This document shows, in pieces, positions 1 through 64,000 of a stretch of 64,000 nucleotides of DNA; within the stretch, counting starts at the first letter, position 1; each line of letters begins with the position of its first letter. The position numbers were made by a program, and so were the translations under genes. The notes beneath the pieces were generated by a model, which saw only the letters and a list, made by a program, of their open reading frames with translations, was not told the DNA's origin and searched no databases. The stretch covers positions 2,728,001 through 2,792,000 of the forward strand of contig CP152408.1 in the NCBI GenBank assembly GCA_038961845.1, written 5' to 3'. Source of the stretch: Xylophilus sp. GW821-FHT01B05. Its GTDB lineage: Bacteria > Pseudomonadota > Gammaproteobacteria > Burkholderiales > Burkholderiaceae_C.

Positions 1-554
1 ACGCCAATCATCTCGTCCATCAGCAAAATATCCGGCGCCACTGCTGTCGATACTGCGAAGGCGAGACGAAGCAGCATTCCGGACGAGTACGTGCGCACAG
101 GCAGATGCAGGTAGTCACCCAGCTCCGTGAATTCCTCTATATCGGGGACTAGGTCCTTGGCTTCTTTACTCCCAATTCCCATCACAACGCAACGTGTGGC
201 AATGAACTCATAGCCACTGGCATCGGAATCCATGCCCAGCATCAGGTCAATCAGGGAAGAGATGTGGCCATCAGCCCTCATCACGCCTGAAGTGGGTTCA
301 TATACGCTGGACAGCACCCGCAGCATGGTGGACTTGCCAGCCCCATTGCGGCCGATCAGGCCCATTCGATCTCCGTCCTTGAGAGACAGCGTGATGTCTC
401 GCAGTGCACGCACTGCGATAGCGCCATGCCCGATGTCTTCGATCCGTCCCCGGTGCCCTTGGGCCTTCCCGAGCAGCGTGTTCAGCAATCCGCGTGAGCG
501 CGATGAGAACAGCGGGAAATCGACATTAACTCGCTCCAGTTCGATGCTTGCCAT
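1..554 (-). CDS. Polysaccharide ABC exporter, ATP-binding subunit (Wzt/KpsT type), 3' end cut by window
   Basis: This is the nucleotide-binding subunit of an ABC-2 type exporter for lipopolysaccharide O-chain or capsule; it acts at the cytoplasmic face of the inner membrane. The visible protein starts MASIELERVNVDFPLF and contains a Walker A motif GRNGAGKS, a signature-like YSSGMLLRLAF and a Walker B ILLMDE. The end lies beyond position 1, so I cannot see whether it has the C-terminal carbohydrate-binding domain of some Wzt proteins. It starts 2 bases after the permease stop, so the two subunits are co-translated. The motifs make the ABC assignment firm; the polysaccharide substrate is inferred from the partner permease and the wbp genes upstream in the same operon. 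Confidence 0.92.
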   Translation of the reverse strand, partial: MASIELERVNVDFPLFSSRSRGLLNTLLGKAQGHRGRIEDIGHGAIAVRALRDITLSLKDGDRMGLIGRNGAGKSTMLRVLSSVYEPTSGVMRADGHISSLIDLMLGMDSDASGYEFIATRCVVMGIGSKEAKDLVPDIEEFTELGDYLHLPVRTYSSGMLLRLAFAVSTAVAPDILLMDEMIG

Positions 555-556
555 GA

Positions 557-1372
557 TCAGAGCCAGTACACAAGCCTGCGACGGCTCTGCAAAAACACGG
601 TAAAAAATGCCAACAGCAATGCGAGAAAAGTGGCACCGGCCATCAGATAGCTGTAGGGATTGACAGGCTCGCCCAAGACAGGAGCTCTCACCAAATCGAG
701 AAATGCCGCCAAAGGATTGACGTGCACAATCAATTGGGCCCGCTCACTGAGCTGCGATGCCTGCCACATGACCGGCGTGAGAAACATCGCAATCTGCATT
801 AAGCTGGTGACAATCATGGGTATGTCGCGAAAACGCGCGCACAAAGCACCCAGAATGCAGGACACGAGTACCGCACATACCACTGTAAATGCGAGTCCAA
901 ACAAAAATGGGATTGGCCTCACATCATCCAGGCGCCCAAAAGTCAGAAGAACGATCAAGGCAATCGGGATGTTGTGACCCATCATCAACAGATTGCGCCA
1001 GATGACCCGTAAACCGAAAGCGGTCTTGGGATAGGGGGTTTGCTTCAAGAACGCACTGGAACCGATAAACGTCTGGCAACTGTCGGAAATGCACTGCGAG
1101 ATAAACAGAAACAGCACATGGCTGACGCAAAAGAACGGCAGGTACGTCTGGATATCTATCTTGAAAACCTGCGATCCGATCAAACCGAACGCGCCGATGA
1201 AAATGGCCGTGTTGATCGATATCCACACGGGTCCCAGAAACGAGCGGCGGTACTGCTTGAGGATGTCTTCCAATCCCAGATGCAGCCAGAAGCGCCAAAG
1301 CCTGAGCGCGCCCCGTACATCCCCCACCAGCAATTCGAACTGGGAAAGCGGCTTTAGACCAGGAGCTTGCAT
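557..1372 (-). CDS. Polysaccharide ABC exporter, permease subunit (Wzm/KpsM type, ABC-2 family)
   Basis: A 271-residue integral membrane protein with about six hydrophobic segments and the conserved opening LEDILKQYRRSFLGPVW typical of polysaccharide or polyol-phosphate ABC-2 permeases. It forms the membrane channel for the ATPase encoded next to it. I chose the ATG at 1372 because an AAGGAG ribosome-binding site lies ten bases before it and because it falls four bases after the wbpB stop; an open frame reaching to 1432 would overlap wbpB and adds a tail that does not look like this family. The C-terminus ends in hydrophobic and basic residues, as usual. The exported polymer is not identified by sequence alone; the wbpA/wbpB pair suggests it contains a diacetamido-uronic acid. 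Confidence 0.93.
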   Translation of the reverse strand: MQAPGLKPLSQFELLVGDVRGALRLWRFWLHLGLEDILKQYRRSFLGPVWISINTAIFIGAFGLIGSQVFKIDIQTYLPFFCVSHVLFLFISQCISDSCQTFIGSSAFLKQTPYPKTAFGLRVIWRNLLMMGHNIPIALIVLLTFGRLDDVRPIPFLFGLAFTVVCAVLVSCILGALCARFRDIPMIVTSLMQIAMFLTPVMWQASQLSERAQLIVHVNPLAAFLDLVRAPVLGEPVNPYSYLMAGATFLALLLAFFTVFLQSRRRLVYWL

Positions 1373-1376
1373 GCTC

Positions 1377-2354
<978 letters not shown>

Positions 2355-3653
2355 TCAGAGTCGGAAAACATCAAAGCCTTCGGCTGCAAGTGCGTGGCGG
2401 TCGAACAGACTCTTGAGGTCGCCGATGATGGGCTGATGGTCGCGCTTGCATAGGGCCATGAGTTCGGGTGGTTGCAGAGCGCGGAATTCCTGATGCCCGA
2501 CAGCGACAACCAAGCTGTCCACCGGCTCAGCAGGGGAGAGTTGATCCAATTCAAGGCCGTATTCGTGGCGCACCTCTGCTGGGTTGGCCCAAGGATCGGT
2601 GAGCCTCACTTTTACGTTCCAGGTCTGTAGTTCGCGCACAAGATCTGCCACCTTGCTATTGCGTATATCCGGGCAGTTCTCCTTGAAGGTGATCCCCATG
2701 ACGCCAACAGTCGCGCGTGCCACATCAATGCCGCTTTTGAGCATGCGCCTGATGATGTTGCGCGCAGCGTAGCGCGCCATGTTGTCGTTGATGCGACGCC
2801 CTGCAAGGATCACCTGTGGGTGATAGCCCACCTCTTCGGCCTTGTGGGTCAGGTAGTAGGGGTCGACTCCAATGCAGTGCCCACCCACCATGCCCGGCCG
2901 AAACGGGAGGAAGTTCCATTTGCTGCCAGCGGCTTCCAGTACTTCCAGGGTGTCGATTCCCAGCCGCTCAAAGATGACGGACAACTCGTTGACAAAGGCG
3001 ATGTTGAGATCGCGCTGGCTGTTCTCGATGACCTTGGCAGCTTCTGCGACCTTGAGGCTGCTGGCCTTCCAAGTGCCCGCCTGGATGATCGAGGCGTACA
3101 AGTGATCGATGGCCTCTGCCGCCTGTGGGGTACTGCCACTGGTTATTTTTCTTATGGTGGTCAGGGTGTTGACCTTGTCGCCGGGGTTAATTCTCTCGGG
3201 GCTATAGCCGCAGAAGAAGTCGGTGTTGAACTGCAGGCCTGAATTCTGTTCAAGAACGGGCACGCAGACCTCTTCGGTCGCCCCGGGATAGACGGTTGAT
3301 TCGTAGATGACGACATCGCCAAGCTTGAGTGCCTTGCCGACGATTTCGCTGGCTCGGACGAGGAGCCGCATATCAGGGCGGTTGGCGTTGTCAACAGGCG
3401 TCGGAACCGTGACGATGAAGACTTGGCCCTCATTGAGCACCGATGGGTCGGTCGTGTACGTCAGGTGGTTGGCTGAACGCAAGTTTTCAGGAGTCACTTC
3501 GAGCGTACGATCTTCGCCGGCTGAGAGTTCAGCAATTCTTGCGGCATTGATGTCAAAGCCGATCACCGGCTGCTTCTTGCCAAACTCTACCGCCAGGGGA
3601 AGCCCGACGTAGCCGAGTCCGATGACAACGAGTTTTTTCTTAGTCAGGTCCAT
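2355..3653 (-). CDS. wbpA: UDP-N-acetyl-D-glucosamine 6-dehydrogenase (WbpA/TviB)
   Basis: A 432-residue NAD-dependent nucleotide-sugar dehydrogenase that oxidises UDP-GlcNAc to UDP-GlcNAcA. The NAD-binding glycine motif VIGLGYVGLPLA is at residues 10-21. The dimerisation helix region carries the conserved NSQRDLNIAFVNE stretch (211-223), and the catalytic cysteine is C260 in VGGHCIGVDPYY. The C-terminal UDP-binding domain is complete. It is the first committed enzyme of the WbpA-WbpB route and precedes wbpB by 27 bases. The TviB name is used for close homologues in Vi antigen synthesis; the presence of wbpB beside it favours the WbpA role. Confidence 0.95.
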   Translation of the reverse strand: MDLTKKKLVVIGLGYVGLPLAVEFGKKQPVIGFDINAARIAELSAGEDRTLEVTPENLRSANHLTYTTDPSVLNEGQVFIVTVPTPVDNANRPDMRLLVRASEIVGKALKLGDVVIYESTVYPGATEEVCVPVLEQNSGLQFNTDFFCGYSPERINPGDKVNTLTTIRKITSGSTPQAAEAIDHLYASIIQAGTWKASSLKVAEAAKVIENSQRDLNIAFVNELSVIFERLGIDTLEVLEAAGSKWNFLPFRPGMVGGHCIGVDPYYLTHKAEEVGYHPQVILAGRRINDNMARYAARNIIRRMLKSGIDVARATVGVMGITFKENCPDIRNSKVADLVRELQTWNVKVRLTDPWANPAEVRHEYGLELDQLSPAEPVDSLVVAVGHQEFRALQPPELMALCKRDHQPIIGDLKSLFDRHALAAEGFDVFRL

Positions 3654-3695
3654 GTTTTGATGTTCTGCGTTCAGTAGTCGAGGCGGTGTAAGTTC

Positions 3696-5552
3696 TTAGG
3701 CGGCTTGCCTAGGCACGCGTGCCTGTTCTCTCAGGCTACGTCGTGATAGGCACAGCAGCGTAGTGAGCGCCATGTAGCGTGCCACACCGAACCACGAGCG
3801 AAAAATGCGAGAGCGGCCTGAGGTTCGGGCTCGCATAGCCACCTGCACCTCTTTGATTCGCAGTCCGGCTTGAACCACCATGAGCAATGCTCCCAAGTCC
3901 TGGTAGTCGAGCAGCGTGGCGTCACCCGATGCAAGAAGCCGCATGGCATCCCGGTTGTAGTAGCGAAAGCCCGAGGTCAGATCGCGTAGCTCAAAACCGG
4001 CTAGCCGACGAAACCAGCTCCAGGCCCACTTCCGCAAGCGACTTGCCCGCTCCGGAAATGCCCCAATCACCATATCGGCGGTGTCGCGACAGGCTAGTAG
4101 CGCGGGCAGTTGGTCAACTTCATGCTGGCCATCCGCGTCCATGGTGACTACGGCAGCAAAGCCATGCCGCACGCCATAGCGAATACCCGTTTGCATGCCG
4201 CCCCACGCGCCCACGGGCAGCACGGGGCGCAGTACGCGTGCGCCGGCGGCACGCGCGATGTCACCCGTGCCGTCCGTACTGTGGTCGTCTACAACCAGCA
4301 CGTCCTGCCAACCCGCCGCACGTAGCTCAGCCACGACAGTTCCCACGGTAGCCGCTTCGTCCTTGGCAGGTATCACGACCAGCACACCATTGTGTGTAGG
4401 TGCGCTATTTGTCCGGGGCGCGATCTGTGCATATATGGCTGCCATGGCATGTGCATTGGCGGCAATGGAGAACCGCTGATAAAGCGCATCCCGGCCGTTC
4501 TGCCCAAATTCCTGGCGTTGAGCTGGGTGCTTCTGCAATTGCTGGATGGCTTTTCGCCATTGCTGTACATCTTCAACTGCCACGCGCAATCCGACCTTGG
4601 CTTGCGCTACCAACCAAGGCATGCCCGAGCCGGGCAAATCAGAAACGATGCATGGCTTGGCATGGGCCATGGCTTCCAGCAGCACCATGCCAAAGGCCTC
4701 GGTTCGTTCGCGCGATGCCAGACAGAAGAGTTCGCAGTCATTCAGCAGGGTGTTTTTCTCGGCGTCGGTCACCAAACCGAGCAATCGAACGTTTGGCTTT
4801 TGGCCAACGGGTGTTTCCTGCTGGATAAGCGCTGCAAGGGACGCGCGCAATTCGCCTTCGCCCACGATCAAAAGTTCGGCGTCTGGAATTTCGCGCATGG
4901 CACGTATCAAGACTTCGAAGCCCTTGTAGTAGGTCAGGCGTCCAATGGACAGGACTCGGAAGCGTCCGGGCCGCCATGTAAATGAGGTGCTGCTGCCATC
5001 CGGTCGAGACGTAGCGATGCTGGTGGTTGCCAAGCCCAACGGAATGACGGCACATTTGCTGCGCCATGGCGCGAGCGGCTGGCTGTGCTCAAGATAGGGG
5101 GGCGAGGTCGCGATGATCCGTTGAGCCCGATCCAGCACGGCTCTCTCAAAGGGCCTGTAAAGCTTGTAGGCGACTCCAATGACGCTGCGAATCCTAGACA
5201 CAACTACGTCCGAATGCCAGTGCACAACCCATGGGATTTTGCTGGCAATCGGCATGAGCAAGGCCCAGAAAACGGCATTGTTGGGCATGTGCAGATGCAG
5301 CACCTCGGGCTTGAAGTGTCGGATTGCACGATGCAGCGCCACGGGAAAGCCTGCGGCTATAGGCGCATATACAAGGTGCGCCTGCACTGGAACTCGCACT
5401 AGCCAGGCCGGGTCTTCGGGCTGTGGGTCGCCATGCACCAACGCGTATGCATCAATACCCTGGCTTCGCTGTTCCCGGATGAGGTCGGCCAAGAACACTT
5501 CCATGCCGCCGACGTGAGGGGGAAAGAACTTGCCAACGTGCAACACGCGCAT
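3696..5552 (-). CDS. Fused glycosyltransferase: GT4 domain followed by GT2 (DPM1-like) domain
   Basis: A 618-residue protein with two catalytic domains. Residues 1 to about 375 are a GT-B fold GT4 transferase: the start MRVLHVGKFFPPHVGGMEVF is a typical acceptor-site opening, and EAFGMVLLEAMAHAKP is the donor-binding EX7E motif. Residues from about 390 onward are a GT-A GT2 transferase opening VLVVIPAKDEAATVG, with DDHSTDGTGD and the DXD-like TMDADGQHEVD, as in dolichol-phosphate mannose or undecaprenyl-phosphate sugar synthases. No membrane segments follow. The ATG at 5552 begins exactly at the GT4 fold; a GTG at 5588 would add 12 residues and overlap the upstream gene. Separate genes are the usual arrangement. 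Sugars transferred cannot be read from sequence; assembly of the exported polymer is inferred. Confidence 0.85.
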   Translation of the reverse strand: MRVLHVGKFFPPHVGGMEVFLADLIREQRSQGIDAYALVHGDPQPEDPAWLVRVPVQAHLVYAPIAAGFPVALHRAIRHFKPEVLHLHMPNNAVFWALLMPIASKIPWVVHWHSDVVVSRIRSVIGVAYKLYRPFERAVLDRAQRIIATSPPYLEHSQPLAPWRSKCAVIPLGLATTSIATSRPDGSSTSFTWRPGRFRVLSIGRLTYYKGFEVLIRAMREIPDAELLIVGEGELRASLAALIQQETPVGQKPNVRLLGLVTDAEKNTLLNDCELFCLASRERTEAFGMVLLEAMAHAKPCIVSDLPGSGMPWLVAQAKVGLRVAVEDVQQWRKAIQQLQKHPAQRQEFGQNGRDALYQRFSIAANAHAMAAIYAQIAPRTNSAPTHNGVLVVIPAKDEAATVGTVVAELRAAGWQDVLVVDDHSTDGTGDIARAAGARVLRPVLPVGAWGGMQTGIRYGVRHGFAAVVTMDADGQHEVDQLPALLACRDTADMVIGAFPERASRLRKWAWSWFRRLAGFELRDLTSGFRYYNRDAMRLLASGDATLLDYQDLGALLMVVQAGLRIKEVQVAMRARTSGRSRIFRSWFGVARYMALTTLLCLSRRSLREQARVPRQAA

Positions 5553-5574
5553 GTGCGTGGCCCGTTCTTTGGTC

Positions 5575-7566
5575 TTAGCGTTTGCCACTCAGCTCTGTTC
5601 GAAGTGCCCGATAGGTCGGGTTGTGCGGGTCCAGGACAATGGCGTGATCAAGGTCTTGCAGGCTGCCAGTCGTATCGCCGCTGTAGTGGCGCGCAATTGA
5701 TCGCCCATAGAAAGCCTGGGCATTGGGCCGCTCTGCAATGATTTTGTCGAAGAGTGGCAACGCTTTGGCCGATTGCCCGGCACCCGCCAGCGCCATGGCC
5801 AGGCCGACTTGAAAGCGCACACTACTGGGGCGGGCTGCGAGCAGGACGTGATAGTCGTCAATGGCAACAGCGTACTGTTGCGTGGCGACAGCAGACTCCG
5901 CGCGACGAAGGCGAATGGTTTCTCGCACCATGTCATTGGACTTGACGTCATTCAGCACGGCCTGGCTGCTCAAGGCGGTGGAGAAACTCTGATAGGCATC
6001 GGCATAGCGGCCTTGGGCATACAGGGCCTCGCCCTTCTGGTAGTACACCTCGAAGTCGCGGTTACCCATGGCTTCTGCTGCATTGAACGCTGCAATGGCC
6101 TCTGGGTATTTGTGCTGTTGCAGCAGGCTCATGCCGATATTGAAGCGTGCTGCGCCCTGGCTCTCTCCCAGCCGATCAGCAGCTGTGAAATCTGCTTGCG
6201 CGCTGTCGTACATGGACTTGTCCAGATACTGTGCGCCTCGGTTGAGAAAGGGGCGCCAGCGACCAACCGTATTGGGCGGGGCGCTCAGGTCAATCTTGTC
6301 GGCCGCGTCGGACCATACACTCAGCTCATTGTCGAAACTCAGCACGCGCTCCAGCGCCAGCCCAGTAAAGAGTGCGCCCACCACGAAACCACCGGTGTAG
6401 ATCAGCCGGGATGGCAAGCCCACTAGTGGCAACGCGATCAGTCCGGGGATCGCGATCGCCCAAAGATAGCTGCGATACAGCACGAACGGGTCCTGCACCC
6501 AGACCGTGACGAACTCGGTAAGAAACAGCAGCAGCGGGAAAAGTAAGCAGAGCGCAGCAAAGGCGAAGGCACCGCGTTGGCGTAGCAGTAGCCACGTCGC
6601 TCCGACCAGCAAGATGCTGTAGCCGATGGCACCCAGAACTTGGGGAAAGGCGCCAAAACCCAAAGGGAAGGGGGGCCGGACATCGATCGACATCCATTGC
6701 GGGTTGGGGACAATCCACAAAAAGCCATAGCGAAAGAAAAGCCACGCCTCGTTGAGAATGCTGAGCGCAAACACGTGCGTGCCCACGCCGGGTTGTATTG
6801 CCTCCAACTGCCGTACAAACAATCGGGACGTTGGGTCGAAGACTTGGCCCAGGATGGATCCATAGACCTGCGTCAGCAAAAAAACGGCAATGCCCAGTAG
6901 CACCAAGCAAGCAGCCGCGATGGCTCCGATCTGCTTCCACCCAGGCCGCTTGACGAAAATGTAGAGTGGCACCGCAAAGGCGGCTGTCATGACAGCGTGT
7001 TCTTTCGATAGCAACGCACAGACATAAGCCAGTAGCGCTATGCAATACCAGGCCAGTCGACCACTAACTAGCCCGCGCACAAAGGTCCAACAGGCGACCA
7101 CCGCAAAGAAGGTGGCCATGACAATGGAGCGTTGGATCAGGTAGGCGACGGCATAGATGGCTACGGGATTCAACGCAAAGAGGGCGACCCCCACGCGTAG
7201 AGCAGCTTCTCGAGAGTGCGTGAAGCCCGCGTCAGTTTCGAACTCATCCGGAAATCGGGTTCGTGCCAGCAACTCGCGGAACAGCAGGTAAATGGCTGCC
7301 ACAGTACCCAGATGCAGAATGACATTGAAGGCGCGCTGCCCTGCCCAACCGACGCCTGGTAGTGCGGATAGCCAGACGAAAGAGCCATACGACAGCAGAC
7401 GCTGCCGCAGCGGGAGCAACCCACCATAGGAGCCAAAAACACCGCCATCAGTCAGGCGGTTGTCATCAAAGACAAGTGCATTGGTCAAGCCGGGCAGGTA
7501 AATGCAGCATGCACCTCCCACAACCAGCAGAACGAACACCAGAAGCCCAACTTTTTTATGCTGCAT
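5575..7566 (-). CDS. Multi-spanning membrane protein with C-terminal TPR repeats, GT-C (TMTC-like) glycosyltransferase candidate
   Basis: A 663-residue protein. The first 400 residues contain roughly ten hydrophobic segments; the last 230 contain at least five TPR units (for example around QHKYPEAIAAFNAAEAMGN and ALYAQGRYADAYQSFSTA). The loop after the first membrane segment holds VFDDNRL, an acidic pair placed where GT-C transferases carry their catalytic acid. This architecture recalls the eukaryotic TMTC O-mannosyltransferases. It is the first gene of the operon seen here and ends 22 bases before the GT4-GT2 fusion, so a role in transferring a lipid-linked sugar, or in polymer assembly, is plausible. 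A Wzy-type polymerase or a scaffold without activity are alternatives. Confidence 0.7.
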   Translation of the reverse strand: MQHKKVGLLVFVLLVVGGACCIYLPGLTNALVFDDNRLTDGGVFGSYGGLLPLRQRLLSYGSFVWLSALPGVGWAGQRAFNVILHLGTVAAIYLLFRELLARTRFPDEFETDAGFTHSREAALRVGVALFALNPVAIYAVAYLIQRSIVMATFFAVVACWTFVRGLVSGRLAWYCIALLAYVCALLSKEHAVMTAAFAVPLYIFVKRPGWKQIGAIAAACLVLLGIAVFLLTQVYGSILGQVFDPTSRLFVRQLEAIQPGVGTHVFALSILNEAWLFFRYGFLWIVPNPQWMSIDVRPPFPLGFGAFPQVLGAIGYSILLVGATWLLLRQRGAFAFAALCLLFPLLLFLTEFVTVWVQDPFVLYRSYLWAIAIPGLIALPLVGLPSRLIYTGGFVVGALFTGLALERVLSFDNELSVWSDAADKIDLSAPPNTVGRWRPFLNRGAQYLDKSMYDSAQADFTAADRLGESQGAARFNIGMSLLQQHKYPEAIAAFNAAEAMGNRDFEVYYQKGEALYAQGRYADAYQSFSTALSSQAVLNDVKSNDMVRETIRLRRAESAVATQQYAVAIDDYHVLLAARPSSVRFQVGLAMALAGAGQSAKALPLFDKIIAERPNAQAFYGRSIARHYSGDTTGSLQDLDHAIVLDPHNPTYRALRTELSGKR

Positions 7567-7846
7567 CGATGGAGACCCGGGGCGGACGACTAGATGAAAG
7601 CCTTCAAGTCTAATTCACATACGGTGACACTCCGTTGGTGAGCCAGATACTTATGTTCGAGCAGTTAACAAGAGGGCGAAGGGGCATGAACGCAGATGAT
7701 GCGGTGTTCGAGCTTGCCCATAGCCGTTGGCTAAGAGTGTCTGCTCCACTGTCATCCATCACAGACAGGTGCGCTGACCAACTACTTAAAAATCGCCGAA
7801 TCGTGGCGATAGGCGCGTTACCTATGTTTGGCGAGGCCATGCGTTG
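7567..7846. promoter_or_regulatory. Intergenic region upstream of the polysaccharide operon
   Basis: These 280 bases separate the polysaccharide operon from glnD, both on the minus strand. The operon promoter should lie here because no other gap of this size occurs upstream of its first gene. The stretch around 7620-7680 is richer in A and T than its surroundings. I do not see a convincing sigma-70 pair or a JUMPstart element, and the short open frames inside resemble no protein I know. Confidence 0.4.
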
Positions 7847-10474
7847 CTAGCCGTTGCTCGCCAAAACCTCCAGCAACTCCGTCTCGATCTCGATCTGCGC
7901 CCGGTTGCGCCGCAGTGCGGGGCCGTCGATGAGGAAGGTGTCTTCCACGCGCTCGCCCAAAGTGCTGACCTTGGCCAGTTGCAGGTTGAGCTTGTGTTTG
8001 GCGAGCACGCGGGCGATGGAGTAGAGCAGGCCGGCGCGGTCGCTGGCGGAGACGCTGAGCAGCCAGTGCTGGGCGCGCTCGTCGGGGTGCAGTTCTACCC
8101 GCGGGGCGATGGGGAAGCTCTTCACGCGGCGTGAGACGCGGCCGCGGCTGGGGGTGGGCAGGGGGCCGGTCTGTTGCAGCGCGGGGGGGAGTTCGGCCTC
8201 GACCATGTTGACCAGTTCGCGGTAGTGCTCGGGCAGGGCCGAGGTCACGACCTGGAAGGTGTCCAGCGCGTAGCCGTTGCTGGCGGTGTGGACCTTGGCG
8301 TCGAGGATGCTGAAGCCGGCCTGGTCGAAGTAGCCGCAGATGCGCGCGAACAGATCCGGGGCATCGGGCGTGTAGACCAGCACCTGCAGGCCTTCGCCGA
8401 GCGGTGAGAGCCGCACGCGCACGATGCAGCGTGCGCTGGCCGGCAGGCCTTCGCCCTTGGGCTTGGCCTCGACGTGGCGCGACAACTGGCGCGCATGCCA
8501 GGCGATGTCGACCGCGTCGTGGCGCATGAAGTAGCTCACGTCCAGCGTGTCCCAGAGGCGCTTGTGCGCCTCATGCGGCTCGGCGTGCAGGGCCAGCAGC
8601 ACCAGGGCCTCGCGCTTGCGCGATTCGACCTCGGCGGCGCCGTCGGGGGCGCGGCCGCCCAGCATGCGCAGGGTGTAGCGGTAGAGGTCTTCCAGCAGCT
8701 TGCCCTTCCAGGCGTTCCAGACCTTGGGGCTGGTGCCGCGGATGTCGGCCACTGTCAGCAGGTAGAGCGCGGTCAGGTGGCGCTCGTTGCCCACGCGTTT
8801 GGCAAAGGCGGCGATCACGTCCGGGTCGCTCAGGTCGGCCTTTTGCGCGATGTGGCTCATGGTCAGGTGCTGCTCGACCAGGAAGGCGATCAGCTCGGTG
8901 TCTTCGTCGGCTATGCCGTGGTCGGCGCAGAACTGCCGCACGTCACGCCCGCCCAGCTCGGAATGGTCGCCGCCCCGGCCCTTGGCGATGTCATGGAACA
9001 GCGCGGCGATGTACAGAATCCACGGCTTGTCCCAGCCAGCGGCGAGTTGCGAGCAGAACGGGTACTCGTGCGCATGCTCGGCCATGAAGAAGCGGCGCAC
9101 GTTGCGCAGCACCATCAGGATGTGCTGGTCTACCGTGTAGACGTGGAACAGGTCGTGCTGCATCTGCCCCACCGTGCCACGGAACACGCGCAGGTAGCGG
9201 CCGAGCACCGAGGTCTGGTTCATCAGCCGCATGGCATGGGTGATGCCGACCGGTTCTTGCAGGATGCGCAGGAAGGTGGCGCGGTTGACCGGGTCGCGGC
9301 GGAAGGCCGCGTCCATCACGTTGCGGGCGTTGTAGAGCGCGCGCAAGGTGCGCGCCGACAGGCCACGCAGGCCCACATGCGTCTCGTAGAGCTGGAAGGT
9401 CTCCAGCACGGCGTGCGGCTCGCGCTGGTAGAGGTCGTCGCTCACCACCTCGACCATGCCGGCCTTCTCGAAGAAGCGCTCGTTGATCGGGATCAGCGCA
9501 TGCGTGCTGGGGTTGAGCCGCTCGCCGATGTTGAGCAGCAGGATCTGGCTGAGCTGGGTCACCGCCTTGGCCGCCCAGTAGTAGCGGCGCATCAGCGCCT
9601 CGCTGGAGCGCCGGGCCAGGCGCGAGCCGTCGGGCGTTTGCGCGTGGTAGCCAAAGGATTCGGCGACGGCCGTTTGCAGGTCGAACACCAGCCGGTCTTC
9701 GCGGCGCTTGGCGATCAGGTGCAGGCGCAGGCGGATCAGCGATATCAGCGCCTCGTTGCGCTTGATCTGCTTGATTTCCAGCGCCGTGGCCAGGCCGTTG
9801 TGGGCCAGGGCGTCCCAGTTCTCGCCGTAGCCGGCGGCGGTGGATACCCAGAGGATGGCCTGCAGGTCGCGCAGGCCGCCAGGGGATTCCTTGCAGTTGG
9901 GCTCAAGCGAGTAGGGCGTGTCTTCGAACTTGTGGTGGCGCTGGCGCAGCTCCAGCATCTTGGCGATATAGAAGGCCTGCGGGTCCAGTGCCTCGCGGAA
10001 GGCGCGGCGAAAGAGGTGGAACAGCGAGGCATCGCCCACGATGCGCCGGGCTTCGAGCAGCGAGGTCTGCACGGTGACGTCTTTGGCGGCCTCGTCCAGG
10101 CATTCGCGCGCAGTGCGCACGCTGGAGCCGATCTCCAGCCCGGCGTCCCAGCAACTGCCGATGAAGCCTTCCAGGCGCAGGCGCAGGGCTTCGTCCGCGT
10201 CTGGCCGGGTGCCGTCGGGCAGCAGCAGCAGCACGTCGATGTCGGAGTGCGGGAACAGCTCGCCCCGGCCAAAACCGCCCACGGCCAGCAAGGCGAACTG
10301 CTCGGGGAAGCCGGCGCGCAGCCAGAGGGTTTGCAGCAGCTCGTCGGCCAGGCGCGCCAGTTGGCGCAGCACGCTGTGTACGCTGCGCACGGCGTCGCCG
10401 CTGCGCTCGGCTGCTTCAAGCAGCTCGGCTTTTTTCTGGCGGTAGGCCTCGCGCAGCGCGGGAAGTTCGGACAT
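7847..10474 (-). CDS. glnD: [Protein-PII] uridylyltransferase / uridylyl-removing enzyme
   Basis: An 875-residue bifunctional sensor of glutamine that adds UMP to PII proteins when nitrogen is low and removes it when glutamine is high. The N-terminal nucleotidyltransferase motif [19 protein letters not shown] (residues 66-84, metal ligands D78 and D80) is intact. A central HD domain carries [17 protein letters not shown] for deuridylylation, and two ACT domains form the C-terminus ([17 protein letters not shown] and [19 protein letters not shown]). The frame stays open upstream through the map gene, but the ATG at 10474 begins the recognisable protein ([13 protein letters not shown]). It follows map by 71 bases on the same strand, a frequent arrangement in Burkholderiales. 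Confidence 0.95.
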
Positions 10475-10545
10475 CGGTTCGGGCACTCCGTGCAAAGCCG
10501 CGAGACTAGCAATTTTTGTGCAACCCGTTACAGGTTGCTGTTGGC

Positions 10546-11373
10546 TCAGGCGGTCGCCAGGCTCTCGGACGTCCACGCGGCAAAGGCTGGCGGCGGCGGG
10601 CAGGCGTCGGAGCGGGTCAGCACCTCGTAGCCGGTTTCTGTGACCACGACGGTGTGTTCCCACTGGGCCGACAGGCTGTGGTCCTTGGTGACGATGGTCC
10701 AGCCGTCGTTGCCCAGCTCCTTGATCTCGCGCCGGCCGGCGTTGATCATGGGCTCGATGGTGAAGACCATGCCGGGCTTCAACTCTTCCAGCGTGCCGGG
10801 CTTGCCGTAGTGCAGCACCTGCGGCTCTTCGTGGAAGTTGCGGCCAATGCCATGGCCGCAAAACTCGCGCACCACGGTAAAGCCCAGGCCTTCGGCAAAT
10901 TTCTGGATGGCCGAGCCGATGTCGCCCAGGCGGGCGCCGGGCTTGACCTTCACGATGCCGTGCCACATGGCGTCGAAGGTGACGCTGGTCAGGCGCTTGG
11001 CGGCGATGGAGCCCTCGCCGACCACGAACATGCGGCTGGTGTCGCCGTACCAGCCGTCTTTGATGACGGTCACGTCCACGTTCATGATGTCGCCCTTTTT
11101 CAGCGGCTTGTCATTCGGGATGCCATGGCAGACCACGTGGTTGAGCGAGGTGCAGAGCGACTTGGGGTAGGGCGGATAGCCCGGCGGCTGGTAGCCGAGC
11201 GTGGCCGAGACGCTGCCCTGGCGGGCCATGCATTCGGCGGCCAGGCGGTCGACGTCGTTGGTGGTGATGCCGGGCTTGATGTGCGGCGTCAGGTAGTCCA
11301 GTACTTCGGCGGCGAGGCGGCAGGCAACGCGCATGCCTTCGATTTCCTGGGCGGTCTTGTAAGTGATCGTCAT
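10546..11373 (-). CDS. map: Type I methionine aminopeptidase
   Basis: A 275-residue metalloprotease that removes the initiator methionine from nascent proteins in the cytoplasm. The pita-bread fold residues are all visible: H83 in VVCHGIP, metal ligands D100 (NVDVTV) and D111 (YGDTSRMF), H174 in [15 protein letters not shown]207 in FTIEPM and E239 in QWEHTVVV. It lacks the N-terminal zinc-finger extension of type Ic enzymes. The last ten residues after the ligand E239 region are slightly longer than in E. coli. It is divergent from purL with a 156-base gap, and glnD lies downstream. Confidence 0.96.
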
Positions 11374-11529
11374 CCCGGGATTATCCCATCCGGGCCCGGA
11401 CGGCTGCGCGGGCCGGGGATGGCGCCACCGCTAGAATCCCGGGTTTTCACGCAGCGCCCGTGCCGGCCCCATTCAGCGGCCAGCTACGAGGCCCCGTACC
11501 GCTTCCCGCAGACCCCCAAGGCCGCCCCC
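11374..11529. promoter_or_regulatory. Divergent map/purL intergenic region
   Basis: This 156-base gap separates the divergent starts of map and purL and must contain both promoters. It is very GC-rich with an AT patch near 11430-11450 (TAGAATCCCGGG), which could be a -10 element for purL. No clear PurR-type palindrome was found. Confidence 0.45.
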
Positions 11530-14500
11530 GTGACCCAGCCGACTCCGACCTCGCCCGCCATCACTTCCTTCGATGGCGGCAACGCCCTGAGCGACTTCCG
11601 CGCGCGCCAGCTGCTGCCGCAGCTGCAGGCGATCCACCCGCGCATCAGCGGCATTGCCGCGCGCTTTTTGCACCTGGTGCTGTCGGATGCCACGCCGTCT
11701 GATGCCGAGCGCAGCCGGCTGGCCGCGCTGCTGACTTATGGCGATCCGTACAGCGGCCCGGATTCCGGCAGCACCATCGTCGTGGCGCCGCGCCTGGGCA
11801 CGGTGTCGCCGTGGGCTTCCAAGGCCACCGACATCGCCCACAACTGCGGCCTGGCGCTGCGCCGGGTCGAGCGCCTGGTCGAGTACCGCGTCACGCTGAG
11901 CAAGCCGCTGTTGGGCAAGGCCCAGTTGGACGATGCGCAGACCGTGGCCATTGCCACGCTGCTGCACGACCGCATGACCGAATCCGCCTTTCTGGACCGG
12001 GCCGAGGCCGCCGCACTGTTCACTGAGCTGCAGCCCGCGCCCATGGCGCATGTCGATGTGCTGGGCGGTGGCCGCCAGGCGCTGGAGCAGGCCAATGTGC
12101 AGTTTGGCCTGGCGCTGGCAGAAGACGAGATCGACTACCTGGTGAAGGCCTTCACCGGCCTGCAGCGCAACCCGACCGATGTCGAGCTGATGATGTTCGC
12201 CCAGGCCAACAGCGAGCACTGCCGCCACAAGATCTTCAACGCCCAGTTCACGATCGACGGCGTGGCGCAGGACAAGAGCCTGTTCGGCATGATCCGCAAC
12301 ACGCACCAGCTGGCGCCGCAGCACACGGTGGTGGCCTATTCGGACAACGCCTCGGTGATGGAAGGCCACACCGTCGAGCGATTTTTGGCAAAAAGTGCCT
12401 CTAGCCCAGGTGCAGCCTGGGCTTCTAGCTATAAAAAAGATAGTTCCCTGCAGCACGTGCTGATGAAGGTGGAGACGCACAACCACCCCACGGCGATTTC
12501 GCCCTTCCCGGGCGCATCGACCGGCGCGGGCGGCGAGATCCGCGACGAAGGCGCCACCGGCCGCGGCTCCAAGCCCAAGGCCGGCCTGACCGGCTTTACC
12601 GTGTCGCGCCTGTGGCCTGACGAGGCAGAAGACTTCGGCCGGCCGGCGCACATCGCCAGCCCGCTGCAAATCATGACCGAGGGCCCGCTGGGCGGTGCTG
12701 CCTTCAACAACGAATTTGGCCGGCCCAACCTGCTGGGCTACTTCCGCGAATACGAGCAGACGGTTGCCAGCGATGTGGACAGCCTGCGCCGCGGCTATCA
12801 CAAGCCGATCATGATCGCCGGCGGCCTGGGCAGCATTGACGCGGGGCAGACCAAGAAGATCGAGTTCCCGGCCGGCTCGCTGCTGATCCAGCTTGGCGGC
12901 CCGGGCATGCGCATCGGCATGGGCGGCAGCGCCGCCAGCTCCATGGCCACGGGCGCGAATGCGGCCGAGCTGGACTTTGACTCGGTCCAGCGCGGCAACC
13001 CCGAGATCGAGCGCCGCGCGCAAGAGGTCATCAACCACTGCTGGGCGCAGGGCGCGCAGAACCCGATTCTGGCGATCCACGATGTGGGCGCCGGCGGCCT
13101 GTCCAACGCCTTCCCCGAGCTGACCAATGACGCTGGCCGCGGCGCGCGCTTTGACTTGCGTGCCGTGCCGCTGGAGGAATCCGGCCTGGCGCCCAAGGAA
13201 ATCTGGTCCAACGAAAGCCAGGAGCGCTATGTGCTGGCGATTGCGCCAGAGTCGCTGGAGCAGTTCCGCGCGTTCTGCGAGCGCGAGCGCTGCCCGTTTG
13301 CCGTGGTCGGCACCGCCACCGAAGAGCGCCAGTTGCTGGTGGTGGACGCCACCGCGCCGGCCAGCGAGCAGCCGGTGGATATGCCCATGGACGTGCTGTT
13401 GGGCAAGCCGCCCAAGATGCTGCGCGACGTCAGCACCATCGCCCGCAATTTCAAGCCGCTGGACCTGAACGGCGTGGAACTGCAGCAGGCCGCCATCGCC
13501 GTGCTGTCGCACCCCACCGTCGCCTCCAAGCGCTTCTTGATCACCATTGGCGACCGCACCGTGGGCGGCCTTACGCACCGCGACCAGATGGTTGGCCCCT
13601 GGCAGGTGCCGGTGGCCGACTGCGCCGTGACCCTGGCCGACTACGCCGGTTTTGCCGGCGAGGCCATGGCCCTGGGCGAGCGCACGCCGCTGGCCGCGCT
13701 GGACGCGCCGGCCTCCGGCCGCATGGCGGTGGCCGAGGCCATCACCAACCTGCTGGCCGCGCCCATCGAGCTGCCGCGCGTCAAGCTCTCTGCCAACTGG
13801 ATGGCCGCTTGCGGCGAGCCCGGCGAAGACGCGGCGCTCTACGCCACCGTCAAGGCCGTGGGCATGGAGCTGTGCCCGGCGCTGGGCATTTCCATCCCCG
13901 TGGGCAAGGATTCGCTGTCCATGCGCACGCAATGGACGGAAGAGGGCGCGCAGAAGAAGGTCAGCTCGCCGGTCAGCCTGATCGTCACCGCCTTTGCCTC
14001 GCTGGCCGACGTGCGCGGCACGCTCACGCCGCAGTTGGATGCCGTTGAGGCCGACACCACCCTGGTGCTGATCGACCTGGGCCACGGCCAACACCGCATG
14101 GGCGGCTCGATCCTGGCGCAGACGCTGGGCCAGACTGGTGACCTGGCACCCGACCTGGACGACCCGCAAGACCTGGTCAAGCTGGTGAACGTGGTCAACG
14201 CACTGCGCGCCGAAGGCAAGCTGCTGGCCTACCACGACCGCAGCGACGGCGGTTTGTTTGCCGCGGCGACGGAAATGGCCTTTGCCGGCCACGTGGGCGT
14301 GTCCCTCAATGTCGACATGCTGGTCACCGAAGGCGACGGCATCAGCGACAGCCGCATGGAAACCGGCGACGCCAAGAACTGGGCGCAGCAGGTCAGCGCG
14401 CGGCGCGAAGAACTCACGCTCAAGGCGCTGTTCAGCGAAGAGCTGGGCGTGCTGCTGCAGGTGCGCACGGCCGAGCGCAACGAGGTCATGCAGACCCTGC

Positions 14501-15564
14501 GCGCGCACGGCCTGTCCAAGCACAGCCACTTCGTTGGCAAGACGCGGCCGGAAAGCTCCGCCATGGATGCGGGCAAGGGCAAGATTGAAGTCTGGCGCGA
14601 CGCCAAGTCGGTGTTCAGCGCCACGCTGGCCGACCTGCACCAGGTCTGGGACGCGGTCAGCTGGAAGATCAACCAGCAGCGCGACAACCCGGCCTGCGCC
14701 GACGCCGAGCACGCCGCTGCCGGCGCACCGGCCGACCCAGGCCTGCACTGGCACTGCCCGGGCTACGAGGCCGCACCACAGGCGCCCGCCATCATCGGCG
14801 CGCGGCCGCGCGTGGCCATCCTGCGCGAGCAGGGCGTCAATTCGCATGTGGAAATGGCCTATGCCTTCGACGCCGCCGGCTTCGAGGCAGTAGACGTGCA
14901 CATGACCGACCTGCAATCCGGCCGCGCCGCGCTGGCGGATTTCCGTGGCGTGGTGGCCTGCGGCGGCTTCAGCTACGGCGACACCCTGGGCGCCGGCATT
15001 GGCTGGGCGCGCAGCATCACCTTCAATCCCCAGTTGTCGGACCAGTTCGCGGCCTTCTTCGGCCGTGGCGACACCTTCGGCCTGGGCGTCTGCAACGGCT
15101 GCCAGATGTTTGCCGAGCTGGCCGACATCATTCCCGGCGCCGCCGCCTGGCCGCGCTTCACCACCAACCAGAGCGAGCGCTTCGAGGCACGCCTGTCCAT
15201 GGTCGAGGTGCTGGAGTCGCCCAGCCTGTTCCTGCAAGGCATGGCCGGCTGGCGCCTGCCGATCGCCGTGGCGCATGGCGAGGGCTATGCCAACTTCGCC
15301 TACCGAGGCGACCCGGCTACCGCCGTAGCCGCCCTGCGCTACGTGGACAACGCTGGTCAGGCCACCGAGCAGTACCCGTTCAACCCCAACGGCAGCGCCG
15401 GCGGCCTGACCGGCGTGACCACGGCCGACGGCCGCTTCACCGCGCTGATGCCGCACCCCGAGCGCGTGTTCCGCAACGTGCAGATGAGCTGGAGCGGCGG
15501 TGACCGCAGCGCGCTGAGCCCGTGGTCGCAGATCTGGCGCAATGCGCGCAAGTGGGTCGATTGA
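11530..15564 (+). CDS. purL: Phosphoribosylformylglycinamidine synthase (FGAM synthetase), single-chain form
   Basis: A 1344-residue enzyme of purine synthesis that converts FGAR and glutamine to FGAM with ATP. It has the proteobacterial large form: N-terminal PurS-like domain, two AIRS-like halves, and a C-terminal glutamine amidotransferase with catalytic cysteine in [10 protein letters not shown]. Conserved [18 protein letters not shown] and GGLGSIDAG segments are present. I selected the GTG at 11530 because the family N-terminus (about ten residues before [13 protein letters not shown]) begins there; the frame stays open upstream across the map region without homology. Odd feature: codons 288-305 are made by a palindromic repeat that also occurs between genes in this window, inserted in the loop just before the MKVETHNHP active-site segment without breaking the frame. 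Confidence 0.96.
12391..12443 (+). repeat. Palindromic repeat copy embedded in the purL coding sequence
   Basis: The first 18 bases, AAAAGTGCCTCTAGCCCA, match 17 of 18 bases of the intergenic copy at 23938-23955. A perfect 8-bp inverted repeat (12403-12410 with 12416-12423) follows, flanked by CTAG on each side (12401-12404 and 12425-12428), then TAGCTAT and an A-rich tail ending GATAG. The repeat is read in frame as lysine, serine, alanine and glycine-rich residues 288-305 of PurL. I associate this family with Comamonadaceae intergenic regions from memory. Confidence 0.75.
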
Positions 15565-15605
15565 TCTAGTTCACCCCCAGGCTTCGCACTTCGTGTCTTC
15601 GCCAA

Positions 15606-15669
15606 CCCCCTTCCGGGGACGGCACCAGCGGACTGGCAAAGCCAGATCCACGGTGCCCTTGGCAGGGGG
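15606..15669. terminator. Nested hairpin between convergent purL and sensor kinase genes
   Basis: The gap between the two convergent genes folds into nested pairs: CCCCC (15606-15610) with GGGGG (15665-15669), GGCACC (15621-15626) with GGTGCC (15652-15657), and CTGGC-AAA-GCCAG (15633-15645). There is no T-run on either side, so it is either a weak bidirectional terminator or a copy of another intergenic repeat family. Confidence 0.5.
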
Positions 15670-17961
15670 CTAGCTAGCTGCAGCCAGCGCCTGGACGCGC
15701 TCGAAGTCCAGTTCTTCCAGGGCGGCGAGCACGGCGTTGCAGAAGTCGCGGTGCTCGGGGTGCTGGTCGGACAGGCGCAGCGTCCAGTCTTCCAGCGCGG
15801 TGAGCTGGCCTTCGCGGGCCAGTTGCGCCAGCTCGGCGCGGGCTTCCTCGCTGGGCAGGCGGGTGAAGGCTGGCAGGGGGCGCGGCGCCATCGGGATGGT
15901 GGGCGGCTGAGGGGCGGCCAGTTCACCATTGGGGGCCTGGGCCTCCAGCTCGAAGAAGAAGGCGCTGCCCTGGCCCGAGGCGCTGCGCAGCCGCAGCTCG
16001 CCGCCCATGGCCTGCACGATGCGGCGGGCGATGAACAGGCCCAGGCCGACGCTGCCGGGGCTGGGCTGCAACTGCTCGAAGGCGTTGAAGATGCGCGACT
16101 GGTCTTGCGCCTCTATGCCTATGCCCGAGTCGCTGATGCAGAAGTGCAGGCGCCAGCGCCCTTGGTCGTCCAGGCGCTCGCCGCGCACCTGGGCCTGGAT
16201 GCTGCCGTTGCGGGTGAACTTGGCGGCGTTGGTGATCAGGTTCAGCAGCACCTGCTGCAGCCGCCGGCTGTCGACCTGCAAGGTGGCCGGCAGGCCGGGC
16301 GCGGCGTCCAGCGTGAAGCGGTTGTGCTGCTGCAAGGCCAGCACGCTGGCGTACTGCTGGATGTCCTGCAGCAACTGCCACATGTCGGTGGCCACGGGCT
16401 GGATGCGCAGGGATTGCAGCTCGTCCCGGGCAAAGTTCACCAGCTCGTCGATCAGCGACAACTGGTATTGCGCGCTGCGCTCGATGGCGCGCACGCCCGG
16501 CAGCAGCTCGGGCGGCACCAGCTCCAGCAGGCGCCGCGCGTGGCCAGAGACGGTGACCAGCGGCGCCCGCAGGTCGTGGCCGACATAGGCCAGGGTGCGG
16601 GTCTGCTCCTCGTGGGCCTTGCGGGTTTCTTCCAGCGACTGGTGCAGCGCCTGGGTCTGGCGCGCCACCTCGTCGCGCAGGCGCTCTTGCTCGCTCAACT
16701 GGAAATCCAGCAGCTCGGCATGGGCTTGCTGGCGCTGGCGTCCCAGCAGGTAGATCCAGCCCACGCCCATGCTCAGCAGGAAGAACAGGCCCATCAGCGC
16801 GAACACCGGATGGGCCTCGAGATCCGTGGACAGCAGGTGAGTGCGGCCGCTCATCTCCGTCAGGCGCAGCAGGGCCTGCAGGCCAAGGAAGACGGCCGTG
16901 GCCACCACCAGCTTGCCGCCATAGGGCTTGCCGCGCAGGAAGGCGAGGGCGCTGGCCAGCAGGCCCAGCCCGATGGCCGTGCTGCCGTAGGCGCTGATGC
17001 GCGCAGCGATGTCCGGGCCCAGCAACATCGCCACGCCCATTGCCAGGGCTTGCGCCAGCGCCAGGGCCAGCAGCACGCGGCCCCCGGGGAAACGCATTTT
17101 TTGGCGCCGTGCCAGCACATGGATATAGGCCACGGCCAGCACCACGGCCAGGCCGCCGAAGGCAAACACGGCGCGTGCGGCAAAGGCATCCGATTGCGGC
17201 CAGAGCAGCCATTTGGTGTAGCCGCGCTGAGACGCCTCGTGCAGCGCGATCAGCAGGCAGATGCCGCCCAGCAGCAGAAGGCTGGAATTGCGCGACAGCG
17301 CGCAGTACAGCAGCACGCAGAAGGTCCCGGCCAGCAGGCCGCCCAGCAGCAGGCCGTCCCAGAGCAGCATGCGCTGCTCGGATGCCGTGAAGGCCTGTGC
17401 GTCGAACAACTGGGGCCGCAGCTGGATGGCCGAGGCGCTGCGCACCCGCGCCAGCACGCGCAATTGCTCGCCCGGCTGCAGCTCCAGGCTCAGCGTTGGC
17501 AGGCGGGTCGCGTTGCCCGCAGGCGTGGCGACACCGGCGCCAGCGGCGTGGGACGACCAGTCGTCCCCACGGAGCAGGTAGTAATCGACACGCTGCAGCG
17601 TGGCCGTGCCCGGCGCCAGTACCAGTTGCAGGGAGCGGGGCCCATCGTTGGCCAGCCGCAGGCTGAGCCACAGCGCGGACGAGGTAAAGCCGGCGTCCAG
17701 GTCGACCGCTTGGGCAGGGTGGAAGGCCTGGGGCGGTGCGTCTGGGCCGGGCTGTTCCGGCAGTTGCCGGGCCGCCTCGGCCGTGAGCGTGCCTGCCGGG
17801 TCTTCCAGCATGCGCAGGGCAGGCGCCAGGGACAGCGGCCAGGCTTCCTGCCCGCTGAGGTGCAGCACGTCGATGGCCGCCTGCGCGCTGGCAGGCATGG
17901 CTGCCAGCAGGCACCACCACATCAGGACGATGCCGCGCCGCATCTGCATCTGCCGTTGCAT
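15670..17961 (-). CDS. 7TMR-DISM sensor histidine kinase
   Basis: A 763-residue membrane sensor. A signal peptide ends near residue 29 (AMPASAQAA). Residues about 35-190 form a periplasmic 7TMR-DISMED2-like sugar-binding-type domain, residues 195-405 hold about seven membrane segments, and 405-455 a coiled coil. The phosphoacceptor H462 lies in LAYVGHDLRAPL, followed by an ATPase domain with N box LLNLITNAAKFT, G1 box SDSGIGIEA and G2 box GSVGLGLFIARRI. About 80 residues follow the kinase domain without a receiver or HPt signature that I can recognise. It is 28 bases downstream of a response regulator gene on the same strand, its probable partner. The ligand is unknown; such sensors often respond to carbohydrates or surface contacts (family knowledge). 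Confidence 0.9.
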   Translation of the reverse strand: MQRQMQMRRGIVLMWWCLLAAMPASAQAAIDVLHLSGQEAWPLSLAPALRMLEDPAGTLTAEAARQLPEQPGPDAPPQAFHPAQAVDLDAGFTSSALWLSLRLANDGPRSLQLVLAPGTATLQRVDYYLLRGDDWSSHAAGAGVATPAGNATRLPTLSLELQPGEQLRVLARVRSASAIQLRPQLFDAQAFTASEQRMLLWDGLLLGGLLAGTFCVLLYCALSRNSSLLLLGGICLLIALHEASQRGYTKWLLWPQSDAFAARAVFAFGGLAVVLAVAYIHVLARRQKMRFPGGRVLLALALAQALAMGVAMLLGPDIAARISAYGSTAIGLGLLASALAFLRGKPYGGKLVVATAVFLGLQALLRLTEMSGRTHLLSTDLEAHPVFALMGLFFLLSMGVGWIYLLGRQRQQAHAELLDFQLSEQERLRDEVARQTQALHQSLEETRKAHEEQTRTLAYVGHDLRAPLVTVSGHARRLLELVPPELLPGVRAIERSAQYQLSLIDELVNFARDELQSLRIQPVATDMWQLLQDIQQYASVLALQQHNRFTLDAAPGLPATLQVDSRRLQQVLLNLITNAAKFTRNGSIQAQVRGERLDDQGRWRLHFCISDSGIGIEAQDQSRIFNAFEQLQPSPGSVGLGLFIARRIVQAMGGELRLRSASGQGSAFFFELEAQAPNGELAAPQPPTIPMAPRPLPAFTRLPSEEARAELAQLAREGQLTALEDWTLRLSDQHPEHRDFCNAVLAALEELDFERVQALAAAS

Positions 17962-17989
17962 TTGTAAAGGCCGGGAAGAACTGCGCGCG

Positions 17990-18766
17990 CTAGCGCCGCG
18001 CGCTCTGGCGGCGGTAGGCGGTCGGGGTCACGCCGACCTGCTCGCGAAAGGCCGTGGCGAAGTTGGCCGCGCTGGCAAAGCCGACCTCGGCCGCAACGTC
18101 CAGCACGCCCAGCGATGTCTGGCTGAGCAGGCGCTGCGCCTCGCGCAGGCGCTCCTGGCGCAGGAACTCGAACACCGTCTGCGACAGCTGCGCCCGGAAA
18201 GCCCGTGACAGCCGCTTGGAATGCGTGCCGACCGCGTGCGCAACGCTGTCCAGGCTGTGTTCGCTGCGCAGGTTGAGGGTGAGGTAGCGCATGGCGGCAC
18301 GCACGAACACCGCGTCGGCGTCGTCGCCCTCGGGGGCCGCGACCTGCTTGGGGAGCGGCGCGCTATTGCCGGCAAGGGTCAGGTGCACCTGGATGCGCGC
18401 CAGCACCTCTTCCGCGTCGAAGGGCTTGAGCACGTAGTCCACGCCGCCAACGCGCAGGCCTTGCAGCCGCTCCTCCAAGGTGCTGGCGGCCGACAGGAAG
18501 ATGATGGGCACCGCGGCCGTCGCCGCGTGGGCCTTGAGCAGCCGGGCGGTGGCAAAGCCGTCCATGCGGGGCATGCTCACGTCCAGCAGGATCAGGTCAG
18601 GAGGGGAGGCCACCGCGCGGTGGTAGCCCTGGGCACCGTCCAGCGCCACGCTCAGGCGGTAGCGGGCGCTGCGCAGGATGTCTGCTAGCAGGCGCAGCTC
18701 ATCGAGGTTGTCGTCGATCAGCAGAATGTGCGTGCTGTCGGATGGCAACGAAGGCGGGGAGAACAT
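17990..18766 (-). CDS. Response regulator with AraC-type DNA-binding domain
   Basis: A 258-residue two-component regulator. Residues 13-130 form a receiver with acidic pocket IDDN and phosphoacceptor D62 in LILLDVSMPRMDG; LKPFDAEEVLAR carries the conserved lysine. Residues about 155-258 form two helix-turn-helices of the AraC family (LDSVAHAVGTHSKRLSRAFR and LLSQTSLGVLDVAAEVGFAS). It precedes the sensor kinase gene in the same operon, so it is likely phosphorylated by it. AraC-type output is less common than OmpR or NarL output in such pairs. It is divergent from xrtH across 132 bases; regulation of xrtH by it is possible but not shown. Confidence 0.92.
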   Translation of the reverse strand: MFSPPSLPSDSTHILLIDDNLDELRLLADILRSARYRLSVALDGAQGYHRAVASPPDLILLDVSMPRMDGFATARLLKAHAATAAVPIIFLSAASTLEERLQGLRVGGVDYVLKPFDAEEVLARIQVHLTLAGNSAPLPKQVAAPEGDDADAVFVRAAMRYLTLNLRSEHSLDSVAHAVGTHSKRLSRAFRAQLSQTVFEFLRQERLREAQRLLSQTSLGVLDVAAEVGFASAANFATAFREQVGVTPTAYRRQSARR

Positions 18767-18898
18767 GAGGAAGTATTGCCGCAGCGGACACAGCTGTTGC
18801 GAGTGGCGGCCCGTATTGTCCGTTCCCGGAAAGCTTTTGGATGCGGCGGCAAAGCCACATCCGCCCGCGCTAACGGGCTTGCGTTACGCTTGCGCCCC

Positions 18899-19423
18899 AT
18901 GCTTCGCTTCTTTGCCATCTTCCTGACGGTGCAGCTGTCGCTCTTCGGCATCGAGTTGCTGCAGCCCGTGCAGCAGCACTTCGTGCTGCCCTGGACCACG
19001 CTGCTGGCGCGCGCCTGCGCCGGGCTGGTGATCTGGTTCGACCCCAACGTCACCTCCATGGGCAAGGTGCTGTGGGACGCCAAGACCGGCTTTGGCGTAT
19101 CCATCGAGCCCGGCTGCAATGGCGTGGAGGCCTGCATCGTGCTGTTCGCCGCCATCGTGGCCTACCCGGCCTCGTGGCGGCAGAAGCTGCAGGGCCTGGC
19201 CATCGGCATGGTGGCGGTGCAGGCGCTCAACGTGGTGCGGGTGGTCAGCCTGTTCTACCTGGGCCAGTGGAGCGACAAGCTGTTCCAGTTCGCCCACGAG
19301 TACCTGTGGCAGGCGCTGATCATGCTCGACGTGCTGGCCGTATGGCTGCTGTGGGCGCGCAGCGTGGCCCGGCAAGCCGCGCCGGCGGCCGCTGATGACA
19401 AACAAGCGCTATTGAATACATAG
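18899..19423 (+). CDS. xrtH: Exosortase H (XrtH)
   Basis: A 174-residue integral membrane protein of the exosortase/archaeosortase family, which processes proteins bearing a C-terminal PEP-CTERM-like sorting tag at the inner membrane. The invariant catalytic triad is visible as C73 (EPGCNGVEA), R114 (NVVRVVSLFYLG) and H133 (AHEYLWQ). The short length and the spacing fit the XrtH subgroup, which recognises an IPTL-type tag. I start it at the ATG at 18899; longer open frames upstream overlap the divergent regulator. The companion membrane protein usually found next to XrtH is not present, and no tagged substrate gene is in the window. It is followed by a large hairpin and a secreted protein gene. 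Confidence 0.88.
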   Translation: MLRFFAIFLTVQLSLFGIELLQPVQQHFVLPWTTLLARACAGLVIWFDPNVTSMGKVLWDAKTGFGVSIEPGCNGVEACIVLFAAIVAYPASWRQKLQGLAIGMVAVQALNVVRVVSLFYLGQWSDKLFQFAHEYLWQALIMLDVLAVWLLWARSVARQAAPAAADDKQALLNT

Positions 19424-19428
19424 CTTTA

Positions 19429-19490
19429 TGCCGGCGTGCTGCCTGCGTTTCAGGTTAAAAGTTGCCTGAAATGCAGGTGGTACGCCGGCA
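19429..19490. repeat. Large imperfect inverted repeat (hairpin) downstream of xrtH
   Basis: Arms of 27 bases (19429-19455 and 19464-19490) pair with only a few mismatches around an 8-base loop; each outer end reads TGCCGGCGT or its complement. Flanks contain TAGCTTTA upstream and TTGCTATC...GATAG downstream, resembling the ends of the palindromic repeats at 12.4 kb and 23.9 kb. It may be a larger member of that family and could also terminate xrtH transcription. Confidence 0.6.
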
Positions 19491-19543
19491 TGTTGCTATC
19501 TATTTTGATAGACCCGCAATCCCGGTTCTACAGAGGAGTGCGC

Positions 19544-20080
19544 ATGCATAGACAAACACTTCATGTCCTCGGCCGGCTGTTGCTGCTGGCCTCCATCGCG
19601 CTCGCCGCGCAGCAGGTGGCCCGGGCCGAGCACCTGCCCGAGGGAACGCGTGAAGCCGGGACGGCGATCAACTACTACCCGCTGGGCGGTTGGTATGTCC
19701 CGCCGACGGGCGAAACCATGGATACGCCGGAGCCGGTCTTGATCAGGTCCAAGGCCGACTGGGATGCCTTCTTCCAGAAGTATCCGGGCGACCAGTACGC
19801 CGAAATCCCGGCAGCGGACGAGATCCTGGACTTCCGCCGCAGCATGGTGGTTGCGATTTTTGAAAGCAGTTTCTGTGGCAGTGCCGGCAACCAGATCACC
19901 TCTACGGTGGAGCGGGGCAATCAGTTGCGCGTGAATATGCGCACTTCGCCATCCGCCGGCCTCGGCCAGCCGCCGCAGATGCATACCTGCGCTGCGGTGA
20001 TCTCAGGCATCAGCATCCGCTTCCTCCTCGTGCCGCAGTCCACGCGCCGGCTCGTCGTCACGTGGAACGGCGGCCAGTGA
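19544..20080 (+). CDS. Secreted protein with PrcB-like C-terminal domain
   Basis: A 178-residue protein with a signal peptide (hydrophobic core RLLLLASIALAAQQ, cleavage near VARA). The ATG at 19544 is preceded by GAGGAG eight bases upstream. The mature part contains LIRSKADWDAFFQKY followed by EILDFRRSMVVAIFES, which I recognise as the pattern of the PrcB-like C-terminal domain (a strand-rich domain named from the dentilisin protease complex). Two cysteines (in SSFCGSAG and MHTCAAV) may form a disulfide. The function is unknown. The gene lies between the large hairpin and the isochorismatase remnant, so it is probably transcribed alone. Confidence 0.65.
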   Translation: MHRQTLHVLGRLLLLASIALAAQQVARAEHLPEGTREAGTAINYYPLGGWYVPPTGETMDTPEPVLIRSKADWDAFFQKYPGDQYAEIPAADEILDFRRSMVVAIFESSFCGSAGNQITSTVERGNQLRVNMRTSPSAGLGQPPQMHTCAAVISGISIRFLLVPQSTRRLVVTWNGGQ

Positions 20081-20082
20081 CC

Positions 20083-20218
20083 ATGAACCAAGCCATTCTC
20101 GTCATCGATGTACGGCACGCCTTCTTCGATGCCGGGCCTTGCCCGGACGAAGCCGCGCTGGAGCTGGCGCGGATCAACGCCCTGACCGAGCGTGCCCGGC
20201 AGGCCGGTGCGCCGGGCG
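20083..20218 (+). pseudogene. N-terminal remnant of an isochorismatase-family cysteine hydrolase
   Basis: The reading frame from ATG 20083 begins MNQAILVIDVRHAFFDAGPC and continues ARINALTERARQAGAP, the first 45 residues typical of isochorismatase-like hydrolases (catalytic aspartate region LVIDVQ). The family then continues for another 130-150 residues, but here similarity stops at about 20215, exactly where the convergent mgtA gene ends. The remaining 12 codons to the stop at about 20256 are antisense mgtA sequence. A deletion or rearrangement has joined the stump to mgtA. It begins two bases after the upstream gene ends. Confidence 0.75.
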
Positions 20219-22978
20219 CTACTGCCACCCATACCGCCGCGCATAGAAGCCCTTGACCGCCTGCGTGAGGCCGATGTAGCCCAGCAGGATCGGCACCAGG
20301 CACACGAAGTAGAAGGGCGGCAGCGCTTCCAGCTTGAAGTAGTGGGCCAGCGGCCCCATGGGCAGGAAGATGCCGATGGCCATGATGATGGCCGTGCCCA
20401 TCATCAGCGCCGGCGCGGCGCGGCTCTGCAGGAACGGGATCTTGGGCGTGCGGATCATGTGCACCACCAGCGTCTGCGTGAGCAGGCCCACCACGAACCA
20501 GCCCGACTGGAACAGCGTCTGGTGCTCAGGTGCGTTGGCGTGGAACACGTACCACATCAGCAGGAAGGTGGTGATGTCGAACACCGAGCTGATCGGCCCG
20601 AAGAACAGCATGAAGCGGCCGATCTCGGCTGGCTGCCAGCGCTGCGGCGCCTGCAGCATCTCGGCGTCCACGTTGTCGAACGGGATGGCGATCTGCGAGA
20701 TGTCATAGAGCAGGTTCTGCACCAGCAGGTGCATGGGCAGCATCGGCAGGAAAGGCAAAAACGCGCTGGCCACCAGCACCGAGAAGACGTTGCCAAAGTT
20801 GGAGCTGGCCGTCATCTTGATGTACTTCAGCATGTTGGCGAAGGTGCGCCGGCCTTCCAGCACGCCTTCTTCCAGCACCATCAGGCTCTTCTCCAGCAGG
20901 ATGATGTCGGCCGCTTCCTTGGCGATGTCCACCGCCGTGTCGACCGAGATGCCGATGTCTGCGCTGCGCAGCGCCGGCGCGTCGTTGATGCCGTCGCCCA
21001 TGAAGCCGACCACGTGGCCGTTGCCCTTGAGCGCGCGCACGATGCGCTCCTTGTGCGTGGGCGTGAGGCGGGCAAAGACGTTGGCGCCTTCTACCGCCAG
21101 CGCCAGCCGGGCGTCGTCCATGGCCTCGACGTCGGCGCCCAGCAGCATGCCGTCGATCGACAGCCCGACCTCGCGGCAGATCTTGGCGGTGACGCGCTCG
21201 TTGTCGCCGGTCAGCACCTTCACGGCCACGCCGTGGGCGTGCAGCGCGGCAATGGCGGGCTTGGTGCTTTCCTTGGGCGGGTCGAGGAAGGCGACGTAGC
21301 CGACCAGGGTCAGGCCGGCCTCGTCGGCCACGCCGTAGGTGTCGCGCGCGGGCGGCATCTCGCGCACGGCCACCGCCACCACGCGCAGGCCTTCCTCGTT
21401 CTGGGCGGCGGTCACGGCGCGGATGCGCTCCAGCAGCGCGGGCGTGAGCGGCTCGGCGGCGTCGCCGTGGCGCACGTGGTCGCAGACGGCAAGGATTTCT
21501 TCGACTGCGCCCTTACACACCAGCAGGTGGTGCTCGTCATGCTCGGCCACCACCACCGACATGCGGCGGCGGGTGAAGTCGAACGGGATCTCGTCCACCT
21601 TGCGGAAGGCGGTGGCGATCTCCAGCTCGCGGTAGACCTCGGCATGCTCCAGCACCGCCACGTCGAGCAGGTTCTTCAGCCCGGTCTGGTAGTAGCTGTT
21701 GAGGTAGGCCATCTCCAGCACGTCGTCGGAGGCGTCGCCGAACACGTCGGTGTGGCGCGCCAGAAAGATCTTGTCCTGCGTCAGCGTGCCGGTCTTGTCG
21801 GTGCACAGCACGTCCATGGCGCCAAAGTTCTGGATCGCGTCCAGGCGCTTGACGATCACCTTCTTGCGCGACAGCACCACCGCGCCCTTGGCCAGGGTGG
21901 AGGTGACGATCATCGGCAGCATCTCGGGCGTGAGCCCCACCGCCACCGACAGCGCAAACAGGAAGGCCTGCAGCCAGTCATGCTTGGTGAAGCCATTGAT
22001 CAGCAGCACCAGCGGCACCATCACCATCATGAAGCGGATCAGCAGCCAGCTCACCTTGTTGACGCCGGCCTGGAACGAGGTGACGGCCGGGTCGGCCGCC
22101 GTCACGCGCTGCGCCAGTGCGCCAAAGTAGGTGCGTCCGCCAGTGGCCACGGCCACCGCCGTGGCCGATCCAGAGACCACGTTGGTGCCCATGAACAGCA
22201 GGTTCTCCAGCTCCAGCGGGTTGCCGGCGACAACGCCGCGCGGCACGGCAAATTTCTCCACCGGCATCGATTCGCCGGTCATGGCCGCCTGGCTCACGAA
22301 CAGGTCCTTGGCCGCCAGCACGCGCAGGTCGGCCGGGATCATGTCGCCCGCAGACAGCACCACCACGTCGCCCGGCACCAGTTGGCGGATCGGTTCCTCC
22401 ACACGCGGCAGCGCGCCGCTGTGGCGCGGCACGGCAGCCGTGGCCTCGGCCGGCGTGGTGGCGCCATCGGGCCGCAGTACGGTGGCGGTGTTGCTCACCA
22501 TGGCCTTGAGCTTGTCGGCCGCATCGTTGGAGCGCGACTCCTGCCAGAAGCGCAGCAGCGTGGACAGCACCACCATGGTGGTGATGACGATGGTGGCCTT
22601 GGTGTCTTCCGTCAGCCAGGACACCACCGCCAGCAGCGTCAGCAGCAGGTTGAACGGGTTGCGGTAGCACTGCCACAGGTGTTGCCACCAGGGCAGTGGC
22701 TTGTCCTGGGCGACCTCGTTGGGGCCGACCTCGGCGCGCACCGCCTCGGCCTCGTCCTGGCTCAGGCCCTCGGGGCGCGAGCCCAGCGAATGCAGCAGCG
22801 CCGTGGCATCGCTGTGCGCCGCCGCGCTCAGCGTCTGGCCAAGCGAGGCCGGCATCTCGCGGCTCACATTGGTGCCGGCCAGCGATTCGAACAACGCCAG
22901 GCGCTGGAAGTGACGATAGAAGCCGCGGCTGATCAGGAAGCGGGCGAAGAAGCTCTTGAGAGCATGGAGGAGAGTCAT
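20219..22978 (-). CDS. mgtA: Magnesium-importing P-type ATPase (MgtA/MgtB family)
   Basis: A 919-residue type IIIB P-type ATPase that imports Mg2+ into the cytoplasm. It has an N-terminal cation-ATPase domain, the dephosphorylation motif TGES (residues 234-237), the phosphorylation site DKTGTLT with D394, the hinge GDGINDAPALR, and about ten membrane segments including VGLTPEMLPMIV. I start it at the ATG at 22978 (MTLLHALKSFFARF) preceded by AGGGAG; a longer frame reaches 23059 but the added residues look non-conserved. The PEMLP-type membrane motif and the C-terminal NFGNVFSVL segment are typical of Mg2+ rather than Ca2+ transporters. No MgtC or PhoPQ gene is adjacent, and the 180 bases upstream show no obvious Mg2+ riboswitch. 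Confidence 0.94.
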   Translation of the reverse strand: MTLLHALKSFFARFLISRGFYRHFQRLALFESLAGTNVSREMPASLGQTLSAAAHSDATALLHSLGSRPEGLSQDEAEAVRAEVGPNEVAQDKPLPWWQHLWQCYRNPFNLLLTLLAVVSWLTEDTKATIVITTMVVLSTLLRFWQESRSNDAADKLKAMVSNTATVLRPDGATTPAEATAAVPRHSGALPRVEEPIRQLVPGDVVVLSAGDMIPADLRVLAAKDLFVSQAAMTGESMPVEKFAVPRGVVAGNPLELENLLFMGTNVVSGSATAVAVATGGRTYFGALAQRVTAADPAVTSFQAGVNKVSWLLIRFMMVMVPLVLLINGFTKHDWLQAFLFALSVAVGLTPEMLPMIVTSTLAKGAVVLSRKKVIVKRLDAIQNFGAMDVLCTDKTGTLTQDKIFLARHTDVFGDASDDVLEMAYLNSYYQTGLKNLLDVAVLEHAEVYRELEIATAFRKVDEIPFDFTRRRMSVVVAEHDEHHLLVCKGAVEEILAVCDHVRHGDAAEPLTPALLERIRAVTAAQNEEGLRVVAVAVREMPPARDTYGVADEAGLTLVGYVAFLDPPKESTKPAIAALHAHGVAVKVLTGDNERVTAKICREVGLSIDGMLLGADVEAMDDARLALAVEGANVFARLTPTHKERIVRALKGNGHVVGFMGDGINDAPALRSADIGISVDTAVDIAKEAADIILLEKSLMVLEEGVLEGRRTFANMLKYIKMTASSNFGNVFSVLVASAFLPFLPMLPMHLLVQNLLYDISQIAIPFDNVDAEMLQAPQRWQPAEIGRFMLFFGPISSVFDITTFLLMWYVFHANAPEHQTLFQSGWFVVGLLTQTLVVHMIRTPKIPFLQSRAAPALMMGTAIIMAIGIFLPMGPLAHYFKLEALPPFYFVCLVPILLGYIGLTQAVKGFYARRYGWQ

Positions 22979-23158
22979 GTGCAGCGTGCTCCCTGTCGTT
23001 ATGTGCCATGCCGCTGGGTATCGGCGCCTGGGGGCGGGCGGGCCGGGCCCGGGCTGCACTCTAGGCCGTGAACCTGACGGGAAGCCCGTTGCCGGGTGAA
23101 GCGGAGGTAATGCAGGATTCGGGCAGGGCTCGGGCCGGCCTCGGTTATCGTCGCCGCC

Positions 23159-23929
23159 ATGCTGCCTCTTTCATCCCCAGGCCCTGTAACCAAGCGCCGC
23201 GCCGACGCGGTCGATGCCCTGCGCGGCACGGCGGTGGTCTGGATGACCGCCTTCCACTTCTGCTTTGACCTGGGCTACCACGGCCTCTGGCGCCAGAACT
23301 TCCTGGGCGACCCGTTCTGGACCTGGCAGCGCACGGCGATCGTCAGCCTGTTCCTGTTTTGCGCCGGCCTGGGCCAGGCGCTGGCGGTGGGGCAGGGCCA
23401 GGACTGGGCGCGCTTCTGGCGCCGCTGGGCGCAGGTGGCGGGCTGCGCGCTGCTGGTCACGGCCGGTTCCTGGTGGCTGTTTCCGCGCAGCTTCATCTAC
23501 TTTGGCGTGCTGCACGGGCTGGCGCTGATGCTGATCGTGGCGCGGCTCACGGCGGGCGGCGGCGGCTGGCTCTGGCCATTGGGCGCGCTGGCCATCGCCT
23601 CGCCCTGGCTGGCCGATGCGCTGCTGCAGGGCAGTGCGCTGGCGCCGGTCTTCAATGGCCGTGCGCTCAACTGGCTGGGTTGGATCACGCACAAACCCAT
23701 CACCGAAGACTACGTGCCGGTCTTCCCCTGGCTGGGCGTGCTCTGGTGGGGCGTGGCGGCCGGCACTTGGGTGCAGCGGCAAAGGCCGCAGTGGCTGCGC
23801 GCAGAGGCCGGCGGCGCGCTGCGCCCACTCGCCTGGCTGGGGCGCCACAGCCTGTCCTGGTACATGCTGCACCAGCCGGTGCTGCTGGGCGCGCTGGCTT
23901 TACTGGCGGCCTGGCAGCGTGGTAGCTAA
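23159..23929 (+). CDS. DUF1624 / heparan-alpha-glucosaminide acetyltransferase-like membrane protein
   Basis: A 256-residue integral membrane protein with about seven hydrophobic segments. The N-terminal ADAVDALRGTAVVWMTAFHF and ENDYVPVFPW-like stretch (EDYVPVFPWLGVLWWG) are the marks of the DUF1624/HGSNAT catalytic-domain family, whose eukaryotic members acetylate a sugar amine across the lysosomal membrane. The bacterial role is not established. It is divergent from mgtA across 180 bases and is the last chromosomal gene before the ICE end. The C-terminus ends at residues GSLAAWQRGS-like text, and the first bases of a repeat overlap its stop codon. Confidence 0.8.
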   Translation: MLPLSSPGPVTKRRADAVDALRGTAVVWMTAFHFCFDLGYHGLWRQNFLGDPFWTWQRTAIVSLFLFCAGLGQALAVGQGQDWARFWRRWAQVAGCALLVTAGSWWLFPRSFIYFGVLHGLALMLIVARLTAGGGGWLWPLGALAIASPWLADALLQGSALAPVFNGRALNWLGWITHKPITEDYVPVFPWLGVLWWGVAAGTWVQRQRPQWLRAEAGGALRPLAWLGRHSLSWYMLHQPVLLGALALLAAWQRGS

Positions 23930-23995
23930 ATCCAAGGGAAAAGTGCCTTTAGCCCAATACCGGCGCCGGCATATAGCTATTAATATGGTAGCTAC
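23927..23995. repeat. Palindromic repeat copy between DUF1624 gene and ICE end
   Basis: It starts and ends with a short inverted element (GTAGCTA at the start, TAGCTAC at the end). It contains AAAAGTGCCTTTAGCCCA (23938-23955), which matches the purL copy at 17 of 18 bases, a central palindrome ACCGGCGCCGGC, and TAGCTATTAATATGGTAG. It ends about 20 bases before the putative ICE attachment core. Confidence 0.7.
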
Positions 23996-24013
23996 CACCC
24001 TTTTCCAGCGGGC

Positions 24014-24021
24014 ATGAAAAA
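24014..24021. other. Putative attachment core of a Tn4371-family ICE
   Basis: The octamer ATGAAAAA reads TTTTTCAT on the minus strand, the 8-bp core I recall for Tn4371-family ICEs. It lies between the last chromosomal gene with its repeat and the end of the trb operon, where the element terminus is expected in this family. The second copy should lie beyond the right edge, next to the integrase gene. Confidence 0.75.
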
Positions 24022-24230
24022 TGTCCGCTGTCAAGTCCTTAGTGCAGACAGGTAGTGGTGCGAAAGGTCTTACGGGGCAACAAGTTAGGCCATATTTCGG
24101 CCATCGTGTGCTCTTGCTGCTTTTCCGGCTAGGTGCCGCATAGGCGCTTCGCGGTAGCAAGCCCAGGGGCGGCGTAGCGGGCAAGGTCGCACTGTCATCA
24201 TAGCCGTGGCTTGTCGCAAGCGGTCTCTCA

Positions 24231-24266
24231 AAGCGAAATCGCAGCCGGTGGGCGGCGATTTCGCTT
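24231..24266 (-). terminator. Perfect 12-bp inverted repeat after the trb operon
   Basis: AAGCGAAATCGC (24231-24242) pairs perfectly with GCGATTTCGCTT (24255-24266) around a 12-base loop. On the minus strand it lies 30 bases past the stop of the last gene of the transfer operon and is followed by TTTGAGAG, so it is a candidate terminator. The rest of 24022-24295 shows no gene. Confidence 0.6.
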
Positions 24267-24295
24267 GCGGGTGGATGGTGGATGCGTCTGCATCG

Positions 24296-24538
24296 TCAAC
24301 TCGGCCTCGGCGGCGGCGCCTTGCTCGCCCCCGCCTTCCTGAATCCCCGGTCGCCGGCGATGAACGCTTCCAGCATGTGCGGGATCAGCGTCACGGCATC
24401 GACCGCCTCGCCATACGCCTGCGCGTGCAGCGCGGCGTAGCGGTCGAGGTCGGCTTTCAGGCTGGCCGGGCAGGCAAAGGTCAGCTTCGTGGATTCGGTT
24501 TTCGGCAGCGGGCCGAGCCGCAGCTTGCGCGTCGTCAT
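24296..24538 (-). CDS. DUF2274 domain protein, last gene of the trb operon
   Basis: An 80-residue soluble protein starting MTTRKLRLGPLPKTESTKLT, with a central segment PASLKADLDRYAALHAQAYG that resembles a ribbon-helix-helix-like fold. It is the DUF2274 protein that in Tn4371-type elements follows trbI. Its start overlaps the trbI stop by four bases (ATGA), so it is co-translated with the transfer genes. No function is established; the position suggests an accessory role in transfer or in autoregulation of the operon. Confidence 0.8.
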   Translation of the reverse strand: MTTRKLRLGPLPKTESTKLTFACPASLKADLDRYAALHAQAYGEAVDAVTLIPHMLEAFIAGDRGFRKAGASKAPPPRPS

Positions 24539-25815
24539 CGTGAAGTCCCCTTGTTGAAGAACAACGGCTGGTAGGGCCGCAGCACCAAGTCGCGGTTGGC
24601 GATGATGCGAACCGGCAGGCCCGGCCGCTCGGTCAGCGTCGGCTGGATGTTCATGTTGCGCCGGGTCATCTCCTGCCCGACCTGATTGATGCTGTCCTGC
24701 GCGCTGTCACGCCCGGCGATGATGATGCGGTCGCCATCCTGGCGGTTCTCGGGCGCGGCCAGCTCGGAGCCGACGCCCAGCAGTGTGGTCAACGCTGCGC
24801 CAGCGAAGATGCGGCCCCAGTGGTAGTCCACGTCGTCTTCCAGCCCGGCATAGCCGGCCGGGTCGGCTCCGACCAGGTTGTCGAGCGTGAGCGAAGACGT
24901 GTCGGGCAGGATGATCCGGTTCCACACCACCTGCACGCGGCTCTGCCCGTAGCTGACCTGGCTGTTGTAGCGGCCCAGGATGCGCGAACCCTGCGGGATC
25001 AGCAGAAAGCGCCCGGTAGCCGTGTCATAGAGCGGCTCCGTCACCGTGGCGATCACGTCGCCCGGCAAGTCCGACTTGATGCCCGTCACCAGCGCCCCGG
25101 CGATGACCGTCCCGGCCATCACCTGATATGGCGAGGCCGGCAGCGTCAGATTGCCGGAATTGCGGGTTTCCGTACTTCCGGCTTTCAGGAACGCCTCTTT
25201 CTGGTCTTGCCGGTTCTGTACCGCCGTCGGGTCGGCAGGCTGGGCCGCCGTGGAGGCTGGCCCGGCAGCCATCGGGTCGAACGCCGCATTGGCGGCGAAG
25301 CCCGGCGCGGCGGTAGCCTGCGACTGCGCCACCGGCGCGGCCTTCTGCGTGCCAGAGCGAAAGAACACCGATGAACCCGCGGCCGCTTGGGCTTCCTTGC
25401 GCAGCGCATCGTTCGAGTCGTGGCCGGGGGCCGCATAGGCGGCCGTCACCGGCTGCTGCGACTTGACGATGGCCGGGCCAAGATCGCCCGGCAGCGGCGG
25501 CCCCAGCTCGGGCACCGTGGGCGGCAAGGCCGGCGGCAGCTTGGAGTAGTCCGCCGGCAGCGCATCCAGCCCTTCGGACTTGGAGACGCGATCGACGTTG
25601 TAAAGCTCGGTCTGCTCACCAGCACCACGCCGCTGCGGTTGCAGCGACCACATCAGCGCACCGAGCACGGCGACCGCCAGGCCGCCGGCGAGGATGGCCA
25701 GCGTGCGCCGGTTCAGGCGTGTGACCGGGCGCGGCTGGGCGCGTAGCGCCACCGCCTCGGGTGCGATCTTGCCCGCTGCATGCGGCGCGGCGAGGTCGGG
25801 AGTCTCGTCACTCAT
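24535..25815 (-). CDS. trbI: Mating-pair-formation protein TrbI (VirB10-like)
   Basis: A 426-residue inner-membrane protein that spans the periplasm and links the ATPases to the outer-membrane core complex. One N-terminal membrane segment (LAILAGGLAVAVLGALMW) follows a cytosolic tail of about 35 residues; a proline-rich periplasmic region (KLPPALPPTVPELGPPLPG) precedes the C-terminal beta-barrel domain of the VirB10 family (GTVIAGALVTGIKSDLPG, LLIPQGSRILGRYNS). The length fits TrbI. It starts two bases after trbG ends. Confidence 0.95.
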   Translation of the reverse strand: MSDETPDLAAPHAAGKIAPEAVALRAQPRPVTRLNRRTLAILAGGLAVAVLGALMWSLQPQRRGAGEQTELYNVDRVSKSEGLDALPADYSKLPPALPPTVPELGPPLPGDLGPAIVKSQQPVTAAYAAPGHDSNDALRKEAQAAAGSSVFFRSGTQKAAPVAQSQATAAPGFAANAAFDPMAAGPASTAAQPADPTAVQNRQDQKEAFLKAGSTETRNSGNLTLPASPYQVMAGTVIAGALVTGIKSDLPGDVIATVTEPLYDTATGRFLLIPQGSRILGRYNSQVSYGQSRVQVVWNRIILPDTSSLTLDNLVGADPAGYAGLEDDVDYHWGRIFAGAALTTLLGVGSELAAPENRQDGDRIIIAGRDSAQDSINQVGQEMTRRNMNIQPTLTERPGLPVRIIANRDLVLRPYQPLFFNKGTSR

Positions 25816-25817
25816 GG

Positions 25818-26810
25818 TCAGTTCCTCCGCGCCACGCCGTCAGTGCGCTCGATCCGCACCACGTCACCACCATCGCCGCCCAGGCGCAGTTCGGCCGCGC
25901 CAAGGAGGCGATCCACGATGTAGTACGGCGAGCGGAAACGGTAATTGACGAGCTGGCCGTCACCCTGCGTGCCGATGACGAACAGCGGCGGCAGTTCGCC
26001 TTGGGCGATACCCGGCGGGAACTGGATATAGACCTTTTCTCCATCATCGAAGGCCCGTTGCGGCTTCCACGGCGGGTTGCTGCCGCTGATCGCGTAGCGG
26101 AAGCGGATCTTCTCCAACGCCAAGCCGGTATCGACCGGCGCGGCTGTCTGTGCGGCCTGCGACTGGCGCTGCAAAGCCAGCATCCGGTCTTTGGGGTAGT
26201 CCCATGAAACCGACGCCATCCATGCCTTTTCCGTCGAGGTCAGTTCCAGCAGGTACGTCCGCCGGCTGGTGGTGATGACCAGATTGGTTTTCAGGCCCGA
26301 GCGAGTGGGCTTGACCAGCACGTTGACGCGCAGCGCCTCGCCGCTGCCGCTGGACGTGTCGCCCACGATCCAGCGCACGGTATCGCCAGCGGCGACGGTG
26401 ACAAGTTCCTCGCCGGGCTGGAGCGAGACCACGGTGACGCGCCCCGGTGCGGCATAGACTTGATACAACGCGCCGTCGCTGTACGGCCACACTTGGATCG
26501 CATTGACGTAGCCCTCGCGGGTCGGCGCGATGCGGGCCTCGGCATTGGCGCGCGACACCCGCACCTTCTCGTCGGCCGGCTCCGGCGCGGGCGTGGCCTC
26601 GTCCACCTCCGGCAGCGGCTTCAACTGCGCCGGCAGCGCCAGCGGCTCGGGCACGGCGACGACTTCAACCGGCTTGGACGGCTCGGGCAACGGCTGCGCC
26701 TGCACCGGCTCATCGAGCGAAATGGACGGCGGCGGCTTGCCCTGCGAGGCGCATCCCGACAGGGCCGCGAACATCAGCACGAAAGCGTAAAAGCGGAAAG
26801 GCAGGTTCAT
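25818..26810 (-). CDS. trbG: Mating-pair-formation lipoprotein TrbG (VirB9-like)
   Basis: A 330-residue outer-membrane-complex subunit. The start ATG at 26810 overlaps the trbF stop by four bases (ATGA) and gives a lipoprotein signal with lipobox ALSGC at about residue 20; a longer frame upstream to 26849 would run through trbF. A proline- and acid-rich linker (residues 25-85) leads to the VirB9/CagX domain, with VQVWPYSDGALYQVYA-like and IRFRYAISGSNPPWKP motifs. TrbG forms the outer-membrane ring together with TrbI. Confidence 0.93.
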   Translation of the reverse strand: MNLPFRFYAFVLMFAALSGCASQGKPPPSISLDEPVQAQPLPEPSKPVEVVAVPEPLALPAQLKPLPEVDEATPAPEPADEKVRVSRANAEARIAPTREGYVNAIQVWPYSDGALYQVYAAPGRVTVVSLQPGEELVTVAAGDTVRWIVGDTSSGSGEALRVNVLVKPTRSGLKTNLVITTSRRTYLLELTSTEKAWMASVSWDYPKDRMLALQRQSQAAQTAAPVDTGLALEKIRFRYAISGSNPPWKPQRAFDDGEKVYIQFPPGIAQGELPPLFVIGTQGDGQLVNYRFRSPYYIVDRLLGAAELRLGGDGGDVVRIERTDGVARRN

Positions 26811-27511
26811 GGCTTGGCTCCTTCGGAAGAATCCAGTTCGCGGCTCCACGACAGGCCGTTGACGTAGATACCCAGCGGGTTCTTGCGCAGGCGCTGTTCT
26901 GTACGCGGGGTTTGCAGGACGGTTGAAAGCACGGCGTTCCAGCGTTCGGTGCCAGCGGGTGCGCCATTGACGAACCGCTGTTCCGTCCAGCGGACGTTGA
27001 ACGAGGCATAGCTCGCGCGTGTGACGCTGGTGATCTGCACCGTCACCGACTCGCGGCCGACGCGGGCGAACGGATCGTTCTTGCTCGCGTAGTCGTTGAG
27101 CACGGCCGCGCCCTTGTCGGTGGTGTAGTCATAGGCATCGAGCCAGTTCTGCCGCACAACGATGGGGTCGATGGACAGGGAGCGCACCAGCGTCACGAAG
27201 CGCGCCAGGTGATGCGCAATCTGCGCATCGGCGGGCCGATACGGCGTGGCGGCCTCGCCCACGGTACGCACTTGGCCGGATTGATCGACTTCGATGACGT
27301 AGGGCGTCACGATGGACTGCGCCGAGCGCCACACCAAACCGCCGGCCATCAGCAGCGCGAGCGTGAGGCAGCCGAAGGCCATCAGCCGCCAGTTCTTCGC
27401 CTGCACGCGGGCCGAGCCGATACGCTCGTCCCACACCTGCGCGGCGGCTTGATACGGAGTGGCAGGCTGCGGCGTATCGGCATAGCGCACCTGCGGTCGT
27501 TTGAATCGCAT
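26807..27511 (-). CDS. trbF: Mating-pair-formation protein TrbF (VirB8-like)
   Basis: A 234-residue bitopic inner-membrane protein. The cytosolic N-terminus of about 40 residues is followed by the membrane segment LMAFGCLTLALLMAGGLVW and a periplasmic VirB8 domain (IVTPYVIEVDQSGQVRTVG, DPIVVRQNWLDAYDYTT, NPLGIYVNGLSWSREL). VirB8 proteins nucleate the secretion channel. It follows trbL after 24 bases, the widest gap inside the trb operon, and overlaps trbG. Confidence 0.94.
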   Translation of the reverse strand: MRFKRPQVRYADTPQPATPYQAAAQVWDERIGSARVQAKNWRLMAFGCLTLALLMAGGLVWRSAQSIVTPYVIEVDQSGQVRTVGEAATPYRPADAQIAHHLARFVTLVRSLSIDPIVVRQNWLDAYDYTTDKGAAVLNDYASKNDPFARVGRESVTVQITSVTRASYASFNVRWTEQRFVNGAPAGTERWNAVLSTVLQTPRTEQRLRKNPLGIYVNGLSWSRELDSSEGAKP

Positions 27512-27535
27512 GGTCAGTTCTCCTTGTGAATCGCT

Positions 27536-28930
27536 TTAGTCGTCGGAGCCGCGCAGGCTCGGGCCTTGCCCGGAGCCGCCGCCATCGCCACCGCGCAACG
27601 TGTGTGCGGCAGTGGTCGCGGCATGAGTGATCTGCTGGCGGCGGTGCATCCGCTTGGCCCATGCGGGCTGCTCTTGCTTCTGCGAGCTGGCGGCGCTGTC
27701 TGTGGCTTCGCCAGCGGCCGCCTGACCGGCGCCAGCCGCACCGGGCGCAGCGCCGCCACCGGCCTCTGTGCCGTTCCAGCCAGCACGGAAAGAGCTGGTC
27801 ATCTTCTGCGCCGCGCCGGACGCCCCGGATGCGGCGCTGCGCCCGGCAGACTGCGCGCCGGTCTTGGCGACATTGCCCAAGCCGGCCATCGCGCCCTTGG
27901 CGCCGCCGCCCGCAGCGGCGGAACCGGCCTGGAACGCCGAGCGTGCGCTACCGGCCGCCGAGGTGGCGGCCCGCGCACCGGCGCCGGCCAGCTTGGCGGC
28001 CGCAGGCGCCATGCGTGCGCCGGCCGCTACGGCGCCACCGACCCCGGTCGCGGCGGCACCGATGGCAACGGCCGTGCCGGCGGCACCGACAGCGGCACCC
28101 GCCATCGCGCCAGCGCCGAGCTGCGGCGCACCGGACACGAGGCCGGTGGCGATGCCCGGCCCATAGATGCCCAGCGCCAGCAGCGCGAGCGAGGCCAGCA
28201 TCACGACAAGGGCGTGGTCGATGGAGGGTTCGTCGGGATGAACCTGGAACTCTGCGAACAGGCCCGAGCCGATGCCGACGATGACGGCCAGCACCAAGAC
28301 CTTGATGCCCGACGACACCACATTGCCGAGCACCTTTTCGGCGAGAAACGAGGTCTTGTTCCAAAGCGCGAACGGCACCAGCACGAAGCCGGCCAGCGTC
28401 GTCAACTTGAACTCGATCAGCGTGATGAAAAGCTGGATCGCCAGCACGAAGAAACACAGGATGACGGTGAGCCAGGCGAGGAACATCACCACGATGGGGT
28501 CGATGTTCACGAAGACTTCGGGGAAGCCGGCCATGTCGCCGATCTGGTCGAGGATCGGCGCCCCGGCGTCGATGCCGGTCTTGGCCAGCCGCCCCGGTTG
28601 CAGGAAGTTCTCCATCGTCATGGTCGAGCCGGTGGCCGTCAGGCCCAGCCCGGCGAACGAGCGGAACACGATGCCGGCCAGCCAGTTGAAGTTGTCGATG
28701 ATGTAGGCGAAGGCACCGACGTAGAGCACCTTGCGCAGCAGCTTGGCGATCACGTCCTCGCCCTGGCCGGTGGCGTGGCTCATGGCCCAATACAAGCCGG
28801 CGATGGTCATGTCGATGACGATCAGCGTGGCCGTCAGGAACGCCACTTCGCCTTGCAGCAAGCCGAACCCGGAGTCGATGTAGCGCGAGAACGTATCGAG
28901 GAAGCGATCGATGATGGTCACGTCGTTCAT
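27536..28930 (-). CDS. trbL: Mating-pair-formation protein TrbL (VirB6-like)
   Basis: A 464-residue polytopic inner-membrane protein. The first 260 residues contain about six to seven hydrophobic segments, including FVLPFALWNKTSF-like and IDPIVVMFLAWLTVILCFF regions typical of TrbL/VirB6. The last 200 residues are alanine- and glycine-rich low-complexity sequence (AGAMAGAAVGAAGTAVAIGA, then many AGAG and SA repeats), also usual in TrbL. It forms part of the DNA passage through the inner membrane. Its start overlaps trbK by four bases. Confidence 0.94.
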   Translation of the reverse strand: MNDVTIIDRFLDTFSRYIDSGFGLLQGEVAFLTATLIVIDMTIAGLYWAMSHATGQGEDVIAKLLRKVLYVGAFAYIIDNFNWLAGIVFRSFAGLGLTATGSTMTMENFLQPGRLAKTGIDAGAPILDQIGDMAGFPEVFVNIDPIVVMFLAWLTVILCFFVLAIQLFITLIEFKLTTLAGFVLVPFALWNKTSFLAEKVLGNVVSSGIKVLVLAVIVGIGSGLFAEFQVHPDEPSIDHALVVMLASLALLALGIYGPGIATGLVSGAPQLGAGAMAGAAVGAAGTAVAIGAAATGVGGAVAAGARMAPAAAKLAGAGARAATSAAGSARSAFQAGSAAAGGGAKGAMAGLGNVAKTGAQSAGRSAASGASGAAQKMTSSFRAGWNGTEAGGGAAPGAAGAGQAAAGEATDSAASSQKQEQPAWAKRMHRRQQITHAATTAAHTLRGGDGGGSGQGPSLRGSDD

Positions 28931-29259
28931 GGCGCGTCCTCCAAGGCAGGCAAAGCCGCCGTCTCGTCGCGGTCGTCGGGTTCATCGAAGCTCGCCGGAA
29001 TCGGCGGCAGCTCGGCCAGCGTCCGGTATTCGTCCGGCCCGGCCCGGCCGGAGAAGAAGCGCCGCCGGAACGCTTCGGCGGCGGCGCGGCAGTCGTCTTC
29101 GCCCACGGCCTGCCGGTCGTCCGCGCACTGCGCACGCAACGCCTTGAGCCGCACGGGATCTGTGGTCAAAGCGTCGGCCAGGTTCTCGGCCGACTGCTGG
29201 CCGTACGCGGTCAGCAGCAGGGCCAGCAGCGAAACCGACAAGACGGGAGCGCATCGCAT
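28927..29259 (-). CDS. trbK: TrbK-type entry-exclusion protein with altered lipobox
   Basis: A 110-residue protein between trbJ and trbL, the expected place for the entry-exclusion factor. The N-terminus MRCAPVLSVSLLALLLTAYGQ is a signal sequence in which the position of the lipidated cysteine is tyrosine (codon TAC, 29203-29205). The two EexN homologues of this window read LTACGQ at the same place. The segment TTDPVRLKALRAQC and a second cysteine in DDCRAAAEAFRRRFF match those homologues, while the acidic C-terminus is longer. It overlaps trbL by four bases. It probably blocks redundant transfer between donor cells, but loss of the lipid anchor may abolish or change this. Confidence 0.8.
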   Translation of the reverse strand: MRCAPVLSVSLLALLLTAYGQQSAENLADALTTDPVRLKALRAQCADDRQAVGEDDCRAAAEAFRRRFFSGRAGPDEYRTLAELPPIPASFDEPDDRDETAALPALEDAP

Positions 29260-29271
29260 GGCCGTCTCCCG

Positions 29272-30009
29272 TCAGTTGTTGTAGAAGTTGACGGACTGCG
29301 GCGTGTACGGCGTGCCGCTGCCCAGGAAGCGCCGCCGCACTTCGCGGGCGCGCTCGGTGGCCGCCGCCTGCCGCGCCAGTTCCAGCGAGGCGGCGCGGTC
29401 TTGCGTGATCTGGAGCTGCTGGGACTGGATGGACTGCTTGGCCTGCAAGGCAAGAAGCTGGTTGGTCGCCTGCTGCGCCTGCAAGGCGCCGGTGGCCGAT
29501 TGGCTCTGGCTCACGAGGTCGGCCAGCGCGCTTTCGTCTTGGGCCAGGTTCTGCGACACCTGCGCCTGCATCCGCATCGCGGTATGCAGGCCGTCGAGGG
29601 TGTTCTTCCAGCGTTCGCGGGCGTCCTGCGCCATGCGGTCGCCGCTGATGGTCGCGGCGTACTGCTCCGGGTACAGACGCGCAAACGTGGCATCCATGCT
29701 CTGCACGTCGTAGGCCAGTCCCTGCGCCTCGGCGATCAGGCGTTCGGTGGTGGCGAGCGTGGAGCGCAGGCGGTTAACGATGTTGAAATCGAGGCTCGCC
29801 AGATTGCGGGCCTGGTTTATCAACATCTGCGCCTCGTTTTGCAGTTGATTGATCTGGTTGTTGATCTGCTCCATCGTGCGGATTGCCGTCAGCGTGTTCT
29901 GCACAAGGTTGGCGGGGTCGATGAACGTGAGGGCCGATGCGGGCTGCGCGGTCAGCAGCGTCACCGACAGCACGGCGGCTAGGGATACGGAGAGAGCACG
30001 GATCTTCAT
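29272..30009 (-). CDS. trbJ: Mating-pair-formation protein TrbJ (VirB5-like)
   Basis: A 245-residue exported protein. The ATG at 30009 overlaps the trbE stop (ATGA) and gives a Sec signal peptide (MKIRALSVSLAAVLSVTLL, cleaved near QPASA). The mature protein is mostly helical with predicted coiled coils (TMEQINNQINQLQNEAQML and QAQQATNQLLALQAKQ), as in TrbJ/VirB5 pilus-tip proteins. A longer frame upstream would overlap trbE by 100 bases. The C-terminus ends TPYTPQSVNFYNN. Confidence 0.93.
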   Translation of the reverse strand: MKIRALSVSLAAVLSVTLLTAQPASALTFIDPANLVQNTLTAIRTMEQINNQINQLQNEAQMLINQARNLASLDFNIVNRLRSTLATTERLIAEAQGLAYDVQSMDATFARLYPEQYAATISGDRMAQDARERWKNTLDGLHTAMRMQAQVSQNLAQDESALADLVSQSQSATGALQAQQATNQLLALQAKQSIQSQQLQITQDRAASLELARQAAATERAREVRRRFLGSGTPYTPQSVNFYNN

Positions 30010-32456
30010 GGCGAAACCTCCAGCGGTTGAGAAGCGAGGAAAGAAGCCGCCGCCGGTGAGGACGGCAGCAGGTCGGCAGCCCAGTCGAGGCCGCGATGGC
30101 GCAGCCACGCGCCGGCGAAGCCGGGAGCGCCGGCCTGCGTCAGTACGCGGTCAATGTCGCGTTGGTCTTGCGGTGTGGATGCGCCCGCGAAGGCGAGCGC
30201 TGCCGGCCCTAGGTCGAGGTCGAACAGGCGATTGCCGAGGCGCGATTGGTAGTAGTAGTCGCGCTTGGGCTGCGCGGTGGCGACGATTTCGACCTGCCGG
30301 CTGTTGAGGCCGAAGCCCTCGTAGATCGTGCGAATCTGCGGCTCGGTTGCCTGCGGATTGGGGAGAAAGATTCGACTCGGGCAGCTCTCGATGATCGCGG
30401 GCGCGATGCTCGAATCCTTGATGTCGGCGAGCGACTGCGTGGCGAAGATCACCGACACGTTTTTCTTGCGCAGCGTCTTGAGCCATTGCCGGATGCGGGC
30501 GGCGAAAGACGGCTCATCGAGGAACAGCCATGCCTCATCGAGAATCAGCAGCGTGGGCGCACCGTCGAAACGCTCATCGAAGCGGGCGAACAGGTAGCGC
30601 AGCACCGCTTGCACGGCGGCGGGGCTGTGCATCAGTTCTTCCATCTCGAAGCCCTGCACGTCACCGAAGCCGAGACGATCGGTGTCCGCGTCCAGCAGCT
30701 TGCCGTGCGCGCCGCCGAGCACATAGGGCGCGAGTGCCTGCCGCAGCGCGTTCGATTGCAGCAGTACGGACAGCCCGGTGAGCGTGCGTTGCTCCACCGG
30801 CGCACCGGCGAGGCTGCCCAGCGCCGACCAGATGACCGCCTTCTCGTCCGGGCCGACCGTCACGCTCTCATGCAGCAGGCGGCCTTCCACCCATTCCCCC
30901 GCCCAGGAGCGATAGCTTTCCCGGTCGATACGCGCGAGCGGCTGGAAGGCAATGCCGCCATCGGCACCCAAGTCGTAGTGCTCGCCGCCCAGGCCCAGGA
31001 TGGTGGCGCGCATCGAGCGGCCCATATCGAAGGCGAACACGCGCGAGCCGCGATAGCGGCGGAATTGCTGCACCAGAATGGCAAGCAACACCGACTTGCC
31101 CATGCCAGTCGGGCCGGCGACCAGCATGTGCCCCACGTCGCCGATGTGCGTCACCAGCCGGAACGGCGTGGCGCCATCGGTGCGGGTGACGATCAGCGGC
31201 GGGCCATCGAGGTGGTCGTTCTTCTCCGGCCCCGCCCATACGGCGGACAGCGGCATCATGTGCGCCAGGTTCAGCGTCGAAACGATGGGCTGGCGCACGT
31301 TGGCGTAAGCGTTGCCGGGGATGGACGACAACCACGCATCCACGGCGTTCAGCGTTTCGGGGATGGTGACGAACCCGCGTCCTTGGATGACGCGCTCCAC
31401 CATGCGCAGCTTTTCGTCGGCCGCGGCTGGATCGGCATCGAGCACCGTCACCGTTGCAGTGAAGTGACCGAAGGCCACCTGATCGCCACCCAGCTCCTGC
31501 ATCGCGGCATCCGCGTCGCCCGCCTTGTTGCTGGCGTCGGTATCCACCAGGGGCGATTCCTGCTGAAAGATCGTCTCGCGCAGCAGCGCGATGACGTTCT
31601 TGCGCTTGGCGAACCATTGGCGGCGCAGGCGGCCGAGTTCCTTTTCCGCTTCGGCTTTGTCCAGGCAGAGAAAGCGCGTACTCCAGCGGTAGGCAAAACC
31701 CAGGCGGTTGAGGTCGTCTAGCAGGCCCGGCCAGGTCGAGGTCGGAAAGCCTCGCACCGACACCACGCGCAGGTGCTGGTCACCCAGCGTCGGCGCTAGA
31801 CCGCCGACCAGAGCGGAGTCGGCCAGTAGCGCGTCGATGTGGAACGGCACCTCCGGCACGGCCACCGGATAGCGCCGCGTGGACACCGTGGCGTGCAGGT
31901 AGGTCAGCGTCTCGGCGTCATCGAGCCAGGTGATTTCCGGCATTACGCCATCGAGCAAGTCGAAGACACGATCGGTTTCCGCCACGAACGCATCGAGCCG
32001 ACCGCGCCAGTCCACGCCATCGCCGGGCGCGTTCTCGTAGAGCAGCTTGGCCGCGCGGGCGCGCGATTCCTCGGGCGGCAGGTAAGCCAGTGTCAGGTGA
32101 TAGCCGCTCTCGAAGTGATGCCCCGATTCCTCGAAGGCGGCGCGGCGTTCCTCGTCCACGAGCCAGGACAGCGGTTCGGGGAAGTCGGCGTGCGGGTAAT
32201 CCGCCGCCGGTCGGCGCTCGGCTTCGATGAACAGCGCCCAGCCCGAGCCCAGGCGGCGCAGCGCGTTGTTGAGGCGTGCCGACGTGGCGATCAGCTCGCC
32301 CTGTGTCGCGCTGTCCAGATCAGGCCCGCGAAAGCGCGCCGTGCGCTGGAAAGAGCCGTCCTTGTTCAAGACGACGCCCGGCGCGATCAGCCCGGCCCAC
32401 GGAAGCCAGTCGGCGAGCAAGGCCGGGCGCTGGCGGTATTCGGCAAGGTTCAGCAT
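30006..32456 (-). CDS. trbE: Conjugative transfer ATPase TrbE (VirB4-like)
   Basis: An 816-residue ATPase that powers pilus assembly and substrate transfer at the inner membrane. Residues 1-400 are the CagE/TrbE N-terminal domain; Walker A is GPTGMGKS at 448-455; Walker B is in PTLLILDEAWLFLDEP; and IFATQSLADIKDSSIAP follows in the RecA-like core. The length is normal for the family. It starts 12 bases after trbD ends and overlaps trbJ. Confidence 0.96.
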   Translation of the reverse strand: MLNLAEYRQRPALLADWLPWAGLIAPGVVLNKDGSFQRTARFRGPDLDSATQGELIATSARLNNALRRLGSGWALFIEAERRPAADYPHADFPEPLSWLVDEERRAAFEESGHHFESGYHLTLAYLPPEESRARAAKLLYENAPGDGVDWRGRLDAFVAETDRVFDLLDGVMPEITWLDDAETLTYLHATVSTRRYPVAVPEVPFHIDALLADSALVGGLAPTLGDQHLRVVSVRGFPTSTWPGLLDDLNRLGFAYRWSTRFLCLDKAEAEKELGRLRRQWFAKRKNVIALLRETIFQQESPLVDTDASNKAGDADAAMQELGGDQVAFGHFTATVTVLDADPAAADEKLRMVERVIQGRGFVTIPETLNAVDAWLSSIPGNAYANVRQPIVSTLNLAHMMPLSAVWAGPEKNDHLDGPPLIVTRTDGATPFRLVTHIGDVGHMLVAGPTGMGKSVLLAILVQQFRRYRGSRVFAFDMGRSMRATILGLGGEHYDLGADGGIAFQPLARIDRESYRSWAGEWVEGRLLHESVTVGPDEKAVIWSALGSLAGAPVEQRTLTGLSVLLQSNALRQALAPYVLGGAHGKLLDADTDRLGFGDVQGFEMEELMHSPAAVQAVLRYLFARFDERFDGAPTLLILDEAWLFLDEPSFAARIRQWLKTLRKKNVSVIFATQSLADIKDSSIAPAIIESCPSRIFLPNPQATEPQIRTIYEGFGLNSRQVEIVATAQPKRDYYYQSRLGNRLFDLDLGPAALAFAGASTPQDQRDIDRVLTQAGAPGFAGAWLRHRGLDWAADLLPSSPAAASFLASQPLEVSP

Positions 32457-32468
32457 GGCGGCGTCCCC

Positions 32469-32741
32469 CTACACGTCCAAAAGCGGTTTGTGCTTGATGT
32501 GCCGAGCGAAGACCTGCATGAACTGCGGATCGACGCGCGCACCCCAGACCGCCAGCGAATGGCCGACGATCCAGAGCACCACACCGGGAATCCACAGTTG
32601 CAGGCCCAGCCCGACGGCGGCGGCCAGCGTGCCGTTGGCAATCGCCACGGTGCGCGGCGCACCGCCCATCAGGATCGGCTCGGTGAGTGAGCGATGCAGC
32701 GGCACCTCGAAGCCCGCGGTGAAGGCATCCGGGGCGCTCAT
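32469..32741 (-). CDS. trbD: Mating-pair-formation protein TrbD (VirB3-like)
   Basis: A 90-residue inner-membrane protein starting MSAPDAFTAGFEVPLHRSLT, a typical VirB3/TrbD opening, with one long hydrophobic segment (TLAAAVGLGLQLWIPGVVLW). Its start codon ATG at 32741 overlaps the trbC stop by four bases. The same frame stays open upstream through trbC and trbB as an overlapping reading frame with no homology, so the short form is the real gene. Confidence 0.92.
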   Translation of the reverse strand: MSAPDAFTAGFEVPLHRSLTEPILMGGAPRTVAIANGTLAAAVGLGLQLWIPGVVLWIVGHSLAVWGARVDPQFMQVFARHIKHKPLLDV

Positions 32742-33121
32742 ACGATCGCCCCACCAGAGAACGAGAAGAACGACAGGAAGAACGAGGACGCGGCGAACGC
32801 GATGGACAGACCGAAGACGATCTGGATCAGCTTGCGGAAGCCGCCGCTGGTATCGCCGAAGGCCAGCGCCAGGCCGGTGGAAATGATGATGATGACCGCG
32901 ACGATGCGCGCCACCGGCCCCTGGATGGATTCGAGAATAGAGGTCAGCGGGCCTTCCCACGGCATCGAGGAACCGGCGGCCTGCGCGGTGCCGGCCGTCA
33001 TCAACATGACGGCGGCCAGCAGCAGGCCATGGTGCGCCGGCGCGGCCAGGCGCCGCAGGCGTGCGAAGGCCGAAGCCGGATTTACGGAAATGCGGAAAGC
33101 ATGAATGTGCATCTGCGTCAT
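32738..33121 (-). CDS. trbC: Conjugative pilin TrbC (VirB2-like)
   Basis: A 127-residue pilin precursor. A long signal region (residues 1-48) with a positively charged start and a hydrophobic stretch LLLAAVMLMTAGTAQAAG ends in a likely AQA cleavage site. The mature part contains two hydrophobic segments (VARIVAVIIIISTGLALAFG and IVFGLSIAFAASSFFLSFFS), the pattern of VirB2/TrbC pilins, which may be cyclised by TraF in P-type systems; a traF gene is present at 61.6 kb. It overlaps trbB and trbD by four bases each. Confidence 0.94.
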   Translation of the reverse strand: MTQMHIHAFRISVNPASAFARLRRLAAPAHHGLLLAAVMLMTAGTAQAAGSSMPWEGPLTSILESIQGPVARIVAVIIIISTGLALAFGDTSGGFRKLIQIVFGLSIAFAASSFFLSFFSFSGGAIV

Positions 33122-34164
33122 GGCAGTTCTCCAGAGGGTTCAGGGGACGGGGAGGAAACTGGCGGTAGCTCGGGAAACGGCGTTTCCAGCGCATCCGCCA
33201 TGCGATAGCCCACGCCGTCGAATCCGACGACGCGGGCGATGCTTTCGACGTGGCGCTTGCGGCCACGCCCGGCGATGTGGATGACAACGTTGATGGCCTC
33301 AGCGATCAACGCGCGCGGCGGATTCACTGCCACTTCAAGAATTAGCTGCTCCAGGCGCAGCAGCGCGCCCAAGGTGGAACCGGCGTGAATCGTGGCGATG
33401 CCACCGGGGTGGCCGGTGCCCCACACCTTGATGAGATCAAGCGCCTCGCCGCCGCGCACCTCACCAACGATCACGCGATCGGGGCGCAAGCGCATCGTGG
33501 CGCGCACCAGTTCCTGCATCGACACCACGCCTGCGCGCGTGCGCAGCGGCACATGGTCGCGGGCGGCGCATTGCAGCTCGATGGTGTCTTCGAGCACCAG
33601 CACGCGGTCGCCGGTGGCGGCGATCTCGGCCAGCAGCGCGTTCGCCAGCGTGGTCTTGCCGGTGCTGGTGCCGCCGGCGATCAGGATGTTCTGCCGCTCA
33701 CGCACGGCGCGGCGCAGGAACTCGGCTTGGCCGGCAGTCAGGATGCCGTCGGCCACATAGCGATCCAGGCCGATGATGCTGATGGCCCGCTTGCGCAGCG
33801 CGAAGGCCGGGCCGGGTGCTGCCGGCGGCAAGATGCCCTCGAAGCGTTCGCCCGTTTCGGGCAGCTCGGCGGTCAAGAGCGGCTGGCCGCGATGCACTTC
33901 CGCGCCGACGTGGGCCGCGACAAGACGAATGATGCGTTCGCCATCGGCCTCGGGCAGTTCCACGCCCAGCGGTGCGCGACCTGACGACAGCCGATCCACC
34001 CATAGGGTGCGGTCGGGGTTGAGCATGATTTCCACCACGTCGGGGTCTTCGAGCGCGGCGGCGATCAGCGGCCCCATTGCCGTGCGCAACATCTGGATGC
34101 GGCGATCCTGTGAAGTTGCGGCAGACGAACGCGGCTCGGACGGTATCTGCGGCACGGCGCTCAT
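33118..34164 (-). CDS. trbB: Conjugative transfer ATPase TrbB (VirB11-like)
   Basis: A 348-residue hexameric ATPase of the secretion superfamily. The N-terminal domain is followed by Walker A GGTSTGKTT (164-172), an Asp box VLVLEDTIELQC, Walker B RPDRVIVGEVRGGEALD, and the His box GHPGGIATIHAGST. It works with TrbE on the cytosolic face. The proline- and serine-rich tail (about 20 residues) is longer than usual but poorly conserved. The start overlaps the copG stop by four bases. Confidence 0.96.
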   Translation of the reverse strand: MSAVPQIPSEPRSSAATSQDRRIQMLRTAMGPLIAAALEDPDVVEIMLNPDRTLWVDRLSSGRAPLGVELPEADGERIIRLVAAHVGAEVHRGQPLLTAELPETGERFEGILPPAAPGPAFALRKRAISIIGLDRYVADGILTAGQAEFLRRAVRERQNILIAGGTSTGKTTLANALLAEIAATGDRVLVLEDTIELQCAARDHVPLRTRAGVVSMQELVRATMRLRPDRVIVGEVRGGEALDLIKVWGTGHPGGIATIHAGSTLGALLRLEQLILEVAVNPPRALIAEAINVVIHIAGRGRKRHVESIARVVGFDGVGYRMADALETPFPELPPVSSPSPEPSGELP

Positions 34165-34625
34165 GAAGCACGCTCCCGCGCTTCAGCCAGCGCCGCCGCG
34201 TCATCCATGCGCGCGGTGTCCGGGTGCAGTTCTTCCACTACGTCGCGCACCAGACTCCGACCGCGCAGAAGATGGCGCCCGAGTTGTTCGATGAACTGCT
34301 CGAAACGCGCCTTGCCCTGGGCGCGGACCGCTTCCTGATGTGCTTCGGGAATCGGCGTGCTGACGGTCAGGAAGTAGCGGACAAATAGCGCCAGCGTTTC
34401 GATCTGGATGTTCTGGTCGCGCTCCAGGCGCTCGGCCTGGCGCGACAGCCGATCCAGCCGCTTGGCGATGGCCGCCTCGCGCTGGTCACCGGCATCGGGC
34501 GATAGCCAGGACGCCAGCGCCGCTGCAACGATGGACGACTTGGACACGCCTTTCTTGGCGGCGAGTTCGTCCAGGCGCTTGGCGTGCTCGTGCTGGATGA
34601 ACAGATTGAGGCGGTATTGGCTCAT
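34161..34625 (-). CDS. CopG-type ribbon-helix-helix protein between traG and trbB
   Basis: A 154-residue protein with an N-terminal ribbon-helix-helix domain (MSQYRLNLFIQHEHAKRLDE, then KKGVSKSSIVAAALASWL) and a helical, charged C-terminus with a probable coiled coil (KRLDRLSRQAERLERDQNIQ). Its place between traG and trbB, overlapping both by four bases, is conserved in Tn4371-type elements as I know them. It is likely an autoregulator of the transfer operon or an accessory DNA-binding protein for the coupling protein; neither is shown. Confidence 0.88.
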   Translation of the reverse strand: MSQYRLNLFIQHEHAKRLDELAAKKGVSKSSIVAAALASWLSPDAGDQREAAIAKRLDRLSRQAERLERDQNIQIETLALFVRYFLTVSTPIPEAHQEAVRAQGKARFEQFIEQLGRHLLRGRSLVRDVVEELHPDTARMDDAAALAEARERAS

Positions 34626-36619
34626 AGGTCGATTCCATCGTTGGGGTCGAGGGAAGCCAGCCGGGCCGTGCGCTGCATGGCCGGGTCGAGCTGGCCGGGA
34701 AGCGGCAGCGGAAAGTCGTCGTCATCGAGCAGCGCCAGGTCGTTACCTGCGGGCTGCGGTTCGGCGCTGTATTCGGCGACCTCGGATAGCTCCGGCCGCC
34801 GGCGCGGGCCGCCGTCGTCGGTGCCGTCGAGGTCATCGGCGGATGCCGTGGCCGCTGCGGTCGGCACAGCCGGAATCGCCAAGCCGCTCCAGTCATCGGG
34901 TCGCAATGGCGGCGCATCGGCGTAGCACCCGGCTGCAAGCACGGGCGGCGGCAACATACGTTGCTTGAAGTTGGCGTCCGTGTAGTAGCGCAGCTTGTGC
35001 GCCTTGATCGGCGCCAGGCTGGACACCATCACCACCGCCTCGTCGGGCGGAAGCTGCATCACTTCGCCTGGCGTCAGCAGTGGCCGGGCCGTTTCCTGTC
35101 GCGACACCATCAGGTGCCCCAGCCACGGGGCCAATCGGTGCCCGGCATAGTTGCGCTGCGCGCGCAGCTCGGTCGCGGTGCCGAGCGTTTCCGAAATACG
35201 TTTGGCGGTGCGTTCGTCGTTGGTAGCGAACGTCACGCGGACATGGCAGTTGTCGAGGATGGAATGGTTCTGCCCATACGCCTTGTCGATCTGGTTGAGC
35301 GACTGCGCGATGAGGAAACTGCGGATGCCGTAGCCCGCCATAAAGGCGAGCGCGGTCTCGAAGAAGTCGAGCCGACCCAGCGCCGGGAACTCATCAAGCA
35401 TCAACAGCAGCTTGTGGCGGCGTTCGATGCCATCGGAGCCGTCGAGCGATTCCGTGAGTCGCCGCCCGATCTGGTTGAGGATCAGTCGAATGAGAGGCTT
35501 GGTGCGGCTAATGTCCGAGGGCGGCACCACCAGGTACAGCGACACCGGATGCTCGGAAGCAATCAGGTCGGCGATGCGCCAATCGCAGCGCGACGTGACT
35601 TCGGCCACCGTGGGGTCGCGGTATAGGCCAAGGAAGCTCATCGCCGTGGACAGCACGCCCGAACGCTCGTTGTCGCTCTTGTTGAGCACTTCTCGCGCGG
35701 CCGAAGCGACCACGGGATGCGGCGCATCGCCCAGGTGCTTCGTCGTCATCATCCGGTGCAAGGTCAGCTCGAACGGGCTGGCCGGGTCGGACAGAAAATT
35801 GGCGACGCCGCGCAAGGTCTTGTCTTCGCCGGCGTAGAGCACATGAAGAATCGCGCCGACCAGCAGCGCATGGCTGGTCTTCTCCCAGTGATTGCGCTTC
35901 TCCAGCGCGCCTTCGGGATCGACCAGGATGTCCGCGATGTTCTGCACGTCGCGCACTTCATGCGCGCCGCGCCGCACTTCCAGCAGCGGGTTGTAGGCCG
36001 CTGACTTCGCATCGGTGGGGTTGAACAGCAGGCAATGCGAGAAGCGCGAGCGCCAGCCGGCGGTGATCTGCCAGTTTTCGCCCTTGATGTCGTGGATGAC
36101 GGCGGACGCGGGCCAGGACAGCAGCGTTGGCACCACCAGGCCCACACCCTTGCCCGAGCGCGTGGGCGCGAAGGTCAGGACGTGTTCCGGCCCTTCGTGG
36201 CGAAGGTACTCATTGCGATACCGGCCGAGGAAGACGCCGGCCGGCTGCGTCAGACCGGCCTTGCGAACATCGTCCGTATCCGCCCAGCGCGCGGAACCGT
36301 AGGTGGTGACAAGGCGCGATTGCCGCGAACGCCACACCGACATGGCGATGGCAACCACCACGGCCACCAGGCCGCTGCCGCCGGCGATGGCCCCACCCAC
36401 GTCGAAGACGTGTGGCGCGTAGCCATCGAAGACGAACCACCATTCAAAGAGCCGCCAGGGGTGATAGACCGGCGTGCCGAAGAAGTCGAACCAGGGCGAG
36501 CCAAGGCGTAGTTGGTAGGCCAGAGCGGCGGCCGTCCATTGCGTTGCACTCCATACGCCGGCGATCACGATGCCAAAGACGGCAGCGATCTGCCCGAAAA
36601 ACACGCCCTGAGCTTGCAT
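34622..36619 (-). CDS. traG: Type IV coupling protein TraG (VirD4-like)
   Basis: A 665-residue inner-membrane ATPase that brings the relaxase-DNA complex to the secretion channel. It has two N-terminal membrane segments (residues about 10-35 and 73-95), Walker A APTRSGKGVG (151-160) and Walker B LLLMLDEFPALGRLD, with the VirD4-typical FLIAQSLNQIDKAYGQNHS. The C-terminal 70 residues are acidic. It is the first gene of the transfer operon; upstream a strong hairpin terminator separates it from eexN, so its promoter should lie in 36620-36776. Confidence 0.96.
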   Translation of the reverse strand: MQAQGVFFGQIAAVFGIVIAGVWSATQWTAAALAYQLRLGSPWFDFFGTPVYHPWRLFEWWFVFDGYAPHVFDVGGAIAGGSGLVAVVVAIAMSVWRSRQSRLVTTYGSARWADTDDVRKAGLTQPAGVFLGRYRNEYLRHEGPEHVLTFAPTRSGKGVGLVVPTLLSWPASAVIHDIKGENWQITAGWRSRFSHCLLFNPTDAKSAAYNPLLEVRRGAHEVRDVQNIADILVDPEGALEKRNHWEKTSHALLVGAILHVLYAGEDKTLRGVANFLSDPASPFELTLHRMMTTKHLGDAPHPVVASAAREVLNKSDNERSGVLSTAMSFLGLYRDPTVAEVTSRCDWRIADLIASEHPVSLYLVVPPSDISRTKPLIRLILNQIGRRLTESLDGSDGIERRHKLLLMLDEFPALGRLDFFETALAFMAGYGIRSFLIAQSLNQIDKAYGQNHSILDNCHVRVTFATNDERTAKRISETLGTATELRAQRNYAGHRLAPWLGHLMVSRQETARPLLTPGEVMQLPPDEAVVMVSSLAPIKAHKLRYYTDANFKQRMLPPPVLAAGCYADAPPLRPDDWSGLAIPAVPTAAATASADDLDGTDDGGPRRRPELSEVAEYSAEPQPAGNDLALLDDDDFPLPLPGQLDPAMQRTARLASLDPNDGIDL

Positions 36620-36776
36620 TGACTGGCCTCCGATTTCCCTGCGCTGATTCCTCGTTCACACGTGGCACAAGGACGTGCCGCATAGCGCGAGGATCAGTGC
36701 CGGGTCGGTGCCGGTCAAAGACCGTTATCGGGAGAAAGGTCTAGAAAAAAGGAAGAATTCGCGCAGCGTCGAGTCA

Positions 36777-36811
36777 AAGAAAAACGCCGCAAGCGAAGGC
36801 GCATTGCGGCG
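36777..36811 (-). terminator. Rho-independent terminator between eexN and traG
   Basis: CGCCGCAA (36785-36792) pairs with TTGCGGCG (36804-36811), with an inner GCG/CGC pair. Read on the minus strand the stem is followed at once by TTTTTCTTTGACTC. It lies 42 bases past the eexN stop and upstream of traG, so it should end transcription arriving from lysR-eexN. The rest of 36620-36853 shows a second inverted repeat (GGCAC-aaggac-GTGCC near 36665) and no gene. Confidence 0.8.
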
Positions 36812-36853
36812 TGTATGGCGAGAGAGCGGGATATTTTTATGAATCGCCAGCGA

Positions 36854-37117
36854 TCAGAACTTGGGAGCTTCCTTCGGCGGTGTGTATGGGGTCTTGCCGT
36901 CGCCGTAGAACCGCAATCGCGTGGCCTCGGCCACGCGATTGCACAACACATCGCCCAGCCTGGCATGATCGGTCTTGCACTGTTGGCGCAGTTCTTTCAG
37001 ACGCACAGGATCGGCGACCAGTTGCTCCACAGTCGGTATGTCTGTCTTGTCGGGTGTTTCGGATTGTCCGCAGGCGGTCAGCACCACGGCCAGCAAGAGC
37101 GGGATCGCCTTCTTCAT
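36854..37117 (-). CDS. EexN-family entry-exclusion lipoprotein, copy 1
   Basis: An 87-residue lipoprotein: signal MKKAIPLLLAVVLTACGQSE with lipobox LTAC, then a conserved soluble part with DPVRLKELRQQCKTD, a second cysteine in LGDVLCNRVAEATRLRF, and a YTPP tail. EexN proteins sit in the cell envelope of donors and block entry of a second copy of the element. Its start overlaps the lysR stop by four bases, so both are co-translated. A near-identical copy lies at 42.6 kb and a divergent one (trbK) at 29 kb. Confidence 0.85.
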   Translation of the reverse strand: MKKAIPLLLAVVLTACGQSETPDKTDIPTVEQLVADPVRLKELRQQCKTDHARLGDVLCNRVAEATRLRFYGDGKTPYTPPKEAPKF

Positions 37118-38058
37118 GGCTTAGGTTCCTCCGGGGGATCAGGGAAATGGTCTGGCGCTGGTCTGGTAACTTCGGGGGACTCGATGGCTTGCACACGCTC
37201 GATGAAGCGGGCCAGTGTTTCCGAAGGTTCGCCATCCAGACGCAGCAGATAGGTCGTGAGCATCGGCGAACGGCCAATCAGCGACCGCGCGACCACGCCC
37301 CGTTCCTGGCTAGCCGCGATATGCGCGGCGCCGGTCAGGCCCAGGGCAAAACCTGCGGAGACCAGCGCCATCATCAAATCGCAGGACGCCACCCGCTCGG
37401 CCACCAGCGGTTCCATATCCACACGGCGCAGCACACGATCAACCTGCCGGGCATGGCCCTCGCACGCCACCGGGTCGCACAGCACCAGCGGATAGCGCAA
37501 CAGTTCTTCGAGCGGGATGCGCTTGTGGGCCAGCAAGGGATGCCGCGCCGGCACGGCTACCATCAGTGGATCGCTCCAGACGGGCGAGGCCACGATGCCA
37601 TCGCCGGCTTCATCGGCGCGGGCAAAGCCCACGTCGTATAGGTCATCGTGCAGTCCCTTGATCTGCTGCGACAGCGGCACTTCGGTCAGGCGGATTTCGA
37701 CTTCGGGTTCTTCTTGCCGGCACAGCGCCAGCAAGGCCGGCAGACGCGACGGCGTGATGCCGTCGGACAAGGCGATGCGCAGCTGGCCGTGGAAGCCGTT
37801 GGCGGCGGCCTTCACGCTGTCGCGGGCCTGCTGCAAGGCAGAGAACACGCGCGGCACATGCTCCAGAAAGAGGGCGCCCGCACGAGTCAGGCGTGTGCTG
37901 CGTGTGGTGCGGGCGAACAGCACCACGCCCAGTTCTTCTTCCAGTTCCTTGATGGCGCGCGACAGCGGCGACTGCTCGATGTGCAGTCGCTCGGCCGCGC
38001 GGGCGAAGTGGAGTTCTTCGGCCACGGCGAGGAAGCAGCGAAAATGCCTGATCTCCAC
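37114..38058 (-). CDS. LysR-family regulator coupled to eexN, copy 1
   Basis: A 314-residue regulator: N-terminal winged helix (MEIRHFRCFLAVAEELHFAR, AAERLHIEQSPLSRAIKELE) and a type 2 periplasmic-binding-protein-like sensor domain (residues 90-295) that looks complete. The C-terminus is proline-rich and overlaps eexN. It stands 15 bases downstream of the LLM flavoenzyme gene, so it is in the same minus-strand run as the MFS and old yellow enzyme genes. It may regulate eexN, the redox genes, or both. The module is duplicated, in decayed form, at 42.6-43.8 kb. Confidence 0.92.
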   Translation of the reverse strand: MEIRHFRCFLAVAEELHFARAAERLHIEQSPLSRAIKELEEELGVVLFARTTRSTRLTRAGALFLEHVPRVFSALQQARDSVKAAANGFHGQLRIALSDGITPSRLPALLALCRQEEPEVEIRLTEVPLSQQIKGLHDDLYDVGFARADEAGDGIVASPVWSDPLMVAVPARHPLLAHKRIPLEELLRYPLVLCDPVACEGHARQVDRVLRRVDMEPLVAERVASCDLMMALVSAGFALGLTGAAHIAASQERGVVARSLIGRSPMLTTYLLRLDGEPSETLARFIERVQAIESPEVTRPAPDHFPDPPEEPKP

Positions 38059-38073
38059 GCTTGGCGCTCCCTA

Positions 38074-39072
38074 TCACTTTTCCATCCGCTCGTGCGCGCC
38101 AATTGAGACGGCTTCGGCGGCAGCAGGCGAATGAAATCGGGGAATGACGAACTCGGACAGTTCGTGCAGGGTTTCATCCAGCGGCCGTTCGTTGCGGCGA
38201 AATTGCAGGCCAATGTGCTGGACGCCGGCCTCGCGCATGGATTCCAGTTCGGCAATCAAGCCGTTGCGGCCAACACGTCCACCAAAGCGATGCCGCCGCA
38301 TCGGCGTATCGGGATGTTCTGCCAAGTCCAGGTGGATAAAGCTGACGTAGGGCTTGTCACCGGCTACTTGGCGCCACATTGCTACCCGTTCGGCATGTTC
38401 TTCGGGCATACGCGGATAAGCTAGACAGCCGTCCATGTGTGTGCCGATCCATTGCGGCTGCTGCTGCGCCAGCCCAGCCACCAGTAGCGGCAATTCAGCG
38501 GATGGGCGCGGCAGAACCTCGATACCGTCGGGCCAGGTGGCGCGGCGCCATTGGCTTAGCATTTCCACCTGCTCGCGAAACGACTCTCCGCGCAGCTCGA
38601 AATCGCGACCAAACAACGGATATTCGACTGGACGATCGCCGCTCGCAACACCCAGCAGCAGCCGACCCCGGCTGAGTCGTTCGATGCTGGCTGCGGCCTT
38701 CAAGGTCAGGATGGGTTCGCGGATCGGCAACACCACCGCAGCGGTGCCGAGCAGAATGCGGTCGGTTACGCCGGCCAGATAGCCGAGATAGGAGAAGACC
38801 TCGAACACTTGGGCGGCATCGCCGAATCCAGGATCGTAAACCGGCACGTCGCGCAGCCAAAGCACGCGAAATCCCAAGCGATCTGCCAAGCGCGCCAGTT
38901 CGCCATGACGCCCCATGTCAGGAACACCGAACGGGCGCCCGTCTTCTTGGCGGCTTCTTTGACCCGCAGACGACCAATCATTGTCCAACGGCAGTTCCAC
39001 TCCGATGGAGAGTCCACCTTCGGTCAATCGTCGAATCGGTGACATCATCATTGCATGCTCCCGGTCATCCAT
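38074..39072 (-). CDS. LLM-class flavin-dependent oxidoreductase (luciferase-like)
   Basis: A 332-residue TIM-barrel flavoenzyme of the bacterial luciferase-like family; I place it in the TIGR03571 subgroup from the opening GGLSIGVELPLDNDW and the segment LGTAAVVLPIREPI. Members use FMNH2 or F420; the bacterial host favours FMN. RGRLLLGVASGDRPVEY and QQPQWIGTHMDGCLAYPR are family-like. It starts five bases after the old yellow enzyme gene. The substrate is unknown. Together with its neighbours it suggests handling of reactive or foreign organic compounds. Confidence 0.85.
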   Translation of the reverse strand: MDDREHAMMMSPIRRLTEGGLSIGVELPLDNDWSSAGQRSRQEDGRPFGVPDMGRHGELARLADRLGFRVLWLRDVPVYDPGFGDAAQVFEVFSYLGYLAGVTDRILLGTAAVVLPIREPILTLKAAASIERLSRGRLLLGVASGDRPVEYPLFGRDFELRGESFREQVEMLSQWRRATWPDGIEVLPRPSAELPLLVAGLAQQQPQWIGTHMDGCLAYPRMPEEHAERVAMWRQVAGDKPYVSFIHLDLAEHPDTPMRRHRFGGRVGRNGLIAELESMREAGVQHIGLQFRRNERPLDETLHELSEFVIPRFHSPAAAEAVSIGAHERMEK

Positions 39073-39077
39073 TGCAT

Positions 39078-40199
39078 CTAGTCACTGCGCCGAGGCCGTG
39101 CCTGGCCCCTTGAAGCGCGACAGCCAGTAGGCGTATGGGCTGGCAGCACGCCAGCCGGCTTGTTCTTGTCCAGCGCCAGTGCGATCTGGTACGGGTAGTG
39201 CGGGTCGGCCAGATAGGCGCGGCCGATCATCACCAGCTCCATCAGCTTGTCGGCGACCACGCGCTCGGCAGTGTGCGGGTCGTCGATGCACCAGCCCGAA
39301 GCCACCGGCAGCCCGGCTTCACGGCACACGCGCTCGGCGATGGGCGCGAGGAACGCTTGCGTGCCCCACGGCACCTTCGCATCCAAGGTGCTGAAACCCA
39401 TGCTGACGTTAAGCAGATCCAGCCCGCCTTCGCGCATGTGCTTTACCAACTCGATGGACTCGGCAAGGGTGTCCTCGTCCTTGCCGTCGTACTCGATGAC
39501 GCCCATGCGCGAGGTTAGCGGCAGGCGTTCCGGCCACACCTCACGCACCGCAGCAAGCGTCTCCAACAGGAAGCGGGAACGGTTGTCGAAGCTACCGCCA
39601 TACGGATCGGTGCGCTGATTGGAGTGGGCCGAGAAGAAGCTCTGCGCCAGGTAGCCGTGGGCGAAGTGCAGTTCCAGCCACTCGAAGCCAGCATCGCGCG
39701 CGCGGCGTGCGGCTGCGGCGAAGTCAGCTTTGACCCGGACAATGTCATCCCGCGTCATGGCCTTGGGTACGCGGGGCAGACCTCCACCGAATGCGATCGC
39801 AGAGCGCGCGATGGGCTGCCAAGCGAGGGGACTATCGTCGGGGATGTGGTCATCACCTTCCCACGGTCGGTTGGCGCTGGCCTTGCGTCCGGCATGGCCG
39901 ATCTGGATGCCCGGCACAGCGCCAGCAGCCTTGATGGATTTGGCAATGCGCGCCATGCCTTCGGCCTGGATGTCGCTCCATAGGCCGGCGCATCCGGGAG
40001 TGATGCGGCCCTCGGGCGAAACCGCTGTGGCCTCGACGATAACCAGACCGGCCCCACCTCGCGCGGTCGACGGGTAGTGCACCTGATGCCAGTCATTCGT
40101 GATGCCGTCGATGGCGCTGTATTGGCACATCGGCGGCACCGCGATGCGGTTGCGCAGGGTGACATCCTTCAACTTGAATGGGGTAAACAGTGCAGGCAT
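39078..40199 (-). CDS. Old yellow enzyme family NADH:flavin oxidoreductase (YqjM/XenA type) with shifted C-terminus
   Basis: A 373-residue FMN enzyme that reduces activated alkenes, quinones and nitro compounds. The N-terminal PPMCQYSAIDG carries C25, which tunes FMN in YqjM/XenA-type enzymes; HAGRKAS, WLELHFAHGYLAQSFFS and GRAYLADPHYP are conserved. The last 22 residues do not look like the family. A neighbouring frame encodes PYAYWLSRFKGPGTASAQ and a stop, the expected ending, so one base has been lost from a G-run at 39137-39139 (a C-run in the gene). In YqjM-type enzymes the C-terminus reaches the partner subunit active site, so activity may be affected. Confidence 0.9.
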   Translation of the reverse strand: MPALFTPFKLKDVTLRNRIAVPPMCQYSAIDGITNDWHQVHYPSTARGGAGLVIVEATAVSPEGRITPGCAGLWSDIQAEGMARIAKSIKAAGAVPGIQIGHAGRKASANRPWEGDDHIPDDSPLAWQPIARSAIAFGGGLPRVPKAMTRDDIVRVKADFAAAARRARDAGFEWLELHFAHGYLAQSFFSAHSNQRTDPYGGSFDNRSRFLLETLAAVREVWPERLPLTSRMGVIEYDGKDEDTLAESIELVKHMREGGLDLLNVSMGFSTLDAKVPWGTQAFLAPIAERVCREAGLPVASGWCIDDPHTAERVVADKLMELVMIGRAYLADPHYPYQIALALDKNKPAGVLPAHTPTGCRASRGQARPRRSD

Positions 40200-40223
40200 G
40201 ACGTTCCTCGACTTGTTGCGCCG

Positions 40224-41498
40224 TCAGTCAGTCGTTACTGCGGTGGCAACGTCTTCATGATCTTTCCTTGCTCCATGTCCCTGGGTGCTGTCCGAGAACA
40301 CGGAGCCCGACGATGCCGCCCTCTTGTCGAGCCATCCGCTCCATAGGGTTAGCAGAAGGCCCACGCCGACCATGAGGGCGCCGACCCACGGCGTCGCACC
40401 CAAACCCAGGCGGGAATCCGCCACCAGCCCGCCGATGAAGGCGCCAAGCGCGATGCCGGCGTTGGCGGCCGACACATTGATGGTGGAAGCGATGTCCACG
40501 TTGCCAGGCCGATGGCGCTGGGCGAGCTGTACGACGTACAGTGCAAGACCAGGCACATTGCAGAACATGAGTGCACCGAGCACGCCGAGCGTCAGGATCG
40601 AGCCGAGCATTGACGACGCGGTGAAGGTGAAGATCAGCAGCACCACCGCCTGCGCGCCGAGCATCAGCGCCAGCGCCGGCACAACCTTCTTGTCGGAGAC
40701 GCGCCCGCCAAGGAAATTGCCGACGATCACTGACACGCCGTAGAGCGCCAGCATCCACGCCACGCCGTTCGGGCCGAAGCCGGTGATGTCCGCCAGAATG
40801 CTGGGCAGATAGGCGAAGGCGACGAAGGTGCCGCCCCAGGCGCAGAAATTCATGCCGAACGCGATCAGCAGGCGTCCGCTGCCCAGCACCTTGACCTGCT
40901 CAATGAGGCTGCCGGCTGGCGCGATGTCGATCTTCCGGGGCAAGGTGGCCGCCATCGCCAGCAGCGACATCAGACCGATGGCCGCGACAAACCAGTAGGC
41001 CATCGGCCAGCCCAGGCGCTGGCCGATGACGGTCGCAATCGGCACACCAGCGGCAACCGCGATCGTCAGACCGCCGAACACGATCGCCACCGCCGAGGCC
41101 CGTCGGTCTTCCGTCACGAAGCTCGCGGCGATCGCTGCGCCGACACCGAAGAAGATGCCATGCGGCAAGGCGGAGACGATGCGCGCGACGATGAGGAATT
41201 CATAGCCCGCGCTCAACGCCGCAGCCGCATTGGCCAGGACGAACAAGGCCATTACCGCCAGCATCAGCGTCTTGCGCGACAGGTTTCCCGTCAGGGCCGC
41301 GAGGATCGGCGATCCGAAGCTGACGCCCAGCGCATAGCCGCTAACGACCAGACCGGCCCGCGCCAGGTTGACGCCGAAATCGTCGGCGATCTGCGGCAGC
41401 ACGCCGACGCTTGCGTATTCGGTGGTGCCGATGGCGAAGCCACCGACCATCATGGACAGCAAGGCGGGCAAGGTGCCGCGCTGGGTGGAAACGGCCAT
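40224..41498 (-). CDS. MFS efflux transporter (AraJ/drug:H+ antiporter-1 type)
   Basis: A 424-residue membrane protein with 12 hydrophobic segments. The opening LLSMMVGGFAIGTTEYASVG and the A-loop LAALTGNLSRKTLM are typical of the AraJ/PbuE type DHA1 transporters. The ATG at 41498 is preceded by GGAG; an open frame to 41558 adds residues that lie in the divergent promoter. It begins the minus-strand run MFS-OYE-LLM-lysR-eexN and is divergent from a second LysR gene, its likely regulator. Export of a toxic organic compound is inferred. Confidence 0.9.
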   Translation of the reverse strand: MAVSTQRGTLPALLSMMVGGFAIGTTEYASVGVLPQIADDFGVNLARAGLVVSGYALGVSFGSPILAALTGNLSRKTLMLAVMALFVLANAAAALSAGYEFLIVARIVSALPHGIFFGVGAAIAASFVTEDRRASAVAIVFGGLTIAVAAGVPIATVIGQRLGWPMAYWFVAAIGLMSLLAMAATLPRKIDIAPAGSLIEQVKVLGSGRLLIAFGMNFCAWGGTFVAFAYLPSILADITGFGPNGVAWMLALYGVSVIVGNFLGGRVSDKKVVPALALMLGAQAVVLLIFTFTASSMLGSILTLGVLGALMFCNVPGLALYVVQLAQRHRPGNVDIASTINVSAANAGIALGAFIGGLVADSRLGLGATPWVGALMVGVGLLLTLWSGWLDKRAASSGSVFSDSTQGHGARKDHEDVATAVTTD

Positions 41499-41607
41499 CA
41501 AACACTCCGGAATAGATGAATTGGATCGATGCTTCCGAAGCGTAGAGGGATCAGCCATGATGAAATAGATGCTTTAGTTCAATTCACCATTGAAATGGAT
41601 TCATTGA
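41499..41607. promoter_or_regulatory. Divergent MFS/LysR control region with inverted repeat
   Basis: It contains a perfect TTCAAT-TCACC-ATTGAA inverted repeat at 41578-41594 followed by another ATTGAA at 41600-41605. The layout, a LysR gene divergent from its presumed target with an interrupted palindrome between them, is the classical LysR arrangement. The region is clearly richer in A and T than the genes around it. Confidence 0.65.
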
Positions 41608-42528
41608 ATGTCTCGGCAGAACATCAATCGCGCCTTCGAGATGGAAGTGTTCATTGCGGTAGTCGCCGCCGAAGGCTTCACTGCGGCCGCCGAGCCGTTG
41701 GGTATGACGGCTTCGGCCGTCAGCAAGCTCATCAATCGGCTGGAAACGCGCCTGGGGACAAAGCTGCTGCATCGCACCACACGCAAGCTGCAACTCACGC
41801 CCGAAGGCAGCGCCTTCCATGAACGCTGCCTGCGCATCCTCGACGACATCGACATCGACTGCGCCGAGCACGAGGCCGCACAGGTGGGATCGCCGCGCGG
41901 GCGCGTGCGGATCAACAGCCATGTGGCCTTCGGCGTCCATTACTTGCTGCCGCGCCTGTCGGAATTTCTGGAACGCTTCCCGGACGTTCAACTGGACGTG
42001 ACGCTGAGCGACATCGTGGTCGATCTGCTGGACGATCGCAGCGACGTGGCGATCCGCACCGGGCCGCTGCCCGATTCGCGTCTTACCCAGCGCCGGCTCG
42101 GCGCCAGCGGTCTGGTGGTGGTCGCCTCGCCGGACTATCTGCGGCGCGCCGGCACTCCCGAACGGCCCGAAGACCTGCACCAGCACCGGCGCCTGGGCTT
42201 CAACTACGCCCGGCATGTGGATGCCTGGCCCTTCATCGACGGTGATGGCGCGCACATCGCCATCGCACCGTCGGGCGACCTGCGCCTGGGCGATGGCGAG
42301 AGCATGCGCCAGATGGCACTGGCAGGGGTCGCTGTGGCCCGGCTGGCGCGTTACCACGTCGGAGCTGATCTTGCCGCCGGCCGGCTGGTGCCCTTGCTGG
42401 AAAGCCACGACTGCGGCGCCGTGGAAGACATCCATGCGGTGTTCGTCGGCCCCGGCCGCCATGTGCCGGCAAGGGTCAGGGTGCTGCTCGATTTTCTGGC
42501 CGAACGGGTCGCGCAGGACTTGGCTTGA
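41608..42528 (+). CDS. LysR-family regulator divergent from the MFS gene
   Basis: A 306-residue regulator with an N-terminal winged helix (FIAVVAAEGFTAAAEPLGMT, then ASAVSKLINRLETRLG) and a complete effector domain (residues 95-300). It belongs to the CrgA/AaeR-like branch (LLHRTTRKLQLTPEGSAF). ATG 41608 is used; MEVFIAV at 41641 is an alternative start. The inverted repeat upstream suggests autoregulation and control of the divergent MFS-OYE-LLM operon. Confidence 0.92.
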   Translation: MSRQNINRAFEMEVFIAVVAAEGFTAAAEPLGMTASAVSKLINRLETRLGTKLLHRTTRKLQLTPEGSAFHERCLRILDDIDIDCAEHEAAQVGSPRGRVRINSHVAFGVHYLLPRLSEFLERFPDVQLDVTLSDIVVDLLDDRSDVAIRTGPLPDSRLTQRRLGASGLVVVASPDYLRRAGTPERPEDLHQHRRLGFNYARHVDAWPFIDGDGAHIAIAPSGDLRLGDGESMRQMALAGVAVARLARYHVGADLAAGRLVPLLESHDCGAVEDIHAVFVGPGRHVPARVRVLLDFLAERVAQDLA

Positions 42529-42558
42529 ACCATCAGTAGGATGGCCATCCGCCCACGG

Positions 42559-42822
42559 TCAGAACTTGGGCGGATTCTCCGGCGGCGTGTAGGGAGTATT
42601 GCCATCGTCATAGAACCGTTTGCGCGTAGCCTCGGCCACACGGTTGCACAGCACGTCGCCCAGCGTGGCGCGATCGGTCTTGCACTGTTGGCGCAGTTCT
42701 TTGAGACGCGCGGGATTAGAGGCCAGTTCCTCCACGGTCGGTATGTCGGTCTTCTCAGGCGTTTCGGATTGGCCGCAGGCGGTCAGCACCACGGCCAGCA
42801 AGAGCGGGATCGCCCTCTTCAT
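42559..42822 (-). CDS. EexN-family entry-exclusion lipoprotein, copy 2
   Basis: An 87-residue protein nearly identical in layout to the copy at 36.9 kb: signal MKRAIPLLLAVVLTACGQ with an intact lipobox cysteine, then NPARLKELRQQCKTD, LGDVLCNRVAEATRKRF and a YTPP tail. Differences are concentrated at positions 21-40 and at the end, as expected for diverged copies rather than a recent duplicate. Its upstream partner lysR is broken, but the eexN frame itself is intact. If expressed, it could give the cell a second exclusion specificity. Confidence 0.85.
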   Translation of the reverse strand: MKRAIPLLLAVVLTACGQSETPEKTDIPTVEELASNPARLKELRQQCKTDRATLGDVLCNRVAEATRKRFYDDGNTPYTPPENPPKF

Positions 42823-43842
42823 GGCTTGGGTTCCTCCAAGGGGGCAGAGAAATAGCCTGACGCTGGCCTGGCGCCTTTGGGGGATTCGATGGCCTGTACC
42901 CGCTCGATGAAACGGGCCAGCGTTTCCGAAGGTTCACTGTCCAAGCGCAGCAGATAGGTCGTGAGCATGGATGAACGGCCAACCAGCGGCCGCGCGACGA
43001 GGCCCTGTTCCTAGCTGGCCGCGATATGCGCGGCGCCGGTCAGGCCCAGGGCAAAGCCTGCGGAGACCAACGCCATCATCAGGTTGATTCTGTTGAAAAA
43101 CTCCTCGTTGGGAATTCGGCAAAGTGGTCCTCAAATTTCGACCTCGTAGATCGCTCCAGAATCAATGATCGCGACATTGTTCAGGGATAAGCGCCCCGTG
43201 CGGAAGTACTCCAGAAGCGGTGCACCGAGTTTTTCAACAGAATCGGTCGCAGGATGACACTCGCTCGGTCACCAGCGGTTCCATGTCCAGGTGGCGCAGC
43301 ACACGTTCAACCTGCCATGCATGCCCTTCGCATGCCTGCGGATCGCACAGCACTAGCGGGTCGCGCAGCAGTTCTTCCAGCGGAATGCGTTTTGGGCCAG
43401 CAAGAGATGGCGCGCGGGCAAAGCCCACGTCGTACAGGCCCTTGATCTGTTGCGCCAGCGGCACCTCGAAGAAGCGGATTTCGATTTCTGGCTCTTCCTG
43501 CCGGCACAGCGCCAGCAAGGCGGGCAGGCGTGGCGGCGTAGTGCCGTCGGACGAGGCGATGCGCAACTGACCGTGAAAGCCATTGGTGGCGGACTTGACG
43601 CTATCGCGGGCCTGCTCCAGTGCGGTAAAGACACGCGGAACGTGCTCCAGGAACAACCGCCCCGCACGGGTCAGTTGCGTGCTGCGAGTAGTGCGAACGA
43701 AAAGGCGTGCACCAAGTTCTTCCTCCAGTTCCTTGATAGAGCGGGACAACGGCGACTGGTCGATATGCAGTCGCTCGGCAGCACGAGCGAAGTGAAGTTC
43801 TTCGGCGACTGCCAAGAAACAACGAAGCTGGCGGAGTTCCAT
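42819..43842 (-). pseudogene. Decayed second copy of the eexN-linked lysR
   Basis: Compared with the intact gene at 37114-38058, this copy has three lesions. First, about 25 codons are missing after residue 140 (the frame runs from LYDVGFARA to GPKRIPLEELL). Second, a 160-bp mobile element interrupts it at 43085-43244 with a GGT duplication. Third, a TAG replaces a CAG codon near 43014 (AAS-stop-EQG where the intact copy reads AASQERG). The N-terminal part from ATG 43842 (MELRQLRCFLAVAEELHFAR) still encodes an intact DNA-binding domain of a 200-residue truncated protein. Confidence 0.88.
43085..43244. mobile_element. 160-bp MITE-like element with 18-bp terminal inverted repeats
   Basis: Ends GATTCTGTTGAAAAACTC (43086-43103) and its exact complement (43227-43244). 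The flanks are GGT (43082-43084) and GGT (43245-43247), and the intact lysR copy predicts a single GGT-like site here, so this is a 3-bp target duplication. The interior has no transposase gene; a short frame on the minus strand (ending YEVEI-stop) might be the remnant of a larger element. It must have been moved by a transposase elsewhere. Confidence 0.82.
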
Positions 43843-44102
43843 GACATTTCCTCCACGATGTACTTTTGCTTACCGGCCGCTTGTTCGAGTGCTTGTTTCG
43901 ACTTTGGAGGAGAAGCAAACGCGCGATGCCCCTGTGCATGCAGGGGGTTTGGCCACGAGCCCCCAGCACCATCCGGCGTGAAATGCCTCGTGAGGAGGCA
44001 CGAAGGTTCTCCGGCCTTCAGCGCGAGCGACCGCAGGTTCGGCGGGCCCACAGTCGCACAGGTGGCTACTGACGCATTGACGAGAGTTCGTTCTTTCATG
44101 CT
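43843..44102. other. Intergenic region downstream of the FAD monooxygenase, no recognised gene
   Basis: These 260 bases lie between the end of the monooxygenase gene and the start of the lysR pseudogene, both on the minus strand. One frame from ATG 44099 runs on into the pseudogene in another frame; its first 90 residues (for example LRSLALKAGEPSCLL) look protein-like but match no family I can name. A hairpin CCCCTGTGCATGCAGGGG is present near 43929-43946. Confidence 0.35.
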
Positions 44103-45227
44103 TCATGCGCCGACATACGGAGCAAACGAGTGGCTGAACCGCTGCCCGCCCTCAACCAAGCTGCGCGCAGACTGCAGGCGCTGTTGCTCATAACGGCGCA
44201 GCGCCTCTTGGCCCGCGCTGCCCCGCACCCCGTCACTCGCCGCGTCGGCGAGCGCCAAGGCATCCAGCAGGGAGGCGCCGAAGCCCTTTCCGGTCATGGG
44301 CGTCGGCACGTGTGCTGCGTCTCCGACGAGTGCAATGCGCCCGCGCGCGAGGCGGTCCGGGAGGTATTCCGCAACGGGCGTGCCGATGACGGCGCGGCGG
44401 CTAATGCAGTCTAGGATGGCGTCGCGCCACGGCGTCGGCCAGTGCTTGCGGGCCTGATCTGCGAGGTCTTGGTAGACCGCCTCGGGCACATCCCTAGCAC
44501 GCAGCGTGTGTTGGACCACGTCATCGGCGACACACCCGCTCTCTTCGAGTAGTCCGTTTCTGTTGGCGTCGTACCAGGCCCAGCCCAACTGGCGTGAACC
44601 TTTCTTGAGCGATCCATCCGCGCTTGGCAGCGGGTAGCCCAGCAGGATGAAATCGCCGCTGTCCAGGTAAGCGACATCGGTTGGCCAGCGAACGTTGGAC
44701 GGCAGCGTGCTCTCCTGCGCCACGCCCAGCCAGATCAGGTAGCCGGCGAAGCGGGCATCTGGGCTTTGCGGGCAGACGCGCTTGCGCACCACGCTGCGAT
44801 GGCCATCGGCACCGATGACGATGTCAGCGCGAAAGCGGTCACCGGCGCGGGTCATCGCCCATGCGCTGTCGTCGTCCTGATCCACGGATACCACGTCGGT
44901 GTGGGCGTAGAGGCGGATGTTCGGATCGGCGTCCGCTGCCTCGCGCAGTCCGGCGTGGACGGTGACCCAAGTTTGCACGCCGGCCGGAATCTCTTGCCCG
45001 AGCGCCGTGAGTCGAGGGCCGACGATGCGCTGCAGCAGCTTCTCCTCAACGTGGATGGCCGCGCCGGTACGCCCCGTGTCGCCCGACCTTTCCAAGACGG
45101 AGACCGTCAGTCCTGCGCGCGAAAGCGCGAGCGCCGTCATGAGGCCGGATAGCGAAGCTCCGACGATGACTGCAGTGCCTGGCATGGTCGGGTCCGGCGC
45201 TGTGCGGAGAGATGTTCGTTCACTCAC
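44103..45227 (-). CDS. FAD-dependent aromatic-ring monooxygenase (PHBH fold)
   Basis: A 374-residue flavoprotein of the p-hydroxybenzoate hydroxylase fold. The FAD-binding GXGXXG is seen as VIVGASLSGLMTALALSRAG (residues about 20-39), the DG motif as DIVIGADGHRSVVRK, and the second FAD motif as IALVGDAAHVPTPMTGKG. Such enzymes hydroxylate phenolic or related substrates with NAD(P)H and O2; the TetX/salicylate-hydroxylase branches are closest by eye. It is the last gene of a minus-strand operon and overlaps the SDR gene by four bases. The substrate is unknown. Confidence 0.88.
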   Translation of the reverse strand: MSERTSLRTAPDPTMPGTAVIVGASLSGLMTALALSRAGLTVSVLERSGDTGRTGAAIHVEEKLLQRIVGPRLTALGQEIPAGVQTWVTVHAGLREAADADPNIRLYAHTDVVSVDQDDDSAWAMTRAGDRFRADIVIGADGHRSVVRKRVCPQSPDARFAGYLIWLGVAQESTLPSNVRWPTDVAYLDSGDFILLGYPLPSADGSLKKGSRQLGWAWYDANRNGLLEESGCVADDVVQHTLRARDVPEAVYQDLADQARKHWPTPWRDAILDCISRRAVIGTPVAEYLPDRLARGRIALVGDAAHVPTPMTGKGFGASLLDALALADAASDGVRGSAGQEALRRYEQQRLQSARSLVEGGQRFSHSFAPYVGA

Positions 45228-45991
45228 GGCAACGACACCCCTGTGAGTTGGGCGAGCCGGGCCAACAACTGATTCTGAAAGGTGCGATCCGACACTTCAC
45301 CGGCCGGCTTCTGCCTTTTCTTGTGATGCCAGTAGCCACCGCTGACAAGCGCAGCCGCATCGCTGCTGGTGGCCAGCCACGTCTGCGTCTGGTGACCCAT
45401 CTGCAGATCGTCAGGTGCACCGGCGCCGCCCATGCGTGTGGGAACCCAACCCGGGTCGACAGCGTTACTCAGTACCTCGGGCCATCGGTGTTCGAGCGCT
45501 GCCGCAAGCGCGGCGACATGGAGCTTGGTCTCGCAGTAGGCTCTGGTGGTCTGCCAGCGACGTTCGATCCAGTCGATGTCGCGCAGCGAACCTTCCCCGT
45601 CGCGATGCATGCCGCTGCTGAGGTACACCAACCGGGCCGGTCGCTCCATCAAGGCGGTGAGCAGGTACGCCGCCAACGTGTTTACGGCGAGCACCGTTGC
45701 ATGGCCCTCGGGCGTATTGCCACGGCTCGTTTCCATGTAGATACCGGCGTTGTGGATAACGGCGTCCATCCGGCCGATGGCGTTGACCTGGGCGGCGAGG
45801 GCGCGGGTTTCGGCCGCACTGGCAAGGTCACCCACCACAACGGCCGCCACACCCACCAGGCTTCCCCGCAGTGAGCGGGCTCGCTCATTGGAGCGAGCAT
45901 GCACGATGACTTCATGGCCGTCGGCGATGAGTTCCTGCGCCGCTGCGCGGCCCAAGCCTTCGGACGATCCGGTGATGAAAACGCGGCTCAT
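45224..45991 (-). CDS. Short-chain dehydrogenase/reductase, cytosolic relative of the Tat-tagged SDR
   Basis: A 255-residue SDR without signal peptide. It has the cofactor motif TGSSEGLGRA at residues 7-16, NAG in VIHNAGIYME, and the catalytic YXXXK as AYCETK. The C-terminal WVPTRMGGAGAPDDL and YWHHKKRQKP stretches are shared with the exported SDR at 55.5 kb (WVPTRMGGAHAPDDL, FYHKKPQRM), so the two are paralogues. It is co-transcribed with the ABM monooxygenase and the FAD monooxygenase. The substrate is not known; reduction of a carbonyl is the likely reaction. Confidence 0.9.
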   Translation of the reverse strand: MSRVFITGSSEGLGRAAAQELIADGHEVIVHARSNERARSLRGSLVGVAAVVVGDLASAAETRALAAQVNAIGRMDAVIHNAGIYMETSRGNTPEGHATVLAVNTLAAYLLTALMERPARLVYLSSGMHRDGEGSLRDIDWIERRWQTTRAYCETKLHVAALAAALEHRWPEVLSNAVDPGWVPTRMGGAGAPDDLQMGHQTQTWLATSSDAAALVSGGYWHHKKRQKPAGEVSDRTFQNQLLARLAQLTGVSLP

Positions 45992-46026
45992 GGGGGTGCC
46001 TTTCTACGGGAGGATGGCCGGGCTCC

Positions 46027-46338
46027 TCAGTCGCTCACCCGGGAAGTGAAAGTGAGTGAAGGCCCGAAGGTCAGCAGCGGCCCCAGCTCTTTCATCACGC
46101 TAGCCACGTGGGCGTTGCTGGCGTGGGCATCGACCGCCGCTTGGTTGGCCCAGCCGTCGATGATGAAGAAGGTATTGGGCTCGCCCTGCTTTTGATGAAG
46201 GTTGTAATAGAGACAGCCCGCTTCGGCCCTGGCAGGCTCGACAAACTGGAGCGCGAGTTCGCGCACCCGTTCGCGGTCTGCCGTCTCACAGCGCAGCTCA
46301 CACACGATGTGGACTTCATCCAATCGGTTTGCATTCAT
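46027..46338 (-). CDS. Antibiotic biosynthesis monooxygenase (ABM/YgiN-like) domain protein
   Basis: A 103-residue ferredoxin-like fold protein. [20 protein letters not shown] and [20 protein letters not shown] are typical of the quinol monooxygenase-like ABM family. The ATG at 46338 is preceded by AAGGAAAA; a longer frame to 46368 overlaps the upstream SDR and is unlikely. The E. coli relative YgiN acts on menadiol; here the neighbours (SDR, AKR, FAD monooxygenase) suggest quinone or aromatic chemistry, which is inference. Confidence 0.88.
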
Positions 46339-46351
46339 GGTGCTTTTTCCT

Positions 46352-47125
46352 TCAGTTCTTGCCGGCATAGACGCGGGTCATGCCGCCGTCCACCACCAGG
46401 TCGATGCCGCGGATGTACGCGCTGGCATCGGAGGCCAGGAACACCAGGGCATCGCCAATGTCTTGGGTGGAACCGACACGGCCAGCGGGGATTTCGGCCG
46501 AGACGCGCTCCACATAGTCCGCCACCTGCTGGTCGGTCAGCTTCTGCTCCTTGCCGTAGCCCTCGGTCGGCACCACGCCGGGACTGATGGTGTTCACGCG
46601 GATGTCGCGGTGCTTGAGGTCCGTCGTCCAGCTGCGAGCGAGTGAGCGCACTGCCGCCTTGGTCGCGGCATAGACCGCGAAGCCCGACAAGCCCATGTCC
46701 GCCGTGATGGACGCGTTGAGCACCACCGATGCCCCGTCCCGCAGTACGCCGAGCATCGTCTGCATCGTCAGCACGACGCCCTTGATGTTGATGGACAGCT
46801 CGCTGTCGATCTGTTCCTCGGTCAGTTCTTCGAGCGGGGTGGCATGGCCGCCGCCAGCGTTGGCGAACAGGATGTCGAGCTTGCCGTGCACTGCCTTGAT
46901 GGTGTCCGCCACACGCTGCATGTCGGCCTTGACGCTGGCATCCGCCTTGACGCCGTGGGCGCCCTTGCCAAGCTTGGCGACGGCCGCGTCGAGAACCTCT
47001 TGCCGGCGACCCGTGATGTAGACGGTCGCGCCGTGCTCGATCAGGCTCTTGGCCGAGCCAAAGCCGATGCCAGTGGTGCCTCCGGTGACGAGCGCAATGC
47101 GCCCTTGAAGTGTTTGTGCAGTCAT
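46352..47125 (-). CDS. Short-chain dehydrogenase/reductase (classical)
   Basis: A 257-residue SDR with cofactor motif [15 protein letters not shown] at residues 14-28, NAGGG in the NAG position, S in NASITADMG, and catalytic YAATK. The C-terminal [16 protein letters not shown] is typical of glucose or 3-oxoacyl reductase-like SDRs. It follows the aldo/keto reductase gene after ten bases and precedes the ABM gene. The R in TGRRQEV after the second strand suggests NADPH preference. It is not closely related to the 45.2 and 55.5 kb SDRs. Confidence 0.92.
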
Positions 47126-47135
47126 CTCAGTCCCT

Positions 47136-48255
<1,120 letters not shown>

Positions 48256-49152
48256 ATGACAGACCGGATCGACCTCAACAGCCTCTCGTCGTTCATCGTG
48301 GTGGCACGCGAGCGCAGCTTTACGCGCGCCGCGGCCCAGTTGGGCGTTACCCAATCGGCGCTGAGCCACAGCATGCGGGCGCTGGAGGAGCGCCTGGGCG
48401 TGCGGCTGCTGGCGCGCACCACCCGGGGCGCGGCGCCGACCGAGGCGGGAGAGCGGCTGCTCTTGAGCCTGGCGCCGCACTACGAAGGCATAGCGGCGGA
48501 GCTGGCCGCCCTCAGCGATCTGCGCGACAAGCCCGCGGGCACCATCCGCATCACCACGCATGACCACGCGGCGTCCACCATCCTCTGGCCCAAGCTGTCG
48601 AAGCTGTTGCCTGCGTATCCGGACATCCAGCTGGAAATCAGCATCGGCTACGGCTTGATCGACATCGTGGCCGAGCGGTTCGACGCCGGGGTGCGCATCG
48701 GCGACCAGATTGCCAAGGACATGATTGCGGTCCGCATCTCTCCGGACTTCAGGATGGCCGTCGCGGCGTCACCGGCCTATTTTGCGAATCGGCCCCAACC
48801 CCAAACGCCGCAAGACCTCACGCAGCACAACTGCGGCAACCTGCGTATGGCAACACACGGGGGGCTGTATGCCTGGGAGTTCGTGCAGGACGGACGGGAG
48901 GTACATGTGCATGTACCTGGCCAGCTCATTTTCAGTACCTCCACCCAGTTGCTCACCGCCGCGCTAGAAGGGTATGCGCTGGCCTATGCGCCCGAGGACG
49001 TGGTTCAGCCGCACATCGAGGCTGGCCGCCTGGTGCGTGTGCTGGAGGAATGGAGCCCGACCTTCCCGGGCTACCACCTCTACTACCCCAGCCGCCGCCA
49101 ATCCTTGCCCGCCTTCGCGCTCGTGGTCGAGGCGCTCAAGCTGCGGGATTGA
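48256..49152 (+). CDS. LysR-family regulator divergent from the aldo/keto reductase operon
   Basis: A 298-residue regulator. The DNA-binding region reads FIVVARERSFTRAAAQLGVT and QSALSHSMRALEERLGVRLL, and the effector domain includes the conserved GTIRITTHDHAASTILWPKL. It is closely related to the regulator at 50.6 kb, which reads FIVVARERSFTRAAAQLGVS and GTIRITTTDYALNSVLWPKL at the same places. Control of the divergent AKR operon is inferred from position. Confidence 0.93.
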   Translation: MTDRIDLNSLSSFIVVARERSFTRAAAQLGVTQSALSHSMRALEERLGVRLLARTTRGAAPTEAGERLLLSLAPHYEGIAAELAALSDLRDKPAGTIRITTHDHAASTILWPKLSKLLPAYPDIQLEISIGYGLIDIVAERFDAGVRIGDQIAKDMIAVRISPDFRMAVAASPAYFANRPQPQTPQDLTQHNCGNLRMATHGGLYAWEFVQDGREVHVHVPGQLIFSTSTQLLTAALEGYALAYAPEDVVQPHIEAGRLVRVLEEWSPTFPGYHLYYPSRRQSLPAFALVVEALKLRD

Positions 49153-49272
49153 GACAGCGATACCAAGGCGGGGCCGACCAACTTACAAAGGGGAAGAACG
49201 CGCTTGTGAACGCGCAGTACGTACTGAACAGTTCGTTGCTGAGTAAGCGCCTATAGGGCGCGTACAGAACCG

Positions 49273-50334
49273 CTACTGGGCCGTGACCAGATCAGGCAAG
49301 GACGCCATATCAATGACAAATCGATAGCGGACGTCGGAACGCTCCATGCGCTCGTAGGCCTCGCTGATCTGGTCCATGCGGATCATTTCGCAATCCGGCA
49401 AGATGTTCTTCTTCGCGCAGAATTCAAGCATTTCCTGCGTCTCGTGGATGCCGCCGATCGGCGAGCCAGCAACGCGGCGTCGGCCCAGGATCATCGGAAC
49501 AGTGCTCTGCTCGGCAAGTGGGCCGATCTGGCCCACCAGAACCAGCGTGCCATCAACATCCAGCAGCGGCATGTAAGGATTGAGGTCGTGCTTGACCGGC
49601 ACCGTATCAATGATGAGATCGAAACGAGACTGCGCCTTGGCCATGGCCGCTTCATCGCTGGAAATCAGCAGACGGTCAGCCCCCAGGGTCAGTGCGTCTG
49701 CTTCTTTACTCGGTGAACGGCTAAGCACGGTGACATCCGCACCGAGGCCAACCGCGAGCTTGACCGCCATATGGCCTAGGCCGCCGAGTCCGATGATGCC
49801 GACACGGCTGCCCGGGCCGACATTCCAAGTGCGCAGCGGCGAGTAGGTGGTGATGCCGGCGCACAGTAGTGGCGCAGCCTTTGACAGATCCAAGCCGGCC
49901 GGCATGCTCAGGACGAATTCCTCGCGAACCACAAGGTGCTTAGAGTAGCCGCCATAGGTGATGTCCTGAGTGAGGCGGTCGCGATCGTTGTAGGTTTGGG
50001 TCATGCCATTGCGGCACAGTTGTTCCTCGCCCTTGTGGCATTGATCGCAATGCTGGCATGAATCAACCATGCAACCCACGGCAACGGCATCGCCAATCTT
50101 GTGCTTCGTCACCTTGTCGCCGACTTCAATCACGCGGCCGATGATCTCGTGGCCTGGGACGACGGGATAGGTCGTCCAGCCCCAATCGTTCCGGGCGGTA
50201 TGCAAATCCGAGTGGCAGACACCGCAGTAGAGAACCTCCATGGCCACGTCGTTCGGACGCAAAGCTCGGCGCTCAAACTCGAAAGGTGCAAGTGGTGAAG
50301 TGGAATTTTGCGCGGCGTAACCGGTGGTTTTCAT
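49273..50334 (-). CDS. Zinc-dependent NAD(P) alcohol dehydrogenase (YahK/cinnamyl-alcohol dehydrogenase type)
   Basis: A 353-residue medium-chain dehydrogenase. Catalytic-zinc residues are C40 and H62 with E63 (CGVCHSD, PGHEIIG); four structural-zinc cysteines are C93, C96, C99 and C107. The cofactor motif is GIIGLGGLGHMAVKLAVGLG. The group reduces aldehydes with NADPH, like YahK. The ATG at 50334 starts the conserved KTTGYAAQNSTSPLAPF; upstream frames extend into the control region. It lies downstream of the LysR at 50.6 kb on the same strand, with a 302-base gap that contains an inverted repeat. Confidence 0.94.
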   Translation of the reverse strand: MKTTGYAAQNSTSPLAPFEFERRALRPNDVAMEVLYCGVCHSDLHTARNDWGWTTYPVVPGHEIIGRVIEVGDKVTKHKIGDAVAVGCMVDSCQHCDQCHKGEEQLCRNGMTQTYNDRDRLTQDITYGGYSKHLVVREEFVLSMPAGLDLSKAAPLLCAGITTYSPLRTWNVGPGSRVGIIGLGGLGHMAVKLAVGLGADVTVLSRSPSKEADALTLGADRLLISSDEAAMAKAQSRFDLIIDTVPVKHDLNPYMPLLDVDGTLVLVGQIGPLAEQSTVPMILGRRRVAGSPIGGIHETQEMLEFCAKKNILPDCEMIRMDQISEAYERMERSDVRYRFVIDMASLPDLVTAQ

Positions 50335-50636
50335 ATCTGATTTCCAAGATGGATTAGGACAGCCCCGTGATTGGGCAGCATCGGGTGGCACCGCTTCCCA
50401 TGCATCAAACGTGACAGCCGTCAGGGGACGAAGCCAGTACTCGACGGCAGTTCGCGTCACGCTGCGAACCGTGTGAGCTTGACAAGCAGGTGTGCCGCCA
50501 CTCCGCCAGTATTGGCTAGCAGCTTATGTGGCGATGATAGAAGGACCTATCCCATTGATTAAGGCCCATAACTTGCATGAAGTCATAAGCCATGCTAATC
50601 AATAGGCTCGGCTCTCAGTAATTTTCGCCATGCCGA
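50335..50636. promoter_or_regulatory. ADH control region with 8-bp inverted repeat
   Basis: ATTGATTA at 50554-50561 and TAATCAAT at 50596-50603 form a perfect inverted repeat with a 34-base spacer that itself contains CTTATG-type half repeats. No gene is visible. Length and symmetry suit a LysR tetramer, probably one of the two paralogous regulators beside it. Confidence 0.6.
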
Positions 50637-51530
50637 CTATTTTTTGTAGCGCAACGATTCGATCAGCAAGACGATTGCTCGCGACGATTGGCGGCGACTC
50701 GGATAAAACAAGTGGAAGCCGGGAAACGTGGGATGCCAGTCCTCAAGTACCTTTTTGAGTCGTCCCTTGGCGACATGGGCCTGTGCAATTTCCTCGGGAA
50801 CAAACGCCAGTCCAAACCCCGCCAAGGCGGCCTCCAGAACCTGATAAATGCCATTGAAAACAAATTGCCCTCCGACACGGACCCTCAGTTCGCGCTTGCC
50901 TTTCTTTAGCTCCCAAGCGTAAGGCCCGCCGTAAGTCGGCAAGTGCAAATTGATGCAGTCATGGTGAGCCAGGTCCTGCGGCGTCTTCGGTGCCGGCCGC
51001 TTCGCTAGGTAAGAGCGTGATCCGACGACTACAAAGCGCACATCCGGCCCAATTCGGACAGCGATCATGTCTTTGGCAACCTCGTCGCCGAGACGAACGC
51101 CCATGTCATAGCGTTCCGCAACGATGTCGGAAAAGCCATAGTCGATCATCACTTCGATCTTGATATCGGGATACTTGGCAGTGAATTTCGTCAGCTTCGG
51201 CCACAGGACCGAATTGAGCGCGTAGTCGGTGGTCGTGATGCGAATAGTGCCTTTGGGCTTATCCCTCAGTTCAGCCACTGCGGCTAATTCGGCCTCGACT
51301 TCCTCTATCCGAGGTGCCGCCGACAACAGCAGGTGCTCTCCCGCCTCGGTAGGCGAGACGCTACGTGTCGTGCGCGTCAAGAGCCTGACACCAAGCCTTT
51401 CCTCGAACGCGCGGATGGTCTGACTCAGGGCCGACTGGGATACGCCAAGCTGCGCGGCCGCTCGGGTGAAGCTCCGCTCCCTTGCGACGACGATGAAGGA
51501 AAGTAGATCCGTGAGATTGCTGCGTGACAT
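50637..51530 (-). CDS. LysR-family regulator divergent from the exported-enzyme cluster
   Basis: A 297-residue regulator, paralogous to the one at 48.3 kb. The ATG at 51530 (MSRSNLTDLLSFIVVARE) is preceded by GGGAG eleven bases upstream; an open frame to 51674 adds non-conserved residues. The DNA-binding and effector domains are complete; the end reads HLFYPSRRQSSRAIVLLIES. It faces the cupin gene cluster across 406 bases and is followed by the alcohol dehydrogenase, so it may control both sides. Confidence 0.92.
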   Translation of the reverse strand: MSRSNLTDLLSFIVVARERSFTRAAAQLGVSQSALSQTIRAFEERLGVRLLTRTTRSVSPTEAGEHLLLSAAPRIEEVEAELAAVAELRDKPKGTIRITTTDYALNSVLWPKLTKFTAKYPDIKIEVMIDYGFSDIVAERYDMGVRLGDEVAKDMIAVRIGPDVRFVVVGSRSYLAKRPAPKTPQDLAHHDCINLHLPTYGGPYAWELKKGKRELRVRVGGQFVFNGIYQVLEAALAGFGLAFVPEEIAQAHVAKGRLKKVLEDWHPTFPGFHLFYPSRRQSSRAIVLLIESLRYKK

Positions 51531-51936
51531 TGATAACTCCCACTTATGAGTCGATCCAAACCCTATCTTACGGCTCAGGTAGCCAGATTGGAGCGATGAC
51601 GTGGCTGAAGGTACAAGCGTGAAGACTGGATACCGACGGGACGGAGCGACGTAGCGAGGGATATGTTCCTTCATCGCGGCCCGACTGATGGGGCGGTTGG
51701 TCAGTTCGTCATGCTTTGAGCGCTCTTGCTGCCAACCACCGCCGCCCCGTTGGCACGCAGACCATCCGTTTCCAGCATTGAAGCATCTGGAGTGAAAATT
51801 GCTAAGTGCAATTAAGAAGCAGCACTTATAAGCTCATGCCGATTTTGATGTCTAGTCACGCAATGGAGCCCGCCTTATAGTTTTATGGCAAGGGTATATG
51901 CACACAAAACCCGAAAATTTTGGAAGCAATCCCACC
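51531..51936. promoter_or_regulatory. Long divergent region before the exported-enzyme cluster
   Basis: No gene is supported in these 406 bases. The part near 51790-51900 is AT-rich and contains AGCACTTATAAGCTC (CTTATAAG is a palindrome). An ATG at 51898 could extend the cupin protein by 13 residues, but it has a badly spaced ribosome site. LysR binding is likely here by position. Confidence 0.5.
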
Positions 51937-52461
51937 ATGAACGAGCACACTTCGACGACGAGGAAATTTTCCTCAAAAGCTGTCCTGCACGCCGCTACCG
52001 CGCTGGTCACTGCTGTGTCGCTGACCGCCGCCGCAGATCCCTCAACGGATGCCAAGGCGAAAGTTGAAATTACCCGTGCAGGCAGCCAGGCCTCATACAT
52101 TGGATCCAACGACACATTCACCGGTCGGGTTCGTGGAGATCCTGTCTGGCCCGGAAACGAGCACATCAATGCCTCGGGCGGTTTGGTGACGTTCGAACCT
52201 GGTGCTCGTTCGGCTTGGCACGTTCACCCCGCAGGGCAACGTCTCGTGGTGGTGGCAGGCGTGGGTCGCACCCAGGAGTGGGGGCAGCCTATGCAGGAAA
52301 TCCGCCCGGGTGACGTTGTCTGGTGCCCGCCTGGGGTCAAGCATTGGCATGGCGCCAGCCCAACCACGGGAATGACCCATCTTGCGGTCACCGGTTCAGT
52401 GGATGGAAAGCAAGTCCAATGGATGGAGAAAGTGACCGATGAACAGTACAACGGGCGCTAG
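51937..52461 (+). CDS. Exported cupin, (R)-mandelonitrile lyase-like
   Basis: A 174-residue protein: signal peptide MNEHTSTTRKFSSKAVLHAA followed by a hydrophobic stretch and a likely cleavage after TAAA, then a single cupin domain. Metal ligands appear as HVHPAGQ (two histidines and a glutamine in place of glutamate) and HWH near GVKHWHGASP. This ligand set and the phrase EPGARSAWH recall manganese-dependent hydroxynitrile lyases (GtHNL, AcHNL), which I compare from memory. Those enzymes are cytosolic; this one is exported. It overlaps the carboxymuconolactone decarboxylase gene by 23 bases. The start at 51898 is an alternative. Enzyme activity is inferred. Confidence 0.85.
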   Translation: MNEHTSTTRKFSSKAVLHAATALVTAVSLTAAADPSTDAKAKVEITRAGSQASYIGSNDTFTGRVRGDPVWPGNEHINASGGLVTFEPGARSAWHVHPAGQRLVVVAGVGRTQEWGQPMQEIRPGDVVWCPPGVKHWHGASPTTGMTHLAVTGSVDGKQVQWMEKVTDEQYNGR

Positions 52462-53221
52462 CGCTCGCAAGGCCAACACACTGGTCGTGGCCTTGGTCCT
52501 GTGTCTGACTACAGGATTGATTCAAACCCCCGCAAATGCACAGGTGTCTCGCTGCATGACTTCCGAAAATACCTCCGCCGAAACGCTTTCTGCCCAACAG
52601 CAGGCCATCGTTCCCATTGCTGCATTCGCTGCTGCAGGCGATATGCCTAAGCTGAGCGCGGCTTTGACCCAAGGCCTGGATGCTGGCCTCGCGATCAGTG
52701 ATGCCAAGGAGGTGTTGGTGCAACTCTATGCCTACGCAGGTTTTCCGCGCAGCCTCAACGCCCTCACCGAGTTGATGAAGGTTTTGGAAGAACGCCGCAA
52801 GCGTGGCATTCAGGACTCCCCTGGCTGTGAACCCAGCCATGCCATTCCTAAAGGTGATGCGCTTCGCGTTGCGGGCACGGACAACCAGACAAAGTTGGTC
52901 GGTAAGCCCGTGCAAGGGCCGCTGTTCGATTTTGCGCCCGCCATTGGCGAGTACCTGCAGACCCATCTGTTTGGCGACATCTTCGAACGTGACAACCTCG
53001 ACTGGAAAAAGCGTGAGCTTGCCACCGTGGGCATGCTGTCCGCACTGCCCGGAGCCGAAGCACAACTGCAATCACACATGGGTATCAGCATGAACGTGGG
53101 CATCACGGTTTCTCAGCTGCGTCACCTCACTCAACTGCTGGCCGACCGCGTAGGTCCCGAGAACGCTCGGCGTGGCAGAGAGGCTTTGGAGCGGCAGCTT
53201 GCCGCGCAGCCCGGCAAGTGA
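52439..53221 (+). CDS. Exported carboxymuconolactone decarboxylase (CMD) family protein with two domains
   Basis: A 260-residue protein with a Sec signal (NTLVVALVLCLTTGLIQTPA, cleavage near ANAQ). Two CMD-type helical domains follow: one at about 50-115 (PIAAFAAAGDMPKLSAALTQ) and one at 180-240 (WKKRELATVGMLSALPGAEA, QSHMGISMNVG). The catalytic CXXC of AhpD-type members is absent, as in true CMD-like proteins. It overlaps the cupin gene and is co-translated. A periplasmic CMD protein is unusual; its partner cupin suggests a joint reaction on an organic acid or cyanohydrin-like compound. Confidence 0.87.
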   Translation: MNSTTGASARKANTLVVALVLCLTTGLIQTPANAQVSRCMTSENTSAETLSAQQQAIVPIAAFAAAGDMPKLSAALTQGLDAGLAISDAKEVLVQLYAYAGFPRSLNALTELMKVLEERRKRGIQDSPGCEPSHAIPKGDALRVAGTDNQTKLVGKPVQGPLFDFAPAIGEYLQTHLFGDIFERDNLDWKKRELATVGMLSALPGAEAQLQSHMGISMNVGITVSQLRHLTQLLADRVGPENARRGREALERQLAAQPGK

Positions 53222-53317
53222 TGTCTTATCTGACTTCAAAGAACCCGCAGCTCATATGTGGGCAGTCTTCATAAGTCAGGGGGGCATCTCGGGAGATGAG
53301 TCTCAAAGGTGACGCAC

Positions 53318-54067
53318 ATGGTCAAAGCAATTAAATGCCTGGCGGCAGTTGCCCCACTCATATTTTCCTCTGCTTGCGGAAATATTGCTGCGCACAATCA
53401 AGCTTCCGCCGCTGCACGGTCCGCATCCCAAGATCGAGTTGCCGTGGGAGTTGATGCCGAGCCTCGCGGGTACTTGATTGCTAATTTCACGGTTTTTAAT
53501 GAAGAACCTTTCAACCAGTACCGCAGTGACGTTAGGAAATTCTTTGGCAACTTCCAGGGCAAGATGATCATGAGGGATACGAATGCCATAGCGATGGAAG
53601 GCGACGCCGCCAAACAAGTTATGGCGATCATCGAATTTTCAAATCTCGGTGCAGCGAAGAAATATTACTTCTCTCCTGAATATACCGCTGCCAAAAAAAA
53701 TCGTATCACCGCAACCGACAGCCTTGTTGCATTGGCCTCGGGCGTTCAGGGTGTGGTCTCAGAGCAAACGAACCCCGCTCGTGGATATCTGATTGTGAAC
53801 TACTCCAGGCGGGACATTGTTGCCGTCAATGAGCATCTGGAGAAAATCAAACCTTTGCTCGAAACCTACAACGGGCGATTTATTTCATCTGATGGGAATG
53901 CGGAAGTGGTAGAGGGTTCTCGCGACCAACTTTTGGCAATCATTGACTTTCCTGGCATTTCATATGCAACGAAGTTCTATCGATCCCTCGAATACACCGC
54001 ATTGCGTCAATCGCAAATCCCGAACATCCCGGTCACCATCGTGATCGGCAACGGTATGCCCGGCTGA
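53318..54067 (+). CDS. Lipoprotein with tandem DUF1330 domains
   Basis: A 249-residue protein. The signal ends in lipobox SSAC (about residue 21). Two copies of a DUF1330-like ferredoxin fold follow: EPRGYLIANFTVFNEEPFNQ with SPEYTAAKKNRI, and PARGYLIVNYSRRDIVAVNE with SLEYTALRQSQI. The normal family is a single cytosolic domain of about 95 residues, so the export and the duplication are both notable. The ATG at 53318 has AAAGGTGA upstream. It stands 96 bases after the CMD gene. Function unknown; DUF1330 resembles ABM-type dimeric barrels, and the two domains could form one pseudo-dimer. Confidence 0.82.
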   Translation: MVKAIKCLAAVAPLIFSSACGNIAAHNQASAAARSASQDRVAVGVDAEPRGYLIANFTVFNEEPFNQYRSDVRKFFGNFQGKMIMRDTNAIAMEGDAAKQVMAIIEFSNLGAAKKYYFSPEYTAAKKNRITATDSLVALASGVQGVVSEQTNPARGYLIVNYSRRDIVAVNEHLEKIKPLLETYNGRFISSDGNAEVVEGSRDQLLAIIDFPGISYATKFYRSLEYTALRQSQIPNIPVTIVIGNGMPG

Positions 54068-55336
<1,269 letters not shown>

Positions 55337-55513
55337 GACGCACTCGGAAGATCTGCTGCCTATAGCGCTTCCTTCCAGTTGCAACCATCTCCCTATGAAT
55401 AGGGGGATGGCCATTAGAAATCAATGCCCACATCCTGCCCGGAAGCCTGTTGCCTACGTTTGAGGTCACGGCGTGCATCGACACGATGGCACTGGATTTT
55501 TTAGAACATTTCT

Positions 55514-56428
55514 ATGCCCAGCAGAATTCAGAATTTCAAGATTACCCGGCGCAGTCTCATGATCAATGCAGCCGTTATGGCGGCAGGAATGGTAGCGGCA
55601 ATCAAGGGGAACACTTCGCCAAACAAGACAGCGAGCGCATCGGCAAAAGGTGAGACTTCCGCACGCATATTGATAACCGGGTCCTCTGACGGATTGGGCA
55701 TGCTCGCGGGCAAGATGCTCGCAACGGGTGGTCATCGTGTCATTCTGCATGCACGGAATGCACGGCGAGCCGAGGCCACCCGAAAGGCGCTTCCCGCTTG
55801 CGAGGCCGTCGTCATTGGCGACGTCTCAAGCCTGGCCGGCATGCGCACGGTTGCCGAGCAGGCCAACGCGCTGGGGCGATGTGACGCCGTCATCCACAAC
55901 GTCGGCATTGGCGATCGCGAGCCCCGGCGTATTGAAACGGTGGATGGGCTGTCCCATCTGTTTGCCATCAACGTTGTTGCTCCCTATTTACTGACTGCGT
56001 TGATCACTCGGCCCGAGCGATTGATCTATTTAGGTTCGAGCATGCACATGGGTGGTAATGCCAGTTTGGAAGATCCGCAGTGGGCCAAACGTAGTTGGAA
56101 CGGCTCCCAAGCATACTCCGATAGTAAATTGTTCGATCTGATCTTGGCGATGGGAGTGGCCCGGCGCTGGCCCGATGTTCGTGCCAACGCGGTAGAACCC
56201 GGCTGGGTTCCGACCCGAATGGGAGGCGCCCATGCACCTGACGACCTTTCTGAAGGGGCTGTCACCCAAGCCTGGCTGGCGTCGAGCAATGATTCCGCCG
56301 CGCTCGTCACTGGCCAGAATTTCTACCACAAGAAGCCACAGCGAATGCTTCCTGTCGCGCGCGACAAAGATGTGCAAGATCGATTGTTCGATTATTTACG
56401 TGGCATTACAGGTGCCTCGATCACCTGA
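55514..56428 (+). CDS. Tat-signal-bearing short-chain dehydrogenase
   Basis: A 304-residue protein with ITRRSLM (residues 10-16) and a hydrophobic segment INAAVMAAGMVAAI, a Tat signal or signal anchor. The SDR fold follows: TGSSDGLGMLAGKM, NVGIG for NAG, catalytic YSDSK, and WVPTRMGGAHAPDDL. It is a paralogue of the cytosolic SDR at 45.2 kb, with 45 extra N-terminal residues. It lies 177 bases after the Tat AKR, so it may have its own promoter. Export is inferred from the signal, not shown. Confidence 0.88.
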   Translation: MPSRIQNFKITRRSLMINAAVMAAGMVAAIKGNTSPNKTASASAKGETSARILITGSSDGLGMLAGKMLATGGHRVILHARNARRAEATRKALPACEAVVIGDVSSLAGMRTVAEQANALGRCDAVIHNVGIGDREPRRIETVDGLSHLFAINVVAPYLLTALITRPERLIYLGSSMHMGGNASLEDPQWAKRSWNGSQAYSDSKLFDLILAMGVARRWPDVRANAVEPGWVPTRMGGAHAPDDLSEGAVTQAWLASSNDSAALVTGQNFYHKKPQRMLPVARDKDVQDRLFDYLRGITGASIT

Positions 56429-56579
56429 CCTATCTCGCGGCGCACATTCTCCTGCCTCTATTTGTCGTTGACGCATCTGGGCTGGCGCAAGGCGTCGACT
56501 CAGGTGTTTATGAGCCATTTTAAATCATCGGACATGGGGCACATTCGATAGCGCCTGTCCTGAGCGAAGGAACGCATTT

Positions 56580-57935
56580 ATGTCATCAAGAAGGCTCCTT
56601 CCTGGGGCCGAGAGTGGCCTGATGGCCAGAATTCGAAGAATAATCGATATGCGTTCAGACGAGACAAGCGCCGTTGCTTGGTCGTGGCTCTATGTCTTTT
56701 CGCTATTCCTGGCTTACTACGTCTTGCGTCCCATACGGGACGAACTCGGCGTGGCTGGTGGAGTTCGGAATCTCCCTTGGCTTTTTACAGGGACGCTGCT
56801 GGTGATGCTTGCCGTGAATCCCCTGTTTGCATTTGCTGTACGTCGCTGGCCACGTGAGCGCTTCATCGCCATCGCCTACAGATTTTTCGCAGCGAATCTT
56901 TTGGTATTCATGGTGCTGCTCAAGACGGCAGCGCCGGAACATCACGTTTGGATCGGGCGGGCGTTCTTCATTTGGGTCTCAGTCTTCAATCTCTTTGTTG
57001 TCTCGGTTTTCTGGTTTTTTGTCGTTGATGTGTTCAATGCGGAGCAAGGAAAGCGGCTCTTTGGCTTCCTGGCGACCGGCGCTACGGTAGGCGGAATCGC
57101 AGGCTCAAGCCTGACTTCCGGGCTGGTGGAAAAAATCGGGCAGGATTGGTTGCTTCTCGCTTCAATCCTGTTTCTTGAAATCGCCGTCTTCGCGTCCCGC
57201 CGCCTTTCCTCGTTCAGCGACGCATTCCAGCGCCCCACTAAAACTGACCTCCATGCCCCGATTGGTGGCGGCATCTTCGCCGGGATTTCGCACACCTTGC
57301 GCTCTCCATACTTGTTGGGGATAGCGTTCTTTATTCTCTTCTATTCAGTCACCTCTACATTCCTGTATTTCCAGCAAGCAACCATCGCGGAGGCGCACTT
57401 CACGGATCGAGGGGCGCGCACGGCCTTCTTCGCCGATATCGACTTTTGGGTAAACGCCGTTACGTTGTTCTTCCAACTATTCTTGACGGGGCGCCTGGTT
57501 GGGATGTTTGGTGTGGCCATGACGTTGTGCGTGCTGCCTCTTTTCAGCGTAGTTGGGTTCGCAGCCTTGGCCACCGCTCCGGCGATAGGAGTTTTTGTCG
57601 CAGTGCAAGTTGCTCGCCGTGTAAGTAACTTTGCGCTGTCCCGGCCGACGCGCGAGGTTCTTTTCACCGCCGTGCGGAGGGAGGATCGCTACAAGGCTAA
57701 GAACTTCATCGATACCGTCGTCTATCGCCTCGGCGATCAGGTCGGAAGTTGGACTTATGCGGCGCTCGCCGGGTTGTTCGGGCTCGGCATGGCAGGAATC
57801 GCTGTGGTTGCCGTTCCTCTCTCCGCTCTTTGGCTGGCGCTGTCAGTCTGGCTAGGCCGGCAGCACCGGCGCCGCAACAATGACGCCAACGAGGTGGCTC
57901 TGGATGCACCTTTGCAGGCGCGTGACGCCATCTAA
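56580..57935 (+). CDS. MFS-type transporter related to NTP/NDP exchange (ATP/ADP carrier) proteins
   Basis: A 451-residue membrane protein with about 12 hydrophobic segments and the family opening YVFSLFLAYYVLRPIRDELG. KNFIDTVVYRLGDQVGSW is the conserved loop shared with TLC-type nucleotide carriers of intracellular bacteria and with free-living relatives of unknown substrate. The ATG at 56580 has AAGGAA upstream. It is followed by the exported amidohydrolase after 12 bases. If it carries nucleotides or NAD(P) across the membrane, it could supply cofactor to the exported reductases; that is speculative. Confidence 0.8.
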   Translation: MSSRRLLPGAESGLMARIRRIIDMRSDETSAVAWSWLYVFSLFLAYYVLRPIRDELGVAGGVRNLPWLFTGTLLVMLAVNPLFAFAVRRWPRERFIAIAYRFFAANLLVFMVLLKTAAPEHHVWIGRAFFIWVSVFNLFVVSVFWFFVVDVFNAEQGKRLFGFLATGATVGGIAGSSLTSGLVEKIGQDWLLLASILFLEIAVFASRRLSSFSDAFQRPTKTDLHAPIGGGIFAGISHTLRSPYLLGIAFFILFYSVTSTFLYFQQATIAEAHFTDRGARTAFFADIDFWVNAVTLFFQLFLTGRLVGMFGVAMTLCVLPLFSVVGFAALATAPAIGVFVAVQVARRVSNFALSRPTREVLFTAVRREDRYKAKNFIDTVVYRLGDQVGSWTYAALAGLFGLGMAGIAVVAVPLSALWLALSVWLGRQHRRRNNDANEVALDAPLQARDAI

Positions 57936-57947
57936 GGCCCGACCCTG

Positions 57948-59066
57948 ATGAATCGCAGAAACCTGCTCGCGTTCGCACTCTCCGCGCCTTTAGCACTTCC
58001 CTTTGCGCGTGCGCAGACACAGTCATCCGCAAGCTATCGCCAGTTGCAGGTCGGCCGTAACGAGCTCATCCTTGAGCCGGATCTCCCGATCATCGACGCA
58101 CACCACCATCTGTTCGACCGGCCCGGTCTGCGCTACATGATTGACGACTACCTGGCCGACACGAATGCAGGCCATCGCGTGGTTGCCTCGGTGTACGTGG
58201 AGACTTCGGCCTTCGCTCGGACGCATGGCTCAGAAATGCTGCGGCCACTGGGCGAAATCGAGTTTGCCAACGGCATTGGCGCGATGTGCGAGAGCGGACG
58301 ATACGGCTGTCGGGCCTGTGCCGCGATCGTGGGTCACGCAGATTTCCGGCTTGGTGACCAAGTGGCTGGGCTGCTGGACAGTGCGATGGAGCGTGCGCCT
58401 GATCGGTTCCGGGGAGTGCGCCAAGTCACCATGGAACACCCCTCTGAAGCGCCGTATCGGTTCATTCCGAACAGGCCGCCGAGCGGCGTGATGAAGAGCG
58501 CAGGCTTTCGGCCCGCCTTCGCCCACCTCGCCAAACGGGGCTTGAGTTTCGACGCGGCCGTGTTTCATCACCAGTTGCCGGAGGTGATCGCGCTGGCGGA
58601 TGCCTTCCCCGATACAACCATCGTTCTGAACCACTGTGGCCAAGCCATGGCGATGGACATGGATGAGCTGGCGAGGCAACAGGTGTTCCGCGAGTACAGC
58701 AGACTAATGACCGAGGCAGGCCGGCGTCCGAATATCTACTGCAAGGTGGGGGGGCTGGGGATGCCCTTCTGGGGCTTCCGATTCGAGGAGCGCAATGACT
58801 CAATCGGATATCGAGAGCTTGCGACGGCTTGGCGTCCCTATGTGGAGACCACTATCGAGGCCTTTGGTGCCAGCCGCTGTCTGATGGAAAGCAACTATCC
58901 CCCGGATGGCCGATCAGCCGGCTTCGTACCGCTTTGGAACGCCCTAAAGCACATCGTGCGCTCCGCATCGGCTGAAGACAAGGCCGCGTTGTTCCACGGC
59001 ACGGCGGCGAAGGTCTACCGTATTCCTCTACCCGATGTGGATGCCGAGAAGGCATCGGCTACATAA
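57948..59066 (+). CDS. Exported amidohydrolase (Amidohydro_2, TIM-barrel metal hydrolase)
   Basis: A 372-residue protein with signal MNRRNLLAFALSAPLALPFA (cleavage after ARA), twin arginines at 3-4. The metal site begins AHHHLFDRP at residues 51-59; other ligands may be H in VLNHCGQA and D/E near the end (LMESNYPPDGRS). The family (PF04909) includes 2-pyrone-4,6-dicarboxylate hydrolase and related lactone hydrolases. It follows the nucleotide-carrier-like gene by 12 bases and ends 121 bases before the relaxase, the edge of the cargo region. Confidence 0.87.
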   Translation: MNRRNLLAFALSAPLALPFARAQTQSSASYRQLQVGRNELILEPDLPIIDAHHHLFDRPGLRYMIDDYLADTNAGHRVVASVYVETSAFARTHGSEMLRPLGEIEFANGIGAMCESGRYGCRACAAIVGHADFRLGDQVAGLLDSAMERAPDRFRGVRQVTMEHPSEAPYRFIPNRPPSGVMKSAGFRPAFAHLAKRGLSFDAAVFHHQLPEVIALADAFPDTTIVLNHCGQAMAMDMDELARQQVFREYSRLMTEAGRRPNIYCKVGGLGMPFWGFRFEERNDSIGYRELATAWRPYVETTIEAFGASRCLMESNYPPDGRSAGFVPLWNALKHIVRSASAEDKAALFHGTAAKVYRIPLPDVDAEKASAT

Positions 59067-59187
59067 CTGTATCTGTTGAGGTGAGCAGCGATAGAGGACT
59101 CTTACTGCTGCGAAGGTGCATGCGTTACATGCGGCAAGGCTGTTCGCGAAATCGATGGCTCGGAGTCTGAGAGCGCCGGAATTTTGG

Positions 59188-61179
59188 TCAACCTGGCGAG
59201 ATTCCACGCTTCAGGCTAACTTCCCAAGATGCTCCACCCGCTCGCACCGTGGCGGCAAGGGGTTGCCCCAGCCGCTGCTCGATCACTGGCTTCCACGGCA
59301 CCAGGCTGAAACCCATGCCGTCATCGAGCATCGCGTAGCGCCCGCTGGCGAGCATGACGCTGCGCCGGTAGATACCGACCACACGCTGCCCATCGGCCAC
59401 CGGACGATGCTCCAGGCCGGTTTCGGCGGCAATGTCCTTCGCAGCCTGCGCCAACTCCCGGTTGCGTAGCGTGCCCAGCAGGTTGCGCGCCAGGATCACC
59501 CGCTGCCCGCGCCGCTCGGCCAGCCCCTGTTCGGCCAGGAAGTCGGCGCGCTGCTGCATCGCCTGTTTTGCCTCGCCGCTAAAGCCTAGGTCGCCCAGTC
59601 CCTTGCCGCCGCCGATCAACTGCTGGTCGAGCCAGGTGGCCCCGATCACGCGCGCCTGCTGCTCGATGGGCAAGTGCGATTTCAGCTCCACGGACACGCC
59701 GCCCAGGCGCCGCGCGTCGTAGCGGCGGCCCTGCTCGGGCAGGTCGTCCGGTACCTTCCATAGCCCTTCGGCCACGCGCTCCACGATGCCGGCGCGGCGC
59801 AGGGCTTCCAGCCGGCGGACATGGGCTGCCACTACTTCCTGCGGATCGCGGCCCGGCATGGCCTGACCCTGCGCGATGACGAGGTGATGGTCAGTGCGAT
59901 ACAGCCCATCGTTCGCCAGCGCGGCGATGTTCCTGTCCGCCGCGCGCACATCGGCCGATCCCTTCACCTCCACCACGGCCCCGGTCGGATAGTTCGCCAG
60001 TTCGTCGCGGGCATTGAGTGCGACGTAGTGCGCCTTGCCGTCCACGCCGTCGATGACCAGATAGCCTCGGTCGCGTAGTTCGTCGGCCAGCCCCTTCGCG
60101 GCCACGCGGCCGAGGATGGTTCGGCCATCGTCGCCCGGCTCGAACACCGCCAGCTCGCGCGGCTCGCCGCGCATGGCCCGCTGCATGGTACGGATGATGT
60201 CGCCGCGTTCGCCCAGGGCGCGCAAGGTCTTTTCCGCATCGGCATGGACGGCCCAGGCGCCGGGCTGCGCCTCCTCGGCCAGGCCCAGGCGCTGCAAGCG
60301 TTGCAGGCGGCCGATCAGCAGCAGGCGCTGGCGTTGCAGCGTCGGTTCGTTGAAGCGTTCGATCTGCACCCGGCCATCCTTGCCGGCCTCGCGCTGCAAC
60401 GTGCGGTCGAGGCTCGTCCACCGCTCTTGCTCCACCTCGCGCTGCAAGGTCTGCTGGATCTCCAGCTCGGTGCGCGGCCCCAGCCATTCGGTCGCCAGCT
60501 CAGCGGCGCGATGGCGGAAGCCGTCGGCGATGTAGTCGCCCGCGATGATGAGGTCTTTACCGGTATCGTCGCGCCCGCGCACGACGATGTGCGTGTGCGT
60601 GTGCGGGTTGTCGGTGTTCCAGTGGTTCACGGCCACCCAATCGAGGCCCGTGCCCAGGTCGGCCTCCATGCGCTGCATCAGGTGCCGCGTGTAGGTGCGC
60701 AGGTCTTCCAGTTCCGCGCCATCCTCGGGCGAGAGGATGAAGCGGAAATGGTGCCGGTCGTTGGCACAGCGTTCCTTGAAGGCGCCGAGGTCGGCGGCAT
60801 CGGTCTGCGGCCCGTAGGCTAGGCCCGGTTCGCCATCGCGGCCCACACCGTCGCGCTCGATGTAGCGCAGGTGCTTGGCGAGCGATTGCGGGCTAGCTTG
60901 GCGCTGGTTGACTAGTAGCGTCTTGATGGTCACGCGCCGCGATAGGGGCGTCAGCTTCGCGCCCGCGAAGCGCGCCGCCGTGTGGCCGCGCCCCAGGCGC
61001 GAGCCGGGCCGCTGACCGGCGCCACGCGCCGAAGCTGGACGGCGCACCGTGGACTTGCCACTGCTGGCCTTGCCTGCCTGCTTGAGCACCTTGGACACGA
61101 AGCTCTGACCCTGGCCCTTGCCATGATTCTTCGGGGCACTGGGGCGCACGCGGAAATCGTCATCGCGGCGGTCGCTCAT
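59188..61179 (-). CDS. Conjugative relaxase (VirD2-like, DUF3363 C-terminal domain)
   Basis: A 663-residue DNA-nicking enzyme that starts transfer at oriT. The likely active tyrosine is Y106 in LRYIERDG, and the metal-binding histidine triad is H193, H195 and H197 in NPHTHTHIVV. The basic N-terminus (residues 1-90) is typical of the Tn4371 relaxase, and the DUF3363 part fills residues from about 230 to the end. I start at ATG 61179 (MSDRRDDDFRVRP); an open frame to 61662 continues through non-coding GC-rich DNA. It is the last gene of the minus-strand repA-parA-traF block, and its upstream gap may hold oriT. Confidence 0.94.
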   Translation of the reverse strand: MSDRRDDDFRVRPSAPKNHGKGQGQSFVSKVLKQAGKASSGKSTVRRPASARGAGQRPGSRLGRGHTAARFAGAKLTPLSRRVTIKTLLVNQRQASPQSLAKHLRYIERDGVGRDGEPGLAYGPQTDAADLGAFKERCANDRHHFRFILSPEDGAELEDLRTYTRHLMQRMEADLGTGLDWVAVNHWNTDNPHTHTHIVVRGRDDTGKDLIIAGDYIADGFRHRAAELATEWLGPRTELEIQQTLQREVEQERWTSLDRTLQREAGKDGRVQIERFNEPTLQRQRLLLIGRLQRLQRLGLAEEAQPGAWAVHADAEKTLRALGERGDIIRTMQRAMRGEPRELAVFEPGDDGRTILGRVAAKGLADELRDRGYLVIDGVDGKAHYVALNARDELANYPTGAVVEVKGSADVRAADRNIAALANDGLYRTDHHLVIAQGQAMPGRDPQEVVAAHVRRLEALRRAGIVERVAEGLWKVPDDLPEQGRRYDARRLGGVSVELKSHLPIEQQARVIGATWLDQQLIGGGKGLGDLGFSGEAKQAMQQRADFLAEQGLAERRGQRVILARNLLGTLRNRELAQAAKDIAAETGLEHRPVADGQRVVGIYRRSVMLASGRYAMLDDGMGFSLVPWKPVIEQRLGQPLAATVRAGGASWEVSLKRGISPG

Positions 61180-61627
61180 GATCGTTCTCCCTGCAAGCTC
61201 TGGCGTGTCCGGTCGTGCGAAGCACGCGGACATGCCTGCATCGACGCAGGCCTCGCGCCCCCGGCGGCACGGCGGCAAAGCCGCTCCGTGCCGCGCAATC
61301 CCCACGTGCAGACAGGCTTTCGACGCGGCCCAGTGCCGCGTCCTTTTGTCTTGCCTTCCGCCTTTGCCCTTCGCTGTCGCTCCGGGCGTCGGCGGCCCGG
61401 CGGTGCTGCTGCGTGAGCAGCCGGCCTGCCGGCGAACGCGCCAATGGCCGCAGGCCGGGCGCGTTCGAGGCAAGACGCCTGCACGTTGGACGGCTGTGCC
61501 GGATGTTGCGCGAAGTGCGGCGCGAAGGCGCCCGCACTGCACGCGCGACGACACGGCAGCAGCCAGTAGAACGACATGCCCGATGGCACGATGAGATGCA
61601 CGGCAACGTGCAGCGAATCGGCGGCCA
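61180..61627. other. Relaxase-traF intergenic region with hairpins, oriT candidate
   Basis: These 448 bases lie between traF and the relaxase gene and hold no convincing gene. They contain a nested hairpin GCGGCACGG (61264-61272) with CCGTGCCGC (61286-61294) around CGGC-AAA-GCCG, and GCCTGC-ATCGAC-GCAGGC just upstream. Position next to the relaxase and dense inverted repeats suit an origin of transfer; I cannot name a nick site. Confidence 0.45.
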
Positions 61628-62215
61628 TCATGGGCGCGTCTCCAGCCAAACCGGGTGCGCAACGCCGATCACGGCGGATGCGCTGACCGGGCCGAAATAC
61701 CGGCTGTCGAACGATGCCGGATTGGTCACGCTCAACAGGAACAGTTCGCCCAGTTCGAGGTGGCGGCAAAGCGGCAAGGACGGCAGCGCCCGGCCCAGCC
61801 GGTCGGCAGGCAATACGGCGGCCGAAGGCACGCCGTCGATGCGTACCTGACCGGCGACGATGCAGACGTGTTGCGGCGCGACCGCGCCCACACGTTTGAG
61901 CAGCGGCACGCGCGTCGGCAGGTAGCCGCGCTGCGCAGCCAGCGCGGCGGCCGTGGCCGGCAGCGGCACCAGCACGATGCTGCCCACGGACAACGGACGT
62001 GGCAGCGAGGCGGTGCGCGGGTCGAACGGGTCGATGCGATACCAGCCGACCGCCACGCTGTCGGACGGGTTGTAGGTCAGGCGCGGCAGCGGCGACACGA
62101 AAGCCGCCCAGGCCAGCGCAGCGAGGCCGCAGGCGGTCAGGCCCGCCAGCAAGATGCGAGCGCGCAGGCGCGAACGAGGACGCGGCGAGGCGGACGAAGT
62201 GGAAACGGTCGTCAT
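61628..62215 (-). CDS. traF: TraF-type conjugative signal peptidase (S26 family)
   Basis: A 195-residue inner-membrane protease that matures and, in P-type systems, cyclises the TrbC pilin. One membrane segment (ILLAGLTACGLAALAWAAF) is followed by the catalytic serine in NPSDSVAVGWYRID and the lysine in PLLKRVGAVAPQ. The ATG at 62215 overlaps the DUF2840 stop by four bases. The length is typical. The trbC precursor at 32.7 kb is its likely substrate. Confidence 0.93.
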   Translation of the reverse strand: MTTVSTSSASPRPRSRLRARILLAGLTACGLAALAWAAFVSPLPRLTYNPSDSVAVGWYRIDPFDPRTASLPRPLSVGSIVLVPLPATAAALAAQRGYLPTRVPLLKRVGAVAPQHVCIVAGQVRIDGVPSAAVLPADRLGRALPSLPLCRHLELGELFLLSVTNPASFDSRYFGPVSASAVIGVAHPVWLETRP

Positions 62216-62769
62216 GGCAGCGCCTTCCCGGCGAGCCAAGCGACGTGCCGTTCGATGCTGTATTCGGGCAGCGGCAGGCGCGCCGCGAGCCGGTTGCCCA
62301 GCGTGCGCCAGTACGCGGGCGAGACGGCAGACGGGGCGATGCCCAGCGCCTCGGTGGCGTCGATGCGTTCCAGAACGGCGCGCACGCTGGCGTCGCCTTC
62401 GGCGTGCAGCAGCAGGCGCGCGCCTGGTCGCACGCCAGGGATACGCTGCAACGCATCCAGTGGCGTGCCAGCCTGCATCACCATCAACTGCCAGCGGATC
62501 GTGCCGTAGTCATTGGCCTGCCAGCGCACGCGGCAGAACATCGCACGCGGCACGAACACCGCGCAGCGCCGCCAGCGGTCGAGCTGGAGCGTGCGCGCCG
62601 GTTCGCCGAAGCGCAGGTAGAGCTTGAAGCGCGGTTCGATGTAGGCCAGCGATACGCGCGTCAGCGGCACATTGCCGGCCTGGCCGGCGAGTACCGCGAG
62701 CGACGGCGCAGCCGGAGGCGATGCGGCAGCCGTGGCCGTGTTCGCGGCGGGTGCAGCGGATGCGTTCAT
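62212..62769 (-). CDS. DUF2840 domain protein of the ICE replication/transfer block
   Basis: A 185-residue protein with an alanine-rich N-terminus followed by a conserved core (PLTRVSLAYIEPRFKLYLRF, RWRRCAVFVPRAMFCRVRW, QRIPGVRPGARLLLHAEG). It occurs in this order between a ribbon-helix-helix gene and traF in Tn4371-type elements as I know them. The ATG at 62769 overlaps the previous gene by four bases; a longer frame to 63057 would cross that gene. Function unknown. Confidence 0.86.
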   Translation of the reverse strand: MNASAAPAANTATAAASPPAAPSLAVLAGQAGNVPLTRVSLAYIEPRFKLYLRFGEPARTLQLDRWRRCAVFVPRAMFCRVRWQANDYGTIRWQLMVMQAGTPLDALQRIPGVRPGARLLLHAEGDASVRAVLERIDATEALGIAPSAVSPAYWRTLGNRLAARLPLPEYSIERHVAWLAGKALP

Positions 62770-63035
62770 AGCGTGTTCTCCGTGCGGGTCTCGGGAAACT
62801 CCCGTTCCAGCAAAGCGCGCAGCAGTTCGGCCACGGTCACGCCCCGCGTGAAGGCCGACACCTTGATGCGCGCCCGCATTGCGGGCGTCACGTCGAGGGT
62901 CAGGCGCGCGGTGTAGAGGTCGCCCTTGTTGAGCGCATCGGCGTCGCCCTGGCGAATCCATGCCTCGGCGTGCGGGTTCGCGGGCGGCCGTGCGCCGATG
63001 CCGACGCGCTTGCTGCGTGGTGGCTTCGCTGTCAT
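62766..63035 (-). CDS. Ribbon-helix-helix partition protein (ParG/ParB-like)
   Basis: An 89-residue basic protein. A flexible N-terminus (MTAKPPRSKRVGIGARPPAN) leads to a C-terminal ribbon-helix-helix (YTARLTLDVTPAMRARIKVS, TVAELLRALLERE). The ATG at 63035 overlaps the parA stop (ATGA); a GTG at 63044 is a weaker choice. Such proteins bind a centromere-like site and stimulate ParA ATPase. With parA, iterons and a repA-like gene it suggests a plasmid-style maintenance module on the ICE. Confidence 0.82.
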   Translation of the reverse strand: MTAKPPRSKRVGIGARPPANPHAEAWIRQGDADALNKGDLYTARLTLDVTPAMRARIKVSAFTRGVTVAELLRALLEREFPETRTENTL

Positions 63036-63670
63036 GTCGGCCACCGCAGCAGTTCATCCACCAGCGCGGCGATCTCGCGCGCGGCGGCGCTGTCCGGCGC
63101 CGTCTCGCGGGCGAGCCGGCCAGCGGCCACGCTGTCGGCGAAGACGATGCGCTGGTGCACCTCGGCGCGCAGCGCCGGCAGCGGCTGTTCGGCCAGCGAC
63201 TGACGCGCCTCCCGACCGATCACCGTGGTGCTAACGCGGCGGTTGATGACGAAGGCCGCGCGCAGTGCAGGCCGAAACACCTGAGCCTCGCGGATCAGCG
63301 CCACCATCTCGGCGCTGGCCCACAAGTCGTAGGGGCTGGGCTGCACCGGGATCAGCACACGCTCGGCCGCCAGCAGCGCGGAGCGCGCCAAGGCGGCGAT
63401 GCGCGGCGGGCCGTCGATGATGACGTGATCTGCCCGCCTGGCGAGTTCTGGCGCCTCCTGGTGCAGCGTTTCGCGGGCGAGGCCCACGGCGCTGAACAGC
63501 CGGGGCAAGCCTTGCTGGCTTCTGCGTTGCGTCCAGTCCAGCGATGAACCTTGCGGGTCGGCATCCAGCAGGATGACCGACTGCCCGCGCATCGCCAGTT
63601 CGCCCGCGATGTGCGTGGCGAGTGTGGTCTTGCCGACGCCGCCTTTTTGGTTGAGCAGCGCGACGATCAT
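63032..63670 (-). CDS. parA: ParA-family partition ATPase
   Basis: A 212-residue small type Ib ParA with deviant Walker A KGGVGKTT at residues 9-16 (MIVALLNQKGGVGKTTLATH), Walker A' VILLDADPQGSSLDW and Walker B-type HVIIDGPP. No N-terminal DNA-binding extension is present. The ATG at 63670 starts the conserved MIVALLNQ; a frame to 63751 adds non-conserved residues. It drives partition of the excised ICE or plays a role in transfer, as in other Tn4371-type elements. Confidence 0.95.
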   Translation of the reverse strand: MIVALLNQKGGVGKTTLATHIAGELAMRGQSVILLDADPQGSSLDWTQRRSQQGLPRLFSAVGLARETLHQEAPELARRADHVIIDGPPRIAALARSALLAAERVLIPVQPSPYDLWASAEMVALIREAQVFRPALRAAFVINRRVSTTVIGREARQSLAEQPLPALRAEVHQRIVFADSVAAGRLARETAPDSAAAREIAALVDELLRWPT

Positions 63671-63774
63671 TGCGTGGCCCTCCATGCTGGAAAGCCAGGC
63701 TTTGCCTGCCGTGCGAAACGCTGTTCGCTGTGCCGTTCGGTGGTTGTCCACTGAATCGGCGCGCTTCTACTAAA

Positions 63775-63803
63775 AGTTAGAGATTTATAGTTAGGTAAGT
63801 TAG
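63775..63803. repeat. AT-rich stretch with three AGTTAG repeats
   Basis: AGTTAG occurs at 63775-63780, 63789-63794 and 63798-63803 in an A/T-rich tract, unlike the GC-rich surroundings. It lies between parA and the iterons and may be the melting region of a replication origin, or the binding site of the ribbon-helix-helix protein upstream of parA. Confidence 0.55.
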
Positions 63804-63847
63804 AGGGAACGCAAACCCGCGCCGTTATTGGCTTTCCCGCGTTTCCG

Positions 63848-63911
63848 TACTCCTGATAGCACGATAGGCGTACTCCTGATAGCACGATACCCGGTACTCC
63901 TGATAGCACGA
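63848..63911. repeat. Three iterons, probable replication origin
   Basis: The 17-mer TACTCCTGATAGCACGA occurs exactly three times, at 63848-63864, 63871-63887 and 63895-63911, spaced by 23 and 24 bases. Directly downstream come GTCCACAGG and AGTTATCCCCG, resembling degenerate DnaA boxes. The layout is that of an iteron-type origin controlled by the adjacent Rep protein. Confidence 0.85.
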
Positions 63912-63935
63912 GGCCGTCCACAGGCTTTACCGCAG

Positions 63936-64000
63936 TTATCCCCGTGCCGTGGGCGGCACGGGCCGGAAGGTCAGCAGCTCCAATCCTTCGTCCGGCATCG
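63936..64000 (-). CDS. C-terminal end of a probable replication initiator RepA
   Basis: Twenty-one codons are visible on the minus strand before the edge, ending PDEGLELLTFRPVPPTARG and TAA at 63936-63938. The frame continues beyond 64000. Position beside iterons and parA, as in Tn4371-type ICEs, suggests the replication initiator protein. The fragment is too short for a domain call. Confidence 0.5.
   Translation of the reverse strand, partial: MPDEGLELLTFRPVPPTARG

Follow-up and report, generated by a model that had tools for sequence, protein, structure and literature searches.

In the usual teaching, NAD(P)(H) is absent from the periplasm. Glucose-fructose oxidoreductase (GFOR) and aldose-aldose oxidoreductase use NADP, which in GFOR is tightly bound. 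Like two enzymes of the locus described here, they are Tat-signal oxidoreductases outside the inner membrane, and the consulted part of PMC4628093 mentions no dedicated carrier for them. A second group of described systems is that of the NTT/TLC nucleotide transporters, of which PamNTT4 transports NAD and related bacterial members are called uncharacterised (PMC5381601, consulted part). The locus further resembles (R)-mandelonitrile lyase cupins and Tn4371-like elements. The window, by which we mean the whole 64,000-nucleotide stretch that was analysed, contains the following features:

24535..36619, minus strand: trb/traG-like conjugation genes of the carrying element (traG, trbB, trbE and trbL matches in locus L005)
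45224..45991, minus strand: cytosolic short-chain dehydrogenase (SDR) of the same cargo, paralogous to the exported SDR (49-50% identity; without signal extension)
47136..48227, minus strand: aldo/keto reductase (AKR) paralogue without Tat signal, same cargo (55% identity to the exported AKR; signal score below threshold)
50637..51674, minus strand: LysR-type regulator, divergent from the cluster (Pfam LysR_substrate and HTH_1)
51898..52461, plus strand: cupin of the (R)-mandelonitrile lyase family, Sec-exported (NF049940, 173 bits, cut-off 140; signal 9.8)
52439..53221, plus strand: protein with two CMD stretches, Sec-exported (PF02627 twice; signal 11.6)
53309..54067, plus strand: tandem DUF1330 protein, exported, possible lipoprotein (PF07045, two stretches; signal 10.5)
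54125..55336, plus strand: AKR with Tat signal (26 protein letters not shown; PF00248, 228 bits; signal 9.0)
55514..56428, plus strand: SDR with Tat signal (PF00106; alignment A1; signal 10.6)
56580..57935, plus strand: carrier of the NTT/TLC nucleotide-transporter type, proposed to carry NAD(P)(H) (Pfam TLC; 9j3n_A; neighbour statistics)
57948..59066, plus strand: amidohydrolase-2 with Tat signal, lactonase-like (PF04909, 99.7 bits; signal 10.1)

The exported cluster is cargo of a conjugative element, which we take to be a Tn4371-like integrative conjugative element: traG, trb, relaxase and parA-like genes are present (we presume the names of the conjugation genes from their recognised order), and in L005 a homologous traG-trb set (12.4-20.8 kb; traG, trbB, trbE and trbL at 68-84% identity to the window's) adjoins related cargo. 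What sets it apart from Tn4371-like elements described before is the cargo, a cluster of exported enzymes in place of a known catabolic or resistance operon. Close relatives of the LysR regulator adjoin many cupin-CMD pairs; at gathering scores, Rfam has nothing at 50-60 kb. The cupin exceeds the cut-off of the (R)-mandelonitrile lyase model and may have that activity but, unlike the described lyases, has a Sec signal and clusters with an exported CMD protein. The latter falls below the curated NCBIfam cut-off for 4-carboxymuconolactone decarboxylase PcaC (52.1 versus 155.7 bits). GFOR and aldose-aldose oxidoreductase belong to the Gfo/Idh/MocA family, whereas by Pfam the window enzymes and the sampled carrier partners are AKR, SDR, F420_oxidored and Epimerase; the exported SDR retains the catalytic Tyr-Lys and the nucleotide-binding motif (alignment A1).

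That six of the seven proteins carry an export signal, as the earlier note had claimed, is borne out. Using a home-made rule in place of SignalP, which looks for a charged n-region, an uncharged hydrophobic stretch, a small-x-small cleavage site and RR or a lipobox (threshold 9), we find Sec, lipoprotein or Tat signals in 6/7 genes at 51.9-59.1 kb. The best run among 20 control stretches of 20 kb has signals in three of seven adjacent genes, on which we rejected chance clustering; the base rate in this genome is 46 passes among 348 control genes. Note that the rule also has false positives in the window, where it lets through an FMO gene (44103-45227; score 9.1) and starts that lie inside the gene of the cytosolic SDR (10.9), and that the Tat score of the AKR, 9.0, lies exactly at the threshold. 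By our own Tat criterion, the SDR, the AKR and the amidohydrolase each have the RR motif, the hydrophobic stretch and an N-terminal cleavage site. The lipobox that had been read into the DUF1330 protein is a more ambiguous case: the motif (SSAC) is there and its Cys is retained in relatives P0242-P0244, but it is weak, and the rule classes the protein as Sec rather than lipoprotein.

The signals recur among relatives. The amidohydrolase signal MxRRNLLALALASP is found again in L001, L002, L006, L032 and L107, relatives at 85-86% identity bearing the same signal, and Tat-AKR relatives are present in L001, L002, L032, L107 and plasmid L166; in L006 the called start of the AKR relative lies inside the gene, with RR upstream in the same frame. 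CMD relatives have a signal in 70 of 81 cases (80 fetched loci). For the tandem DUF1330 protein there are eight other relatives in 5.8 billion proteins, and five of these pass as exported; P0245 and P0249 fail the rule yet have a hydrophobic N-terminal stretch by eye, and P0243 looks truncated. The earlier statement that families such as these are almost without exception cytosolic goes too far: exported cupin-CMD pairs and Tat-AKRs are widespread.

For the SDR, we considered misplaced start codons and rejected them: an RR extension is present in six of the 120 best matches (the window's own included), which retain RR while the letters around it have diverged, and nearly all the remaining matches begin at, or a few residues from, the catalytic core. 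On a tree of the family (123 rows, after removal of the L111 and L112 SDRs and of two of the 120 matches, none of which passed the core pattern) the Tat signal was gained twice, and both groups include members beside a carrier. Carrier and SDR lie near each other in the window, L005, L202 and L204; L112 has a Tat-SDR and no carrier in its 20 kb, with a carrier elsewhere in the same genome (G314). Since exported clusters related to this one are also present on the host chromosome (L107, L108), on plasmids and in other genomes, the setting is not unique; no second copy of the exact seven-gene set was found among the related loci searched.

The seventh gene is indeed a membrane carrier, with about eight further membrane spans and, judged by sequence, a place in the NTT/TLC nucleotide transporter superfamily. 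It scores 24.3 bits against Pfam TLC (cut-off 21) and 27.1 bits against TIGR00769, far under the cut-off of 387.2, and relatives go under NCBI/JGI names such as 'NTP/NDP exchange transporter' or 'AAA family ATP:ADP antiporter'. Its homology to the ADP,ATP carrier is evident from PDB 9j3n_A ('ADP,ATP carrier protein 1'), matched at E 1.4e-5 with the single sequence and 1.8e-9 with a profile; no other PDB sequence is matched up to E 1. The PDB contains many other MFS transporters. An ordinary drug exporter was considered and rejected, since a profile of 30 relatives matches no other MFS structure in the PDB (E up to 1). There are differences from described NTT/TLC transporters: the hosts here, for example Roseomonas, Pseudomonas and Xanthomonas, are not intracellular parasites, the carrier adjoins Tat-exported oxidoreductases, and MFS_1 is matched by more of the carriers than TLC is (30/30 versus 8/30 at E 0.001 among 30 scanned carriers, window included), which we counted against the proposed role.

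At 63 of 93 loci, the carrier has within two genes an RR-signal member of an NAD(P)-using enzyme family (labelled by BLAST against a panel built partly from carrier neighbours), a count that excludes the window itself and L175, L219 and L242, where no carrier was called. Loci with an AKR partner number 49, those with an F420:NADP-reductase-like one 11, with an SDR 5 and with an epimerase-like one 3, and Pfam confirms the family of sample members. Such a partner accompanies 4/80 control genes with seven or more spans (Fisher p 5e-19, leaving out five multi-span genes of L204-L243, one of them with a partner), and in one set of 399 genomes 61 have the carrier, 100 the AKR family and 55 both (p 8e-33); these p-values are overstated, as related genomes contribute non-independent loci. 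The RR rule was altered once after the result had been seen: the first, strict version, which gave 47/93, barred D, E or P following RR and was replaced because this drops common Tat motifs. The adopted rule, which allows them, flags 24/376 control genes; the loosest yields 66/93 and flags 39/376. RR neighbours outside the NAD(P) families are not enriched (18/93 carrier loci versus 79/296 control positions with any RR). Among NAD(P)-family genes, RR is present in 29/39 in carrier loci L204-L243 versus 11/106 in the 80 CMD loci. An exported F420:NADP-reductase-like protein occurs in 19 of 250 genomes, all 19 of which have the carrier, against a carrier background of 61/399. By the rule, 30/93 carrier loci have no NAD(P) RR partner, and next to the carriers of a subgroup at 36-38% identity (L191-L194, L240) stands another kind of gene. 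We counted these loci against a supply model, as we did the Tat-SDR of L112 and the Rossmann fold common to three of the four partner families. Epimerases hold NAD tightly and may need no supply.

The earlier note had remarked that NADPH-dependent reductases have no obvious cofactor supply in the periplasm; it recognised this difficulty without linking it to the carrier at 56580-57935, though relatives of that carrier are coupled to Tat-exported NAD(P) enzymes. The best explanation of the whole, to which we would give an even chance, is that Tat-exported oxidoreductases receive their NAD(P)(H) through an NTT-type carrier in the inner membrane. A mobile, LysR-linked cluster would place the enzyme set outside the inner membrane, the Tat-exported SDR and AKR would leave the cytosol folded, and the carrier would exchange NAD(P)(H), or the nucleotide part thereof, across the inner membrane, so that, once in the periplasm, exported NAD(P)-dependent enzymes could turn over or be reloaded. 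There the exported cupin, the CMD protein and the lactonase-like amidohydrolase, whose gene starts 12 bases past the carrier, may act on carbonyl or lactone compounds, either the same ones or linked ones, and the cargo's signal-less SDR and AKR twins would deal with compounds that get through. Somewhat more tentatively, at a little under an even chance, many proteobacteria might keep an NAD(P)(H) supply outside the inner membrane through an NTT-type carrier that would exchange nicotinamide nucleotides and feed Tat-exported dehydrogenases and reductases from at least four families, a conjugative element spreading the module together with a periplasmic detoxification or catabolic set. Of the periplasmic detoxification or catabolic pathway proposed earlier, the enzyme set outside has good support from the conserved signals. 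For its exact job, on carbonyl, cyanohydrin or lactone compounds, there are only hints, namely the cupin's score above the (R)-mandelonitrile lyase cut-off and a weak resemblance of the amidohydrolase to L-fuconolactonase (NF052480, 48 bits, cut-off 400).

Might the exported enzymes do without a supply? Tat transports folded proteins and periplasmic GFOR bears a Tat signal (PMC4628093, consulted part), so the oxidoreductases could pass Tat with their NADP(H) tightly bound and then, like GFOR, recycle it on two substrates, the carrier moving an enzyme substrate or product. We had asked whether AKR export is confined to the vicinity of the carrier, and it is not: in genomes in which no carrier was found, the Tat signal is present in 28/38 loci (30/40 with two more), which favours this reading and speaks against a supply by the carrier. 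We nevertheless hold it to be rather unlikely, given that the four partner families, of two folds, have NAD(P) in common and no obvious common substrate, and that the only solved relative of the carrier found is an ADP,ATP carrier. The carrier could instead be a salvage importer of external nucleotides or nucleotide-linked compounds, which the exported enzymes would process (NAD derivatives or nucleotide sugars, for example). NTT proteins are importers in intracellular bacteria (PMC5381601, consulted part). One partner family is epimerase-like, and L204 has, three genes past the carrier, a putative calcineurin-like phosphoesterase (1786-2937) with an N-terminal signal or anchor. However, we know of no action of AKR, SDR or F420:NADP-reductase-like enzymes on nucleotides as substrates, the cofactor aside, and we consider salvage improbable.

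Finally, the gene order could be functionally meaningless, a mobile cargo having gathered unrelated exported enzymes. The cluster does lie within a conjugative element, and such exported clusters are common, plasmids included. Yet the pairing of carrier and NAD(P) partner persists across many genomes of more than one class, 58 of 59 immediately adjacent partners being on the carrier's strand, with the two genes often overlapping or a few bases apart, and we regard this last reading as very improbable.

Returning to a carrier that supplies cofactor, its pairing with Tat-exported NAD(P) enzymes suggests an undescribed way of supplying redox cofactor outside the inner membrane: we found no description of this system in the open-access literature searched, and the consulted parts of PMC5817063 and PMC12542777 do not describe the cluster. 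If true, a dedicated carrier paired with exported NAD(P) enzymes would change the view of what periplasmic chemistry is possible and give NTT proteins a role in bacteria other than intracellular parasites. The old question of where exported pyridine-nucleotide enzymes obtain their cofactor would then become directly testable.

The CMD protein may have a link to defence against peroxide or hypochlorite. RclX of P. aeruginosa, an AhpD-like protein, has a CXXC motif, a motif that we did not find by eye in the window's CMD protein, and a CMD-family gene of B. cenocepacia is up 35-fold with NaOCl (both among PMC2830190, PMC7950407 and PMC7464077, consulted parts).

The membrane carrier encoded in the cluster (56580-57935, + strand) recurs in other genomes, where it commonly stands beside a gene for an NAD(P)-family enzyme that bears a twin-arginine (RR) signal for Tat export. 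We found the carrier in 61 of 399 genomes of the order (E<=1e-20), in 54 of 398 genomes of a phylum sample (E<=1e-12) and in 8 of 150 genomes of the family. At 72 of 93 counted loci an NAD(P)-family gene lies at most two genes away, and at 63 one with an RR signal does: an aldo/keto reductase (AKR, 49 loci), an F420:NADP-reductase-like protein (11), a short-chain dehydrogenase (SDR, 5) or an epimerase-like protein (3). Directly adjoining RR partners share the carrier's strand in 58 of 59 cases, and many of them overlap it or stand a few bases away. Pfam confirmed the partner families in sample members; the remaining labels were assigned by BLAST against a panel of which some members are themselves carrier neighbours. 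Loci with partners span about 20 families and more than one class when mapped by hand, keeping in mind that related loci are not independent.

Control genes rarely show this arrangement. Only 5 of 376 belong to the partner families at all and none is an RR-signal enzyme of those families, with RR present in 24 of the 376; of 80 other genes with at least seven spans, 4 have an RR NAD(P)-family neighbour. Around the carrier there is no enrichment of RR neighbours of other kinds (18 of 93 loci, versus 79 of 296 control positions with an RR neighbour of any kind).

The carrier and its partner families were also counted across genomes. Within the same 399 genomes, 100 have the AKR family and 55 have both AKR and carrier, and 42 AKR matches are no more than 400 bases from a carrier match. 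The F420:NADP-reductase-like protein (E<1e-42) occurs in 19 of 250 genomes, with 20 matches, 19 of them RR-signalled and the twentieth (locus L294) unreadable at its start; each of these genomes is one of the 61 that encode the carrier, although the carrier is at most two genes away in only 7 of 20. The eight genomes with only distant matches to this protein have RR in none and the carrier in two. The nine exported rows of the SDR tree fall into two groups (branches 100/93 and 100/99), and two changes are required, forced by the starred branches. The SDR adjoins the carrier or stands two genes away in the window and in loci L005, L202 and L204, and equal contig sizes (10853 and 23915) suggest that the related proteins P0003 and P0005 share contigs with carriers P0150 and P0151.

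What might the carrier transport? It exceeds the Pfam TLC cut-off (24.3 versus 21), and its sole match among all PDB sequences at E<=1 is 9j3n_A, "ADP,ATP carrier protein 1" (E 1.4e-5, or 1.8e-9 with a profile of 30 carrier sequences). TIGR00769 scores far below its cut-off on the window carrier, and at E 0.001 TLC matches 8 of 30 carriers, the window's counted, versus 30 of 30 for MFS_1; NCBI/JGI names of relatives are likewise divided between NTP/NDP exchange transporter or ATP:ADP antiporter and MFS transporter. NTT family members transport adenine nucleotides, and PamNTT4 transports NAD (PMC5381601). Because of this, and because the cofactor is the one clear common feature of the partner families (the AKR barrel and the Rossmann-fold SDR, epimerase-like and F420:NADP-reductase-like proteins), we give even chances to the proposal that the carrier would supply NAD(P)(H) to the periplasm.

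Several results bear on how strict the pairing is. Where a genome yielded no carrier, the AKR family has Tat signals at 28 of 38 loci (30 of 40 after adding two loci from carrier genomes), and the carrier is therefore not obligatory for an exported AKR. Locus L112 has a Tat-SDR and no carrier within its 20 kb, and a carrier subgroup of 36-38% identity has no RR NAD(P) partner. GFOR (glucose-fructose oxidoreductase) holds bound NADP. The main rival to NAD(P)(H) supply is that the partners keep a permanently bound cofactor, as in GFOR, which is Tat-exported (PMC4628093); the carrier would then move a substrate. Carbonyl or lactone chemistry is plausible for the cluster's enzymes: the cupin scores above the cut-off of the mandelonitrile lyase model, the amidohydrolase has a weak likeness to lactonases, and an exported gluconolactonase-like and a sugar-dehydrogenase-like protein accompany the carrier's nearest relative in the searched genomes (L204, 66%). 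Each of the protein families is already known. What appears undescribed is that NTT-type carriers and Tat-exported NAD(P) enzymes repeatedly occur as a pair, of which the open-access literature searched gave no account.

Two kinds of membrane protein recur at some of these loci. In L191-L194 and L240, of the 36-38% subgroup, one of about 115 residues adjoins the carrier in place of the Tat partner. In L265, L266, L268, L269, L271, L273-L275, L277 and L278, from genomes without the carrier, a Tat-AKR is often closely followed by a small one resembling MSEWWTYxLSDFLMFSP, perhaps another Tat-AKR partner.

The earlier note held that six of the seven cluster proteins carry an export signal, and this is borne out by a simple signal rule of our own (not SignalP), by control stretches and by conservation.

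Export scores of the cluster proteins (threshold 9)
Cupin: 9.8
Carboxymuconolactone decarboxylase-family protein (CMD): 11.6
Tandem DUF1330 protein: 10.5
AKR: 9.0
SDR: 10.6
Amidohydrolase: 10.1

Applied to 348 genes in 20 stretches (20 kb each) of the same genome, the rule passes 46, and the best run of seven neighbours contains three. The rule gives false positives within the window (FMO and internal starts of a cytosolic SDR); conservation of the signals is the stronger argument. The CMD signal is present in 70 of 81 relatives (80 loci). Among 73 loci with a cupin match, 35 have exported cupins only, 18 cytosolic only and 20 both. The SDR's extension, RR plus a hydrophobic stretch, occurs in 6 of the 120 best relatives, the window's counted, nearly all the others beginning at or near the catalytic core. 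From 5.8 billion proteins came 1611 candidate relatives of the tandem DUF1330 protein (53309-54067), and only eight proteins besides it reach E<=0.001.

That such families are nearly always cytosolic, as also claimed, is too strong: exported clusters lie on the host chromosome, in other genomes and on plasmids, and exported members are therefore common. A second host-chromosome cluster (L107) has two LysR genes and encodes a Tat-AKR, DUF2255, dienelactone-hydrolase-like and glucose/sorbosone-dehydrogenase-like proteins, an RR amidohydrolase at 86%, a cupin and a CMD. L001, L006 and L032 have almost the same gene set, as does L002 over the extent compared. A third host-chromosome cluster (L108) has a cupin-CMD fusion. 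Exported cupin-CMD pairs, accompanied by other exported enzymes, are encoded on an Achromobacter plasmid (L166) and a Klebsiella plasmid (L168). Klebsiella plasmid L167 encodes a CMD protein with a signal, but our script did not call the cupin there.

Some neighbours in these clusters deserve mention. In L108 (G000:C1:560000-578000, 4475-13492) the fusion has an N-terminal signal, and nearby oxidoreductase-like, RR and flavodoxin-like proteins also seem, by eye, to bear signals. In L167 (pK66-45-1, 4040-12534) the cupin and signal-bearing CMD adjoin an annotated heavy-metal two-component pair and three annotated aldo/keto reductase genes. L166 encodes (10937-11617) a protein of Flavodoxin_2, an NAD(P)H-using family, with an RR-containing N-terminal signal.

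The window (G000:C1:2728001-2792000) holds two gene groups, 24.5-36.6 kb and 59.2-63.8 kb, that look as if they belong to a Tn4371-like conjugative element; we take their genes to be trb/traG and relaxase/parA, respectively. In Variovorax L005, traG, trbB, trbE and trbL are matched at 68-84% identity with order kept, adjoining cargo related to the window's. The cargo between the two parts (37-59 kb) comprises reductases, monooxygenases and LysR regulators. Its low-GC part (about 55% at 50-58 kb) is the exported cluster, made up of one divergent LysR gene and seven tightly spaced or overlapping + strand genes; SDR and AKR twins without signals lie in the same cargo.
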